Positions 1 through 64,000 of a stretch of DNA of 64,000 nt are shown in pieces (within the stretch, counting starts at the first letter, position 1; the number at the start of each line of letters is the position of its first letter). A program made the translations under genes and the position numbers. The notes beneath the pieces were generated by a model. The model saw only the letters and a program-made list of their open reading frames with translations. It searched no databases and was not told the origin of the DNA. Source of the DNA: Pseudoips prasinana (lineage: Eukaryota > Arthropoda > Insecta > Lepidoptera > Nolidae). Location of the stretch: positions 15,821,201-15,885,200 of the forward strand of contig OX621257.1 in the NCBI GenBank assembly GCA_951640165.1. Reading direction: 5' to 3'.

Positions 1-1744
1 AAAAGTCAAATGGCAAAGTTGTAGGTAATAAAAAGATCTAAAACTTTTGTATTTACATTTTTTTCACATAACCTAAAATTTATGTGAAAACTTCAAAAAA
101 CCAAGCTTTTGGTTTTTTATTTTTATCTTTTACATAAATTTTTCTTTTTCAACTAAATTTGGTGAAATCTTACCTTTTTATGTCCCAAATACGCTGTAAT
201 CTATTCGATTAAAAATATTTATTTTTTCACCTTATTTTGAATTAATATCGAAAAAACACCCTAATTTTCAATCGAAAAGTCACCCGTCAAAATATCAGCT
301 TTTTTCAAAAAGTTGGTATGTTTTCTGTTCTTTGAAATCTCTTCTTTCCGATGGTGAAAACAAATATATATGTTACTGTAGTAAATTTTCTCAGAAAATG
401 CAAAAATTCGAAAATAACTCTAATTCGATTTTTTTTTATTTATTATGAAAAAAATCATCTAAAAATGTGATTGCTGCAATTTGTTTCAATTAAAAAGTTG
501 ATTTATTTAATGCTAATTACATTTATGTCATAGAAAATCTCATTATATATAAATATAAATGTAAATCGTACAATTAAATGTAGATACTTTATTCTGATTA
601 CGTTATTCATTACAATATTTTTAAACAACAAAATATTAAAGAAATAAATGTCAAAATGTATAAAAAATATATTATAAATATATCAAAAATCTATTTAAAT
701 TGTATAAATATATATAAAAAATATGTATAGTAAATATATTTTTAATAACTAACTTTTGGCTGATTTTCATGTATATTTCATATATTTTGAATATATCTGA
801 AATATATTTGAAATGTATAAAATATATTTGAAAATCGGCCAAACGTTTGTTATTAAAAATATATTTACGATATATATTTTATATATTTTTTATAGATTTT
901 TAATATATTTTTATGTATTTTGAAATATATTTTTTTAATGGGATTAACTAAATTTGTTTGTGCAAAATTAAGGAGATTATTATTAGTATGTATGTAGTAA
1001 GACCCAGACCCGCCTAGCCCCTTCCCCACTTCTCCATACCTTTTGATGGGCTACTATTTTTCTTAGGTCACTCAGGTATATAATTTATCTTAAAATATAA
1101 ATAGACATCTACGCATATAATTTAAAGAAGATTCGACAACTTACTCCAAATATTGTAGATGTCTTATTAAATATTAATTTGATTAACTTATTTGTTTGTT
1201 AATTATAGTCGTATATTTTTATTTGCAATTTTTTTTTATCAATGTTACATGTAATCTAATGGTTTTTGAGTAATTAAAGTGTTAATTTTAATAAATAGCT
1301 CAATTTTTTTTATAGTAATTAAAATAAGAATTCGATTTATTTTTGCATTTTCTGAGAAGATTTACTATAGGTACATATTTTTTTTTTTCACCATCGGAAA
1401 GTAGAGATTTTGACGAACAGAAATCATACCAACTTTTTGAAAAAAGCTGTTATTATGACGGGTGACTTTTCGATTGAAAATTAGGGTGTTTTTTCGATAT
1501 TAATTCAAAATAAGGTGAAAAAATTAATATTTTTAATCAAATAAATTACAGCGTATTTGGGACATAATAAGATAAATTTTCACCAAATTTCGTTAAAAAG
1601 AAAAATTTATGTAAAAGATAAAAATAAAAAACCAAAATCTTGGTTTTTTGAAATTTTCACATAAATTTTAGGTTATGTGAAAAAAGGGTAAATACAAAAG
1701 TTTTAGATCTTTTTATTACCTACAACTTTGCCATTTGACTTTTT
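1..1744. repeat. Large inverted repeat (foldback element), ~400-bp arms
   Basis: Positions 1 to about 400 are the reverse complement of about 1345-1744, with scattered small differences; the match starts at base 1, so the left arm probably extends beyond the window. The ~945-bp centre holds a second, smaller AT-rich inverted repeat (arms about 724-788 and 806-873). No coding capacity is visible. This is the structure of a non-autonomous foldback DNA transposon; the true ends and target duplication cannot be seen. Confidence 0.8.
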
Positions 1745-1884
1745 TCGATAGGACTTTTAGTTTTGCCGGAAATCGAGAAAAACCGTTTTTTACCCTTAAA
1801 AACTCACCCCCATCCCCTTCCCGAACTCAGATCGCCCGTAAATTATTTTTCCTTTAATTTTTATAATATTCCCCTCCTTTTCTA

Positions 1885-2082
1885 ATGGGTTTCATCCTAC
1901 TATTATTTTTTTTGGTTTTAAAAATTATCGACCCTGGTCTACATGGCGCGACAGTTCGAATATTTAATAAGATCCCTAAAGACATAAGAATACTGCCACG
2001 AAAACCATTTAAAACAAAATTAGGTATATGGCTGCAAACTAAATGCTTCTACAATATGAAAGACATGACATATATGATATAA
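1885..2082 (+). pseudogene. Non-LTR reverse transcriptase C-terminal remnant
   Basis: A short open stretch contains FNKIPKDIR followed by a basic FKTKLGIWL segment, the pattern seen just before the C-terminus of Jockey/CR1-type reverse transcriptases. Nothing upstream encodes RT motifs, so this is a 5'-truncated 3' end. It reaches a stop at 2082. A second, diverged remnant of the same type follows at 2201-2409. Confidence 0.5.
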
Positions 2083-2140
2083 AATTATAAATCAAATACT
2101 AAATTATTAATATATATTGAATAAGTGAATTTATAATATT

Positions 2141-2198
2141 TTATATGCAATATTATATAAGTTAGGACGAACACTTACTTATATAATATTGCATATAA
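2141..2198. repeat. Perfect 22-bp inverted repeat with 14-nt loop
   Basis: Arms 2141-2162 and 2177-2198 are exact reverse complements around a 14-nt spacer. It lies between two RT 3'-end remnants. Confidence 0.85.
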
Positions 2199-2200
2199 AA

Positions 2201-2625
2201 GTCATTACAGAAAACTACGTGATAAGAATAAACTGGAGCTTGAGACCACATATGGCGCCGGCACAGCACTGCTGAGTAAAAGTTTTCTTTGCATGGCGCA
2301 AAAAATATTCAATAAATTACCAGATGACATTAAAAAATTAACTATAACGCAATTTAAAAAATGTCTAAACAAGTTTTTGGTAGATAAATGTTATTATACC
2401 TACAATTAATGATTTCCTAATAGATAATATCGGCATGAATAATTTTATTGACATTTTGCACTGAATTATGTGTATTATATTTTAGTATTGTACCTAATAT
2501 TAAATATTTGCACGCCTTGTTATGGCAAAATATAGAGATACCTACTAACCCTATTCTGTAACAACATTATGTACTGGCCTATATTGCAAATAAAATAATT
2601 TGATTTGATTTGATTTGAATTCTTG
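2201..2625 (+). mobile_element. Non-LTR retrotransposon 3' end with TTGAT-type tail
   Basis: The plus strand encodes a short RT C-terminal segment (KIFNKLPDDIKKL, then FKKCLNKFLVDKCYY) ending at 2409. About 200 bp of AT-rich 3' UTR follow and end in repeats of TTTGA/TTGAT at about 2598-2622. This is the usual anatomy of a 5'-truncated CR1/Jockey-like insertion. A second 3' end with the same logic but a CTTAT tail follows at 2701-2862. Confidence 0.65.
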
Positions 2626-2700
2626 ACATTTAATATTCATAATAATTATAGTTATATGTTTAAACAATAAAATGTTATTATCCATGCTGTATTATGATTT

Positions 2701-2862
2701 AATTGTGATGTTTATTAGGATATATTTTAAATTTGTAAAGCCTAAATATTTGCATGCCGTTAAATAGGCAAAACATGCTGAACTTTATATTAAGATGTAC
2801 CATCCTGTAACCATGTTTTATCGCAAATAAATGATCTTATCTTATCTTATCTTATCTTACAT
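2701..2862 (+). mobile_element. Non-LTR 3' UTR fragment with CTTAT tail repeat
   Basis: A short untranslated fragment ends in GCAAATAAATGATCTTAT followed by tandem CTTAT units (to about 2860), the characteristic simple-repeat tail of an insect CR1-like element. There is no coding sequence. Confidence 0.55.
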
Positions 2863-3059
2863 ACATGACTTGACATGACATATATACATTGTAGTACTAC
2901 ATTTTAAATCCTCATAGCCTTGAATGAAACTCCGGGTCCTCCCCAGTAACTTGGAATCATGGATTGATACTAGGTTGAGAGCTTATCAATATAAGCTTTT
3001 TCCTGTAAGCTTTGATGCCGCTTTATTCATGACACACGACAATTTTGGCATGAATAAAG

Positions 3060-3430
3060 CGTAACGTTAAAGAAATCTTTGGAGGAGGTCTACGTCTAGC
3101 AGTGGACGATATCAGGCTGCCAACGGGTGCCAACGGAACTATATTGCAAAGCTTCCGCTGTCCGTCTGTCTGTCAGCGGGATAAATCTCATGAACCGTAA
3201 TAGGTTAATAGTTGAAATTTTCACAGATTATGTATTTGTCAGCGACCCGCACACGATCATCGGTCCATTATGTAGGGGGCCTGCCCACGCTGCGTCTTCC
3301 GGTTCAAACTTGAAATGTCATCCGCTGGAAGCGGATAGCGCAAGACCGGCAATTGTGGAGATCTTTGGGGGAGGCCTTTGTCCAGCAGTGGACGTCTTTC
3401 GGCTGATATGATGATGATGTATTTGTCATA
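3060..3430. mobile_element. RTE-like retrotransposon fragments, mixed orientation
   Basis: Two fragments resembling GGAGG(C/T)CTxxGTCCAGCAGTGGACG are 3' ends on the plus strand (3080-3120 and 3355-3405, the latter with an ATG-repeat tail). Positions 3241-3330 are antisense to an RT C-terminal segment that recurs at 6965-7245, 42640-42720 and 43570-43625. The region is a mosaic of truncated copies with no intact gene. Confidence 0.55.
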
Positions 3431-4580
3431 GTTATCGCACTTGGCATTTGAGTTAGCGACCGCAGTTAGGTGGTAGCTAGCACACAGGTGGCGCTGCTGT
3501 TCGACTACCTGGTGTATCCCTTACGCTTTTTACGACACCCACGGAATGGTATGGGGTGGCCCTGTAATTCTTTCTAGGCCGAAAACCACACGACTAAATA
3601 TATATTTATTTGTACATACAAAACAAGCAAAGTCGAATTGATAATGTACTTCATTAGAAGTAATTTCTCACATTTCATTACATTAGTCTTCACCACAAAT
3701 CATACAGTAATATCATAAGAAACATATTACTCCTCTTATGTTCCAATCTCAGCGCCAATCTATCAAAAGTTGTTCCAAATCAATTTAGTTCGGATACAGA
3801 TGATCCTTTATTATTTAGAAGCTCTCCCTCGCGGCCATCCAACTTCGGTATTGTTCAACATCAGGGATGGATTATGATCTCAACCCGGTTTTATAGGAGA
3901 TTAAGCGGGGGTGAAATATTAAGAAAGTTCCAAGTGAAAGCTGCAAGCTCGGACGAAGGTTTTAAATTAAGAGCGGGGTGAATGATACCATTGATGAGTT
4001 GTCTGTATAAGACTTATATACAAAGGGTAACTCAAAGGTAATTAAATAACCGTAACGTAACTAAGTAACCGTAAGGTATTAGGGCGTTTGTGCACCAACG
4101 GTGATTTCTATAATAGACAACACAATACTCTAGTCGCAACATACTAATTTATATACAACATGTAACGTAATTAACGCATACCCTCAAACCCCCCAATTAG
4201 AATATTATGTTGTAATCATAATACACACACTGAATTTTTTATTTAACATGACTATATGCATTGTTATTTACTAAATTAGTTTCTTGGAATAAAGTTTATT
4301 TTTCTTTATTTTATATAGAATGATGAAAGTATGAATACAAATAAAACTGCGATTTTAAAATTCCATTTCAATTTGTTTTGACTGCTCAGAGTTAACATGA
4401 CCATAATTTCCGTATTTTTAATTATTTTGGAATAAAAAAATACCAATATTTAAAATGATATAAACCGATTCAGTAAACGATTCTGAACAAACTATTTTCA
4501 GGATGTGCGTTAATTAAGTTACATGTTGTATAAGACTACAACGATACTTAAAAATAGTACTGACATTTTTTAAGAGAGGT
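3430..4580. other. No gene recognised; one interspersed repeat fragment
   Basis: Positions 3440-3590 carry a repeat fragment containing CTTTTTACGACACCCACGG that has a diverged relative at 36740-36870. The rest is AT-rich with no long open frame, no splice-linked exons and no recognisable protein similarity. Confidence 0.4.
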
Positions 4581-4584
4581 GGGA

Positions 4585-4760
4585 CACAGAGTCACACTTT
4601 AAGCTAGTTGGGCTGCTCTATGTGCGAGCAGGCCCACTGGGAACTAGCTTCATGTTGTGTTTCTGCGTGTGAGTTAGGTCGCCAGAGCTCATCAAGGTGG
4701 GGCGATAGGTCACCAATACTTATTTGCTGACTTTAACTACTCTGTTGTTGCGAGTGTACA
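4585..4760 (+). repeat. Interspersed repeat related to 52170-52345
   Basis: The segment containing TGTTGTGTTTCTGCGTGTGA and the following CCAGAGCT...TTTGCTGAC match recurs at 52173-52250. Other pieces of the same family (GGTGATCACTTACCATCAGG) occur at 35500-35570, 36440-36545 and 42930-42965. It appears to be non-coding. Confidence 0.55.
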
Positions 4761-4827
4761 GACGTCAGCACATCCAGCTACCCCAATCTGTGTACATAGG
4801 CGGTGCTGATCACTTAGCATCATTACC

Positions 4828-5430
4828 TCAACTATATATGGCCTTTGCGTCTGTTACAGACGATTTACGGCGCATTGTCTGAGAGACATTTCTTTTGGTG
4901 GCTAAACAAACCGGTGCGAGAGCGACATGGCCTGCCGCAGGCCTGACAAGAGAAGTTTGCGGTGGTTGGTGCCGAGCCGCTTTCATGTCGCTTCTGTCTC
5001 TTATCAGCAAGTACTCCGAACCAGGCTTCATCACAAATCTTACCTTACCCTCCACTACACGTTTGCGACATTCAACTCTATTTTCAGCGAGCTTTTCCCA
5101 GCCACAGTGGTCAATTTTAAAAGCGGCCATAACCCGCTTGGTGCAGTCTTTAAAGCGAAGCAGAGGTCTACCGACATCGCGCTTCGCATTAGCTACCGCA
5201 CCCAACAGAACACATCGTGGTATTCAAGTGGGTTCCATTCTGTGCACATGCCCCAACCAACAACGTAAACGCTTCTGTTTAAGAAACGCTGTCAGGCTAG
5301 GTAGCTGTTCTATTTCTAGAACTCCCTCGTTAGTGACCCTATCTTGCCACGTAATGCCCAAGATCTTACGGAGACAAACGACACCATATAATGTACTTAC
5401 TCGATGAAACCTTTTTTTCAGTATAGACAT
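4828..5430 (-). pseudogene. Non-LTR reverse transcriptase C-terminal region, frameshifted
   Basis: On the minus strand 5430-5224 reads through LRCWLGHVHRM, the signature downstream of the RT domain in a common insect non-LTR group. After a break near 5224-5205 another frame carries GRPLLRFKDCTKRVM, the next conserved block, then the remains of a cysteine/histidine tail. The catalytic RT motifs are absent, so this is a 5'-truncated copy. The break and the degenerate zinc-finger tail make it a clear pseudogene; the clade is uncertain. Confidence 0.75.
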
Positions 5431-5934
5431 TTAAGTTCATTGAAGATTCCGCTAGTCGGTCATATGTTTTTTTAAACGGTAATTAAATTCACGTCTTCGT
5501 TCGGTGCACGAAAGCTCTTACAGTTTACCGTCCAAAGTTGTTTATTATAATAGAAAGATTGCCAAAAAAAACACGTAGAATACCTAATTTCAATTAAAAA
5601 AACTGAACCATAGCCAGCATCCTATTAATACTCTAAATGCGAAATAGCATGAATGTATAGATGTATGGATGTTTGTTACTCTTTCAGGCAAGAATTACCG
5701 AACAGATTAGATGAAACTCTGTAGTAATATAGCTTACCTTTAAGTGATAAAGTTGAAAATCTATAAAATACATTTGACTGATTGGGGTAGCTGGATGTGC
5801 TGGCGTTTGTGCATTTTGGGTAAACAAAAAGTTAACAACACAGTCCATCTGTCTAAACGCTAAGCTATTTCATTCTTTACAATTATCAAGAATAATAATA
5901 TATCTTAATAATTGTTAAGAAAGAATTATTTTTC
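5431..5934. other. No gene; AT-rich with a short repeat
   Basis: Positions 5640-5770 contain a fragment (GTTTGTTACT...CAGATTAGATGAAA) that resembles 7950-8050, an insect Helitron-type internal sequence. Nothing else is recognised. Confidence 0.35.
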
Positions 5935-6185
5935 GTATCGGCATTGGTTACCCTAGTGTCAGAGTTGTTCAAGGCGCCCAGTATGCTTCTAACATGGGTT
6001 AACGACTGTTGTTTAATGACTACAAATGGGTCCGATTGCTTAACATACTCTCCGAAGAACAGAGACGTCAGAGAATTAAACTACTTTAGTGGTCACCCAC
6101 CTATGGACTGACCGCGAGCTTAGTCACTTAACCTCACCGATCGCTTACGGATCGGTGAGAGCATCTAACTATGAACGCCCCAAGA
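5935..6185 (+). repeat. Interspersed repeat family, copy 1 of 4
   Basis: This segment (GGTTACCCTAGTGTCAGAG ... CGGTGAGAGCATCTAACTAT) recurs at 43885-44130 and 54225-54470 on the plus strand and at about 12270-12500 on the minus strand. The copies are ~240 bp, diverged and non-coding. The family is not identified. Confidence 0.7.
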
Positions 6186-6960
6186 CAAATAGTGGATCTG
6201 CCATTGTGATATAATGTACTTTATATCTCAAAGGGATATGCGTATGACCGTATAACACATGTAATTCAAACAACGCAATAGCTTAAATAGTATTATTATC
6301 TATTTAAGGTATTACGTTAAGTAACTATTTAAGGTATTGCGTTTAGTATATTTGCGAGACATAACAATGTTATCTCTTAAATAGCAATTTGGTATGATAC
6401 AACAATGTTACCTCGTAAATTGCTATTTACGAGATAACTTTGTCGGAAATGAAAATCTCCTCTCTAATTTCAAGAGATAACTACAATTAAAATAAGCGAA
6501 CCTTGAAATAGGTCTTTATTTCGCGCTTGGGCATTTGATTTACCTGTCATATAACATTTCTCTGTGGCAAAGGCAAAACCAAATATTCGGCTAATTCATG
6601 ATTTAAAAGTGGAACGTTACTACCGCGTTCGAAACATAAATATGACAGTAAATTAAACATGGCGGCGTTATAGTATTACGTTCGGAAACAAGTTTACAAT
6701 CTGGCACCGCAGTCTGAAGCATTAAAAAACTAACTAAGTTGAAAACGAAACAGAATATCTGAGTGGAACGATCTCTGAGGTTTTACTAGCGGAATGCTCG
6801 ACCAAGCACGTAAGGCTACGTTTATAACACGGCTACTTTCCTATAACTAAAATAAAAAACACGGATCCTATTACAACTTAACTAATCCTATATAGTTCTA
6901 GCTACATGTAAATATTTAGATATATGCATAACAAATGTAAATATAATGTATTTCATCATA
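6186..6960. other. No gene recognised; AT-rich
   Basis: AT-rich sequence with short local direct and inverted repeats (for example repeated TATTTAAGGTATT(A/G)CGTTAAGTA at 6300-6350). No long open frame has recognisable similarity. Confidence 0.35.
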
Positions 6961-6964
6961 ATAT

Positions 6965-7245
6965 CAGCCGGACAATTGCCGGACTTGCGGTATCCGCATT
7001 CAGCGGTTCCCTACGACCCGCACAAGATCATCGGTCCATCTTGTAGGGGGGCTGCCCACGTTGCGTCTTCTGGTTCGTGGTCGCCACTCGATAAACCTTT
7101 ATGCCCAGCGGCCATCGATACTACGAGATATGTGTCCCGCCCCCTGCCACTTTAGCAATTCTTTGGGCTATGTCAGCTACTTTAGTTCGTCTGTGGATTT
7201 CGAAGTTTCTGATTTGATCGCGAAGGGATAGTTCAAGCATAGCCC
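6965..7245 (-). pseudogene. RTE-like reverse transcriptase C-terminal remnant
   Basis: Minus-strand translation across several frames gives RNFEIHRRTKVADIAQRIA and then WRPRTRRRNVGSPPTRWTDD, a block typical of the C-terminus of the abundant RTE-like elements of Lepidoptera. Stops and frame changes break it. Related scraps are at 3241-3330, 42640-42720 and 43570-43625. Confidence 0.7.
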
Positions 7246-7619
7246 GTAATGTATTTAAATATTATAAACAAAAACAAATTTTCAATATTTATAGTTTCAG
7301 ATCTCATTTACTAAATCGTCTCGGAATACTTGGTATATGACGAGCTAGGAATTCAATATTATTGGTATTACGGCAGGCGTTATATTTATAACGACACGAC
7401 GGTCGCACTTTGATGCTACCACCGCATCGGGTCGTTGCTTTTTACAGATTTTCTACATATTAAGTGGTACCTACTCTCTTAAACTGTAGAGAATTTTAAT
7501 TACATCGTCAGCTGTCTTTTATAGCTGGTCAACACTATGATAAATTGGAAGAGCTATATAATTAGGTACTCGAGGTAATAAGTGTTATAAGTTACACTAT
7601 AGTGTAAGAAAAAATTTAC

Positions 7620-7790
7620 TGCACGTGTGGCGCAGTGGTTGAGAGTGCACCTCACCACTTCATGTACCGGGCTCGATACCCGCACAGGACAACTATTTGT
7701 GTGACCCATAAATATCTCAGTCTGGATGTACTTTGTGTCCGCAAATTATAAGTTTGTATAATACTCCGGGACACACATGGTTTAATTTCC
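7620..7790 (+). mobile_element. tRNA-derived SINE-like element
   Basis: The head resembles a tRNA promoter: GTGGCGCAGTGG matches an A box and GGGCTCGATACCC a B box about 45 nt later. A body with TATTTGTGTG and a TCTGGATGTA stretch resembles the main SINE family at 10090-10313. There is no folded acceptor stem, so it is a retroposon and not a tRNA gene. Confidence 0.6.
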
Positions 7791-8574
7791 CTAGTGCGGT
7801 TGTTGTCTTTATTAAAGTATATAACCGGTTAAATGCCGATCATAAATGCGTACCAAGGGTTAAAGGTAACTTAAAGGTGCATGCAAGTATTTCCAGTGCC
7901 CGAAAGCTTAAGTAAAAGCCCTGAGCCCAAGTATCACACTAATATTCTAAAGGCGAAAGTTTGTGAGTGTGTATGTTTGTTACTTCTTCACGTCTAAACG
8001 GCTGAAGCGAATTTAATAAAATTTTGTATGGAGCAGACACCACAGCCCCACCAGCAGGGCACAGCTGTAAGTGTTATCATAAAAGCGATGCGGGTATCCA
8101 TTGCCCATACAATTTAAAAAAAAAATCTAATTTACTGTTGAATCTAAAAGTCTTTCAATTATTATCTACACTACTCATATACAACCAAGCCGACGATATT
8201 GATATAATAGAGCCTTACAATTTAATTAAAAAAATGTGTTTTTCTTAACAGCCTATTTTGAAAACGGATGCTTTAAAAGTTGTTTACACAAAACGTGAAA
8301 TCTGACTTCTTAAATTTTGTTAGACATGATAATATTTTTTTAACAATAATTAACCACAACCTTCGGGCCGACCTATGCGCTTTTCATTTCTTGCACCAAT
8401 AAAAATAATAAAGGTAATTTCAGTTTTAAAAAATCTCAGTATTACACCCTCGTATCTAACACGGGGATGTAACATCGCCCATTTTCAGACTCCGGGGTGA
8501 TACTGACTTACCAACAGTCATCTCGCGTAAAGCTATCGGCATGTCCCTGAACTCTTTCCAAACATTTTAGTGAA
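7791..8574. other. No gene recognised
   Basis: Positions 7940-8060 contain a repeat (GTGTATGTTTGTTACTTCTT) of the type found inside Helitron-like elements. The short open frames show no similarity I recognise. Confidence 0.35.
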
Positions 8575-9060
8575 TGGTTTCAGATGATAGAATCTAACAT
8601 CTAGTCTACCTAATTTAGATACTCGTTTCAAAAACCTAATAGAATCTTAACACTTAGACTAACTACTTGAGTTACTTGTTCCAGTTAATCGTTATCAGTC
8701 GTCAGAAGCCTAATAGAACTCCCAGACTAACTATTTTAGTTAATCGTTTCAGATGCCTAATATAATCTAACATCTAGTCTACCTAATTTAGTTACTCGTT
8801 TCAAAAGCCTAATAGAATCTTAACACTTAGACTAACTACTGGAGTTACTTGTTCCAATAAATCGTTATCAGTCGTCGAAGCCTAATAGAAGACATAGTAA
8901 CATAACTATTTTAGTTAATCTTTTCAGATGCCTAATGCAATCTAACATCTAGTCTAAGTATTTTGGTTCCTCGTTTCAGAAGCTTAATATAATCTTAACA
9001 TTTAGTCTATTTTAATTCCTGGTTCTAAAAGAATCTCACACTTATTCTAATTTTTAAGCT
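8575..9060 (+). repeat. Minisatellite with higher-order structure
   Basis: Diverged monomers of about 55-60 bp (pattern CCTAATA(G/T)AATCT.AACA followed by TAGTCTA or AGACTAACTA and then TTTAGTTACTCGTTTCA) are arranged in blocks of about three. The block beginning CTAACATCTAGTCTA repeats near 8600, 8775 and 8950, a period of about 175 bp, with blocks more alike than neighbouring monomers. Non-coding. Confidence 0.75.
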
Positions 9061-10085
9061 TCTGTTTCCCCAATGGGTTCCGACGTCTGATGGAAGTTTG
9101 TCGATTAATTCTAGTAATTAACTGCAACAGATTAGGCACTCAAACCCAAGAAAAACAGGAAAAGGCAACGAAAACGAAGAATAAAGTCAAAAGTAAAATA
9201 AAGCATGAATGTAAATTGTACCGTAAAATATTAATATCGAAATACCCTTTGCGTAGTTAAACGTTGATGAAATTTTAAATCAATTAAGGTGCTTTTAAAT
9301 TCATTATAAGGGTCTTTCAAATCATAATCGATTTGTTAATAATTTTCGTTTAGGTGCGAAAGGTCTCTGCCACAGATAAGATTTAATATTATATTTTGTC
9401 TTCTCAAATCTGTACTTACAGAAAGGGGTTCAAACCTGAGTTGGATCTAAAAGTGATTTTTTTGGATGTAAGAAAAAAATCTCAGTATCTGCCCAGCGTC
9501 TGGGGGAGAGCACGTAAATTCGTCGGTCATGTACCTAACTTCTTTCCGTTCGAATCGCTAGTCTTCTTATAGGATCATGAGAGTAATGGAAAAGTAAGTG
9601 CCCCTGTGTTTGCGCCCAGACCATTGTACGCTATAATATGTGTGAATGGGTCGATTAGCAACACATGATGCGCCATGATACGCCAGTTGCTACAGCATCC
9701 ATATGCTACAGTGCCGCTGTAGCCTACACAGACTAGGTTACCTGTAGGGCACTTTACTAGCTTATTATTATTTTTTTAAATAATTTATGTACACAATAAA
9801 TAATATAAGGAAAAGATTGTGCAAAGGTACTGCTTTCAATAGAAATCTCTTCCAGCAGACCCGTGAGAGGAGAAACTAACTAGAAAAGAGTATATCGTGT
9901 GTAGTTTACGCTACTATATATGACATACTAAGTGTATGTATACACTACATACTAATAATACACAGATACCTATAAGGGGTATATATATATAAGGGCTATA
10001 TAATATACTACATATACATAATATTATCAGGATGAGGCTTAGTATAAAGGCTGCCGGTAAAATGGCGACTATTTTCCCTGTTCGA
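9061..10085. other. No gene recognised; repeat scraps
   Basis: AT-rich intergenic sequence. GGCTGCCGGTAAAATGGCGA at about 10048-10067 recurs at about 10351-10370, suggesting a short local duplication flanking the SINE. No coding signal is visible. Confidence 0.35.
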
Positions 10086-10089
10086 CGGG

Positions 10090-10313
10090 CTGATTGGCGT
10101 GGTTAATAAATGCTTGCTTTTCACGCCGCAGGTCGTGGGTTCGATTCCCACACAGGACAGATATTTGTGTGCATGAACATGTCTGTTTGTCCTGAGTCTG
10201 GGTGTAATTATGTATATAAGTATGTATTTGCAAAATAAATATCAAGTAGCTTTGCTTAGTTTTGAATCAGGTGGCCGAGTGTGAATAACGTCCCAGGATA
10301 TTATTATTATTAA
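10090..10313 (+). mobile_element. tRNA-derived SINE, near full-length copy
   Basis: A tRNA-like head carries an A-box-like TGGCGTGGTT and the B box GGTTCGATTCC. A conserved body follows (GACAGATATTTGTGTGCATG, GTCTGGGTGTAATT, GGCCGAGTGTGAATAA), ending in CCAGGATATTATTATT. Other copies or parts are at 12697-12772, 34850-35385 (split), 36366-36945 (split), 41552-41775, 53360-53630 (minus), 61748-61990, and a diverged one at 62300-62420. Confidence 0.8.
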
Positions 10314-11104
10314 ACTAGGTGTCTTTAGGCCACTTTACTGACGTAGTAAAAAGGCTGCCGGTAAAATGGCGACTACCTTTACTCTATAAGTCACTTTACT
10401 GACGTAGTAGAAAAAAACTTTTTTCAATCTAAACCATTTTGCGGTTAGATTGAGTGTTGAAAATTTTTCTCTTTCAATAATATGACCGTTAATCTTGATT
10501 AACCCAAATTCCCGTCAAAAGGTCACGCACCTGTTAGCTCGGGGAAGCTTAAGTGGCCTTATTTCCTGATTTTCCTGCATTACCTTTGACTTTAACGGGT
10601 ACCTACTGTAATAAATAATTCCACGTTCAGTGTTCCAAGTTAATTATTACTATCCAATTTTAGTTCCATAGCATTTCCAGCGCATTAGTGAATCTCAACT
10701 CAATAATGGGAAAACATACATTTAAATCGACCGGCGGGTGTGTGCATCGTTCGTAGCTTAAGGGCAGAGCGCCTGCCCCGATTTCATAGAGGGCGTTGGA
10801 TAGAGACCCGCGCCGCGTGGCGATTAAAATTTATGATTATCCATTTTTTAGTTCAAATAGTTTTAAATAACATAGAACCACATTCAACCCCTTTGTTTGA
10901 CAACTGATTTGAACAACATTGATATGGGACCATACAATTAGATAAGATTCTTTGTTTGCATTAAATGCGATAGGTACAGAGGTGGTAGGTTTTATTCTAG
11001 TTCACACACTAAGCCGATTTCCGGCATACAAATATTCAATATGTAATTTACGATACTAATAATTATTACTTATTACATACACCCGCTTTGTTGTATGTTA
11101 TTAT
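10314..11104. other. No gene; one tRNA-like repeat fragment
   Basis: Positions 10738-10815 (CGTAGCTTAAGGGCAGAGCG...) look like a SINE head related to a minus-strand copy at about 37275-37350 (ATTCGTAGCTTAACAGCAGAGCGC on that strand). Otherwise no recognisable feature. Confidence 0.4.
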
Positions 11105-11290
11105 GCTTTTTTTTTCGGGACTAGTCCCTCCCTCTTACCCACCACTGCAACTCCTGTAAGCCAGGATCAACAGTGGCTCACAATGAAATGACAGGGATGT
11201 CCCGGGGAATCGCTTTAACTGTCTTGGATCCCGCAACGAATTTAATCAGAAAGAGAAAAAAGGAGGAGTTATGCTTATTGCTATATATGA
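11105..11290 (+). repeat. Interspersed repeat, inverted partner of 13530-13715
   Basis: The stretch GGGACTAGTCCCTCCCTCTT ... AGCCAGGATCAACAGTGG ... GGATCCCGCAA is the reverse complement, with divergence, of 13530-13715. The two copies lie about 2.3 kb apart head to head. They look like 3' parts of the same non-LTR family; no open frame is preserved. Confidence 0.65.
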
Positions 11291-12269
11291 AGACTACATA
11301 AATCTTTTCAACAACCCAGAAATCATGTAGTCCAGTAAAATTTATATTGTAAAAACTCGTCAACCGAATTAACACATTTCTCAGATAGGAAATTTTATAA
11401 TTGGTTTTTGAGTTCAGATCTAGGCACAGTTTTATAAATTTCTGGTAGATGATTGTAAATTTTTCCCGACATACTTATGATATGAGTTTCTAGCTGAAGT
11501 TTCAGTTTTTGTTCCTGGTAATAATAACTTGTTTGGATATCTATAGACTAGCTACCGACATGCTTATTGTCGGCGAGACGAGAACCGGTGAGAGAATTTA
11601 CTACCTCGGACTAAGTATTCCAGGTAAGAAAGTATCTATCTATCTATCTGCAAATTTACATGCAAATCCATTCAATCATCGAAGTTTTAATCTTCACAAA
11701 TGTATAGTAGGTACGATAAAATGAATAAGTAAGTTAAGATTTCAAGTAGAAATAATAATGAAATAAGCATTATCCTACAAATATTACAAATTTGAATGTT
11801 ACCTTTGTAATATTTGTAGGATAATGCTTAATTCAACATTATTTCCACTCGAAATGTTGCCGTATTCATTTTACAGTTTACGCACCAATGTGACCGAGCC
11901 TTGTTACGCCGCCGTAAACTCGATTTACATCAAGCTTGCCAACGAAATATTTCATGGAATATTAGCTATTACTCGTATAATTTCCACCCGGGAACATTTT
12001 ATTACACCCGCCTGGTTTCACAGGCCTGTATTTATAATATAGCTACAGGGATCCCTGGACATGTCTATCAAAAGCTGAAATTATTCAATTCCGGACGAAA
12101 GAAAATAATTATTATAACTTAACTTAACTGCAAGTAGTGTTTGCCTATAATTGGTTGTGCAGTTAGACTTAAGACCCAATGCATGTAAATTATTTATCTC
12201 TATATAAATCTGTAACAACTGTTGGTGAACTTTAATTAAATAAATAAATAAACTTTGATGCCTTAATTT
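11291..12269. other. No gene recognised; contains a near-perfect palindrome
   Basis: Arms 11765-11790 and 11804-11829 are exact 26-bp reverse complements separated by 13 nt. The small open frames on either strand around it have no recognisable similarity. A TATC microsatellite lies at 11636-11648. Confidence 0.5.
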
Positions 12270-12500
12270 CAAACCTCTTCGGTCAAGTAGTAGCGTGTTT
12301 AACTCATAGCCAGATGCTTTCACCCGTTCGTAAGTGGTTTGTGAGGTTAAGCAACTAGGCCTGCGGTCGGACCATAGATGGGTGGCCGCCAAAGTGGTTT
12401 AATTTATGAACGTCTCCGTGTTGTCCCGTTTCATCAGGCAATAGTCTTTAAACCGTATCAGATGCCTACTGGCCGGCTTGAAAAACTCTGACACTAGGGT
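12270..12500 (-). repeat. Interspersed repeat family, copy 2 of 4 (minus)
   Basis: The reverse complement contains GATTACCCTAGTGTCAGAG and the ACCCATCTATGGTCCGACCG block found in the copies at 5935, 43885 and 54225, in the same order. Non-coding. Confidence 0.65.
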
Positions 12501-12696
12501 AATCACTGCTTCTACGATAAGTAAGTAAGTAGATATTGAGGGTTTGGGTTTGAGCCAAAAAGCTTTACTGAGATTCCGGTAGCTAGAACGCGTAGTAGCA
12601 GCCCTAAGGGTGGAAGTTGGCGGTGTTGTATCGCCGTTTCTCGGAGAGTAGGTACGTGAAACTGTCGGATCCCTATACTGACGGCCTAGTCTGATG

Positions 12697-12772
12697 AGCC
12701 GATTGGCGTGGTTGGTAGATAATAGCCTTTCACGCCGCAGGTCGTGGATTCGATTCCACGACAAGGACATAA
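12697..12772 (+). mobile_element. SINE fragment (tRNA-like head)
   Basis: GCCGATTGGCGTGGTTGGTA plus TCACGCCGCAGGTCGTGG and GATTCGATTCCACGAC match the head of the SINE at 10090. The body is lost after ACAAGGACATAAACATAAAA; a piece of body-like sequence is at about 12890-12920. Confidence 0.65.
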
Positions 12773-13529
12773 ACATAAAAAAAATAAAAAAAATATCATT
12801 TATTAGCAGTCGAGTAATTGTACAATTTGATTTACAGTGATAGCCTCACTAGGCAAAGCCTGTATCGAGGCTGTCGATGTGAATGAATATATCGGTTTGT
12901 TCCGACTCTGGTTGTAATTAACGAAAACGAACTAGTGGTTTCCTGATGATAAGTGGACAATCGCAACACCAGAGGAGCCGAAAGTGAGTTGTGGCCTTCA
13001 AGAAATTAATAGGTTTGCTCCTTGAAGGTGATGGTAGGCTTGACTAGATAAGAATCATTGGAAATTCTATAAAAAATTACCAAACATCACTAAATCTCCC
13101 TACCACGCAAATACATAAAAATAATAAATTCATATATTATTATGGTAACGGTAATTTAAAATAAAACCAATAATCTGAAATCGAAAGCAACTTAATATTC
13201 AATTCAGGATCTTCACAAAATAATTACCTGCCTACTTTTTCTTTAAATACCGGCAAAACCGTTTGAGTAAATACTTTCTAATAAAATCGGAAGCTTTTGT
13301 CTAAAATAAACTTCAGTAAAAGATAAGTACCAAGAAGTATAGTCACGCGCATTAGTAAAATAAGTTTACTCAAAATAGCTAGAAAATATTTTAAACCTCA
13401 GGAGAGTTCTTGGTCTTGCGTTTTGTAACCTGAACAATAGACTGTCCTAGAAAAAAAATGATTTGATGACCACAAATTCTTCCATCAGATATCTCGACAC
13501 CAATAAGGTATTCGTTCCCATATCCAATG
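12773..13529. other. No gene recognised
   Basis: AT-rich sequence with no long open frame, no clear splice-linked exons and no repeat I can name. Confidence 0.35.
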
Positions 13530-13715
13530 ATACAGGTAACTCCTCCTTTCTTCTGATTAAATTGCGGGATCCAAGACTGTTAAACTGATTCCCTAACATG
13601 CCTGAGCCTTCCTGCTCAGTGTCATTTCAAGGTGTGCCATTGTTGATCCTGGCTCACAAGAGTTGCAGTAAGAGAGAGGGACTAGTCCCGATACAAAAAA
13701 TAAAGATATAGTTTC
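13530..13715 (-). repeat. Inverted copy of the repeat at 11105-11290
   Basis: On the minus strand this reads GGGACTAGTCCCTCTCTCTT, GCCAGGATCAACAATGG and TTGGATCCCGCAATTTAATC, matching 11105-11290 in order. The rest of the flank up to the Polinton (13716-14385) holds nothing recognisable. Confidence 0.65.
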
Positions 13716-14385
13716 TGAGAAACTTCTTACCAAATGCTCTGAGGCTGTGAGATTCGCTGACATGGTTTTCTATAGGGACTATACTACGGGCCCTTCAAAA
13801 AGGAATGAATATGTTTTACCACTGATTCTAATCGCTCTCGCATTATAGTCATCGTATTACAGTATTGATTATGTTCTTACCGAGTGCATCATACATAACT
13901 GTGAAAGAATTAACAGGACTAAAGATCAACTTTTCGTTATCAGCAGAAATCAATTCACAATAACTAACGTGAAGAACTTCAAAGAAATGGGAAAGTGTTC
14001 GTTCGCCAGACTATGCGATACCAATGTGAGGCCCTTTTCAGTTTGAGATCAATCAAGTTTGGAGTATAGAACGTTCCCATATTAAAAGCTTTATTGTAGA
14101 GTAGGAGCAGAAATAAATTAAAGAGACATATAAGATTTCTCAAGTCTTATAAAGAAAAAGGAAGAAAAGATTTATTATAATAAACAATATAATAAGCGCT
14201 CGTAATTCTGATGGTGTCAAGTGACTATCACGGAACATTAACTTAAAAACTTAAGATACAGGTATGTCACGTACAAATCAATGATAAAATAAGAATATAA
14301 CAAACACAATTTTTAACAATAAAACGAAACAAAATACTTTCTACGCCCTAAATAAATAAAATAATTAAAAACTGTTGTAATGCTA

Positions 14386-14391
14386 GTGGCG
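14386..14391. repeat. Polinton target-site duplication, left copy (GTGGCG)
   Basis: GTGGCG directly abuts the first base of the left inverted repeat and is repeated exactly at 29785-29790. A 6-bp duplication is the established signature of Polinton/Maverick integration. Confidence 0.95.
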
Positions 14392-14494
14392 AGTAGGTGT
14401 AAATTGGGGTTTCTGGATCAGAGGAGATCCAGAAACACCCAATTTACCCATCATTCATAGTATTCAAAGAATGAACAAATAGCTGTTTATTATT
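14392..14494 (+). repeat. Polinton left terminal inverted repeat (103 bp)
   Basis: It starts AGTAGGTGTAAATTGGGG and matches the reverse complement of 29682-29784 with only three substitutions, all in its inner half. Sequence identity stops abruptly after position 14494. A hairpin lies at 14399-14447 inside it. Confidence 0.97.
14399..14447. repeat. Hairpin inside the left inverted repeat
   Basis: Arms of about 21-22 nt (GTAAATTGGGG...CTGGATC and its complement) pair around the loop AGAGGA with a single one-base bulge. An identical structure occurs in the right terminus at 29729-29777. Both sit 7 bp from the element ends, a plausible integrase- or replication-protein site. Confidence 0.85.
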
Positions 14495-15020
14495 CAGAAT
14501 ATAAATATGACAATATTTTCTGTGATCAGAATAAGTTTTTGTACTAGTTAACTTTATGTCTATATTATTATTAACATATTATAGATATCATGAGAAATTT
14601 AGATATTCAATTTAAATGCGTACATTTATCTTAATTCGACATTCATGTATGTTGTATGATATGTATATATGTGCATTCTACTTTTCATCGCCGTCAAATA
14701 ATTACATCTATTCAATACTTCATTCAATAACAGTTAATCAAAAGAATGATGGAGTAGTCAACTTTAAGTCTATTCATTCATCATTAACTTTCAACATTAA
14801 TATGAAAGTTTCAAATTTTTCATCGTTAAATTATTATATTATTTCAACAATTCAATGACACGCGCATGAAATGTCGAGCAACAGTCGGGATCTGTTCCAC
14901 ACGACAACGAAAATGGAATGGGCCTCACTATTGTCCATCACGCCGCCTTATATATAGCGCAGTGGCTACTTACTTTAATTATAATGACGGAGAAATAAAA
15001 AGCAAAGTACCTAATATTGA
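14495..15020. other. Left subterminal non-coding region of the Polinton
   Basis: AT-rich region between the inverted repeat and the 3' end of the leftward gene. A plus-strand open frame at 14616-14858 (80 codons, low-complexity AT-rich translation) is not supported as a gene. A TATATATA stretch at about 14951-14957 could serve a rightward promoter but no gene follows it. Confidence 0.4.
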
Positions 15021-15052
15021 TTTATTTATATAGGATGATTATATTATAAATA

Positions 15053-16131
15053 TCAAATACATGATGTTGAACTTAATTTTTTAACAATTTTAGTAACTAA
15101 ATACTCAGTTTCACTCATAATTTCATCAACATCACTTCGCACTAAATATTGTATATTCACGCTTGCACTATCAGGGTCACTATCTACTTCTTCCATACGA
15201 CGACCATCCACATCATGGACAATTATTTTTATTATTCGGTGAACATGCCCGGCCTCTTTACGCATTATATAGGATTTATTTTTTAAAGATTTTGATATAT
15301 TTTTTTTCCTCTTCATTTTTTTCTTTTCTATTTCTTGCTGTCTACTCTCTTTACATGCATTCGCCGCTACTTCAGCGTACCAGCCCTCTCGGTCTTGAGC
15401 ATAGTAAAATGGATTAAGAACTGGATCTGAGCCCTCTATCAAATTCTGAAATATAAATATTATGTATGATTTTGTGTTATTAAACAACATCAAATATGAA
15501 TTCAATTGTTACAATCGATGGTTACTGAGGTACTTACGTTACATTGTTGGTCAATTTGATCTAAAACAGGACTGTAGGATGGGGAGCGTGACATACTTAA
15601 TTCTATGTCTAGACTTTTGTTAAGAACCTAGAAAAATGCAAAAAATGTATTAATATTTTATTTACTTTTAATTATTTAGTTATTCTATCTCAATTCTCGT
15701 AACAACTATTATGGTTGAAACAAAGTGTCATGTAGAAATAAATACTCACTTATGTAAGTATGACACCTAGGTACCTATATTAAATAACGATTCTACTGCC
15801 TGATAGTAGTATTGGTAATATTTTATTTTTAATTGTAAAAAATACTGAGGAATAATATTAAAACTTACCGATATTACACAATAAAGACAGTTGCCCTCAG
15901 TCAGCTGTAGAATTTGAATAGATATTATTTTATTTTTTTATTTATATATCCACATAATTTTAATCTATAGAGTTCAAAATCGTACGTTTTTATAGATATA
16001 TTATATCCTATACAAACATCGGACGATGAAATTGAATCTCGACACGTGTCGATTAACTTATTGTTTACTAAAAATATCATATATAAAATAAATACCACAA
16101 TGTGTTTGTTCATTGTATTTTTTTCATACAT
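15053..16131 (-). CDS. Spliced leftward gene, predicted secreted protein of unknown family
   Basis: I do not recognise this protein. Four exons can be read on the minus strand, all joined in phase 0: 16131-16069, 15904-15869, 15627-15538 and 15445-15053. Introns 2 and 3 have strong donors (GTAAGT at 15868 and 15537) and all acceptors end in CAG or TAG after pyrimidine tracts; the first donor, GTAAAC at 16068, is weaker. The product would be about 193 residues. Exon 1 encodes a short hydrophobic signal-peptide-like stretch (HIVVFILYMIFL), the next exon has a CLYC pair, and the last exon is rich in lysine/glutamate and then acidic. The final-exon frame stays open for 130 codons, with AATAAA on the minus strand 27 nt past the stop. 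It may be a captured or lineage-specific accessory gene. Exon 1 and its upstream region lie inside a tandem duplication. Confidence 0.6.
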
Positions 16132-17310
16132 GCAGTTGAGAAAAATCGACAGGCAAAGTCATTGTATATAGCTAGTATGTCAAACATTATATTTTTTGCA
16201 ATGTATGTGGTTATTTATAAGGAGAAGATCAAAACAATATACTTAGCAATATCGACATACTATTGTTACGTTCGGTTTCGTCTGCTATTATTGTAATATT
16301 TAAGCTTATTTAATTGGTACATCACAAATAGAATGGTAAGTAATGCTTTTTATTCTTATTTGTACATACTATTACGGTTTATAGATATATCTATACTTCT
16401 ATCAAGATTTGCACGGATTAAACATATTTTATATAATACTTCGAAAACTATCTTTCAACTTTGCTTTAAACAATATTATGGAACATAACAAATCTTGACT
16501 TGACTTGATTAAAAACCCTCTATAAAAATAACCCTATAAAAAGTACCCTGAACCGGCGAGCATGTATGAAGAATATAATGTCAGTAAAGGAAGCGTGGGA
16601 GGTGTGCAAGGATCGTGACAAATGGAAGTCCGTTGTCTCTGCCTACCCCTCTGGGAGACAGGCGTGAGTCTATGTATGTATGTATGTTGTTTACTAAAAA
16701 TATCATATATAAAATAAATACCACAATGTGTTTGTTCATTGTATTTTTTTCATACATGCAGTTGAGAAAAATCGACAGGCAAAGTCATTGTATATAGCTA
16801 GTATGTCAAACATTATATTTTTTGCAATGTATGTGGTTATTTATAAGGAGAAGATCAAAACAATATACTTAGCAATATCGACATACTATTGTTACGTTCG
16901 GTTTCGTTTGCTATTATTGTAATATTTAAGCTTATTTAATTGGTACATCACAAATATAATGGTAAGTAATGCTTTTTATTCTTATTTGTACATACTATTA
17001 CGGTTTATAGATATATCTATACTTCTATCAAGATTTGCACGGATTAAACATATTTTATATAATACTTCGAAAACTATCTTTCAACTTTGCTTTAAACAAT
17101 ATTATGGAACATAACAGATCTTGACTTGACTTGATAAAAACCCTCTATAAAAATAACCCTATAAAAAGTACCCTGAACCGGCGAGCATGTATGAAGAATA
17201 TAATGTCAGTAAAGGAAGCGAGGGAGGTGTGCAAGGATCGTGACAAATGGAAGTCCGTTGTCTCTGCCTACCCCTCTGGGAGACAGGCGTGAGTCTATGT
17301 ATGTATGTAT
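16061..17310. repeat. Tandem duplication, two ~626-bp units
   Basis: Units 16061-16686 and 16687-17310 are nearly identical; differences seen include single-base changes near 16281/16907, 16332/16958 and 16599/17222 and a one-base indel. Each unit ends in a TATG microsatellite and a short RT 3'-end fragment (see 16540-16686). Unit 1 contains exon 1 and the presumed promoter of the leftward gene, so unit 2 carries a second copy of that promoter and exon. Confidence 0.95.
16540..16686 (+). mobile_element. Small non-LTR 3'-end fragment inside the Polinton (and copy at 17165-17310)
   Basis: The plus strand reads a conserved non-LTR C-terminus: CKDRDKWKSVVSAYPSGRQA, stop, then a TATG tail. A related segment lies on the minus strand at 41030-41140. 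It must have inserted into the Polinton before the 626-bp duplication, because both units contain it. Confidence 0.7.
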
Positions 17311-17610
17311 AAAAATAACAGTTGATAAGCAAATTACCGTCTTTTGCTTCACGCAGTCGGGTAAAATTAATCATAACACAAATCGTCTGGATGCGGATAG
17401 CTGACACTGCATTTTCACAACACGTGCCTCTATCCATATTTGGGATACTGTGACGTAGATTTAGCACTATTTAAGGGTCCTGCTGCTGAAGTTGGACCAC
17501 AAAACACTTCTTCAAGAGCTAGTGTCATCATCGTGTACGAGTTAATCAGTACCTAGTTTATTTCTATTACAAGTACCTACACCAGTTCTTCGCTGCGCTA
17601 TTTAAAAAAT
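17311..17610 (+). promoter_or_regulatory. Presumed promoter and 5' UTR of the PolB transcription unit
   Basis: The region precedes the first exon, which ends at 17610. A TATA-like CTATTTAAGG lies at 17467-17476 and an arthropod initiator-like TCAGT at 17546-17550, but their spacing is not canonical, so the exact start is uncertain. The divergent leftward gene starts upstream, so this may be part of a bidirectional control region. Confidence 0.4.
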
Positions 17611-18668
17611 GTAAGTGACGTTGTTTTATTGCCTGTGTATTCGTATTACCTATTCAAGTATTCTAATATATTCTCTTTTGTCGAGTGCTAGCAATCTTTA
17701 CAATTGATCATGAAGCCTTGGGTTCGATACCCAGATCGTACAGTGTTGCTAGTATTTCACATTTAATGAGTAGATATAATGTAGTGAAGATATATTATCA
17801 TATTATGTTATGTAACCATTCTTATATTCAATGATTTATCATTATTCAATCATTCATCATTTAATTTTAATCAAACGATGAATAATTGAATAATGAACTT
17901 GAATTAAATAAATGATTCAGAATTCAATATAACGATAATCATTTATCTGTTGTTAAGTTGTTCTATTAATGGAAGGAAAATAATGAGAGGAAATCTTCAT
18001 AGGTACTCTTACAGATATTCTCAATCATGTTTAAAGCCATTACACACTTACATGCAGGGATTAAACTTTAACAGAACGCTAGCTACTAGATAATCGATAA
18101 GAAGATTGATAAATTGTCACTATTATTTATAGTTAATAAAACTTTCTATTTTTCTTTCAGGTCTAAGTGTAATGCAGAGCAGCTTTTCCCGTCTGAGGAT
18201 GAGTCGGTGTCGGAAACCGTGGCGGTAAAGGCAAAGCCGGAGAAAAAGAAGCGCAAGTCGTCGCATGAGTCCACCAGCCAGCCATCATCCAGCAAGAAAA
18301 CGAAGCCAACCACTAGACCGACAGCCCACGATTTATTCGGAAGCGATTCTGATGACGATAACTTGCCGGCAACAACGGGTAAAAGCTTTCAACCAATCTA
18401 CTCTTATATTACACGTAGATTGGCGAACGGTTTTTCGAGGCAAATGGATGAAAACAAATCAGGCAGTTATTACATAGAATTAAAGATATATAAGTGTGAT
18501 GACATTGAACGAGTGCCACCGCTAAATAGGTGGCGCCACTCAGTCATAACAATTAAAAATAAGTGTGAAAAGGAATCTGAGTCTTGGAAACACTTAACTG
18601 AATATGTTAAGAGTGTTAGAAAAGAGTTTCACGACTGTCCATGCACGTTTATTAATTCGTATCAGTAA
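17609..18668 (+). CDS. Short alternative product of the PolB locus (unspliced second intron)
   Basis: The start codon is split by an intron: AT at 17609-17610, a GTAAGT donor, and G at 18161 after TTTCTTTCAG. Reading on without further splicing gives about 169 residues ending at 18668. The first 73 residues are shared with PolB: an acidic/serine-rich leader, a KKKRK nuclear-localisation-like cluster, and an acidic DLFGSDSDDD segment. The remaining ~96 residues are unique, with four cysteines. An AATAAA at 18759-18764, inside what is otherwise the PolB intron, would allow early polyadenylation. The unique part matches no family I recognise. The open frame across the donor could be chance, but its length and composition look protein-like. 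Confidence 0.5.
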
Positions 18669-21600
18669 TAATAATCAATTATTTGTCCTACGAACTTATA
18701 TTATACCTAAAAGTACATGTATACCCAAATGTAGTGTTACTTATTTGTACTTACTTAAAATAAATACCTATGTTATGCTCTATTATAATATAGTTAATCA
18801 TTATTTACAATCATTATAATTAACACATAATCAATATTGTTTAATCACTATTATATCTTTTTCTATTTTTTCATTAAATATTCCAAGTTACTGTATTTTT
18901 TCTTTTCAGTTCAACCACCTGTTAATTCATCATCAAGCGCTAATATTATTTATTGTGATAAATGCAAAATTGAGATCCCAGTACATGAATACAGATATCA
19001 TAAGAGAACTAATATTCATAAATCAAACTGTTTAATTAAATCGTCATTTTTGAATGTTGATATTATAGCCACAGCGTTTAAAAATAGAATAATGACTTAT
19101 CGCTTAAATCCATCTCAAGAAGACGAATACCTTCTAGCGGAGGCGTTTTTAGATGGTAAGCGAGACGATGTTTTTAAAATTATTGAATTGACTTTATTGA
19201 AACATGACTGTATCAAAGTGAACTTCGAGTTGTTTGCTTATTTTGTGTTACCCGTATCAGGTGAGCAGCAACTGAAGTCATTTAATACAAAATATAAAAC
19301 CATATACGAAAATACTGATTGTGATGAGTTATATTCAAATATAAAAGAGATTTATATAACGAAATTAACTGAATTTGAGCATTGCAAATCTGGATGGGCA
19401 TTTATGTCTGTAAGTCATTTAGAAATTAATATTAATAAGTATTCACCCATGCGAGGTGGATCTTATATCGACTTGCCAGCTAAAATTAAGAATACAAATA
19501 GCTGTTTGAACATACAAAATAGTGATAATTGCTGTTTTTTGTGGAGCATAGCTGCAGCGTTATTTCCGGCTAAAAATAACGTCTGTAGACCTAGCTCGTA
19601 CCCAAATGTGAATTCAATATTTAATACACAGGGTATGTCATTTCCACCATCACATAAAGATATTCAGTTGTTTGAAAAAAATAATTCCGAAATAAGTGTA
19701 AATATTTACGGATTAGACAAGCATCATACTGTTACTGGTCCTTTATATGTTACCAATAACAAGAGAATTAAACACGTTAACTTGTTGTATTTAGAACAGA
19801 ACTGCAGCGCCCATTACTGTTTAATTAAAGACCTTAAGCGTCTAGTCAGAAGACAGGTATCACATCATAAAGGTGCAATGTATTTATGTGAAACATGTCT
19901 ACAGTTTTATACTAGTGAAACAAAATACGCTTCACACAATTGTTCTAAGATTATAACGATATTACCAGAAAGAGATAGTTTTTTAAAATTCAAACATTAT
20001 GAGAGACAGCAAAAAATTAACTTTGTTATATATGCTGATTTCGAATGTTTATTATCTGATTTTAAAGAACCAAATCCCGATAAAAGTACTGTAAGAAATA
20101 AATGTCACCAACCATCTTGTTTTGCATATTATATATGTTGTTCCCATGACAGGAGCTTGAATAAATTTGTTTCATACAGAGGAATAGATTGTGTACAAGT
20201 ATTTATCAAAAAAATTATTAAGGACGCACAGTTAATTCATAAGATTTTAATAACAAAAAAACCCATGAAACCAATGACTAAAGAACAAATTAACGATTAT
20301 TGTAGTGCAACTATATGTCACATATGCAAGCAGTTGTTATTTGACGATAAAGTCCGTGATCATGATCATATTACATCTGAATATAGAGGTGCAGCTCATT
20401 CGCATTGTAAAATTTCATTTAAAGTATGTCCATTCATACATGTTATATTTCATAATTTATCTGGTTATGATGCCCACATATTTATCACGGAATTGTCTCA
20501 ATACGAAGGTGAAATAAAAGTTATTCCCAAAACAAAAGAAAAGTATTTATCCATAACGAAAATTATAAAATCAGATAACAATAGAATGCCTGTACAAATT
20601 AAATTTATAGATTCTTTTCAGTTTCTTAGTTCGAGTATTGATACATTGACTAAAAGTTTATCCGACAATGATTTCGTGCATTTGTCCTCCCATTATTCTG
20701 ACAAGGACCAATTCGATTTAATAAGAAGAAAAGGTATTTATCCGTATGAATATATTAATTCATGGCAGAAATATAATGAAACCGAACTACCATCAAAAGA
20801 TTGTTTTTATAACAGCTTGTTAATGAAAGATATAACAGATCATGAATATAAACACGCACAAACTGTTTGGAAATATTTTAATATTGGTTCTATTGGCGAG
20901 TACACTGATCTATATTTAAAAAGTGATGTACTTTTGCTCTTTGATGTATTCGAAAATTTTAGGAACTTATGTTTAAACAATTATAATCTTGATCCTGCAT
21001 ATTATGTTACTTCACCTAGTTTAAGTTGGGATGCTATGCTTTTTTACACAGGCGTTGAACTAGAGCTGATTAATGATTTAGAAATTTATCAAATGTTAGA
21101 AAAAGGAATCCGTGGAGGGCTGGCACAGTGTACCATTACTAACATTTACTTACCTCAATTTGATGATTCCAAACCTTCAACATATTTAATATATCTTGAC
21201 TGTAACAATCTTTACGGTTATGCTATGACAAAGAAGTTACCCACATCACATTTTAAATTTATGGAACAGAAGAGTATTGAGAATTTTAATTTGTTCGATA
21301 TTCCTGACGATGCTGACAACGGTTATATTTTAGAAGTTGATATGATGTAGCCAGATTATTTACATAATTTACATAGTGACTTGCCATTCGCTCCCGAAAA
21401 ATTTATACCTATTGGAGGAAAGACACCTAAATTAATTGCTAATTTGTATGACAAATATAATTATATAATACACTACGTTCATTTGAAGGAATGTCTTAGA
21501 AATGGTCTAGTATTAAAAAAAATTCATAGAATACTTCAATTTCGACAAGACAACTTTTTAAAAACATATATAGACTTAAATACTAAATTACGGCAAGCAG

Positions 21601-22433
21601 CATCAACACCATTTGAAAAAGATTTCTTCAAGCTATTAAATAATTCAATATTCGGCAAGACAATCGAAAACAAACATAAACAGGTTGATGTTAAATTAGT
21701 TACTAGATGGAATGACAGCTCTAATAAAACTAATAAGTCACTGGGAGCAGAGAAATTGATTACGAAACCAAATCTAAAAAGTATTTCTATTTTTAACGAG
21801 AATTTTATCGCAGTGCAACTGAGTCATGAAAAGCTTATTTTAGATAGACCGATATATATTGGATTTGCTGTGCTTGAATACTCAAAACAACATTTATATA
21901 ATTTCCATTACAATTTTATAAGACATAGGTATGGTGATAATGCCAAACTATGTTATACTGACACTGATAGCTTACTGTACTTAATACAGACACCTGATTT
22001 TTATAAAGATATGCAAGATAATATAGATGAATTTGACACTAGCAATTTTGACGTTAATAATCCTTACGGCATACCAAAAGTGAACGAAAAAGTACCTGGC
22101 TTATTTAAGGACGAATTGGGAGGTGATATAATCATGGAATTTATTGGATTAAGAGCAAAACTTTACTCTATTAAAACGCTGAATACACAAATTAAAAAAG
22201 CAAAAGGAGTGTCAAAGCCAATTACTAAAAGTTTGGATACATCCAACTATAAGGAAGCATTATTTAACAATGTTGAATTAAAGCGTAAAATGAATATGAT
22301 TAAATCCATTAAACATATATTGTATTCACAAGCAGTTGATAAAGTAATTTTGAAAAGAGTTGATGACAAAATACAAGTTCAGTCGAATCAAATAAATACG
22401 CTACCTTGGGGTCATTGTGACGGTGTCATGTAA
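17609..22433 (+). CDS. Polinton DNA polymerase B, spliced, interrupted by one in-frame TAG
   Basis: Family-B, protein-primed-type DNA polymerase that replicates the element. Exons: 17609-17610, 18161-18378 and 18910-22433. The donor at 18379 (GGTAAAAG) and the acceptor TTCTTTTCAG at 18909 join in matching phase. Visible motifs: a zinc-finger-like CDKC...H...C near the start of exon 3; exonuclease motif YADFECLL; an HNH-like CHIC...RDHDH...H..C block; polymerase motif A DCNNLYGYAM (GAC at 21198); motif B NNSIFGKT; motif C YTDTDS. The frame is interrupted only by TAG at 21348-21350, at a place where relatives have an aromatic residue before proline, and then runs open to 22433 (about 886 + 360 codons). 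It is the first gene of the rightward set. The lesion suggests recent inactivation, though readthrough cannot be excluded. Confidence 0.9.
21348..21350 (+). other. In-frame TAG in PolB
   Basis: A single TAG separates two long segments that are in the same frame and carry consecutive PolB motifs. The codon is one base from a tyrosine codon. No other stop or frameshift was seen in 3.5 kb. Confidence 0.9.
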
Positions 22434-22950
22434 AAGCTTTAGATATAAAATATATACTTAAATCTAATTTGTAAATGTAATATCTGTATGTCTTTTTTTC
22501 ATTAAATCGATGTAAACACTATTTTTATTTGTAAAATGTTCCTAAAACCCTGTTTAGACTAATATGTTCATTTTGTTTTTAATTAATTTTAGGCATATAA
22601 AACGATTATAATTAAATAACATATATTTATCTTTTAAACCTGTTTTTTATTATTGTTATTCATTATAGTGGTGCCCTATTTAATCTATAAGATGAGTATA
22701 GTTTGTTTTTGCACTCAAGACATTCTTAAATATATTTTATTTTTAAATTTCTAACTTAATTTATTTGCATAAAATGTGGTTAAAAAGATGGTACATATTT
22801 AATATGAAGGTCAGTCACATACGCTAATAAGTTGCATATGCAGGTAGGTATATGGTTAACCTACATCCTCTGTGAAAAATGGCGTGAGTGCATGTATGTA
22901 GGTATATATATATATATGAATGTTAAATAACATTTGAATTAATCGACAAA
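22434..22950 (+). promoter_or_regulatory. PolB-ATPase intergenic region with TATA repeat
   Basis: 517 bp of AT-rich non-coding sequence. ATTAAA at about 22502 could be the PolB polyadenylation signal. A TATATATATATATA run at about 22902-22917 lies some 35 nt upstream of the ATPase start and may be its TATA box. Confidence 0.5.
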
Positions 22951-23637
22951 ATGAAGTTGATCAAGCAACCCATATCCCTAAGTGTTAATAATATAAAATT
23001 AAGTGACTCTGTTCACCACATCAGACATAGCACTTTGTTGCCGAATAACATTCGCTGTATAATATGCGGTCCGTCGAACTGTGGTAAAACAAATGTTATG
23101 ATTAGTTTACTGCTGCATGAAAATGGGCTCAAATTTAGAAATCTATATCTTTACTCTAAGACTTCTTTTCAACCTAAATACCGTTTCTTGACTGAAGTAT
23201 TGAAAAGAGTACCCCAGGTTAATTTCTATGAGTTCAATGATCATAAAGATGTCATTTCTCCAAGTGAAGCTTTAACAAATTCTGTATTTATATTTGATGA
23301 TGTTGCATGTGAAAATCAAGTGAATATCCGCAATTATTTCTGTATGGGTCGACATAAACGAATCGATTGTTTCTATTTATCTCAAACCTATTCTAAAATT
23401 CCGAAACAATTACTACGTGACAATGTTAATTTAATTATAATATTTAAACAAGATGATGTGAATTTAAAACATATTTACGAAGAGCATGTTAGTTCTGATC
23501 TACAATGGAAACAGTTCAAAAACATTTGTCAAACTGTTTGGAGTAAGCCTTACAATTTTTTACTTATTAACAAAGAATCATCATTAAATAATGGACGGTA
23601 TAGGCAGAACTTTGATATATTTTTTAAATTTGACTGA
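22951..23637 (+). CDS. Genome-packaging ATPase (FtsK/HerA-type)
   Basis: The 228-residue protein has a Walker A motif GPSNCGKTN at residues 40-48, a Walker B motif VFIFDDV at 112-118 and a sensor-like LSQTYSKIP at about 143-151. These are the hallmarks of the A32-like packaging ATPases that pump genomes into capsids in Polintons, adintoviruses and nucleocytoplasmic large DNA viruses. Length fits the family. The ATG at 22951 (AAAATGAAG) is the first in frame. It is intact and would act on newly made capsids, consistent with capsid genes downstream in the element. Confidence 0.9.
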   Translation: MKLIKQPISLSVNNIKLSDSVHHIRHSTLLPNNIRCIICGPSNCGKTNVMISLLLHENGLKFRNLYLYSKTSFQPKYRFLTEVLKRVPQVNFYEFNDHKDVISPSEALTNSVFIFDDVACENQVNIRNYFCMGRHKRIDCFYLSQTYSKIPKQLLRDNVNLIIIFKQDDVNLKHIYEEHVSSDLQWKQFKNICQTVWSKPYNFLLINKESSLNNGRYRQNFDIFFKFD

Positions 23638-23640
23638 TGT

Positions 23641-23680
23641 TATATAAATATAAGTGTGTTACACACAGAAAAAAATCAGT
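23641..23680 (+). promoter_or_regulatory. Candidate promoter: TATA box plus TCAGT initiator
   Basis: TATATAAATATAAG (23641-23654) is followed about 30 nt later by TCAGT at 23676-23680, then the ATG of the next gene at 23728. TATA plus TCAGT at this spacing is the standard arthropod core promoter and is also used by baculovirus early genes. Confidence 0.65.
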
Positions 23681-23727
23681 ATTATTTATTCTTTAGCTGA
23701 AAGTGGTTGTTATAATATTAAATAGGT

Positions 23728-24642
23728 ATGGAGAAAAATATTAAAATAGAATTAATGAAGTCTGTAGACTCCATAAAGAATAAAATAAAACAAATGAAAA
23801 ACCAGGAACACTCAATGAATTTGTCACTCGATAAAATGTTAAAACCTGTCACAGATCCCCTTAAAACCCTAGTTGATTCGAATAAAACCATAGAAAAAAT
23901 ACAAAATTTAGAAAAAACACACTCTAATTGTGACGACATCGAATTGGATGACATTAATACTAGCTCATCTACAAAGTTTGAAGACTGCTATGATCCGAAG
24001 CTGAAATCGGCACAGTTCACTGAAAAGTCTCCCGCAACGGAATTACTGGAAGATTTAGAAATATCATTAGAGGGTCGTGATATCCATGATATTTATGATG
24101 GTGTAAATATACCATTTGGAATAAGAAGTGAAAACAAAAATTTACTAATGGGTAATTCAATAGTTTCATTTTCTAAAATGGATAGTTTGAATGACGATAA
24201 TGCCATTTTTATTAAAGTTGGTGACAAAAACTACATTTTAACCCCTGGTTTAAAAGAACTTTTACTTCGAAGAAAACCTGATTTAAAACTAATATCGAGC
24301 AAAGATAAACTTGTCTATAAGGATATGTTATATTATACAAATGCACATAAGAGAGATTTTAATCCTAATGGGCAAATTAGAGGCGATAAAGGTATAAAAT
24401 ATCGTGAAATAATCAAACCACTGTTTTCCGAATCCTACAATAATGTTATCACTAAAGGAGGAAGCTTACCAACCCTGAAAAAGTACAAAAATAACACTGA
24501 CTTGGTATATTGGGATAATCCTAACGAACTGGTTGACAGATTGAAGCTATTAATTGCTTCCAGAGATGCTGGTAATACAAACCATGATAATGAAATTTTA
24601 TCTATAATCGAAGAATTAAAAGAAGCTGACATAATTAAATAA
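23728..24642 (+). CDS. Conserved Polinton protein of unknown role (304 aa)
   Basis: The N-terminal ~70 residues are charged and lysine/glutamate-rich with coiled-coil character; an acidic linker follows. The C-terminal half is globular-looking, with FIKVGDKNYILTPGLKELL near residue 160-180, repeated basic/aromatic stretches, and a C-terminal block YWDNPNELVDRL...LLIAS...IIEEL. I recall similar C-terminal blocks in hypothetical proteins of other arthropod Polinton-like elements, but no enzymatic motif is visible. Its position between packaging ATPase and integrase suggests a virion or replication accessory role; this is inference. The frame is intact, starts at ATG 23728, and has its own candidate promoter just upstream. 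Confidence 0.8.
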   Translation: MEKNIKIELMKSVDSIKNKIKQMKNQEHSMNLSLDKMLKPVTDPLKTLVDSNKTIEKIQNLEKTHSNCDDIELDDINTSSSTKFEDCYDPKLKSAQFTEKSPATELLEDLEISLEGRDIHDIYDGVNIPFGIRSENKNLLMGNSIVSFSKMDSLNDDNAIFIKVGDKNYILTPGLKELLLRRKPDLKLISSKDKLVYKDMLYYTNAHKRDFNPNGQIRGDKGIKYREIIKPLFSESYNNVITKGGSLPTLKKYKNNTDLVYWDNPNELVDRLKLLIASRDAGNTNHDNEILSIIEELKEADIIK

Positions 24643-24679
24643 TAAATAAATAGTCATAATAATATCCTTTTTATTCAGT
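24641..24679 (+). promoter_or_regulatory. Candidate promoter before integrase: AT-rich box plus TCAGT
   Basis: AATAAATAAATAG (24641-24653) is followed by TTCAGTATTAT with TCAGT at 24675-24679, 41 nt before the integrase ATG at 24720. The downstream TATTAT is shared with the initiator at 23676. Confidence 0.55.
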
Positions 24680-24719
24680 ATTATAGTTGAATTCAAGACA
24701 AATATACCGAATTGTAAAC

Positions 24720-25646
24720 ATGAGCAAAGCTAACGTGATTAACGAAATTCATAAAAATGTGAGGGTGAACTATCCCCGAAGACATGTTATTATGAAAGAT
24801 ATAGATGACCTGTGGCAAGCAGACTTAATTGATATGCAATCAATTTCAAAAGAAAATAAAAATTACAGATATATTCTAGCCGTTATTGATACATTTTCGA
24901 AATATGCTTGGACCTTTCCTATAAAAAGTAAATCCAAAGAAGACGTGTGTAACTCTTTCAAAACTTTGTTGGATAAAGGGCGTATTCCTAAAAATCTGCA
25001 AACGGATAATGGAACAGAATTTTATAATAATAAATTTCAAAAACTTATGAATTCTTATAATATAAACCATTATTCAACTTTCTCAGCAAAAAAGGCATCT
25101 ATAGTTGAGCGATTTATCAGAACATTGAAATCTAAACTGTATAAGGAGTTTAGTTTAAAAGGTGACTATAACTGGGTAGTTAACACCCTTAATAATGTTA
25201 TTTACGAATACAATCACACCTATCATCGGACTATTGATGAAATCCCCGCTAACGTGAATAATATTAATAAAGAACGCATATTAGGGAGATATTTCAGGTT
25301 GATAAAAACCAATAAGATAAAAAACAAATTTAAAGTTGGTGATTATGTGCGTATCAGTAAGTACAAAGGAACATTTGAAAAAGGATATACCCCCAACTGG
25401 TCGACAGAAATATTTAAAATTCGAAAAATACAATATACAACTCCTATCACCTACTTAATTGAAGATACAATCAGAGGTCAGCCCATTTTAGGTGCATTTT
25501 ATGTACAAGAGCTGCAAAAGACAAAATATCCCAATTTATATCTAGTCGAGAAAGTTCTTAGAAGAAAAGGAAATAGGGTTTTAGTAAAATGGTTAGGTTT
25601 GTCTTCTTCTGAAAACAGTTGGATTGACAAGTCGAATATTTATTAA
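24720..25646 (+). CDS. Polinton integrase with C-terminal chromodomain
   Basis: Retroviral-type DDE integrase that inserts the element and makes the 6-bp duplication. From the ATG at 24720 the product is 308 residues. The catalytic triad is visible as D35 (QADLIDM), D96 (QTDNGTEF) and E130 (ASIVERFIRTLK), giving a DD(33)E spacing. A basic SH3-like region with FKVGDYVRISKYKG follows. The C-terminus (about 262-308) is a chromodomain (LVEKVLRRKGNRVLVKWLG...W), which in related integrases and in chromoviruses binds histone marks and biases target choice. Upstream in-frame codons are open but start with TTG and would lie partly before the candidate initiator, so the ATG is preferred. Intact. Confidence 0.92.
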   Translation: MSKANVINEIHKNVRVNYPRRHVIMKDIDDLWQADLIDMQSISKENKNYRYILAVIDTFSKYAWTFPIKSKSKEDVCNSFKTLLDKGRIPKNLQTDNGTEFYNNKFQKLMNSYNINHYSTFSAKKASIVERFIRTLKSKLYKEFSLKGDYNWVVNTLNNVIYEYNHTYHRTIDEIPANVNNINKERILGRYFRLIKTNKIKNKFKVGDYVRISKYKGTFEKGYTPNWSTEIFKIRKIQYTTPITYLIEDTIRGQPILGAFYVQELQKTKYPNLYLVEKVLRRKGNRVLVKWLGLSSSENSWIDKSNIY

Positions 25647-25670
25647 GTGTTCATCCCATGATGCATCAGT
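25636..25670 (+). promoter_or_regulatory. Candidate promoter before the PLA2-like gene
   Basis: AATATTTATTAAG lies about 30 nt upstream of TCAGT at 25666-25670, which is itself only 3 nt before the ATG at 25674. If used, the 5' UTR would be very short, with the next ATG at 25677 as alternative. It overlaps the 3' end of the integrase gene. Confidence 0.4.
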
Positions 25671-25673
25671 CTT

Positions 25674-26462
25674 ATGATGTGTTTTGGAGAGAGTAGTCTT
25701 CTCAATTGGCTTATAAATAATTTACCATTTGAATTACATTTACCAAGATACAATTATTGTGGACCTGGCACTAAATTAATAAAAAGGCTTTCACATGGAG
25801 ATAAAGGCATTAATAAATTAGACGAATATTGCAAAGATCACGACATTGCCTATCATAATTCTTCAAACTTAAAGGATCGCCATAAAGCAGATTTAGTTTT
25901 GTTAAATATGGCGAAAAAGCGAGCAGTTGCCCTGGATGCGAGTGTAGGGGAAAAACTTGCAGCACGTTTAGTAAGCAAAGCTATATTAACAAAAATTAAA
26001 ACTGGTTCTGGTCTAAAAAAAGGTAGCAAAAAGTGTTGTCCAAAAATTACATCTGGAAATGGTTTGAAAAATAAATTTAAAAATGTTATTAGCAAAACAA
26101 AAAGACATATAAAAAAATTAAAACCAAAATGCAAAAAGGTGGCGATAGAATTAGCTATGGCCGCTACCAGAGAATTAGCTAATGATTCGTCCATTAAACT
26201 TCCTCGTGTTATTCCTATACCAAAATCTGGTGGAGTATTACCTCTGATTCCTATTTTTGCGGGATTATCTGCGGCAGGCGCTCTAGCAGGTGGTGCAGCT
26301 GGTATTGCTAAAACCATAAATGAATTCAAGATGGCAAAAAAGTTGTATGATGAATCGAAGAGGCACAATGAGAAGATGGAGGCTCTCTGCATCGGCAAAG
26401 GACTACACCTTAAACCACATAAAGATGGGCTCGGAATTTTCGTATCGAGAGAAAAAAACTAA
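25674..26462 (+). CDS. PLA2-like, pVI/pX-like minor virion protein
   Basis: The 262-residue protein begins with a phospholipase-A2-like domain: calcium-loop-like YNYCGPGT at 26-33 and DEYCKDHDIAYH at 50-61 with the H56-D57 pair. This is the arrangement found in parvovirus capsid proteins, where the enzyme opens endosomal membranes. A lysine-rich middle and a hydrophobic, glycine/alanine-rich segment (about 187-213, GLSAAGALAGGAAGI) followed by FKMAKK and a C-terminal GKGLHLKP...GLGI block resemble the membrane-active minor capsid proteins of adintoviruses. The gene ends GAA AAA AAC TAA, a -1 frameshift heptamer abutting the stop, with the protease in the -1 frame. Confidence 0.85.
   Translation: MMCFGESSLLNWLINNLPFELHLPRYNYCGPGTKLIKRLSHGDKGINKLDEYCKDHDIAYHNSSNLKDRHKADLVLLNMAKKRAVALDASVGEKLAARLVSKAILTKIKTGSGLKKGSKKCCPKITSGNGLKNKFKNVISKTKRHIKKLKPKCKKVAIELAMAATRELANDSSIKLPRVIPIPKSGGVLPLIPIFAGLSAAGALAGGAAGIAKTINEFKMAKKLYDESKRHNEKMEALCIGKGLHLKPHKDGLGIFVSREKN
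26453..26462 (+). other. Candidate -1 ribosomal frameshift site (A-AAA-AAC then TAA)
   Basis: Bases 26453-26459 are A AAA AAC in the zero frame of the PLA2-like gene, immediately before its TAA. A one-base backward slip continues with CTA at 26459 into the protease frame, which is open from 26423. This heptamer is one of the strongest eukaryotic slip sites (used by some retroviruses at gag-pro). I could not see an obvious strong stem or pseudoknot downstream by eye. Confidence 0.6.
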
Positions 26463-26833
26463 AATACCGGCTACCTAAACGAGCTTTGAGTAATTTGGAC
26501 ATTTTGAAGTATGGAAATAATATTCCCTATTTTAGAGGTGTCTTTATGAGAGATGAGCTCCCTAAATACCCTTTTAAAAAAGAATGTGGAGTTATTAATT
26601 TAGATAGCTCTAAAAATCATGGTTCTCATTGGGTAGCCTATGTAAAATACAATGATTATATTGAGTATTTTGACAGTTATGGAAATCTTAAGCCTCCAAA
26701 GGAATTTATAAAATACGTGGGTTCCAAAGTTCACTATAATTATGATAATATTCAGCGTGATCATCCTTTTAATTGTGGACATCTTTGTTTAAAATTTTTG
26801 AAGAATTTTTGGTATAATGAAAGAATAAAATAA
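26459..26833 (+). CDS. Adenain-like cysteine protease, probably expressed by frameshift
   Basis: Maturation protease of the adenovirus proteinase family, expected to cleave capsid precursors. Visible catalytic residues, counting from the TTG at 26486: His48 (GSHWVAYVK), Asp63 (YFDSYG), Gln90 and Cys97 (FNCGHLCLKFL), in the order of adenain. The conserved fold appears to start before the first ATG (26546): NNIPYFRGVF lies upstream of it, and open frame in this register continues back into the preceding gene to 26423. No ATG is available there, which fits entry by -1 frameshift at 26453-26459; initiation at 26546 would cut into the domain. Length (~115 residues downstream of 26486) is short but typical for Polinton proteases. 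Confidence 0.88.
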   Translation, partial: LKYRLPKRALSNLDILKYGNNIPYFRGVFMRDELPKYPFKKECGVINLDSSKNHGSHWVAYVKYNDYIEYFDSYGNLKPPKEFIKYVGSKVHYNYDNIQRDHPFNCGHLCLKFLKNFWYNERIK

Positions 26834-26860
26834 ACAGAATCTTGCAAAAGAGTTCAGTAT
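26824..26860 (+). promoter_or_regulatory. Candidate promoter of the capsid gene cluster
   Basis: An AT-rich AATAAAATAAAC (about 26824-26835) lies roughly 30 nt before TTCAGTATAC, with TCAGT at 26854-26858 and the penton ATG at 26867. It is the only such motif before penton, the 48-residue ORF, capsid and the terminal gene, which are joined by stop/start overlaps. Confidence 0.5.
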
Positions 26861-26866
26861 ACGAGC

Positions 26867-27277
26867 ATGCCTACTACGGTTACCATCTCTGGAAATAAAT
26901 CGGAACTGGTTACATACTTTCAACCACCACTACATTTATCTGATCAATACGAGTGCGGTTTGCTATACTTTTCAGTATTAAATTCAACACCAAATATTCC
27001 CATTGATAACAGCAGTCTATCTGTGATCAGAATTGAATGCGATCTTGTTTACGGTTCCTACTGCAACGGATTACCAACTCATTTCATTCATGAATTTGTA
27101 TCTGATATTACTCCAGCTCATCAGTGCATAGAAATACCGCAAAACGTTATTTACTATCCAATAAACAAAAATATAATTTCATCTATATCTGTTAGGATTG
27201 TTAATCAATTTGGTCACTGTATTAACTTTGGGGGCGAATATATTCAACTACGTCTTCATTTAAGAAAATCAAAATGA
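26867..27277 (+). CDS. Penton / minor capsid protein
   Basis: The 136-residue protein is rich in beta-strand-like alternation and matches the size of the single-jelly-roll penton (minor capsid) proteins of Polintons. Supporting segments are ECGLLYFSVLNSTPNI in the first third and VRIVNQFGHCINFGGEYI near the C-terminus, followed by a basic tail. It would fill the five-fold vertices of the virion. ATG at 26867 follows a TCAGTAT initiator by 9 nt. Its TGA (27275-27277) overlaps the ATG of the next ORF (27274-27276) as ATGA. Confidence 0.75.
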   Translation: MPTTVTISGNKSELVTYFQPPLHLSDQYECGLLYFSVLNSTPNIPIDNSSLSVIRIECDLVYGSYCNGLPTHFIHEFVSDITPAHQCIEIPQNVIYYPINKNIISSISVRIVNQFGHCINFGGEYIQLRLHLRKSK

Positions 27278-27420
27278 TAGTATACTATAAAAACATCCCA
27301 GTGAAAACAAAACGTCTTAGTTCTTGTACGATTGCCAAAGTGCAAAGACCTAGGAAAAAAGTTAAGAAATTGACTGAAGCAAATAAAGATTTTCTTATAG
27401 CTCTAGGGTTTAAAGTATGA
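27274..27420 (+). CDS. 48-residue basic protein between penton and capsid
   Basis: A short open frame (ATG 27274, TGA 27418-27420) encodes a lysine-rich peptide with QRPRKKVKKLTEANKDF and a hydrophobic FLIALGFKV end. It overlaps both neighbours by ATGA. Its exact fit between two capsid genes and its strong basic character argue that it is real; a small DNA-binding or capsid cement/core peptide is possible but unproven. It resembles short lysine-rich peptides next to capsid genes in other Polintons as far as I recall. Confidence 0.75.
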   Translation: MIVYYKNIPVKTKRLSSCTIAKVQRPRKKVKKLTEANKDFLIALGFKV

Positions 27421-28382
27421 ATATACTACAGATTACCGAATTACCGCACTTCGATACTTCGATTGAAAGTTATGAAGTCCATTCATACAATCCCTACAAT
27501 AACAGCTTTAGAGAAAATGATGAAATCAGAATTCCCATACACCAACAAGACATATACGTGCTACCATCGGCCAGTTCAATTTACATCGAAGGCCAAGCAA
27601 AGCTTTTCGGTAAAGATGGGAATCCGATCAAGAAAACTGTTACGTTCACTAATAACCCTGTTATGTATCTGTTTCAAGACATCAGATATGAAATGAATGG
27701 TATTGAAATTGACCGTATAAAAAATTCTGGAATAACATCAACAATAAAATCATACATATCATTGAATGAAGCAGAAAATAGAGTCGCCGCCTTATGGGGT
27801 TGGAACTTAGAGGGGTTCCAAAGTGATGGGCATTTTAGTGCTGTGATACCATTAAATAAGTTATTAGGGTTTGCAGAGGATTATAACAGAATTGTAATAA
27901 ATTGTAAACATGAACTTATAATGAATAGAAGTAACTCTAACCTAAACAGTGTTATTCTTACTGATGATATTACTCATTTTGAAATAGATATACAAAGAGT
28001 TCAATGGAGGGTTCCCCACATAAAAGTTTCAGATCGAGAGCGACTGACACTTTTAAAACATTTAGAAAGAGATAAACCTATTCAAATGGCTTTTAGGAAT
28101 TGGGATTTATATGAGTATCCATTACTTCCTAAAACCACAAAGCATTCTTGGTCAAATAAGACTGCTTCACAATTAGAAAAACCTAGATATGTTATTTTTG
28201 GCTTACAAACTAATAGAAAAAACAATAAAACTAAAGACAGTTCAATATTTGATCATTGTGAAGTGACAAACGTTACTCTCTTTTTGAACTCACAATATTA
28301 TCCATATGAACCTATGAGTTTAAAGTTTCTCGAGAACAAATACAATATATTATATGAAATGTATGTGTATTTTAAGAGATAA
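27417..28382 (+). CDS. Major capsid protein (double jelly-roll type), 3' part displaced
   Basis: The first ~315 residues match the Polinton/adintovirus hexon-like major capsid protein: N-terminal DTSIESYEVHSYNPY and a strand-rich region with MYLFQDIRYEMNGIEIDRI, LWGWNLEGF and VQWRVPHIKVSDRERL. The ATG (27417-27419) overlaps the stop of the preceding small ORF. The natural 3' end is missing from this frame: around 28350-28380 the sequence switches to a partial copy of the downstream gene, and a stop follows at 28380-28382. The rest of the capsid gene is found at 28759-29060. As it stands a truncated capsid would be made. Confidence 0.85.
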   Translation: MNILQITELPHFDTSIESYEVHSYNPYNNSFRENDEIRIPIHQQDIYVLPSASSIYIEGQAKLFGKDGNPIKKTVTFTNNPVMYLFQDIRYEMNGIEIDRIKNSGITSTIKSYISLNEAENRVAALWGWNLEGFQSDGHFSAVIPLNKLLGFAEDYNRIVINCKHELIMNRSNSNLNSVILTDDITHFEIDIQRVQWRVPHIKVSDRERLTLLKHLERDKPIQMAFRNWDLYEYPLLPKTTKHSWSNKTASQLEKPRYVIFGLQTNRKNNKTKDSSIFDHCEVTNVTLFLNSQYYPYEPMSLKFLENKYNILYEMYVYFKR

Positions 28383-28617
28383 ATGTATCTATACTAAAGG
28401 TTTAGAAAAAGTTTTATGGCTAAAAACTATTTTAGAAAATAATAATAAGAATATATATAATTTAGAAGACAGGGGTTGCCCTAATTTCTTAAGCTTGTAT
28501 GATCAATATAAAGGTTGTAATGATTTGTATAACTGTATTTATCATGACTCTGTATGTGCTTTGAAGAATGTATTGTGTTTAAATAAATGGTGTTATGATA
28601 ATAAAATTTTTAAATAA
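28354..28617 (+). pseudogene. Partial duplicate of the terminal gene (C-terminal half)
   Basis: Translation gives (I/L)YTKG.(E/K)KVLWLK.IL, then CALKNVLCLNKWC near the end, paralogous to residues ~88-160 of the gene at 29057-29539 in the same order and to the same stop position. It is fused to the interrupted capsid gene at about 28350-28380. Moderate divergence from the downstream copy indicates that the duplication is not very recent. Confidence 0.8.
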
Positions 28618-28758
28618 ATATTTTCTTGTTTAATTATAAACTTTTTAAATCCCCATCCATATTTTTATGTTAATGCAAAGTAACATTCAACAAATTACCC
28701 ACCCACATCGTCAGGTGTGCATAAAAATTTTATGGTTTCTGACAGATCTAGCAAAAGT

Positions 28759-29060
28759 TTTAAAGTTTTCTGAGAACAGATACAGTATATATTATGCGCA
28801 GTCGTATTACAACTGTCTAGTGGACCCGTTGCTTAACTTAAAGGACTTCAAGAAAAAAGACCCCTCTCTTTATATTAGACTGCTCAAGGCAAAACGACAG
28901 TCTAAAAACAGGTCCAGTTGACGTGCTGTTGGAAATTGAATGTTCTACACCTACGATACGATAAGACCTCTACGATAAGACGACTACATATTATTTAATT
29001 ACAAACGATCGACTTGTGGAATACAAACCTTTGAGTAATATTGTGAGAAAATTATCATGA
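28759..29060 (+). pseudogene. Displaced 3' part of the major capsid gene, frameshifted
   Basis: Starting near 28759 the frame gives LKFSENRYSI.Y, repeating the end of the upstream capsid segment, then SYYN...DPLLNLKDFKKKDP. An indel in the A-run at about 28853-28858 shifts the frame; after it DCSRQND and KTGPVDV continue the capsid C-terminus. An in-frame TAA at 28962-28964, next to a small CTACGATA duplication, is a third lesion. The final segment (DRLVEYKPLSNIV) ends at TGA 29058-29060, which overlaps the ATG of the last gene as ATGA. Confidence 0.8.
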
Positions 29061-29539
29061 ACGTTATTGTGGATGTCCAAGGGTTTAAGAATGAAGGAAA
29101 CGAATTTATTCCCAAAGAAATTGCATTAATATGTAACGGTCGTATACAAGTACTTTTAATAGAACCACCACGACCATTTTATGACTTAACGAAGAAGGAA
29201 ATGTTGCAAGTAGCTTGGGTAGAAAAAGACAGAGGAATAAAGTGGGATGAAGGTTTTATATCATATTTTAACTATAAATCTATGCTTTATGGTATGTGTT
29301 TAAGAAATAAATCGTTATATACAAAAGGTGAGAAAAAAGTGTTATGGTTAAAAAAAATCTTACAAATAGATAATGTTTATAATTTAGAAAATAAAAACTG
29401 TCCTAGTTTAGTAACATTGTATAAGAATTATTCAACTTCTCCTGATATTTTAAGCTGTTTGCAACATAATAATATATGTGCTTTAAAAAATGTGTTCTGT
29501 TTAAATAAGTGGTGTATAGAAAATAAGATATTTATTTAA
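29057..29539 (+). CDS. Terminal Polinton gene of unknown function (160 aa)
   Basis: An intact 160-codon frame. The N-terminus reads NVIVDVQGFKN, then FIPKEIALICNG and LIEPPRPFYDL; the C-terminal half has KVLWLKKIL, NCPSLVTLY and CALKNVFCLNKWC. The D-x-Q/PKEIAL opening and the H-x4-AL motif loosely recall the first and last motifs of DEDD-type 3'-5' exonuclease folds, but the acidic residues are not convincing, so that is only a hint. ATG overlaps the capsid stop. A partial paralog lies at 28354-28617. The gene ends 142 bp before the right inverted repeat. Confidence 0.75.
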   Translation: MNVIVDVQGFKNEGNEFIPKEIALICNGRIQVLLIEPPRPFYDLTKKEMLQVAWVEKDRGIKWDEGFISYFNYKSMLYGMCLRNKSLYTKGEKKVLWLKKILQIDNVYNLENKNCPSLVTLYKNYSTSPDILSCLQHNNICALKNVFCLNKWCIENKIFI

Positions 29540-29681
29540 GACTTTTTTAAAGTAAATAAAAACTCTATTTGTATTACTTTGTAGTCTTATTTATGTAAAA
29601 CCTATAATTTGAACATTAAACAGTGTCAACCGCTCTTCGAACACACATAACAGCCCTTGTCTGTTACCATGAAACTCGATT

Positions 29682-29784
29682 AATAATAAACAGCTACTTG
29701 TTCATTCCTTGAATATTATGAATGATGGGTAAATTGGGTGTTTCTGGATCTCCTCTGATCCAGAAACCCCAATTTACACCTACT
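29682..29784 (-). repeat. Polinton right terminal inverted repeat (103 bp)
   Basis: Reverse complement of 14392-14494 with three substitutions; ends ...CCCCAATTTACACCTACT. It contains the mirror hairpin at 29729-29777. Confidence 0.97.
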
Positions 29785-29790
29785 GTGGCG
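29785..29790. repeat. Polinton target-site duplication, right copy (GTGGCG)
   Basis: Exact repeat of 14386-14391, directly after the last base of the element. Confidence 0.95.
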
Positions 29791-30214
29791 CATCACTAAT
29801 ATGCGTTCCCATCGAGCATTATTATTGTAAAACCAAAAAAAATGTGCAATGAAACTAAATCAAAAGTATTATAGATAACATTTGTTTTCAGGGTGCCAGA
29901 GGGTTGCGTGACAAGCCCGAAAACTTATCTTAATAACATTATGCCGTGTAACAAAAGGTATAAGTGTATTTCGGAAGGAATTGCAATGACTGGCGCTTTA
30001 CAAAACAGATTAATGTTGCCTGTATATCGGTTGCTCATCGTATATTCCGCGTCCATACTAGATACCGCTGTCGATATTAAACCAGCGCAGCGCGAAATGA
30101 TAACTGGCATGAAAAACTGTCAGGGTATCCTGCTACATGTGACAGGTGTCAGATGACAAATAAGTGCCTTATATGTGACTTTTAATAAACGTCTCTAAAT
30201 CTCTGTTAAAACTA
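29791..30214. other. Right flank of the Polinton, no gene recognised
   Basis: An open frame at about 29893-30156 follows a TTTGTTTTCAG acceptor-like sequence, but its translation shows no similarity I recognise and other frames look equally plausible. It may be decayed transposon sequence. Confidence 0.35.
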
Positions 30215-30759
30215 GTTCGCAGCACGAGCAATAGCCAATATAAAAAATATTGCAGAAATATTTAAACAACAGTTTTATATAACTTCACCCTTAGGCCCGT
30301 CGACTTCGAAGGTGCTGGATACTGGGTTTCATAGTTCCGGGACGGTAAGAATTACAGCCAAAATGGTGGCTCACGCTATCAAGCGTATAAAGAGAGGCAA
30401 ATCTCCCGGCCACGATGGCCTCAGTATCGAGCACCTTATACATGCTGGACCCCACATTGCACGAGTACTGGCCATATTTTATTCACTCTGTTTAAGCCAT
30501 TCGTATTTACCTCTAGATTTAATGAAAACAATTGTCGTGCCAATTGTGAAAAACAAAACAGGTGACTTGTCTAGTAAAGCAAACTACAGGCCCATTTCAT
30601 TAGCAACTGTGGTAGCTAAGGTGCTTGACAGTGTGCGTGATGTTCAATTGGACCAGTACGTAAAGCTACATGATAATCAATTTGTTTTCAGACCACAATT
30701 ATCGACGGAAAGCGCCATTTTGTGCTTGAAGCACACTGTTAAGCACTATACGAAGTTAA

Positions 30760-33445
30760 GAACTATATGAGATTTTTTATATGAGTTGTATGACAGAAGG
30801 TCCTATAACCCTGATGTCAATTTTATTAATTATGTTAGAAATTATTCAAAATTTTTTTAAAAGGTTTGCATTCAAGCTAAATCTTTATATATAAGAGATA
30901 AAATTAAAAAATCTGATAATAAAATAAAATCAGCTTGGCAAATAATTAATACTGAAACTGGTAAAAGTAGATCAAGAGATCAAACATTAGTATTGAATAT
31001 TGGTGATGAACTGGTTTCAGACAAGCTTACCATTGCCAATTTTTTAGCTGCCTTTTTTGCAAATATACCCGTGGATATTACTAAGTGTCTCGCATCATCA
31101 CCAGATGTGGCTGAACTCTTTTTAAATCAAAGCGTAAAACAAACTGTGCCTAACTTTAGTTTTAAATCCGTAACAAGTGATGATATTATAAAAGCTTTTA
31201 AGAGTATTAAAAGGAAAGGCACAGAAGATTTGTGGGGACTGTCTGTTAAAGCAATTGAACCAATCATACTAAACATTGCTACAATCCTTGCAGCCATCTT
31301 CAATGGCTGTATAAGTGATGGTGTCTTTCCCGATTTAATGAAAATAAGTAAGATAATACCCATTTTCAAGGCAGGTTGTTCAAAAAATGCCACGAATTAT
31401 AGGCCTATCTCAATACTGCCAGCTTTAAGTAAAATATTTGAAAAGCTGATGCTCAGCCAAATGTTGTCGCACTTTAACGTGAATGATATATTGCATAACA
31501 AGCAGTTCGGGTTTACAAGGGGCCGCTCTACTCAGGATGCAGGTTGCACATTAATTAGGTCAATATTGGAGGCTTGGGAGGGATCACAGGATGCGCTGGG
31601 AGTTTTCTGTGATCTCTCTAAGGCTTTCGATTGCGTTGATCATCGTACGCTCGTTGTTAAACTGAAGTACTATGGAATATCTGGCACATCTCTTGATCTT
31701 GTGATGTCCTATTTATCGGGGCGACAACAGATGGTTTCGATAGGCGGTGTCACTTCGGCACGTCATCCTGTGAAAATGGGGGTGCCCCAAGGATCTATAT
31801 TGGGCCCATTTTTATTTCTAGTTTATATAAATGATCTCCTTTATCTGGTAGAGAAAGTATCAGACATAGTTTTGTTCGCTGATGATACGTCGCTCATATT
31901 TAAAGTAAATAGAAAGGATAAAGATCTTATTGAGCATAATAAAACACTCAGCTTTATATCAGAATGGTTTTCGGCAAATAATCTCTTGCTAAATGCAGGG
32001 AAAACTAAATGCATCAGGTTCTCATTGCCGAATGTGACTCAAATTGTACCAACAGTTGCACTTAATGCAAAAATATTAGATTTAGTCCCATCGACCGTAT
32101 TTTTGGGATTGACACTTGATTCAAAATTGCAATGGGGTCCTCAGATTGAAAAGTTAGCAGGTAAATTAAGTCCGGCTTCCTATGCTGTCTGGAAAATAAG
32201 GCAATTGTCAGATGAACAAACTGCTAGATTAGTGTATTTCGCGTACTTTCATAGCATTATGTCGTATGGCATTCTGCTGTGGGGTTCGGCGGCTGACATA
32301 GGTACTATTTTTGTATTGCAGAAAAGAGCAGTCAGAGTCATTTATGGTTTCGGCAGTCGCGATTGTTTGCGAAATTTGTTTAAAGAAATAAATATACTTA
32401 CTGTGCCATCGGAATATATATATCAGAATATAATGTTTGTTAGAAAAAATATTCATAATTATAAAAAGAAAAGTGAACTGCATAATATAAATACTAGGAA
32501 TAAAAACAAACTAGCCATGCCAGGCTTTAGAGTAAGCAAAACTAATAAATCATTTTTAGGAAATTGTATTAGGTTTTATAACAAGCTTCCTACTCAAATT
32601 ACTGATCTGCCTGACACAAGTTTTAAAACACATATTAAACGTATACTTATGGCTAGGGGTTATTACACCACTAAAGAGTACATCGATGACAAAGACGTCT
32701 GGCTCTCACTTCCTACCTGCACATTGCTCGCTGGAGATCTTGTAGCCATATAGACATGACTGATCTGCTGTGTTACGTGAACTATCTGTAAATGATTGCT
32801 ATCATATACTTAATTTAAAATTATTGACTCTGTCTCAAAATGAATAATGTTATTGTTTCGAAGTTTTTCTTTTGTATACCTAAATATAATCTAAAATAAT
32901 AAGCATTCAGACAACCGATCGAGCATATATTGTGTTTGCCTACTAAATAATTACTCTAATTGGACCAAATCCCGTGTTCATGCCCGCTTGAGTATGTTTC
33001 GCCGGACCGTCTCAACTGGGTCGTGTTGAAACCGGTAGTAGATGAACCCACTGAGTTTGTTTCGCTGGGTCTTCTCAGTTGGGGCGCATTGGATCCGGTG
33101 GTAGCATTAAAGCGCGACCGTCGTTATTAACACAAGGTCCGTCATAATAATAATACCTTTAATATAGACAGAACCATTGACAATATGTAGTAAAAATATT
33201 AGACTCAAACTAGATAATTAAACATAATCTCTTGACAATAACTTGATACGAGCTTGCTAAATATCATTTCTGTAATAAAATAAATTTTATAAATGTTTTC
33301 ATACAAGATGTACCTAAATATCTATGTTACTAGAAATAATATCTAATGTATACAACTATATTACTACAAACATGTTCTGACTATTTACAAGCGCTTTTTT
33401 AAAGTCTACGTGAATAATAACCTTTTTTATTTTATTTTATTTTAT
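30760..33445 (+). mobile_element. Jockey/CR1-like retrotransposon B, 5'-truncated, inside RT A
   Basis: It begins within an RT linker region and contains a long RT frame (30993-32753). About 690 bp of 3' UTR follow, ending in a TTTTA-repeat tail at about 33424-33447. The 3' UTR part (32990-33440) recurs 5'-truncated on the minus strand at 35860-36335 and 44640-44945, as expected of a non-LTR 3' end. The element interrupts RT A precisely. Confidence 0.7.
30993..32753 (+). CDS. Reverse transcriptase of element B
   Basis: A 586-codon open frame whose visible RT blocks are NYRPISILPALSKIFEKL, FCDLSKAFDCVDH (motif A), MGVPQGSILGPFLF (motif B) and VLFADDTSLIF (catalytic centre), then VFLGLTLDSKL. 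A C-terminal FYNKLPTQITDLP block is typical of Jockey/CR1 elements. The frame extends open upstream to about 30870 without an ATG and lacks the apurinic endonuclease, so this copy is truncated; the RT domain itself seems undamaged. Confidence 0.85.
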   Translation: MNIGDELVSDKLTIANFLAAFFANIPVDITKCLASSPDVAELFLNQSVKQTVPNFSFKSVTSDDIIKAFKSIKRKGTEDLWGLSVKAIEPIILNIATILAAIFNGCISDGVFPDLMKISKIIPIFKAGCSKNATNYRPISILPALSKIFEKLMLSQMLSHFNVNDILHNKQFGFTRGRSTQDAGCTLIRSILEAWEGSQDALGVFCDLSKAFDCVDHRTLVVKLKYYGISGTSLDLVMSYLSGRQQMVSIGGVTSARHPVKMGVPQGSILGPFLFLVYINDLLYLVEKVSDIVLFADDTSLIFKVNRKDKDLIEHNKTLSFISEWFSANNLLLNAGKTKCIRFSLPNVTQIVPTVALNAKILDLVPSTVFLGLTLDSKLQWGPQIEKLAGKLSPASYAVWKIRQLSDEQTARLVYFAYFHSIMSYGILLWGSAADIGTIFVLQKRAVRVIYGFGSRDCLRNLFKEINILTVPSEYIYQNIMFVRKNIHNYKKKSELHNINTRNKNKLAMPGFRVSKTNKSFLGNCIRFYNKLPTQITDLPDTSFKTHIKRILMARGYYTTKEYIDDKDVWLSLPTCTLLAGDLVAI

Positions 33446-34849
33446 ACCGATAGACGAACGCCGATCTACGGCTGTTTTCTCGATATGTCAAAGGCTTTCG
33501 ACATGGTGTCATATGACATTCTGTGGCGGAAGTTACGGGACATAGAACTACCTTGTGACTTGATTAATATATTCAAGTACTGGTATAGAAATCAAATAAA
33601 TACTGTTCGTTGGGCGGGAGCTCTTTCAACTCCTTATAAACTAGAGTGCGGAGTGAGGCAGGGTGGGCTGACCTCACCCCGCCTTTTTAATTTATATATC
33701 AATGAGCTGATTGTGGCGCTCAGTAGCTGCCGTGTTGGCTGTCACATAGAAGATGTGTGTGTTAATAATATAAGTTTCGCTGATGACATGGCATTATTAA
33801 GTGCTTCGGTTTGTGGCATTAGAAAGATGCTAAACATATGTGAGGGTTATGCGGCGTCCCATGGTCTAATGTACAATACAAGCAAAACGGTGTACATGGT
33901 GTTTGCGTCAGGAACTAAGTGCCCCTCTAATGTTCCTCCTATCAAGCTAAATGGCAATAACTTGGAGAGAGTAAATCATTTGAAATATCTGGGACACGTA
34001 TTGACAGTAGACCTAAGAGGGATGACGCGGATATGGAACGTGAGCGGAGAGCACTATCCGTGAGAGCTAATATGATACCACGCAGGTTTGCACGTTGTTC
34101 AAACGAAGTGAAAATAACCCTTTTTATAGCATATTGTACGTCCCTTTACACGTGCAGCCTGTGGGCAAATTAAACACGGAGAGCGCATAGTGCTCTCCGT
34201 GTTCAATACAACAATGCATTCAGGACATTGTTGCGGCTGCCCCGCTACTGCAGTGCATCGGGCATGTTTGCGGAGGCGCGCATCGATTGCTTCTACGCTA
34301 CTCTGCGCAAGCGGTGCGCGTCCATGCTAAGCAGAGTGCGGGCCAGCCGAAATTCCGCCTTGGCTGTCATAGGAAACAGGCTAGATTGCCCTTACGTCAG
34401 TCTCTGGATCGGTCTGAATGTGCAGCTTGATACACTGACTCACGCAAGAAGCCATTGCTGTTAGAGTTGTGAATGCAAAATTATATTGTAGATACTAACA
34501 TAATTTTTAAGATTTAAGTTTTTCTAACAAAATGGATCCTTGTTATCTGATTGAAAATAAATTTATTATTATTATTATAAAGTTTAAAACATAATTTTAA
34601 TAAGGATCAACCATGCGGTCGAATTATTATGATAATGAACTAATTGATAGCAACAAATATATTCAGTCTTTTCTAGAAATAAAAAGCGGGAGCTGTCACT
34701 GCTGTTACATAATTTTCCCAGTACTGGAATACCATAGAACTTTTTCCTACTATTATCTTAATTTGTTCAAAAGCTTTGTACTTACTATTATATGTTCCTA
34801 ATAAAATGTATGTGCTAAGACACGCACAACCACTCCTTGGAATTAATTA

Positions 34850-35385
34850 ACAGGCCGGTTGGCGTGGTTGGTAGATCTTGGCCTTTCACGCAGCTGGTCG
34901 TGGATTCGATGCCAACCCAGGACAGATATTTGTGTGCATGAACATGGCTGTTTGTCCCGTGTCGGTGTAATCTATACATATAATAAAATCGTAGGAAATT
35001 CAAAACTGTACATTTAATATTTTTTTTAAAGGATACTCGGGGCGTGATCTACAATCGATATAGAAGCCAAAAATATAGTTTTTAGAATTTTTGTCTGTTT
35101 ATCAGTTTGTCTGTATGCATCAAAAAGTACTGCATGTATTTACTTTAAATTTGCTTGAATATTACTAAGAGGTCGGTTCAACATATAGAGTACATATTAT
35201 CACGCTATCACTTACCGGGGAGGAGCTGTGATCATTTATAAAGTTAACGCGGGTAAAACCGCGGGGCTCAGCTAGTTATCTATACAAGTATTTATTTACA
35301 AAAGAAAAGTAGTAGTTATATCAGTTATCTAATTTACATCTGTTCAGATGGCCGTGTGTGAATTTCCCAGGATATTATTAGTAAG
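34850..35385 (+). mobile_element. SINE copy split by a Helitron
   Basis: The head (GGCGTGGTTGGTAGATC, then GATTCGATGCC, ...GTCGGTGTAA) stops at 34970. The body resumes at 35276 with TTATCTATACAAGTATTT and runs to CCCAGGATATTATTAGTAAG. Removing 34971-35275 restores the family order seen at 10090-10313. Confidence 0.8.
34971..35275 (+). mobile_element. Non-autonomous Helitron, 305 bp, exact ends
   Basis: It begins TC (TCTATACATATAATAAAATC) and ends CTAG, and sits between A34970 and T35276 of a SINE, so the Helitron rule 5'-TC...CTAG-3' inserted at AT with no target duplication is met. A short GC-rich hairpin-like GCGGGTAAAACCGCGG lies 7 nt before the 3' end. Related copies are at 41778-42090 (minus) and about 38017-38260 (minus). 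Confidence 0.8.
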
Positions 35386-35855
35386 TATTAATGAACCGCG
35401 GAGGTATTTCCGATACGATATGTCATGAAGAATTGATTGATTCAAGAAGCGAGCCAAAGTCTTTAAAGGTTTGCACACACACACTTGCGATCCTTCTGAT
35501 GTTACGAATGTCTATGGACGGCGGTGATCTCTTACCATCAGATTACACCATTCCCCGTTGCCTTACCTAAAAAAAACAAAACAATAATTTTGGCCGCAAC
35601 TGTACCAACTATTTCAAATTCCAGAAAAATAATATTTGTTCCGGTTTCTAGGTACTCATGAATAATTCGCTGAGTGTAATAAGCTTTAGATAATACTTCC
35701 TCTCTTTGCGAAAGATTTGGGCTATTTTCGTTGGATAACGATCGAGGAGATCCTTAAGCGAGGTAGATATTTTTTTAGTCTGATTTACTTCCTGATTTAT
35801 TGTTTACGGTTTCTCAGAACTGTATCGGTATTGCTAACGTAGTGTGGGTAAATAA
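35386..35855. other. No gene recognised; repeat fragment
   Basis: Positions 35440-35572 contain GGTGATCTCTTACCATCAG, a piece of the family also at 36440-36545 and 52250-52345. The rest is AT-rich and unassigned. Confidence 0.35.
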
Positions 35856-35859
35856 AATA

Positions 35860-36335
35860 ATAAAAAAGGTTTTTATTGACGTAGACTTTAAAAAAGCGCT
35901 TGTAAATAGTCAGAACATATTCGTAGTAATATATAATTAATTTATAATTATTTCTAGGTACATATAGATATTTAGGTACACGGATTGTAGGAAATAATTT
36001 ACAATAAGATCTATTTTATAACAGTAACGATATTTAACTAACTTAAATTAAGTTATTGTCAAGGATCATGTGTAGGTTTAATTATCAAAATTTTAAATTT
36101 TAGCTATATTTTTACTACATATTGTCGAATGGTTCTGTCTATATTAAGGTACGAATTAAATGTTATTATTATGGCGGACCTTGTGTTTATAACGACGGTC
36201 GCGCTTTAATGCTACCACCGGATCCAATGCGCCCCAACTGAGAAGACCAAGCGAAACAAACTCAGCGGGTGTCTCTACTACCGGTTTCAACACGGCCCAG
36301 TTGAGACGCTCCGGCGAAACATACTCAATGTAGGT
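35860..36335 (-). mobile_element. 5'-truncated 3' end of element-B family
   Basis: Reverse complement of the 3' UTR at 32990-33440: it starts at the tail (TAAAAAAGGTTTTTATTGACG) and continues through GTCAGAACAT, CCACCGGATCCAATGCGCCC and GGTTTCAACACGGCCCAG. Non-coding. Confidence 0.75.
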
Positions 36336-36365
36336 ATATAAAGTTCCAATGATATGATATTTTTT

Positions 36366-36945
36366 AAACAACGGGCGTGGTTGGTAAATACTTGCCTTTC
36401 ACGCCGCAAGTTTATGGTGTCGGTTCCCACCCAGAACTATTTTCTTAAAGGCCGGCAGCGTACATGCGGCTGCTCTGGTATTGCGAGTGTCCGTGGGCGG
36501 CGGTGATCACTTACCATCAGGTGACCCACTTGCTCGTTTGCCTAGCTATTATATTATAACAAAGGACAGATATTTGTGTGCATGAACATGTGTTTTTGTC
36601 CTGAGTCTGGGTGTAATTGTCTATATAAGTATGTGTTTACAAAAGAAAAGTAGTATATGTAGTATATCAGTTATCTGGTTTACATAGTACAAGCTCCGCT
36701 TAGTTTGGGATCAGATGGCCGTCGATCGCAGTTTGATGGTCATAGTTCAAAGAAAAACGCTGCTGCCCGTTCTCTGGTAGGTATTACCTCGGTCGATTTT
36801 ACGCCCCCACGGGATGAGATGAGGTGATGATATTCTATGCCGTCACCACACAGCGTTATACAAGTACCATAGTACAAACTCTGCTTAATTTGGGAGCAGA
36901 TGGCCGTGTGAGAATAATGTCCCAGGATATTATTATTATTATAAT
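36366..36945 (+). mobile_element. SINE copy interrupted twice
   Basis: The head (GGCGTGGTTGGTAAATACTT) is followed at about 36440-36560 by an unrelated repeat containing GGTGATCACTTACCATCAGG. The SINE body resumes at GGACAGATATTTGTGTGCAT, is interrupted again at about 36722-36870 by a repeat with ACGCCCCCACGGGATGAGA, and ends with CCCAGGATATTATTATTATT at about 36925. Confidence 0.7.
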
Positions 36946-38016
36946 ATCCCTCTTTAACGTTGAAGTTTAAAAATAAAGTGGATTAGTAACTTGGAGTGGC
37001 TGTAAACCAGGTTTCCCTAACCAGAAAAAAAATCCCGGCGATTTATTCACCGAGCAGCTTTATTAGGGTGGTCGCTTGACGTATAGCTTAATTAATCAAT
37101 AGGGTATAGTGTTGTGCTCCTACAGTTTTAACAACTCGGTTTTAATGTTCTCTTCTGATGGTTTAGTAAATTTATCGAACACCTGTTATATGTGGTAGGT
37201 ATAACAATCGAATAAATTTTAAAATTAAAGAAGTAATTAATTTTACTCCAAATTGGGTAATCATAAATTTTATCGTCCGGCGAGTGTCGAACGTGCTCCC
37301 TCTACTAATCAGGGATAGGCGCTCTGCTGTTAAGCTACGAATAATCCACAATGGTACACACGGCTACATATCAAGCTATACATTTCCAATATAAGCTGAC
37401 CTCTCATTGTATGGAGATCCTATACAACGCCATATCAGCTTATACTGGAAATGTATAGCTTGAGATGTAACCGTGAGTACCTAAATCAAATTTAGTATTC
37501 CCTTGCTAGCACCCTTCCAGACGAATTTATGATTTCCCATTTTTGGCTTAAAATTTACGCTTTGCTTTGCAAATAACACTACAAAACCATAATTTTGGAA
37601 ATAATAAATTATTTTTATTACAGTGAGATGTATGTATGTATATTGTAATGAATGTCTATCTCTCATACAATCTATTTGGATGATTAATATTATTGTTGAT
37701 CCAATTATTTGATTCAGTATAACTAATTTAAAACTTAGTAACTTTTCATCGGTGGTACAATTACCCTATCCTAAAAGCCATATTACAAATATTGCTATTT
37801 TCACCATCATCATATCAGCCTAAACACGTGTTGGACAAAGGATCTCCAGAATGGCCGGTCTTGTTGTGCTACCCGCATCCAGCGGCTTGCCACTGCTCTG
37901 CTGGGATAGGATAATTATTGTATTAAAGGTTAATAATATCTTCCATCCAAACAGTTGACATAGTTTGAGGTTGTAATCTTTTAAAATTGCTCTTACAGGT
38001 AAGTTTATTTTAAACT
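36946..38016. other. No gene; contains an imperfect long hairpin
   Basis: Arms about 37369-37410 and 37434-37475 pair with about three mismatches in 42 bp; the short loop itself has partly complementary ends, giving a ~107-nt hairpin of pre-miRNA-like shape. A SINE-head-like sequence on the minus strand lies at about 37275-37350. A 7-bp GATGATG-type fragment and an RTE-like scrap lie near 37800-37900. Confidence 0.45.
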
Positions 38017-38260
38017 AGCCGTGCCCCGTGGTTTTACCCGTGTTAAACTTTATAAATTATAGCCTGTGTTAATCCAGCGTGTCAGCTGACGTTTAGACGT
38101 GAAGAAGTAACAAACATACACACACGCACACGCTCACGTAGTCGTAAATGGAAGTTTCAAAAATAAAATTAGAAAAGCAGAGATATTTCTTATGGTTTTA
38201 CCCCAATTTAAACGTGTGTAAAATTTTCGAATAAATTCGATATTATATCTGTTTACAGAC
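38017..38260 (-). mobile_element. Helitron fragment (minus strand)
   Basis: CTAG at 38017-38020 followed by CCGTGCCCCGTGGTTTTACC mirrors the 3' end of the Helitron at 34971-35275. The other end is not defined; a GTTTGTTACTTC-type internal segment is present on the minus strand. Confidence 0.5.
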
Positions 38261-38280
38261 AAGAAAGATCAATACCAATA

Positions 38281-38960
38281 AATAAAAAAACCGGCCAAGT
38301 GCGAGTGGGACTCGCCCATGAAGGGTTCCGTAGCAGCAAGTATTGCAGTTGATTAAATGAAAGCAAATTGCGGTTTACGATTTATGACCTATTAAAAAAA
38401 ACTATTTCCTAGATCTCGTTCAAACCAATTTTCGTTGTTAGTTTGTATGGTAATGTACATCATATATTTTTTTTACTTTTATGATACTCTTATTTTCGAA
38501 ATTACAGGTTACAGTTATTCTAAACTGAATAGTTTGCACGAGAGACACTTCCAAAGTGGTAAAAATGAGTGTTCCCCGACACTCATTTTATCACTTGTGG
38601 GCTGTCTATCGATAGGTCTTCAAAAATGATATTGAGGTTTTTAATGTCATTTTTATCTTAACTGAATAGTTTGCGCGAGAGACACTTCCAAAGTGGTAAA
38701 ATGAGTGCCCCCCCCCCCCCACCCCTGTAACTTCTAAAATAAGAGAATGATAAAACTAAAAAAAATATATGATGTACATTACCATGCAAACTTTAATTCA
38801 AACGAAAATTGGTTTGAACGAGATCTAGCTAGTAGTTTTTTTTAATACGTCATAAATCGTTAACCACAATTTTCTTTCATTAAATCAACTGTAATACTTG
38901 CTGCTACGGAACCCTTCATGGGCGAGTCCAACTCGCACTTGGCTGGTTTTTTTATTAGTA
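38281..38960. mobile_element. Foldback/MITE-like element
   Basis: The left arm starting CCGGCCAAGTGCGAGTGGGA ... GAAGGGTTCCGTAGCAGCAA and running to about 38510 is repeated inverted from about 38745 to 38951. In the centre, CGAGAGACACTTCCAAAGTG occurs twice as a direct repeat (38540 and 38676) and a C homopolymer lies at about 38707-38720. Sequence beyond the right arm (38960-39110), including CATGAGATACAGCCTGGTGA, is a companion repeat commonly found next to this element in Lepidoptera. Confidence 0.75.
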
Positions 38961-39286
38961 TTTGTTGTTATAGCGGAAAGCACAATACATCATATGTATA
39001 TAATTTCAACTGTCGAACTATTACGGTTCATGAGATACAGCCTGGTGACAGACGGACAGACAGACAGCGAAATCTTAGTAATAGGGTCCCGTTTACCCTT
39101 TGGCTACGAAACCCTAATAATGGCAGTAAAAGTTTTTGCCTTAATGAACTTCGCTTTCGAGATCAGAACGTTCATTGAAGGTCAATGAGGCTAGTTAATT
39201 GGTTACACGTGTGCGAGCCATCTGGTCTTGAAATCTTCGATCCGAAATTGTTAGAGACATTAAGTTGATTGTGAGGAACACCACCC

Positions 39287-39737
39287 ATAAAAAACTCACA
39301 CCCATAAATCAAAATTTATGATGCATGAGTTACAGCTGACGCACCTGTCTCACCTGAGCACTGACACCCTTATTTAAAAACGAAGTCTTAAGTTAAACTG
39401 CAGTTGAGTAGACCAAGCAATCTCATTGGATGGTTTTCGACTAAACCAAGGATCAACTGCAGTTTAACTTTAGACTTCCTTTTTAAATACAAAAAATACA
39501 AAATACAAAAATGATTTATTTCATCTCCACAAATTACATGATATTAACATGAAAGAAATAAAGTTGACAAAATGTATGAAGTTGCAACTTGTGGGAGATC
39601 TGGAGTCCAAACTAAGCCAAGGCCTGTATTTTGGCACTCCAGGCCCCCCCGAAACCTAGTACATTATATAAATTTGTCAGCAAGATACTTTTTTATTTAG
39701 CTATATATAAGTAGTAAATAAACCTGTGTAAGCGTGT

Positions 39738-39769
<32 letters not shown>

Positions 39770-40742
39770 ATGCGCGTGTGTGTGTTTTTGCATATAGAAA
39801 ATTGAGTAGATACATCTTTAGTTTAATTATGGGATTGAATTTAATTATACATACATTAGTATTGATTATGATAAACAATATTATGTAAATAGTAGTTTTA
39901 AGATTTTTAAGTTACTGCAGCAATTTGATAATGTTTTCGGTATCAGAGTAATCCATTTTAAGCAGCCAATTTCTTACCACATTTCTACATTCGGCTCTCC
40001 GGTAGTTTGCTAAGGAAATTTCCTTGTTTAGTTTATTATAGATCATACTTCCTCGAAATGGAAAGAACTTTTGTGCAAAGGAAGTATGTACAACTGTGGG
40101 TTCACATATTGCATAATGCCTTCTTGTAGATGCCATGCGTTTTCTGCTTTCTTCAGGAAGGTTAATATGTTTACGTAATACTGTTTGCATGATGTACAGC
40201 TGGCGAACAGTCAGCACTTGTGCTTCCTTATAGAGTTGTAAGGTAGAGAACAAACGAGGTTTAGATAAACTTACTTTTAAAATCATTCTCTGAGTTCTTT
40301 CCAGAATTATTATTTTAGTTTTATCAGCACCTCCCCATGTGGTGATACAGTATGAGATTATTGATATGAATAAGAGTGTTAGTGCTCAGGTGAGTCAGGT
40401 GCGTAAGCTACTAACTCATGCATCATTAATTTTGGAACGAAGTTCCTTATCGCGCGTTGTGAAAGGGGGCTAGACGGAAAAAATCTTACGAAAAGTTGTC
40501 ACGACACTTTTTGCAGCTGTGCGGCGTGCGCATGTTTCTCTGTCTGTCTCTCTCTCTTATAGAAAGCAAGCCAGATATTTTCATTTCTATTTCGTATTGA
40601 ACAGTGTGGTGTCGCGACGATTATTTTTGTTGAGTGTATACAGGTTTTTTGTGCATCATAAATAATAAGAAATAACTTCGTTCCATCCGGGTGTCCCTTG
40701 ACACCTCTCAAGTTTAGATTTATGGGTGTGAGTTTTTTATGT
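39287..40742. mobile_element. Terminal-inverted-repeat DNA element with a nested retrotransposon
   Basis: The ends CATAAAAAACTCACACCCAT at 39287 and its reverse complement at about 40723-40742 define the element. Inner flanks are also inverted: GATGCATGAGTTA...CACCTGTCTCACCTGAGCAC at 39320-39362 mirrors 40379-40425. No transposase is visible. The region about 39487-40365 is a separate minus-strand non-LTR insertion. An inverted pair at 39373-39407 and 39452-39486 (33 of 35 bp) lies at the nested boundary. Confidence 0.65.
39487..40365 (-). pseudogene. Jockey/CR1-like RT C-terminus with 3' UTR, minus strand
   Basis: Minus-strand translation upstream of and through 40286-39912 gives ITTWGGADKTK, ERTQRMILKVS, FAQKFFPFRGSMIYNKLN and a stop at 39912: the C-terminal 'thumb' region of a Jockey/CR1 RT. 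The 3' UTR holds a TG microsatellite (about 39730-39785) and ends at an A/T-rich tail near 39490. 5'-truncated. Confidence 0.7.
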
Positions 40743-40984
40743 GCGGGTTAATCCCGCTCTCCTGTGTGAACGCCCACCTGCTTGCCTGCACTCAGCTATG
40801 GCCAAGAACGTACAGCCGAGCGCTTTTTTGCAATAAACAGATTAACTGGGAAAGTACTGGGAAAGTCCCTCCAAAATACACAAAACCATGCAGCATTATT
40901 ATGTTCAGGTCACTAGAGCTCGTCAGGAAGTGCGCACCCGCAATTGATATCATGTGTATTGCAAACGTGATGTCTTAAGTTCTA

Positions 40985-41400
40985 AGAACCGTTTATATAA
41001 GTATAATGCGAGTGTTCTGTACATACATACAAAGACTCGCGCCAGTTTCCCAGAGGGATAGGCAGAGTCAACGGATTTCCATTTGTCACGATCTTTGCAC
41101 ACCCCTTTTGCCTCGTTTACTGTCATTATATCCTTGATGTAAGAGAGGGTGTAGTCACAAAGATAGAAAAAGGTATGCTGAGATGGTTTGGGCATTTAGA
41201 AAGGATGAATGAAAGAAGATTGATAAAAGAAGTATATCTGGACTGTGTGAATGGGACAACCGGAAAGGGAAGACCTCGTAGAATTCTCATTCTCTGACCA
41301 AATCAGAGACGTTCTCAAGAAAGGCCAGGTCAGAAGTACCCTAAACCGGTGAGCATGTATGAATATTCTGTAAATGCATTTTATTAAAATCTTCTTTAGC
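40985..41400. pseudogene. Non-LTR RT tail fragments in opposite orientations
   Basis: On the plus strand 41155-41300 reads KIEKGMLRWFGHLERMNERR and GTTGKGRPRR, an RT C-terminal signature. On the minus strand 41140-41030 reads CKDRDKWKSVDSAYPSGK, the segment that should follow it, as seen in the Polinton copies at 16540-16686. The element's own end has therefore been inverted. Confidence 0.65.
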
Positions 41401-41551
41401 ACTGTTTAGATTTGAAATAAAACGAAAAAGGGACAGTAAAAAGAGACATAAACAGCGTGTAGATATCATTCACGTGTTTAATTTTTTTTGCATTTGCGTA
41501 TTAAAATTGGCTAATGAACTTCTAATAACAGTAATCTCCTGATACTCTATA

Positions 41552-41775
41552 TTTCACGCCGCAGGATGTGGGTTCGATTCCCACCAGGACAGAGATTTGT
41601 GTGCAATGTGCATCAACATGTCTGGGTGTAATTATCCTTATGAGTATGTATTTACAAAAGAAAAGTTGTATCTGTTATACTTATATATCAGTTATTTGGT
41701 TTACATAGTACAAGTTCCGCTTAGTTTGGGATCAGATGGTCGTGTGTGAATAATGTCTCAGGATAATATTATAAT
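41552..41775 (+). mobile_element. SINE copy
   Basis: TTCACGCCGCAGGATGTGGG, GGTTCGATTCCCACCAGGAC, then the TTACAAAAGAAAAG and GATCAGATGGTCGTGTGTGA body and an ATT-rich 3' tail that is the insertion point of the minus-strand Helitron at 41778. Confidence 0.75.
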
Positions 41776-41777
41776 TA

Positions 41778-42090
41778 CTAGTTGAGCGACGCGGTTTTAC
41801 CCGCGTAAAATTTTATAAATTATCACAGCTCCTCACCCGTAGGTGATAGCGTGATAATATGCAACCTATATGTTGACCCGACCTCTTAGTAATATTCATG
41901 CAAAATATGAAGTAAATCCATGTAGTAATTTTTGAGTTGAGCCCAGACATACATACAGACAAAATATCTAATAACTATATTTTTGGCTTCGATATAAATG
42001 GTAGATTAAGCCCCAAGTACCCTTTTTAAAACATTCAATGTACAGTTTTGAATTTCCTACGATTTTATATAATATATTATCATTATATCA
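41778..42090 (-). mobile_element. Helitron copy (minus strand)
   Basis: CTAG at 41778-41781, followed by GCGGTTTTACCCGCG, and then sequence antiparallel to 34971-35275 (ATTTTTGGCTTCGATATAAA; GTACAGTTTTGAATTTCCTA). The 5' TC end cannot be fixed precisely, somewhere between 42060 and 42110. Confidence 0.65.
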
Positions 42091-43884
42091 TTAATACATA
42101 TAAGCTTCGTTCTTAACTCATCAAAATGAAAACAAAATTATAATACTATTACGGGCAGCATTTCTGTAAAATTAAATCGAACTGCTCTGTGCTCATAGAG
42201 CGTTAAAACGCTAGCTTTAATGTCATTTTTATAAATGTATGTATGTAAGGGTAAAGATATTTTACTGATCAGATTATGTCACGCTACAGCTAAATTTATC
42301 GCCTGTTTACGTTATTATTATGCGGGTTTGCGTCTCGGTAGATAAACTTAAAGTATGAGATCCGGTAATATAATATATGCGCTCATTGATTTGGTTTTTT
42401 TTTAAATTTATATATTATAATAATTTTGAGAAAATATTTGCGCTGGATAGCCAGTAGACATGTCGTTTTTTCACGTTTCATTTGAATATAAATTACATTT
42501 TGTAATGTTTTCAAATATTAAAAACCTTTTAAAATGTCTAAGCATTATTTTATTAATAAATTACGGCTAGTCAAAATAACACTTGGTGTCTACAATTTTA
42601 TCTCTTTTAGTTGTACAGTATGTACAAACACTATTAAAGGTAGGGCAGTAAGGTTCTTGAGTGGAGACTACGAACCGGAAGACGCATCCCCCCTGCAAGA
42701 TAGACCACTGACCTTGTAAGGTACACTGGAATTCAGTCTGTAATATTTTTTTGTTTCTAAACACCACAAATTATAATATCAACCCGGTTAAACGGGTTGA
42801 TATTATCATACCAAGAATAATGCGACAATATCCGACATTTGAATTAATTTTACGCCGTTATATACAAAGTTTCACTTGCATCGCAGTTTCATAAAACCAC
42901 ACAGCTTTTTTTATACGACAGCTATGCAAACGGGCAGATTTAGTCACCTGATGGTAAGTGATCACTTTCTCAATACCCGAGCAGCCGCAAGTGCGTTACG
43001 AGTATTTAAGAAAGGAATAGGCTCACTTCTTGAAGGTTGCCATATCATAACGCATCGGAAACACTTCTTAATTAATAAGTATATACGTGTAAGAAGTAGC
43101 CTTACATATGGGGATACTTATCACGCAATAAGTATCTCCATATGTAAGGCTAGTCCAGTACACGCCGAAATAAAACGCTGCGTTCGGAAAATTGTACGTC
43201 AACTTTTACCTAATTTGGCGTAAAATTTCCTGAACTGACGATGTCATGAAATATTCTTCTTCTTACAGCGACCGCAATAAAGTAATTTAAGCAAAATATA
43301 TCTAACAATCATAAACGTAAAAATTGTGTCGTTATATCTTTTACTATAAGTTTTATAGTTCAATAAACTTAGGTAAACATGATTTGTTCCTTAACCGAGA
43401 ACCTGTACGTACGTAGATTACATCATTCCACCTTCGTGAACACAATAAGGAACGAGGACGTAATAATAATATAAATGGATGAAGATGTACATTTGTAATG
43501 TGTAGTTTATCTCACATAATTTGAAGTCAAGTGGGTGAACCAACTCGATAAACGCGAATTAAATGAGTGAAACATCCAGCGGCTTCCAGCGACCCTCGCA
43601 AGATTATCGGTCCATCTTGTAGTGGACAAGAAATCATAGTAAATACTTAACTAGGAAATAATTTAATTGAGCTGGACAAAAACTCAACGATTTTGCAAAA
43701 AGTTGTTAGGCAGTGCATTTAGGTAAGTAGAACCAGAAATCGAAATTGTTAAACTAGAGTTACTCTAGTTAATACTACTACTTGATTTTGGAGTATCAAG
43801 TTTGCATAAACATGCAATTGATACGAACAAATGTACTTCCAATTTGCCTAGCATTCTATAACGAATACTACTTACCACATACTT
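42091..43884. other. No gene; repeat scraps and two palindromes
   Basis: RTE-type RT tail scraps are at 42640-42720 (plus) and 43570-43625 (minus). A fragment with GATGGTAAGTGATCACTTTC lies at about 42951-42970. Palindromes: arms 42773-42786/42793-42806 (14 bp, perfect) and 43097-43120/43129-43152 (one mismatch). No credible coding region. Confidence 0.45.
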
Positions 43885-44130
43885 ATCGTATGGGCAGTGG
43901 TTACCCTAGTGTCAGAGATATTCAAGCCGCCCATGAGGCCTCTCACATGGCTTAACGACTGTTGCCTAATGGTTACCAGGACCGACAGCTTCACGTGTTC
44001 TCCGAAGCACGGAAAAGCTCAGAAATTAAACCACTGGCGATCACCCATCTATGGACTAAACGAGACCGTAATAGCTTAACCTCGCCAATCACTTAAGGAC
44101 CGGTGAGAGCATCTAACTATGAGCGCATAA
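43885..44130 (+). repeat. Interspersed repeat family, copy 3 of 4
   Basis: Contains GTGGTTACCCTAGTGTCAGA, TCACCCATCTATGGACTAAA and GACCGGTGAGAGCATCTAAC, matching 5935-6185 in order. Beyond it, 44131-44639 is AT-rich and unassigned. Confidence 0.7.
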
Positions 44131-44639
44131 ATCGAATCTCGATCGAATAAAAAACTACTTATAAAAATTTGTTCTCGAACAACGAAAAACATAACATACA
44201 ATTTTAAAAATTTCAGTCTAATTTGAACGTACTTATTGGGTAAAAAAATTTATTATATAAAAAATAAGACGTTTGCCACTCGGTACGTTCTGTAAATCTT
44301 TTAATGTTAGACCAAAAATCGACAGTTCCCATCCCTAGTTACGTTGGCGCGGACTATACACAGGAGGGTATTTAGGGTCACACTGACCCATAAAAGTCAA
44401 ATTTTATATTAGGTCGCGAGAAAAATAGTAGGATTTGTTGTTCGCAGTTCAGTGAGGTGAAATATTGAAGCAATATAGATGATAGCCGCCGAGGACGATG
44501 TATGAGGGTAATATACGGGCAGTTTACAAGTACTTATCACTGAGAACTTTTGTCTTTCTAGGTTTGTGTATTTACTGGCTAAAAACATAGCGGTAAATAA
44601 ATACTTAAATAAAATAAAATAAATGAATAAAATAAAAAA

Positions 44640-44945
44640 GGTTTTTATTCACGTAGACTTCAAAAAAGCGCTTGTAAATAGTCAGAACATGTTTGTAGTA
44701 ATATAGGTACACATTGTATGAAAACATTTATAAAATTTATTTTATTATAGCAATGATATTTCGCTAGCTCGTATCAAGTTATTGTCAAGAGATTATGTTT
44801 AATTATCTAGTTTAAGTCTAATATTGTTACTACATATTGTCAATGGTTCTGTCTATATTAAGGTATTATTATTATAACGGACCTTGTGTTAATAACGACG
44901 GTCGCGCTTTAATGCTACCACCGGATCTAATACGCCTCAACTGTA
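44640..44945 (-). mobile_element. 5'-truncated 3' end of element-B family
   Basis: Reverse complement of the 3' UTR near 32990-33440: it starts at AAAAAGGTTTTTATTCACGT and includes CAGAACATGTTTGTAGTAAT and CTACCACCGGATCTAATACG before truncation at about 44945. Confidence 0.75.
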
Positions 44946-45717
44946 GTTGTAGTAATAATTTATTTATTCAGACTGTTTTTTCGTTTACTGACAATAAAAA
45001 TACACGCTCGCACCTAGGAGTCTGGCAGTCAGCGTTGTGCCTCTTTACATTATTATAGGCTTTATCTACATGGGGTGCTAGGTCGGAAAACCTCCTCGTG
45101 GTGCACCCTGGGCACGAGCGGCAGTCTTTCTTTATGTTTTGGGAGAGATTGCTGCTCGTGGCGAATATTCCGACACAGGGGCGGGGGGGGCGGAATCTGC
45201 CAAGATCCTGTGGTCGTATCTTGGCGGACCTTCCATACATCATCCATGTATGGTAGGAATTCCGCAACGGCCACCCGCGTGTTTGTGCCGTGCGCGGGGA
45301 CCCGTACGGGGGGATGAAGGAGTCCTGGAGGTTGAGTTGGTGAGGGGTCGGGCAGTAGTTATCCCTCACCCGCAACACGCCTCTTTGGTCCGGATTTCCC
45401 CTTACACGGGCGGTCGGGGTCTAGCCGGGCCCCGATCAATCGGCTGCGACGTCCGGTCGGACGGCCGTCAAGGCTAGCCATGGGTAGGCGTAACTGCAGG
45501 TGGCGTCTGGGCTGGCGCCGTGTGCCGGTCTGCAGACGAAGGCGCGCGCCGTGCTGGACTTTGGGCTGTCCAGTATCGGTTCGCGTTGGAGGTCTCGCAG
45601 ATTGGCATAATCCCATGGCTATACCGCCCAATATCCCTGGTGCTTGTAAAGCATCCCCTTTGAGGGCTCGGTGGAGGGTGGGGAATTGGGTTGGTGAACG
45701 CCAATAAAGAAGTTTTC

Positions 45718-47877
45718 ATGGACCGAAAAAATAAAAATAACGCCCAACCTATTGTTAAGGTCAAGGCCTTAACAAATGAAGAATTAGCGGGTGTGCCAGG
45801 TGTGGCGCAGCCCGTATTAGAAGAAGAGACGGCAGCAAAGGCTGCTGCCAAGAAGAAGGTCGCCAGACGGGTCAGGGAGACCTTTTCCCGCCCGGCCACT
45901 CCGGTTCCGGGGGCGTCGACAGATCAGGCCGCGGGCATGGAGAGCGATAGCTCTCTTAGGTCCGCGGTATCTATGGAGTCGCTATCCAGTCGAGATGGCC
46001 GCGCGAAGACTCCGGGTTCGAAACGATCGAACCCCGCTGGGCAGGATGGACGCCAGGTCAAGGCCGCAAAACTGTGCGAGGACGCGGATGACGAGGCAGA
46101 CTTGGCGTTCATCCTGGACCCTGCACAGGGCCCGGCGGATAATAAAAACAAGAGCCGACTGCCCCGGGTCGAGGACCTGGTAGAAGAGCTACGCCAGCAG
46201 CCCTCAGCCGACCTGGGTGCAGTCATCCAAGAGTCATTGGCAGCGGTTGAGAAGGTGGCGGACACGTCCCGAAACCTGAAGGGTAGTTTTGTGCGTGTCC
46301 TACGTCTTGCGGCGCGAAAAGCTCAGGCGGCCGCCGCTGAATTACACGGGAGGACCAGCGGGAGCTCACTGGAGCTAGAAAACCAGCGGCTGCGCTCCCA
46401 GCTGGCCTCACTGGAGGCGCGTGTGACCGCCATGTCGGCGGAGATGGCGGAACTCCGCGGTAGAGAGCTCGGGGCGTTTCCGCCATTGCCTTCGCCATCC
46501 CAACCGTCACCTTCTGTGCGGTCTCCTTTAGGGTCACCGCCACAACCACCACAACGGTTGTCGAATCCGTCGCCGCCGCGAGCAACCGAAAGGGGCCTTT
46601 ACACTCAGGCGGCACCCGCGGCCCTGGTTCGGCGAGGGAGCAGCGCTGGCGCTCCTCCTTCTGTTCCTGCTCGGGAAGATCAGGCCTCTCCAGAAGAGAG
46701 GTTTGCGGCCATCATGGACCGCAAAATGAGAGAGATGGGGCGCATCTGGGACCAACGTCTGGTCCAGATGCGTCATGAGGTCATGGCGGAGATCTTCCCG
46801 GGCAGGGCCATCCGCCCGCCGCTCGCTGGGAGCGCAGCGCCGCCCCAGGTGCCACCCACCGCGAAGCAGAGTGGCCGGCGTAAACAACGGGCTGCCGCTG
46901 CGGAAGCTGCTGCGGCTCGGGCTCCGGCAATGCCGGCGCCGACTGCGCCGCCACCGCACGCCGAAGGCACATGGGCCCAGGTGGTTGGCCGAAAGGCCAG
47001 GGCAAAGGCTGCCCGGCTGAATCGGCCACCGCCACCTCCACCTCCAAAGAGGCCGATCGCGCTGCCGCGACCTCCTCCGTCCGCGGCAGTGACGATCAAC
47101 CTGCCATCGACCTCGGCCACTACCATGGCTGAGGTCATGAAGGTGGCGAGGACCAAGGTTCAATTAAAGGACCTTGGCTTGGAGGCGGGCCTTCGCCCTA
47201 AGAGGGCCTTGACCGGGGGTCTTATTTTGAGGATCCCTGGTCCAGAGGGGTCCGCGAAGGCGGAGGCCCTAACCTCTCGGCTAAGGGAGGCCTTAGCCGA
47301 GACAGGTGCGGTGGTGGCGCACCCAGTGGCAATGGGAGAGCTCCGGGTGATGTACCTGGACGACTCCGCCGACCCCACCGAAGTGGCAGAAACTTTAGCC
47401 ACGGCGGGGGGATGTGCTGTCGCCGACGTAAAAGTCGGTGAAATTCGGTTCTCCCCGTCGGGCTTAGGATCGGTGTGGGTTCGTTGCCCACTAGTGGCCG
47501 CCCGCAAATTAGCGGCAATCGGCCGGGTACTAGTGGGCTGGATGTCGGTCCGGGTGGTGGCACTTCCACCCAGAGCTCTCCAGTGCTACCGTTGCCTGGA
47601 GAAGGGGCATGTCAGGGCTCGGTGCACAGGGTGCGACCGGAGCGCGTCGTGCTTCGTCTGTGGCCAACAGGGCCACAAGGCGAAGGAATGCACGGCGCGC
47701 GCCCCTCACTGCGTAGTGTGTGCCGACCTTGGCAGGCCGGCAAACCATCGCCTGGGCAGCGGTAGGTGCACGCCACCGAAGAGAAAGGGAGCGGGACGTC
47801 CTGCCACGTCCGCTCCAACATCGTCGCGGTCCAACGATCCGGGCTCTGGCCCCGGTGGGGTGTCCATGGAGGTGTAA
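45718..47877 (+). CDS. R1-clade ORF1 (gag-like RNA-binding protein)
   Basis: About 719 residues from the first ATG (45718); codons upstream are open only through a TTG. The N-terminal part is charged, with an alanine/lysine-rich coiled stretch. A coiled coil around ENQRLRSQLASLEARV is followed by a long proline/alanine-rich linker. Near the C-terminus are zinc knuckles CYRCLEKGHVRARC and CFVCGQQGHKAKEC and a third cysteine/histidine cluster. In R1-clade elements this protein coats the RNA and delivers it to the nucleus. It ends with TAA at 47875-47877, in the same frame as ORF2. Confidence 0.88.
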   Translation: MDRKNKNNAQPIVKVKALTNEELAGVPGVAQPVLEEETAAKAAAKKKVARRVRETFSRPATPVPGASTDQAAGMESDSSLRSAVSMESLSSRDGRAKTPGSKRSNPAGQDGRQVKAAKLCEDADDEADLAFILDPAQGPADNKNKSRLPRVEDLVEELRQQPSADLGAVIQESLAAVEKVADTSRNLKGSFVRVLRLAARKAQAAAAELHGRTSGSSLELENQRLRSQLASLEARVTAMSAEMAELRGRELGAFPPLPSPSQPSPSVRSPLGSPPQPPQRLSNPSPPRATERGLYTQAAPAALVRRGSSAGAPPSVPAREDQASPEERFAAIMDRKMREMGRIWDQRLVQMRHEVMAEIFPGRAIRPPLAGSAAPPQVPPTAKQSGRRKQRAAAAEAAAARAPAMPAPTAPPPHAEGTWAQVVGRKARAKAARLNRPPPPPPPKRPIALPRPPPSAAVTINLPSTSATTMAEVMKVARTKVQLKDLGLEAGLRPKRALTGGLILRIPGPEGSAKAEALTSRLREALAETGAVVAHPVAMGELRVMYLDDSADPTEVAETLATAGGCAVADVKVGEIRFSPSGLGSVWVRCPLVAARKLAAIGRVLVGWMSVRVVALPPRALQCYRCLEKGHVRARCTGCDRSASCFVCGQQGHKAKECTARAPHCVVCADLGRPANHRLGSGRCTPPKRKGAGRPATSAPTSSRSNDPGSGPGGVSMEV

Positions 47878-50800
47878 ACATTCTTTCCCCCCCAACTTAT
47901 TTTGCAGGGCAACTTGAACCACTGCATCGCTGCGCAAGCTCTTCTTGCGCAGACGATTGCTGAGCGTTCGGTTGCCCTAGCGATAGTGGCGGAGCGTCAC
48001 TCCGTTCCCGACCACCCTCGTTGGTTCGGGGCGGATGGGGGCCTCGTCGCCATTTATTGGGCAGGGGGGGAACGTGACCCCCATTGTACACTCCTGGCCA
48101 AGGGGCCCGGATTCGTCGTCGTGGAGTGGGGACCAGCAGTCGTGGTGGGCTGCTACATCTCCCCGAATTGCGGCCTCGCAAATTTTGAGGCGTACCTGGA
48201 CGGGCTAACGAGCCATATTAGCTCTTACCAGTCCCGTCCGGTACTCGTCCTGGGCGATTTTAACGCCCACTCTAATGTGTGGGGCGATGCCCGGGACGAC
48301 GTTCGAGGGGAGTTATTGCTGGAATGGGCCGCCGGACTGGACCTCCGTCTTTTAAATCGGGGTTCAGTCAGCACCTGTGTGCGATGGCAGGGGGAGTCGA
48401 TCGTCGACTTGACGTGGGCGACTCCCTCGGCCATGCACCTGGTCTCGGGGTGGAGAGTTGCGGAAGAAATTGCCACGCTGTCGGATCACCGTCACATCCT
48501 TTTCAGCGTGGCCTTCCGTCCGCCCCGAGGCGGCCCTGACCGCAGTAATGTTGTCCCGCCACGGCGCTGGTGCCTACGCCGCTTGGACCGCGACATGTTG
48601 ACGGCTGCCGCCGTCGCCATCGCCTGGGGGGCGAGTGAAGGTGGAGAGAGGATCCCGTCCGATCCCAATTCGCAAGCGGGCTGGTTCCGGGGCATCATGT
48701 CTCGCATCTGCGACACGTCGATGCCCCGGATCCGCCCGGGTGACAGACGAGGCTCGCAATATTGGTGGTCGGCCGAAATCGCGCGGCTCCGTTCGGAGTA
48801 TGTCGCAGCGCGTCGCCGACACCAGCGGGCCCGTCGGAGGAGGCGAGCCAATGCCGAAGAGGCTGCCGGAGCGCACAGGGCGTACCGAGTCGCCGTCAAG
48901 GCGCTATCCATCGCGATAGCGGAAGCCAAAGCTCGGTCCTGGAACGAGCTCATCGAGGGACTGGATAGGGACCCATGGGGGCGCCCGTACAAAATGGTAC
49001 TGGGCAAGCTCAGACCGTGGGTCCCTCCGTTGACGAGTACCCTGGACCCGGATTTCCTGAGGAGGGTGGTGGACACCCTCTTCCCTAGGGTCCAGGACAG
49101 TCCCTCGGACCCTCCGTCACCGTCGTACCATGATTGGGACGACCAGTTGGAGGTGACGGAGGGGGAGTTGGACCGAGCAGTACGGCGACTTGCGGCCCGA
49201 AATACCGCCCCTGGCCCGGATGGGATACCGGGCAGGGCGTGGGTTTGCGCCCTGGCAGTCCTGGGGGACCGATTGAGGCAACTGTTCACCAGTTGCCTCC
49301 GTAGTGCCGTGTTCCCCACCTGCTGGAAAGAGGCAAGGCTTGTGCTTCTGCAGAAGCCGGGCAGGACCGCCGATTCTCCCTCGGCGTTCCGACCAATCTG
49401 CTTGCTAGACGAGGCGGGCAAGCTCTTTGAGCGTGTCATAGCCGCCCGTCTCAGCGAGCATCTGTCGCGCGTTGGCCCCGATTTATCGGACAGCCAGTTC
49501 GGATTCCGGCAGGGACGTTCGACGCTGGACGCGATCAACCGCGTCCGCGCCCTGTCGGAGCCCACCGTTCGGGCGGGGGAGGTGGCGTTGGCGGTGAGCT
49601 TAGACATCGTCAACGCCTTCAACTCCGTCCCCTGGCGGGCGATACGGGAGGCACTGGTCCATCATAACGTGCCTCCCTATCTCCGTGGTATAGTCGGGGC
49701 ATATTTGCGCGACAGGACGATTAAATTCGTCGGTCGGAACGGGATTGAGATCCAGAGGGAGCTCTCCTGCGGGGTTCCTCAGGGGTCCGTGTTAGGACCT
49801 CTGCTATGGAGCCTCGCGTACGATGCGGTCCTGCGGATAAGCCTCCCTCCCGGGGTGAGCGTCGTCTGCTATGCGGACGACACGCTCGTCATAGCCCGGG
49901 AGGTAAATTTCCAGCGGGCGGTACGGCTCGCCGAACTCGGTGTTGCGTGTGTCGTCACGGCCATAACGCGACTGGGCCTTCGGGTAGCGCCTCACAAGAC
50001 CGAGGCGCTATGGTTCCACGGCTTACGCCGTAGGGAGGAACCACCCAGTACGTCGATGCGTGTAGGTGACGCAGAGGTCAGGGTGGGGCGGTACATGAAG
50101 TACCTGGGCCTCACCCTAGACAGCCGATGGGGCTTCGAGGAGCACTTCGAGCGTCTGGCCCCCCGAGTGCGCCGGGTAACCGGAGCGTTACACCGGCTTT
50201 TGCCGAACCTCGGGGGTCCTAGGGAAGAAGTCCGCCGCCTCTATGGAGGTGTCGTGCGATCCATGGTCCTTTATGGGGTGCCCGTCTGGTCTGAACGCCT
50301 GACGGGCGCCTCCCGCTGCAGAGCTATCTTGAACAGCCTGCAGCGTGTGGTGGCCATACGGATCGCACGAGGATATCGAACGATATCCTTTGAGGCGGCG
50401 ACACTCCTGGCGCGCTTTCCACCGTTTGATCTCCTGGCGGCAGTCGACGCGACAGTTTTCACCGAAATCCGCGTCCGCCGGGAGAGCGGCGAGGCGCCAG
50501 AGCAGACGCTCGTTGCCTACAGGCGGGAAGCACACCGGCGCGTACTTGCACAGTGGCGCGCAAGGCTTGAGTTGCGGCTGAACGCGCGCCAACGTGCCGT
50601 CGGTGCTATCCTGCCTCACCTCGAGGCCTGGGTGGGAAGGAAGGGCGGTTGCGTCACCTACAGACTGACTCAGATACTCACCGGACACGGGTGTTTCGGT
50701 GAGTATCTGTGCCGGATCGGCCGAGAAGTGACGACACACTGTCACCATTGCGGGAGCGACCTGGACTCTGCCCAGCATACGCTGGAGGAGTGCCCGGCCT

Positions 50801-51021
50801 GGGAGGCCGAGAGACGAGTCCTGGTCGCTGAAATCGGACGGGATCTTTCGCCGCCAGCAGTCGTGTATGCGATGCTGGCTGGCGACTCCACCAAATGGGA
50901 CGCCGTGGTCTCCTTCTGCGAAGCAGTCATGCTCCAGAAGGAGGCCGCCGAGCGGGATCGGGAGCGAGCCGACCCCGTTCGTAGACGGAGGAGGCGTCGG
51001 GGCGGCGGCGGCAGCCGTTAG
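47878..51021 (+). CDS. R1-clade ORF2 (endonuclease and reverse transcriptase)
   Basis: About 1,040 residues. The apurinic-type endonuclease begins almost at once (QGNLNHC), with YISPNCG, GDFNAHSNVWG and SDHRHILFSV marking its catalytic core. RT motifs: SLDIVNAFNSVPW (motif A), CGVPQGSVLGPLLW (motif B), VCYADDTLVIA (catalytic), KYLGLTLDS. The C-terminus has the clade's cysteine/histidine motif (HCHHCGSDLDSAQHTLEEC). There is no ATG before the endonuclease: ORF2 follows the ORF1 TAA in the same frame, so it must be reached by reinitiation, readthrough or a non-AUG start. No internal stop was seen. Confidence 0.9.
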   Translation, partial: TFFPPQLILQGNLNHCIAAQALLAQTIAERSVALAIVAERHSVPDHPRWFGADGGLVAIYWAGGERDPHCTLLAKGPGFVVVEWGPAVVVGCYISPNCGLANFEAYLDGLTSHISSYQSRPVLVLGDFNAHSNVWGDARDDVRGELLLEWAAGLDLRLLNRGSVSTCVRWQGESIVDLTWATPSAMHLVSGWRVAEEIATLSDHRHILFSVAFRPPRGGPDRSNVVPPRRWCLRRLDRDMLTAAAVAIAWGASEGGERIPSDPNSQAGWFRGIMSRICDTSMPRIRPGDRRGSQYWWSAEIARLRSEYVAARRRHQRARRRRRANAEEAAGAHRAYRVAVKALSIAIAEAKARSWNELIEGLDRDPWGRPYKMVLGKLRPWVPPLTSTLDPDFLRRVVDTLFPRVQDSPSDPPSPSYHDWDDQLEVTEGELDRAVRRLAARNTAPGPDGIPGRAWVCALAVLGDRLRQLFTSCLRSAVFPTCWKEARLVLLQKPGRTADSPSAFRPICLLDEAGKLFERVIAARLSEHLSRVGPDLSDSQFGFRQGRSTLDAINRVRALSEPTVRAGEVALAVSLDIVNAFNSVPWRAIREALVHHNVPPYLRGIVGAYLRDRTIKFVGRNGIEIQRELSCGVPQGSVLGPLLWSLAYDAVLRISLPPGVSVVCYADDTLVIAREVNFQRAVRLAELGVACVVTAITRLGLRVAPHKTEALWFHGLRRREEPPSTSMRVGDAEVRVGRYMKYLGLTLDSRWGFEEHFERLAPRVRRVTGALHRLLPNLGGPREEVRRLYGGVVRSMVLYGVPVWSERLTGASRCRAILNSLQRVVAIRIARGYRTISFEAATLLARFPPFDLLAAVDATVFTEIRVRRESGEAPEQTLVAYRREAHRRVLAQWRARLELRLNARQRAVGAILPHLEAWVGRKGGCVTYRLTQILTGHGCFGEYLCRIGREVTTHCHHCGSDLDSAQHTLEECPAWEAERRVLVAEIGRDLSPPAVVYAMLAGDSTKWDAVVSFCEAVMLQKEAAERDRERADPVRRRRRRRGGGGSR

Positions 51022-51398
51022 CCCTACTCCCCTCGGGGTTGCGGTGGCAGTATGAGAAGTGTCCTCTACTGCCGCCATATGCAAGCAGCCCCGGGAAGAC
51101 AGCGAACTGTTTGTGGCACAGTCGCTGTGCCGTACTGGCAGGAGTCGGCAAATGGGGAGGGCAACTCACAGTCCTCCCCGGGTGCGTGTCCCGACCATCT
51201 GGGACACGGCGCAAAAGGGGGGCACCGGAGCAGCATACCCGCGTTCCCGGGGCTCCCCCCATCAGGCGCCAGAAGAAGTCCACGGCAGGTTAGGTTTAGT
51301 CGGTGCGAGTCCGACATACCCACCCGCAGACACTTTTTGCGGGTGGCATGCATTAGCATTCCCCCTGCCTTATCAAAAAAAAAAAAAAAAAAAAAAAA

Positions 51399-51781
51399 GG
51401 CTTTATCTACATATATACAAAATTCTCGTGTCACAGTGTTTGTTTGCAAATTCCAACAAAACGGCTTGGCCGATTCTTATGAAATTTTTTGTGCATATTT
51501 GGTAGGTCTGAGATTTGGACGTAAACTATTTTTAAAGATTATTTTAAGATGGTTTTTCTTTTTTTTTGCCTTTTAATTTTTATTATGCTTTGTCATTAAA
51601 CAATACATACAACCCCTATTTTTAATAGCGATTAGAATGTAAGTGGATCCTTCGACAATTTAGATTTACAATTGGACCTGAATATAACCTGAAATAATAC
51701 CTGGTCATCGCAGTGTGACACTGCGATGACCAGGTATTATTTCTATAGGTAAGGCAGCACAACATTTGCCGGGACAGCTAG
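51399..51781 (+). mobile_element. Helitron-like repeat used as R1 target
   Basis: Sequence after the duplication (ATACAAAATTCTCGTGTCAC, then a GGCTTGGCCGATTCTTATGA block) is a common insect repeat. It ends GCCGGGACAGCTAGT with CTAG at 51778-51781, as Helitrons do. The 5' end, expected upstream of 45058, is not clear. A perfect 25-bp inverted repeat with a 3-nt loop lies at 51691-51743. Confidence 0.5.
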
Positions 51782-51899
51782 TAGGTAATTATTTGTTCAT
51801 AACTTCTTTTTTTGTTCAATGTATTGTATCTTGTTTGAGTGTCTAAATTGTATTATATTCTATCGTTTGTAACACAATCTTATACAATGGGCAGCATTA

Positions 51900-52345
51900 T
51901 GTCATTTAGCGATTTCTTCCAGACAACCTTTGGATGTAGTACAACCTAATATTTTATTTTTGTCTTCCATGCCCCTTGGCCACACCGCCCGTGATACGAT
52001 AGCGTATCCAGAAGCAGCGTATGACGCCATGTATAGTGCCAAGAGCGACATCCATATTGCTTTTTAAGTGAGGTCGGGCACGGCGTTCATTAGCACAAAC
52101 AGCAGCCCGACTGGGGATATACCTCCACTTTACAGAAGACATTCCTATATAATAACATTAATAATTTTAATGTTGTGTTTCTGCGTGTGAGTAAGGCCGC
52201 CAGAGCTGATTGGAGTGGGGGGAAAGGGTCAGCAACACTTGTTTGCTGACTCTTAAAGGCCGGCAACGCACCCGCGACTCTTCTGGTGTTGCGAATGTCC
52301 TTGGGCAGCGGTGATCACTTACCATCAGGTGACCCACTTGCTCGT
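51900..52345. repeat. Interspersed repeat related to 4585-4760
   Basis: It contains TGTTGTGTTTCTGCGTGTGA, TTGTTTGCTGACTCTTAAAG and GCGGTGATCACTTACCATCA, which also occur at 4585-4760 and 36440-36545. The preceding part (51954-52142) gives a short minus-strand open frame with no recognisable function. Confidence 0.55.
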
Positions 52346-52589
52346 TTGTCGCCATCTGATATATACAAAAAATAACAGCTAACATTCCGACCGCTCTTAT
52401 CTCTTGTCGCTCCATATTCCGATGGAATATATTTCAGTTCCGATGTAGAAATAGTAATGGCATTGACATTTTTTGCCATTCCATTAACGACATTAACTTG
52501 GGTTCATGTTACTTTTTATAACTTTTACTAAATATAAGTAAGGAATTATAGTAAAAGCGTAAATTGCTTTAAGACTAGATTTATTGAAG

Positions 52590-52845
52590 TTATACTTGTT
52601 TTGGCGCGATGGAGAAAAATGATGAGAGTGAATTTTTACGATGCGCGCGCACACCGACACCAAAAAATTTAACAGCATGAAGTTAATTCTAGGTGGTATG
52701 ACAGTGAATTTTTGCGATGCGCGCGCAGATGCGCGCATAAAAATAACAGCATGAAGTTAGTTCTAGGTGGTATGAAAATTGATAACCATGTTCAAGTTGT
52801 ATATTAAGAAGTATAACTTCTAACGCGTGTACATAAGTACACACA
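52590..52845. mobile_element. MITE with inverted GAAGTTATACTT ends, short version
   Basis: Starts GAAGTTATACTTGTTTTGGC and ends AAGAAGTATAACTTC, which are inverted, with flanking AACGCGTGTACATAAGTACA. Internal tandem units (AACAGCATGAAGTTA.TTCTAGG and a GCGCGC stretch) occur twice. The longer copy is at 59283-59640. Confidence 0.75.
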
Positions 52846-53355
52846 AGTTTTTTTAAAATATATTAATTAGATATTTTTAATAGTTAATAATGTACTTGAG
52901 CTGCAGAGACTTTTGATGCATTACTTTCGCTCAATAGCCATGTGCACAAAGTCAACTGCAAACATTCTTAAAACACCCTCGATTCATTAAAATTCGATTT
53001 AAATTTTATGATTATACACTTTGTTGTATAAGATTTTTCAAAAAGATTATGTTTTTCTCGTAATTAATAAATTTGTTACCTATATTTCACCCTGTTTTTT
53101 ACGTGTTTTAAAAGTTCACTCTATTTCGACCTGTATTGGGTCGGTAGCTTATACAGGTGAGACTGATGTGATACGATAAAATTGTGTGGCGTCATGCGTC
53201 CGCCTCTTAAGGCCCAGAATTCAGCTCACCGCCATCTCGCTAGCACATTTAGATGATTTACATGTTATGAAATGAATGTAAGCATATTTATACAAATACA
53301 ATTTATACATGTGCGCTGAGTTAATATCCCAAAATATTCAAGCTGAGTTTTCATT
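52846..53355. other. No gene recognised
   Basis: AT-rich unique-looking sequence with no long open frame; nothing further is visible. Confidence 0.35.
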
Positions 53356-53359
53356 TCGT

Positions 53360-53630
53360 GATATGATAATATTCTGGGACATTATTCACGTATGGCCATC
53401 TGATTCCAAACTAAGCAGAGTTTGTAAGGACTATGGAAACCAGATAACTGATATATTACATATACTAGTTACATTTCTTTTGTAAATAGGACATACTTAT
53501 TAGATAATTACATCCAGACTCAGGACAGACAGACATGTTCATGCTCACAAATATCTGTCCTGGGTGAGAATCGAACCCAAATCCTGCGGCATTAAAGGCT
53601 AGCATTTACCAACCACGCCAACAGGCCCGT
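53360..53630 (-). mobile_element. SINE copy, minus strand
   Basis: The minus strand reads GGCCTGTTGGCGTGGTTGGT, GGTTCGATTCTCACCCAGGA, then ACAGATATTTGTGAGCATGA and GTCTGGATGTAATT, and ends at GAATAATGTCCCAGAATATT, matching the SINE at 10090-10313 nearly full length. Confidence 0.8.
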
Positions 53631-53924
53631 CATGCATATTTAACGAATGAGAGACAGTGTGTATGTGACGCGAAGACAGGAGATTATTAATATGTCTATG
53701 ATTACAATGCACTATCGAAGTTAATTCCACACAATATTCGTCTGAAGTTCTATCAGCACCTGTGGCATTCAACTCGCTACGAACATAATATTAATATTAT
53801 ATTTTTCATCCTGCCTAATATAACAATCGTTTATTATCTCTACTAAGATCCAACAAAGCGTTCTACAGGATAATCTGTACTAGTTTTAACAAGGCTACTA
53901 GTAAATTAGATCTGCCGCTGTGTA

Positions 53925-54000
53925 TCCTTCATAGCTTAATGGTAGAGCATAAAAGAAATACCTACATGCGTAAACTGATTCGATTCCCACCAGATTTCGT
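53925..54000 (+). repeat. tRNA-like SINE head fragment
   Basis: TTCATAGCTTAATGGTAGAG resembles a tRNA 5' half and ATTCGATTCCCACC a B box, but the anticodon arm and acceptor stem do not form. It resembles the fragments at 10738 and 37275. Confidence 0.45.
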
Positions 54001-54224
54001 ATTTTTTGTTATTCCAATACTAAACGGGCAAAATAAAGGTTGGAAAGCGTTGCGGGAATTTTGACAGCGCATGGCAGCCATCTTGATAAAGCGATAGCTG
54101 TCAGATTAGGCACGAAAAGGTACCTACATATTTACATAGGTACTTGTAAAATTTCAGCATGGAACGCTACTAGCCTCAACAACGCGTAGAATTGTTAAAA
54201 TTAATTATTTTTTTATTGAATGGG

Positions 54225-54470
54225 GAGTGCTTACCCGGTAATCAGATTTGTGCAAGACGCCCAGGAGGCCTCTGACATGACTTATCGACTATTGTCTAAC
54301 TAAAAACACCAAACGGGACCGACAGTTTAACGTACCCTCCGCAGCACGGAGATGGTCAGAAATTAAACCACTTTAACAATCACCCATCTATGGACTGACC
54401 GCGTGCCTAGGTGCTTAACCTCACGGATCACTTAACAACCGGCGAGTGCAACACGCCATGAGCGCCAAAA
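54225..54470 (+). repeat. Interspersed repeat family, copy 4 of 4
   Basis: AATCACCCATCTATGGACTG, TTAACCTCACGGATCACTTA and CCGGCGAGTGCAACACGCCA follow the order of the copies at 5935 and 43885. Confidence 0.65.
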
Positions 54471-54597
54471 ATTTATTATAAAAATGTTCTATTAGCTGGT
54501 TCATTGCTGTCGCCATTTTTTGGCTTAGGTTAGATGTTATGGATCTCGAAAATATGTGATCCCATTCCAACAGAACGGTGTCACTCAGTGTTGCCAG

Positions 54598-54639
<42 letters not shown>

Positions 54640-54685
54640 GCCAGTAAAAAAGTGTGGCATATATATATATATATATATATATATA
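54598..54685. repeat. TA microsatellite
   Basis: Two TA-rich runs (about 54598-54640 and 54659-54685) separated by 20 bp of unique sequence. Confidence 0.9.
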
Positions 54686-54715
54686 AATCGCGAAGGTCTT
54701 CTTGCGTCTTTACTA

Positions 54716-54955
54716 ACCAACTCCGAACTTACCTGTTCACACCAGCCTGTGCCTTTTGAGCTTACCACGACGAGTGAGGTAAGTTTGTATGTAGGTACAA
54801 ACAGGTAAGCTCAGAGGCTCAGGCTGATGTGGACAGGTAAGTCCGGAGTTGGACAGGTAAGTATGTATCAACATGTAAGCTCAGAGGTACAGGCTGGTGT
54901 GAACAGGTAAGTTCGGAGTTGGACAGGTAAGTATGTAACGGACAGGTAAAAAAAA
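54716..54955. repeat. Array of ACAGGTAAGT-bearing repeats
   Basis: ACAGGTAAG occurs at about 54801, 54834, 54854, 54904 and 54925 within related units (GTTCGGAGTTGGACAGGTAA, CTCAGAGGTACAGGCTGGTG). One unit is present inverted at 54716-54765. Each carries a perfect 5' splice-site consensus. It directly precedes the I-clade retrotransposon. Confidence 0.75.
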
Positions 54956-54959
54956 ATAT

Positions 54960-57610
54960 GAGGGTTGGAAGAAATTTTGTTTCTCCCTCTCTCCATCTTC
55001 CCCGTCTTCCCTTATGTGGAAAAAAATTAAAAGATTTGACGTGGCTGCGTTCCCTGTAATCCATCAATAATTCCTCGGGAGACAGCTAAATCCTTCCTTA
55101 ACAAATTGGCCGCGTCTTATGTTCCTCTGTATGGAGAATGTCCTTCTTTGGGTATAAGTCCTCCCTCCTATGATCCTCTAGATAATCCTTTTTCTCTACC
55201 TGAGCTGGAGGCTGTATTACATAATGTACAGGATTTAGCTCCAGGATTCGATGGTTTTCCCTACTCTTTTTATAAAATGATGGGTCCTCTTGGTCAGCAA
55301 TATCTTTTAGATATAATAAACTTATGTTTCTCTCAGGGATGCGTCCCTAACAACTGGAAGACACAATTAATTATTCCAATTTTAAAACCTGGGAAATCAC
55401 AAAATAACCCAGATCACTATCGTCCTATAGCTCTTTCTCCTGTTATATGTAAAATATTTGAGCACCTAATTAAAAACAGGTTGGAATGTTTCGTGGAAAA
55501 TAGAGGTATTTTAGCGGAATCCCAGTTTGGTTTTCGTAAAGGATTTAGCACAATGGACAGCCTCGCTTGCTTTGTGACCGATGCACGCATTGCCTTTAGT
55601 AAGAATAAATCTCTTCTTGCAGTTTTCTTGGACATTTCAGCTGCTTATGACAGTGTTCTTCTTTCAATACTCAGGACTAAGTTAAGTCAGCTGAGTATCC
55701 CAGTAAGGATGATTCATTGTATCTGCAATCTGCTATCAGGTCGCCTGATCAGCCTACACATTCCTGGGGAAAGGTATGGTCCCAGGTCAGTGTGGCGTGG
55801 ATTACTGCAAGGCTCTGTCTTGAGTCCTTTATTGTACAATATTTATACACGTGACTTACATAGGTCTCTCAACATCAATTGCCAAATTTTGCAATATGCT
55901 GATGATCTTTGTTTGTATGTTACTGATTTGTCCATTGAAGCTGCTAAAGAATCCATGCAGGTTTCTCTAGATTCTTTAAACAACTGGCTTTTCTCCCATG
56001 GTCTCCATTTATCTCCCCAAAAATGCTCATCAGTCATATTTACCCGTAAAAGAGTGATCCCACATGTTCACCTAGAAATTGAGGGATCTCCTATCAGAGT
56101 TGAGGATAAAGTAAAGTTTCTGGGTGTTACTTTAGACTCTAAATTATTTGGCGTTTCACATCTTAATTATATTACTAACAAATGTGAAAAGAATGTAAAT
56201 ATGTTACGTGCACTTGCATTTGTTTGGTGGGGTGCTCACCCTTTCACTCTGAAACTTATCTACAATGCCACAATAAGAAGCTTACTGGATTATGGCACTT
56301 TCTTACTTGAGCCCTGCAGTAAAATCGCGTTGGCTAAATTAGAGTCCATTCAGTCTAAGTCACTCCGTATTGTTCTGGGTTGCATGAAATCCACGCCCAT
56401 TAATGCTTTGCAGGTGGAGAGTGGAGACGCTCCCCTTGTTATTCGTAGACAATATCTTGCTGAAAAATATGTTTTTAAGGCATATTTTCTCAAAAATCAC
56501 AACATATTGTCAAAACTGTCTGAATTAGTTAGTTTATATGATCAGAGTGAGTATTGGAAGCACAAAGCAAGCCCTCTAATTCTAAATTCATTTAAAAAGA
56601 TTAGTATGGTAGAGATGAAATCCTCTATTTACCAGTGCACTAAATTCCCATTGTATGACTTCCCATATGAAATTCTAAATTTTATTCCAAATTTTATTCC
56701 TCACATTGGCATAGATAAACAAACTATTCATGCCAATGATGTTTTCTCTCCTATTGTTTGTGATAAATGGAGAGACTATCATAATTTTTTTACAGATGCT
56801 TCAAAGTTATCTGATGATAGTAAAACAGGTGTTAGTGTATATTATTTAAATTCTCAATTTTTTTTACAGTTTCAGTGTCCCCCAGGGGCTTCTGCTTTTA
56901 CTGGGAAGTGCATAGGTATCCTTGAGGCATCCTATCTCATAAAACTATATCCAAAGCTGTTATTTTCTCAGACTCCAAAAGTGCCTTGGCTGCTATTGTC
57001 AAAAATCCTTTTAAAGATTCCCTTGGCTCTCCTATTATACTGGAAATAAAAAAATGTCTTCATTCTTGCTCTATAAAGAATGTAGAGGTCATATTAGTAT
57101 GGATCCCTGGGCATTCAGGTATAAGAGGTAATGAGTGTGCAGATGCATATGCTAAGGCTGCTATTACCAGCAATTTGGCTGATCCTAAATATTTTTCGGT
57201 GCAGGTGTATGATCTACTTCACCTTCCAAAAACTGATACGCATAAGTCCTGGCAATGCTCTTGGATCGAATCAAGTAAGACCAAGGGCCATTGGTATGCC
57301 TCTATTCAAGCAGAAATACCCTCTAAACCATCCATCTACAAATACAAAAAAGTTCCTAAATTTGCAGAATCCTTCTTGGCCATTGTTGTACCCCTGTCTT
57401 CCTTCATAAAATTAGGATTCGTGACAATTCTTTGTGTGAATGTGGATTAGATGATGGATCCCTAGATAATATTTTTCTTAAATGTCACTTAAATAAACCT
57501 TTCTCATTTGCGAATATTTCTTCTTTAAACGTTCACCATCCTCTGAATGTAGGTCACCTTCTTTCATTATTTCCTTATTTTATTTATGATAAATGCTTTT
57601 ATTAAATTTA
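54960..57610 (+). mobile_element. I-clade-like non-LTR retrotransposon, 5'-truncated
   Basis: The element contains an RT domain and an RNase H domain, a combination characteristic of the I superclade. Coding sequence begins in the linker upstream of RT (about 54960) and ends near 57605. The endonuclease is missing. The two frames 55106-57049 and 56986-57450 are joined by a frameshift at about 56955, and a second frameshift near 57405 precedes a cysteine-rich tail. Confidence 0.8.
55106..57605 (+). pseudogene. RT/RNase H polyprotein with two frameshifts
   Basis: RT motifs: APGFDGFPYSFYK, HYRPIALSPVICKIFEHLI, LAVFLDISAAYDSV (motif A), RGLLQGSVLSPLLYNIY (motif B), ILQYADDLCLYV (catalytic) and VKFLGVTLDSKL. 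RNase H begins at HNFFTDASKLSDDSKTG. The frame then shifts near 56955, after which FSDSKSALAAI and WIPGHSGIRGNECAD complete the RNase H core. A further shift near 57405 leads into CECGLDDG...IFLKC, the gag-knuckle-like tail, ending at 57605. The lesions make it a pseudogene. Confidence 0.85.
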
Positions 57611-58608
57611 TAGCGACTAACATGATAAAATTATGATATTTATGATTATTGTCTTTGTTGATACGTAATTTATGTATTTCTATTCACTAACTCATATTTG
57701 TGTTTGTCTTTTGTTACAGGCTCTAAACTAGTGCCACAAAAATAAAGTATTAATTAGCCTTTGTAGTTTCCCATGAGCAGTCAACAAACACGTGACACTG
57801 GCAGAAATTGCTGAACACATCGGCAGATTGCCACAACACAAAAAAAAAAACTTCACTTAAACTTATGTTATAAGGTGGCTTGAAAGATACATTAGACAAG
57901 GAATTATTAACATCGAGTGGTATTCCTTGATTTGGTTCAAATTCATCTGCTTTATAAGGTTGAAGAAGTTACGGTTTGCCAATTTAAGAATCCTCCTTGC
58001 ACTTCTTTTCATTGTGATTAATATATTATTATAATCACTAACTATAATAATAGACCAAATAAATAACCACTACAATACAATAATTCACTTTGGTGACAAG
58101 CTTGCATCACGGCCGGCACATGTCTTTTTGTTAAAAACTTCGGCACGCGAGCGCGCTGAAGCCCGCCGCCCCGCGCCCCGTTCCATGCGTCCCTCGTGAA
58201 CCCCGAATAGGCCTCTCAGACACCGTACCTAGTGCCGGTTTAAGGATATTTAAGAGACGCAAGATAGTTGTCACGAAAACATGATAAAAACTTGACAAAT
58301 TAAGTACGATATTCAATGGACACGATAAGATCGGTGAACTGAACTCAAAGTATACGTGGTAAATTATACGCTGAACACTAGCGCCCCCCAAATTTCAGTC
58401 TGACGATGGCGGAACTATATTATACGCTAAAAGGCATTCTAGTGATGGAATTACGTCCATGCCAATTTTTCGCCCTTGGATTCTTATGATCATAAGGGAC
58501 CCTTGGGCTAAAAATGAGGGTCGGTCAATCTTGCGTCCGTATACCGGACGCACAAAGTCAGTCGGACGCAGCATCATCGGTAAATAACGCCATGTAGGAC
58601 GCAACATG
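57611..58608. other. No gene; short GC-rich patch
   Basis: Mostly AT-rich. Positions 58136-58205 are a GC-rich island (CGAGCGCGCTGAAGCCCGCC...) in contrast to the surroundings; it could be a transposon fragment or a piece of a host 5' region, and I cannot assign it. Confidence 0.35.
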
Positions 58609-58739
<131 letters not shown>

Positions 58740-58997
58740 GGCAATTCAAATTACGTTTATGTTACTAAACTTGACTTCAAACCTATAAATAGGTAGCACA
58801 TACAAATTATAGTATTCCATTAATATTAAAGGTATCAGGTTTGCATAAGAGATGTATTCAATTCAATCGTTATTCAGATTTTTTTAATACTTTTTAGTTT
58901 TTGAAGTCGGTTTTTTTAAACGAAGTTTTTTTTATTTGTTACTTTTTAGTGTCTATTTATGTGTAGGTCTACGAAAGGTGCCGCGCGATTTAAAAAT

Positions 58998-59280
58998 ATA
59001 GGTTCCAAGATCGAATAGCCAACGATTCTGCTGAGCAGTGGGCTCACAGACTAGGTCTTATTAATGATCTATAAGCCAACAAGTCTGAAGAGCAGAGGGC
59101 CCATAGACTAGGTCTTATTAATGATTGATTAGCCAACGAGTCTGCTAAACAGGGGGCTCATAGACTAGGTCTTATTCATGATTGATTAGTCAACGAGTCT
59201 GCTGAGCAAAGGGCTATTAGACTAGATCTTATTCATGATCGATCCGCCGTCGAGTGTACTGAGCAGAAAGCCCATAGAGT
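58998..59280 (+). repeat. Minisatellite, ~62-bp unit, left part
   Basis: About five diverged units of the pattern AGCCAACGAGTCTGCTGAGC ... CATAGACTAGGTCTTATT(A/C)ATGAT. The array is interrupted at 59281 by a MITE and a retrotransposon and one more unit is seen at about 60571-60630. Confidence 0.8.
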
Positions 59281-59282
59281 TA

Positions 59283-59640
59283 TTGAAGTTATACTTCTTT
59301 TGGCGCGATGGAGAAAAATGATGAGAGTGAATTTTTACGATGCGCGCGCACACCGACACCAAAAAATTTAACAGCATGAAGTTAGTTCTAGGTGGTATGA
59401 GAGTGGCGCGCGCAACGTAAAAATAACAGCATGAAGTTAGTTCTAGGTGGTATGAAAGTGAATTTTGCGCGCGCATCGTAAAAATAACAGCATGAAGTTA
59501 GTTCTAGGTGGTATGAGAGTGAATTTTGCGCGCGCAGATGCGCGCGCATCGTAAAAATAACAGCATGACGTTAGTTCTAGGTGGTATGAAAATTGATAAC
59601 TATGTTCAAGTTGTATATTAAGAAGTATAACTTCTAACGC
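59283..59640. mobile_element. MITE with inverted GAAGTTATACTT ends, long version
   Basis: Same element as 52590-52845, with matching ends (GAAGTTATACTTCTTTTGGC ... AAGAAGTATAACTTC) and right flank AACGCGTGTACATAAGTACA. It has about four internal ~60-bp units (AACAGCATGAAGTTAGTTCT plus GCGCGC) in place of two. Confidence 0.8.
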
Positions 59641-59649
59641 GTGTACATA

Positions 59650-60560
59650 AGTACACACAAGTTTTTTTTTATTATTTTTGTTAAGGTAGGGGGAATGCCT
59701 ATGCATGCCACCCGCAAAAAGTGTCTGCGGATACCCGCGTTCCCGGGGCTCCCCCATCAGGCGGCAAGAGAAATCCACGGCAGGTTAGGTATATTCGGTG
59801 CGAGTCCGACATACCCACCCGTATGTCGGACTCGCACCGAATATACCTAACCTGCCGTGGATTTCTCTTGCCGCCTGATGGGGGAGCCCCGGGAACGCGG
59901 GTATGCCGCTCCGGTGCCCCCCTTTTGCGCCATGTCCCAGATAGTCGAGACATGTTCCCTGGGAGGACTCTGGATTGCCCGCCACTATTGCCGACTGCTG
60001 CCAGTCCGGCACAGCGACTGCGCCACAAACAGATCGCTGTGTTCCCAGAGCTGCTTGCACATGGTGGCAGTAGAGGACACTTCTTATACTGCCACCGCAG
60101 CCTCGAGGGGAGTTGGGCTACCGGCTACCGCCTCCACCCCAACGCCTCCTCCGTCTACGAGCGGGATGGGCTAGTTCCCGATCCCGCTCGGTGGCCTCCT
60201 TCTGGAGCATGACTGCCTCACGGAAGGAGACCACGGCGTCCCATTTGGTGAAGTCACCTGCCAGCTTCGCGTCACGCGACTGCTGGCGGCGATAGATCCC
60301 GTCCGATCTCAGCGATCTCCAGCGTATGCTGGGCCGAGTCCAGGTCGCTTCCGCAACGGTGACAGTGTGTTGTCACTTCTAGGCCGATCCGGCTCAGGTA
60401 CTCACCGAAACACCCGTGTCCTGTGAGTATCTGAGTCAGTATGTAGATGACGTAACCACCCTTCTTTCCGACCCAAGCCTCGAGGTGAGGCAGGATAGCA
60501 CCGACGGCACGTTGGCGCGCGTTCAGGCGCAACCCAAGCCGTGCGCGCCACTGTGCGCAT
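59650..60560 (-). pseudogene. 5'-truncated R1-clade copy, minus strand, rearranged
   Basis: The minus strand carries the last part of the R1 ORF2 (GHGCFGEYLSRIGLEVTTHC and HCHRCGSDLDSAQHTLE) followed by a 3' UTR like that of 45072-51398 and a T-run at 59660-59668 that is its poly(A). A ~45-bp internal deletion follows HTLE. In the 3' UTR, 59731-59814 is an inverted duplicate of 59821-59904, an 84-bp perfect palindrome with a 6-nt loop. Truncated at about 60556 within ORF2. Confidence 0.85.
59731..59904. repeat. 84-bp perfect palindrome with 6-nt loop
   Basis: Arms 59731-59814 and 59821-59904 are exact reverse complements around CCACCC. The sequence is the 3' UTR of the R1 family, so one arm is an inverted extra copy. 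Confidence 0.95.
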
Positions 60561-60570
60561 CTCGTCTAGG

Positions 60571-61200
60571 CTCATAAACTAGGACGTATTGATGATCAAG
60601 TAGACAACGAATCTGCTGGGCCTATATAAAAAATAGCAGCTATTCCGCATCAAACTAAGATTCACGTAAATCGGTTCATAAATCTCAGCGTAAACGGTGT
60701 ACGTACTTAAAGGGTGCGCCGACATGCGCGTCCCAAAACGAACTTATTCACGCGTACTAAACAGACGTACTAAACAGAAAAACCCGAGGGAATATCTACC
60801 AGAGGATGGGCAGCAGCTTCCTTCTGATTACTATGACCATCTTACTGCGATCGCCAACCCGTCTGCCAAGCGTGGCGATTATGGCATATCCCCCCAAGAT
60901 GATTCTTGAGGGAGGCTGGTCCAGCAGTGGACTTATTTAGCTGCAATGATGAAACAGACAATTACATCGTCCACATAAACAAACATTTCCATACAAAAAT
61001 TATCATAAAATGAAAACTACTGCGCCAAACTATATAAAATTTGTATGGGACCAAATGGCAACTATTCCGCATCAAACTAAAAAAGAATCACGTTAATCGG
61101 ATCATAAATCTCCGAGTAATCGGTGTACATACATAAAAAAAAAAATACCGGTCGACTTGAGAACCTCCTCCTTTTGAAGTCGGTTAAAAAGCTAGTGTTG
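60571..61200. repeat. Minisatellite remainder and duplicated interspersed repeat
   Basis: One minisatellite unit lies at about 60571-60630. CTATTCCGCATCAAACTAA is present at 60640 and again at 61060, each followed by ATCACGT(A/T)AATCGG.TCATAAA, flanking an insertion with an RTE-type 3' end (GAGGCTGGTCCAGCAGTGGA at about 60913). The second copy ends with CTCCTTTTGAAGTCGGTTAA. Confidence 0.55.
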
Positions 61201-61344
61201 CGCTCATCTAGCTACGTAGCTAGAACTTAATTCAAAGTAGGTAGGTACGGCACCCGAAAAATGTAAGTTAGGCATACATAAAATAAAAAACGTCATCAAG
61301 TGCAAGTTAGTAATAAGAGTGCGAAATTCTGAAAGTTTTGAATC

Positions 61345-61713
61345 CTTTACAATTACCACCTATTAAGCATTGAATGGTACTTCATTCAATGCTTAATAGG
61401 AGGTAATTATAAAGTATGATGACAATGAGTATGAAGTAGATGTCATTGTAAACGTCTAAACGTTATAGTTTCAGCTATGCATCATCCAAGACCTTAAATT
61501 ATCATGATATCTAAGGTCTTGGACGATCAGGGGTTCAAATGAACCCCTGATTGACCTATCCTGCAAGCACCGTCGTACCAGGAACCTCCTAGATGAAACG
61601 AACGAGATCACACATTACCTACACAGAGTAAAGCAAGTATTAGAAACTCTCGTGACACTTTCACATATTATATCTGACATATTGTGAGTACAATATGTCA
61701 GATATAATATGTG
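61345..61713. repeat. Cluster of four near-perfect palindromes
   Basis: Arms: 61345-61376/61383-61414 (30 of 32 bp, 6-nt loop); about 61485-61496/61512-61523 (12 bp); 61526-61537/61540-61551 (12 bp, 2-nt loop); 61662-61685/61690-61713 (24 bp perfect, 4-nt loop). The arms are unrelated to each other in sequence. Confidence 0.9.
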
Positions 61714-61747
61714 CAAGTTCCGGCTTTCTATAACCGTTCGTAATTCA

Positions 61748-61990
61748 TGTCGTCCGTTGGCGTCGTTGGTAAATGTTTGCCTTTCACGCGGCAGCTTGTT
61801 GCTTCGATTCCCACCCAGGACAGATATTTGTGTGCATGAACATGTCTATTTGTCCTGAGTCTGGGTGTAATTTTCTATATAAGTATGTAAAGAAGTATAT
61901 GTAATATATCAGTTAGCTGGTTTCCATAGAACAAGCTCTACTTAGTTTGGGATTAGATGGCCGTGTGTGTATAATGTCCCGGGATATTTT
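61748..61990 (+). mobile_element. SINE copy
   Basis: GTTGGCGTCGTTGGTAAATG, TTGCTTCGATTCCCACCCAG, GACAGATATTTGTGTGCATG, GGTGTAATTTTCTATATAAG and ATGGCCGTGTGTGTATAATG follow the family order; the end is CCCGGGATATTTTTAT. Confidence 0.8.
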
Positions 61991-64000
61991 TATCATAAAA
62001 AGTAGAAAGAGAAGTTTAGTTGAAGCGACGTGCACAATAGTCCATCGCTGGCAGCAGTGTCACAGGACTTTCAGGGACTGGAAACAGGGGCCACCAAGAA
62101 GAATAAGAATTTACGTTAAACAACCAACCCCATTTGTTCAGATGCGTCATATAGCACGACTTATTTTATGAAACAAATAGTATGGCAGCCTGACAATAAA
62201 GTTTTGCAAATATGGTTAGCTCATAGCGTCTAACAAAATTAGCAGTATTAATGTTTTAGAATCGTACACTAGTATTGATGACGTTCTAAGTAAAATTTTA
62301 ACGACCCTAACTCTTGGCAGTGTAGCTTTCTGTTCCAAAGGTTGTAGGTTCGATCCCCATTCTAGACAAATATTTGTGTTCATGAACATACCTTCTACTT
62401 TGGCTTCTGGCTGTAACAGTGTGCTGAGCTGCCTACCAATAGAACCCATAAAATATTATCTATTCCTCGTTTCTTTATAATGTTTTTTTCTTAATCATGT
62501 TTAGTTTTATGGTACTATGTAAGTAAATATAAAATTTGTACAAACTTTATTGCAATGTGTATGTGTTCAATAAAAACATTTTCTTTCTTTTTCCTTTTTT
62601 ACGTGTCTTGGTCTGGTATTACAAAAATCAGTAAATAAGTATTTCTATCCGTTGTATCGTTGTATCCATAGTACACGCTTTGCTTAGTTTGGGCTAGATG
62701 GCGCTGTGTGCTGTGGACCGGATTTTTATTAATTAGTATTAATATTTCCACGATTACATCTAATGATTGTTTACTCGTGTCGACTATCATATAGAATATA
62801 GGAAATAAAAAGTGCAATCGTATTTGCGCACACACTTAAGCACTATAATATGTTCTGCAGAGATGGCTAATCTCCATTGAGACTAGCCACCATAGCCACA
62901 ATTCGACCAAGAGAATAATGTTACTACAGAGGTATATATAAAAAAAAAGTTATAGATAGGATAGGTGAGTGTAATCTAAGGTCCAATTAAAGAAACTAAA
63001 AAAATGCAGAGCTAGGGAACTATTCTAAAGAAAATAAATTTAATTCCAAAATTAGCGAAACAGTTTAGGCGAGATCAAACCTTACTACGCTACGCTACAT
63101 AGGTGAACTCTCTATTCCCGAACTATCATAGACCGATGGCAGTTATCTAACCCGATCAAAAAGAGATTGGGCAAAAGACTGACATCTTTACGTACTCTTA
63201 GACACGGATTCCGGGCTATTACTGGGACACACACACACACATTACACATAATTAACTGACCAATCACTTTGGTTACGACACCACCAAAACATATTCGTCG
63301 TCACCACATCACCATAAACAAACGTGCTGATAGCTAAAACTGATCGCAGAAAAAGAGAAAGAAAACCTTTTTTTTTTGTTAATGTGTATCCTCCTAAATA
63401 TTAGCAGCTACTTTTGTAAAACGTTCCATTAAATGAAACGCGCCATTAAACAACACGACGTCTCTTTATGAATGTTATATTTGTTGTCATATGCACGCAG
63501 GGGGCGCAGATAGACCCCAAGATATAATAAGGGAGATTCATTGGCGTCATTGACCGTTGTTATTCTAGTTTGGTGATAAGGTAAGGTTGCATGGAAGCTG
63601 TTTCACGGAAGCGGAGGAAGCTAGAGGAACTGTCCACTTACCCAATAGCTTTTAATCCATAATTTAACATTTAGCCTTTTTATTTTTATGTTTACTAATT
63701 TTGGTATTGGACATTAGGCAGTTGGCAGTTTGAAATAGAGTTTTAATCAGATTTTGAATGTCATAACTAACTTTTTTTAAACATGTTTGTCCATAAAACG
63801 GAATGGGCGGACATAGTCGTAGCAGATATATTGCATAAATAATTTTGTAATTGGTAGAAAATCAAAAGTAGAAAAGGAAACACTTTTGTAAGGCCGAATG
63901 AAGGCTAGAAAATTAGGAAATAATGGCTTTCCATGTCAAGTTTTCCACAAAAACGAAACCGTTGAGCATAGTCATGGCAAATATTTACATAGCGTAAATA
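61991..64000. other. No gene recognised; SINE scraps
   Basis: A diverged SINE head (GGTTCGATCCCCATTCTAGA, then CAAATATTTGTGTTCATGAA) is at about 62300-62400 and a body scrap (GTACACGCTTTGCTTAGTTT) at about 62670. AATAAAAACATTTTC at about 62568 could end a retroposed transcript. A CA microsatellite lies at about 63230-63241. No exon or long open frame could be supported to the end of the window. Confidence 0.4.

Follow-up and report, generated by a model that had tools for sequence, protein, structure and literature searches.

Conserved ATGA stop/start overlaps in a lepidopteran Polinton: a possible polycistronic virion-gene unit

Could neighboring genes of a eukaryotic DNA transposon be translated from a single mRNA, each start codon overlapping the stop codon before it? 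The question is raised by a Pseudoips prasinana window (OX621257.1; the whole 64,000-nt stretch of DNA analyzed) that contains a 15,393-bp lepidopteran Polinton/Maverick with the hallmark terminal inverted repeats and 6-bp target-site duplication:

14386–14391, no strand: left copy of the 6-bp target-site duplication GTGGCG, identical to 29785–29790
14392–14494, forward strand: left terminal inverted repeat, 103 nt, 97% complementary to 29682–29784
29682–29784, reverse strand: right terminal inverted repeat, pairing with the left repeat

The integrase combines rve (PF00665) and chromodomain (PF00385) matches, both over the Pfam cut-off, as is the A32-like packaging ATPase (PF04665, E 4.8e-6). 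Two ORF pieces at 19092–22433, where no Pfam family exceeded the cut-off, are presumably the protein-primed DNA polymerase B, judging by order and motifs. The Polinton is multi-copy in the host genome, and our survey of that genome covered 73 capsid regions; beyond it, MCP scans of viral contigs and genome contigs confirmed no related DNA, and no relatives were found among the phage records searched. An Rfam scan of 25600–29700 gave no match, and a bacterial-type promoter scan found 18 sites against 15.6 in shuffles, which is uninformative here. According to a passage in PMC8097293, Polinton particles were unobserved as of that report.

The features around the capsid gene, named in part by comparison with sister copy L002, are as follows:

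26854–26858, forward strand: TCAGT promoter-like motif starting 13 nt 5′ of the penton ATG, the sole conserved motif of this kind found for the four genes
26867–27277, forward strand: penton (minor capsid) gene, 150 scored copies among 350 candidates
27274–27277, forward strand: junction 1, ATGA, penton stop and orf48 start
27274–27420, forward strand: orf48, small basic protein gene, 48–49 codons across the lineages read
27417–27420, forward strand: junction 2, ATGA, orf48 stop and MCP start
27417–28382, forward strand: major capsid protein gene MCP, double jelly roll (PF21738, E 8.1e-87), 3′ part missing in the window copy
28368–28373, forward strand: 6-base stretch common to both flanks of a 487-bp absence
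28374–28617, forward strand: 3′ part of the first terminal gene, fused to MCP, with AATAAA at 28613
28757–29059 (left limit approximate), forward strand: second MCP 3′ end, a broken remnant
29057–29060, forward strand: third ATGA, in the second tail, remnant of the MCP end and start of the second terminal gene
29057–29539, forward strand: second terminal gene, 160 aa, with a DnaQ/RNase H-like fold match
29555–29560, forward strand: AATAAA, 16 nt past the terminal gene

The three ATGA junctions and the genes that the earlier note placed around them were all present at 27274–27277, 27417–27420, and 29057–29060, and the chain exceeds chance expectation. When the 15,393-bp element was shuffled 500 times under a first-order Markov model, only 3 shuffles had any ATGA-joined pair of ORFs (ATG-started, at least 48 codons), and none had a chain of two joins. 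The same count in the real element returned the penton-orf48-MCP chain plus one linked other-frame ORF within MCP (27472–27696), surely a chance occurrence; the overlap at 29057 was left out because the remnant preceding it is not an ATG-started ORF. The MCP of lineage representatives is 401 aa long. The penton had no Pfam match and keeps the name given in the earlier note; by order, it corresponds to ORF6 of the Sf Mavericks as described in the main text of PMC5803895. A dN/dS of 0.15–0.57 in 20 of 21 lineage pairs (one pair was not computable) indicates that the 48-codon ORF is a real gene, for which a protein search found no homologue. The terminal protein may have a Maelstrom/DnaQ fold, the fold match being the sole evidence: neither a profile search of PDB sequences nor a Pfam scan covering 32 members gave anything convincing, and no Maelstrom model came up.

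The capsid gene of the window copy is broken, and the third overlap had been thought to have survived the break. This proved wrong. Window positions 26400–28373 align to L002 484–2457 and positions 28368–29389 to L002 2939–3960, both at 99.7%, and the 487 bases of L002 missing in between took the MCP end and the beginning of the first terminal gene. What the ATGA at 29057 joins is an MCP-end remnant and a second terminal gene; the two make up an additional, diverged tail, which in L002 is ~69% identical to the first tail. The capsid gene's own third overlap is visible only in other copies: sister copies read penton, orf48, MCP, and terminal gene with ATGA at 3/3 junctions.

The overlaps were largely kept across the 73 capsid regions. 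Junction 1 was an exact 4-base overlap in 64 and a 17-base overlap in 4, with 2 unreadable and 3 lacking a penton match. At junction 2, 68 regions had the exact overlap and 3 a one-base gap (UAAAAUG), the search motif having missed 2; at junction 3, the overlap was found in 65, the window's second tail counted as one. The deviations follow lineage, with the 17-base overlap in A′ and D and UAAAAUG in E, so that the exact overlap is dispensable. Junction 3 was ATGA in every lineage where it could be read, lineage F, whose penton is the most divergent (~50% identical), has ATGA at all three junctions, and lineage G has it at both junctions fetched. The lineages that retain the overlaps differ at synonymous MCP sites by a pS of 0.40–0.82. 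Among the matches listed, all 62 terminal-gene homologues begin with Met followed by N, S, K, I, T, or R, residues that codons with an initial A can encode, a start further upstream having been called in 2 of them, and the second residue changed at least 16 times on a tree of 67 sequences (2 dropped). Among full-length MCP homologues, 26 of 117 begin with ML, which is incompatible with ATGA.

We propose that in lepidopteran Polintons penton, orf48, MCP, and the terminal gene would constitute a single conserved unit of virion genes, transcribed as a single RNA from one Inr-type promoter directly 5′ of the penton, and that translation of the downstream cistrons would depend mainly on reinitiation coupled to termination where stop and start codons overlap. 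This reading is favored but unproven, with a probability of about 0.45. The single promoter-like motif ahead of the group held up: TCAGT at 26854 has counterparts TCA[G/T]T 11–13 nt 5′ of the penton in A, B, C1, C2, D, F, and G (CCAGT in A′), and no TCA[G/T]T lies immediately upstream of orf48, MCP, or the terminal gene. TCAGT also lies within 52 nt of four of the five unlinked window genes (ORF2, integrase, PLA2 gene, and penton; not the ATPase). Spacing in the window is bimodal, at −4 within the unit and 27–90 nt between unlinked genes. The conserved overlaps, the single conserved motif, and this unit-like spacing speak for one mRNA with reinitiation; the motif and fold searches speak against it. 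An 18S-complementary motif, proposed as a check, did not appear as such: UGGGA was found at 0 of 21 junction upstreams (7 lineages) and UGGGG at 1, though divergent motifs may occur. No conserved RNA fold was found upstream of junctions 1 and 3, and only a weak one at junction 2. It is because neither an 18S-complementary motif nor a convincing fold was found that the unit reading stays unproven. Further points against it are the departures from ATGA in A′, D, and E, the ML starts among MCP homologues, and the place of MCP as third cistron although its product is presumably the most abundant.

That last difficulty would not arise if each gene had a separate transcript from a promoter within the preceding gene, the overlaps reflecting tight packing only, and MCP could then be the most abundant product. 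An own promoter inside the preceding gene is usual for compact DNA viruses. TCAGT does occur inside the penton (26972 and 27121), and within penton, orf48, and MCP it exceeds codon-shuffle expectation in 7/7 lineages, mostly slightly (by ~1.7 sd in B and E), an excess that leaves room for internal promoters. Sense AATAAA is likewise not depleted within the unit, since its counts top codon-shuffle expectation in 6/7 lineages, and depletion was rejected as a signature of the unit. Another TCAGT lies 243 nt 5′ of the terminal gene in 6/7 lineages; however, it sits in conserved Arg-Gln-Ser codons, is missing in C1, and is followed by ATGs ahead of the terminal gene in 6/7 lineages, so it was rejected as the terminal-gene promoter. 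The last 30 MCP codons ahead of the terminal gene also show no drop in synonymous divergence and hence no synonymous constraint. Moreover, the unlinked window genes retain their 27–90 nt spacers, which argues that packing is not maximal, and tight packing alone does not fix an overlap at exactly 4 bases. We consider separate transcripts a serious but somewhat improbable explanation.

Adenovirus late mRNAs carry a common leader spliced to alternative acceptors, and such an arrangement ahead of each gene is unlikely here: acceptor-like stretches such as TTTTCTTATAG can be picked out by eye 5′ of MCP, and one MCP record from Maniola bears the name isoform X3, but stretches of this kind are common in AT-rich DNA, and a spliced leader leaves the conserved four-base overlaps unexplained. 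Slightly less likely still, orf48 and MCP would share an mRNA, ribosomes getting to MCP by leaky scanning beyond the orf48 start or through an internal ribosome entry site. Internal ATGs are indeed absent from orf48 in 7/7 lineages, but 0 to 0.41 would be expected from its amino acids and codon use, so codon shuffling ruled out reading leaky scanning from their absence. By eye, the start context of orf48 equals or betters that of MCP, and in the 6 lineages with a penton, 2–11 ATGs separate the penton start from that of orf48. A −1 frameshift from penton into orf48 was rejected, as no in-phase XXXYYYZ heptamer occurs in the window's penton, and two codons 5′ of its ATG the MCP frame carries a stop.

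Ahead of the proposed penton-to-terminal-gene unit, the PLA2-domain gene and a protease frame probably form another, read through a −1 frameshift at A_AAA_AAC:

25666–25670, forward strand: TCAGT promoter-like (Inr-like) motif, 8 nt 5′ of the PLA2-domain gene
25674–26462, forward strand: PLA2-domain virion gene (CAP in Sf Mavericks; PF08398, E 5.4e-13)
26453–26459, forward strand: slippery heptamer A_AAA_AAC, in phase, abutting the PLA2 stop TAA (26460–26462)
26456–26833, forward strand: putative adenain-like protease, in the −1 frame relative to PLA2, open from the heptamer onward, with no ATG ahead of the conserved N-terminal region

Across lineages, the PLA2 motif starts 8–11 nt 5′ of the ATG, as TCAGT in A, B, and D and TCATT in C2. 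The heptamer followed by TAA was in phase in 66 of the 70 copies with a readable protease motif, occurred in the 3 E copies as well, and was absent in 1; it was found in every lineage read, including D, and in F it matched a prior prediction. pN/pS was 0.30 in the protease frame versus 2.77 and 1.67 in the other two frames. On the 3′ side of the heptamer, 5 of 6 single folds had a short GGCU hairpin (single-fold z −3.34 to 0.69), and the alifold z was −1.67, with 14 of 200 shuffles as good. Given an in-phase heptamer and protein selection acting in the −1 frame, programmed frameshifting very probably joins PLA2 and protease, and the evidence for it is stronger than that for coupled reinitiation. 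If so, the protease would be placed on a minor virion protein and its dose limited. That both recodings operate together, a PLA2/protease fusion by −1 frameshift and a polycistronic penton-orf48-capsid-terminal RNA translated much like RNA-virus messages, is a tentative suggestion with the odds somewhat against it. The protease had no Pfam match and matched ASFV S273R (E 0.055) and adenain (E 0.44) weakly; its adenain-like assignment is a probable one by gene order, as in the main text of PMC5803895.

What the survey predicts is a fusion protease, a conserved basic protein of 48 residues, and, within a eukaryotic DNA element, a gene unit resembling an operon; the natural junction variants (ATGA, 17-base overlap, and UAAAAUG) could separate the mechanisms. 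Caliciviruses, influenza B virus, and the HvV190S totivirus use termination-reinitiation at AUGA or UAAUG stop/start overlaps. The window element shares a conserved AUGA overlap with them; unlike them, it is a eukaryotic DNA element with a chain of three overlaps, putative reinitiation, and no 18S-complementary motif found. In retroviral gag-pro, A_AAA_AAC joins a structural gene to a −1-frame protease, a coupling that the window element resembles, although it is a DNA transposon/virus, its protease would be an adenain-like cysteine protease, and its stimulatory pseudoknot a putative one. The literature searched gave no report of linked virion-gene overlaps or of a PLA2-protease frameshift in Polintons. 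As presented in the main text of PMC5803895, Sf Maverick 1 and 2 (Spodoptera frugiperda) are transcribed and have, in the same order as here, ATP, ORF2, INT, CAP (PLA2 domain), PRO, ORF6, ORF7, and ORF8 of similar sizes, but, unlike the window element, no listed counterpart of orf48. That main text does not mention overlap, start codon, in-frame, or polycistronic, and its two mentions of frameshift concern errantiviruses. For adintoviruses, passages of PMC11071296 use KnotInFrame predictions to propose hexon-adenain fusions and slippery sites close to the 3′ ends of penton genes, whereas here the heptamer connects PLA2 gene and protease, selection is frame-specific, and the site is kept over lineages.

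The capsid genes lie in a Polinton on the + strand whose gene order is polymerase-like ORF (in two pieces), ATPase, ORF2, integrase, PLA2-domain gene, protease, penton, orf48 (a 48-codon ORF), major capsid protein gene (MCP) and terminal gene, the last virion gene. The element and its surroundings are as follows:

14392-29784: Polinton, bounded by inverted repeats of 103 nt and a 6-bp target-site duplication (GTGGCG)
16061-17310: tandem repeat of a ~625-bp unit (99% identity) near the element's left end
18831-22433: polymerase-like reading frame, broken by a stop at 21348-21350
27274-27420, + strand: orf48
30216-32753: reverse-transcriptase-like ORFs directly right of the Polinton, by eye a further retroelement
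45664-51021: two long consecutive ORFs, by eye CCHC-containing then endonuclease/reverse-transcriptase-like, with GC up to 64%, in contrast to the AT-rich sequence around them; probably a non-LTR retrotransposon

The window is a piece of lepidopteran chromosome, with MCP homologues in Maniola, Plutella and Bicyclus. Gene order agrees with that of the Sf Mavericks (PMC5803895) and the sizes are similar; the gene list in the accessible part of that paper lacks orf48.

Three 4-base stop/start overlaps (ATGA) are present in the window, at 27274-27277 between penton and orf48 (junction 1), at 27417-27420 between orf48 and MCP (junction 2) and at 29057-29060 where the terminal gene starts (junction 3). 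Among shuffled versions of the element (first-order Markov, n = 500), an ATGA-linked pair of ORFs of at least 48 codons arose in 3/500 and a chain of two in 0/500, while the real element holds the penton-orf48-MCP chain and one further linked pair, an out-of-frame ORF within the MCP. The earlier note had taken the third overlap as the MCP's own, kept after the capsid gene was broken; comparison with L002, a sister copy of lineage A, assigns it instead to a second tail. The two copies are 99.7% identical on either side of a gap where 487 bases are missing from the window, with 6 bases common to both flanks. L002 has an uninterrupted 401-aa MCP whose junction with a first terminal gene is ATGA at 2703; next come AATAAA, what remains of another, broken MCP 3' end, a further ATGA and the second terminal gene. 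Of the first terminal gene the window has lost all but the 3' part, and it keeps the second tail. In L002 this tail (window 28757-29539; L002:3290-3960) is ~69% identical to the first and would have arisen long ago, by duplication or by recombination of two lineages.

The junctions were compared across the genome's own copies, where a search scored 124 MCP matches among 351 candidates. At least 124 MCP and at least 150 penton matches occur, many equal in score, which suggests that several Polinton lineages have recently multiplied within this genome. Seventy-three capsid regions were read (8 + 60 + 5), falling into lineages A (20), A' (2), B (23), C1 (3), C2 (20), D (2) and E (3), whose limits are the author's grouping by identity. 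The exact 4-base overlap recurs in most of them. Junction 1 has it in 64/73; the exceptions are A' (2/2) and D (2/2), with a 17-base overlap in the other frame, two unreadable B copies, and E (3/3), which showed no penton adjoining orf48. Junction 2 has it in 68/73, the exceptions being E (UAAAAUG, 3/3) and L019 and L041, which fell outside the search motif yet carry ATGA. At junction 3 the count is 65/73, the window being counted as kept via its second tail; of the eight exceptions, L040, L041 and L069 have ATGA at the terminal start but were missed by the search motif, L021 reads ATGT, and L007, L015, L016 and L046 offer no usable motif pair. Small stretches represent further lineages: in F, whose penton is ~50% identical, all three junctions read ATGA; in G junctions 1 and 2 do, the stretch ending short of junction 3. 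Among D-like stretches, L080 repeats the D pattern and L081 is decayed, junction 3 not being recovered. As many copies are recent and near-identical, lineages outweigh copies as evidence. ATGA at all three junctions would thus most simply be ancestral here. In the E copies L071-L073 and L077, no penton lies between protease and orf48, and the L077 copy has a foreign stretch within ORF2.

Protein comparisons bear on the same starts. The second residue is one encoded by A-initial codons in 62/62 listed terminal-gene homologues (N40 S8 K7 I3 T3 R1). A tree of 67 sequences (60 of these 62 plus 7 own; 2 left out for upstream starts) implies at least 16 second-residue changes, all within the A-initial set, for which the chance is roughly 5e-4 if 5/8 of single-base amino-acid changes stay in the set. 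In the 117 full-length MCP homologues among 120 listed, the second residue is N, S or T in 91 and L in 26, the latter with a start resembling lineage E. orf48 is a gene: it is 48-49 codons long in seven lineages and F, those seven conserve the C-terminal end FL..LGFK, and dN/dS is 0.15-0.57 in 20/21 lineage pairs, one pair not being computable. The fold of the terminal protein (29057-29539) is DnaQ/RNase H-like, with exonucleases, the piRNA-pathway protein Maelstrom and arenavirus NP as its neighbours; the protein has an invariant E/CxxH/C set, and relatives by fold in ichnoviruses and Drosophila-associated adintovirus 2.

The earlier note had read the chain as a polycistronic mRNA translated by termination-reinitiation. 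We give one transcription unit with coupled reinitiation a probability of about 0.45, and regard separate promoters for the genes as a somewhat less likely alternative; motif, folding, AATAAA/TCAGT and gene-order evidence set both weights. The motif TCA[G/T]T, which we take to be an arthropod initiator, starts 11-13 nt 5' of penton in A, B, C1, C2, D, F and G (CCAGT in A'), 8-11 nt 5' of the PLA2 gene in A, B, C2 and D, and 45-52 nt 5' of ORF2 and integrase in A and B; none occurs within 90 nt before ORF2/integrase in C2 and D or before the window ATPase. Within genes, TCAGT exceeds codon-shuffle expectation in 7/7 lineages and AATAAA in 6/7 (D and E penton left out), which counts against reinitiation. 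No drop in synonymous divergence precedes the terminal gene, and unlinked neighbour genes in the window are spaced by 27-90 nt. Also against coupled reinitiation, MCP would sit awkwardly as the third cistron, and the search for the suggested 18S-complementary motifs in the 120 nt upstream of 21 lineage junctions gave UGGGA 0 and UGGGG 1. Consensus folds at junctions 1, 2 and 3 gave z of 0.42, -2.31 (8/200 shuffles as good) and 0.74.

A stronger case for recoding than the junctions comes from 26453-26833: an in-phase slippery heptamer, A_AAA_AAC, seen in every lineage read, would link the PLA2 gene with a protease frame that lacks a start. Other frameshifts have been proposed from predictions in adintoviruses (PMC11071296, a preprint, in its accessible part); in the titles and abstract starts of the Polinton/Maverick literature, with subscription papers mostly beyond reach, no report of ATGA units or of a PLA2-protease frameshift was found. 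The PLA2 gene ends ...GAA AAA AAC TAA, with the protease in the -1 frame; upstream, that frame is closed 10-11 codons before in six lineage representatives and directly before in D, and no ATG lies ahead of the conserved protease region in any of these. A_AAA_AAC with TAA in phase occurs in 66/70 copies with a readable protease motif (missing in 3/73 loci); in the three E copies the script chose a later heptamer, the TAA-adjacent one being visible, and L057 is without it. After the heptamer, D continues with sense codons, F with TGA and G, whose PLA2 gene is decayed, with TT; the F heptamer was predicted before its sequence was obtained, and was borne out. Pooled across six lineages, pN/pS between the slippery site and the first Met was 0.30 in the protease frame, against 2.77 and 1.67 in the remaining two frames. 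Folding brought out no clear stimulatory structure. The sequence GGCTACC begins 9 nt 3' of the site; it is invariant in six aligned lineages and present in D, with AGCTACC in F.
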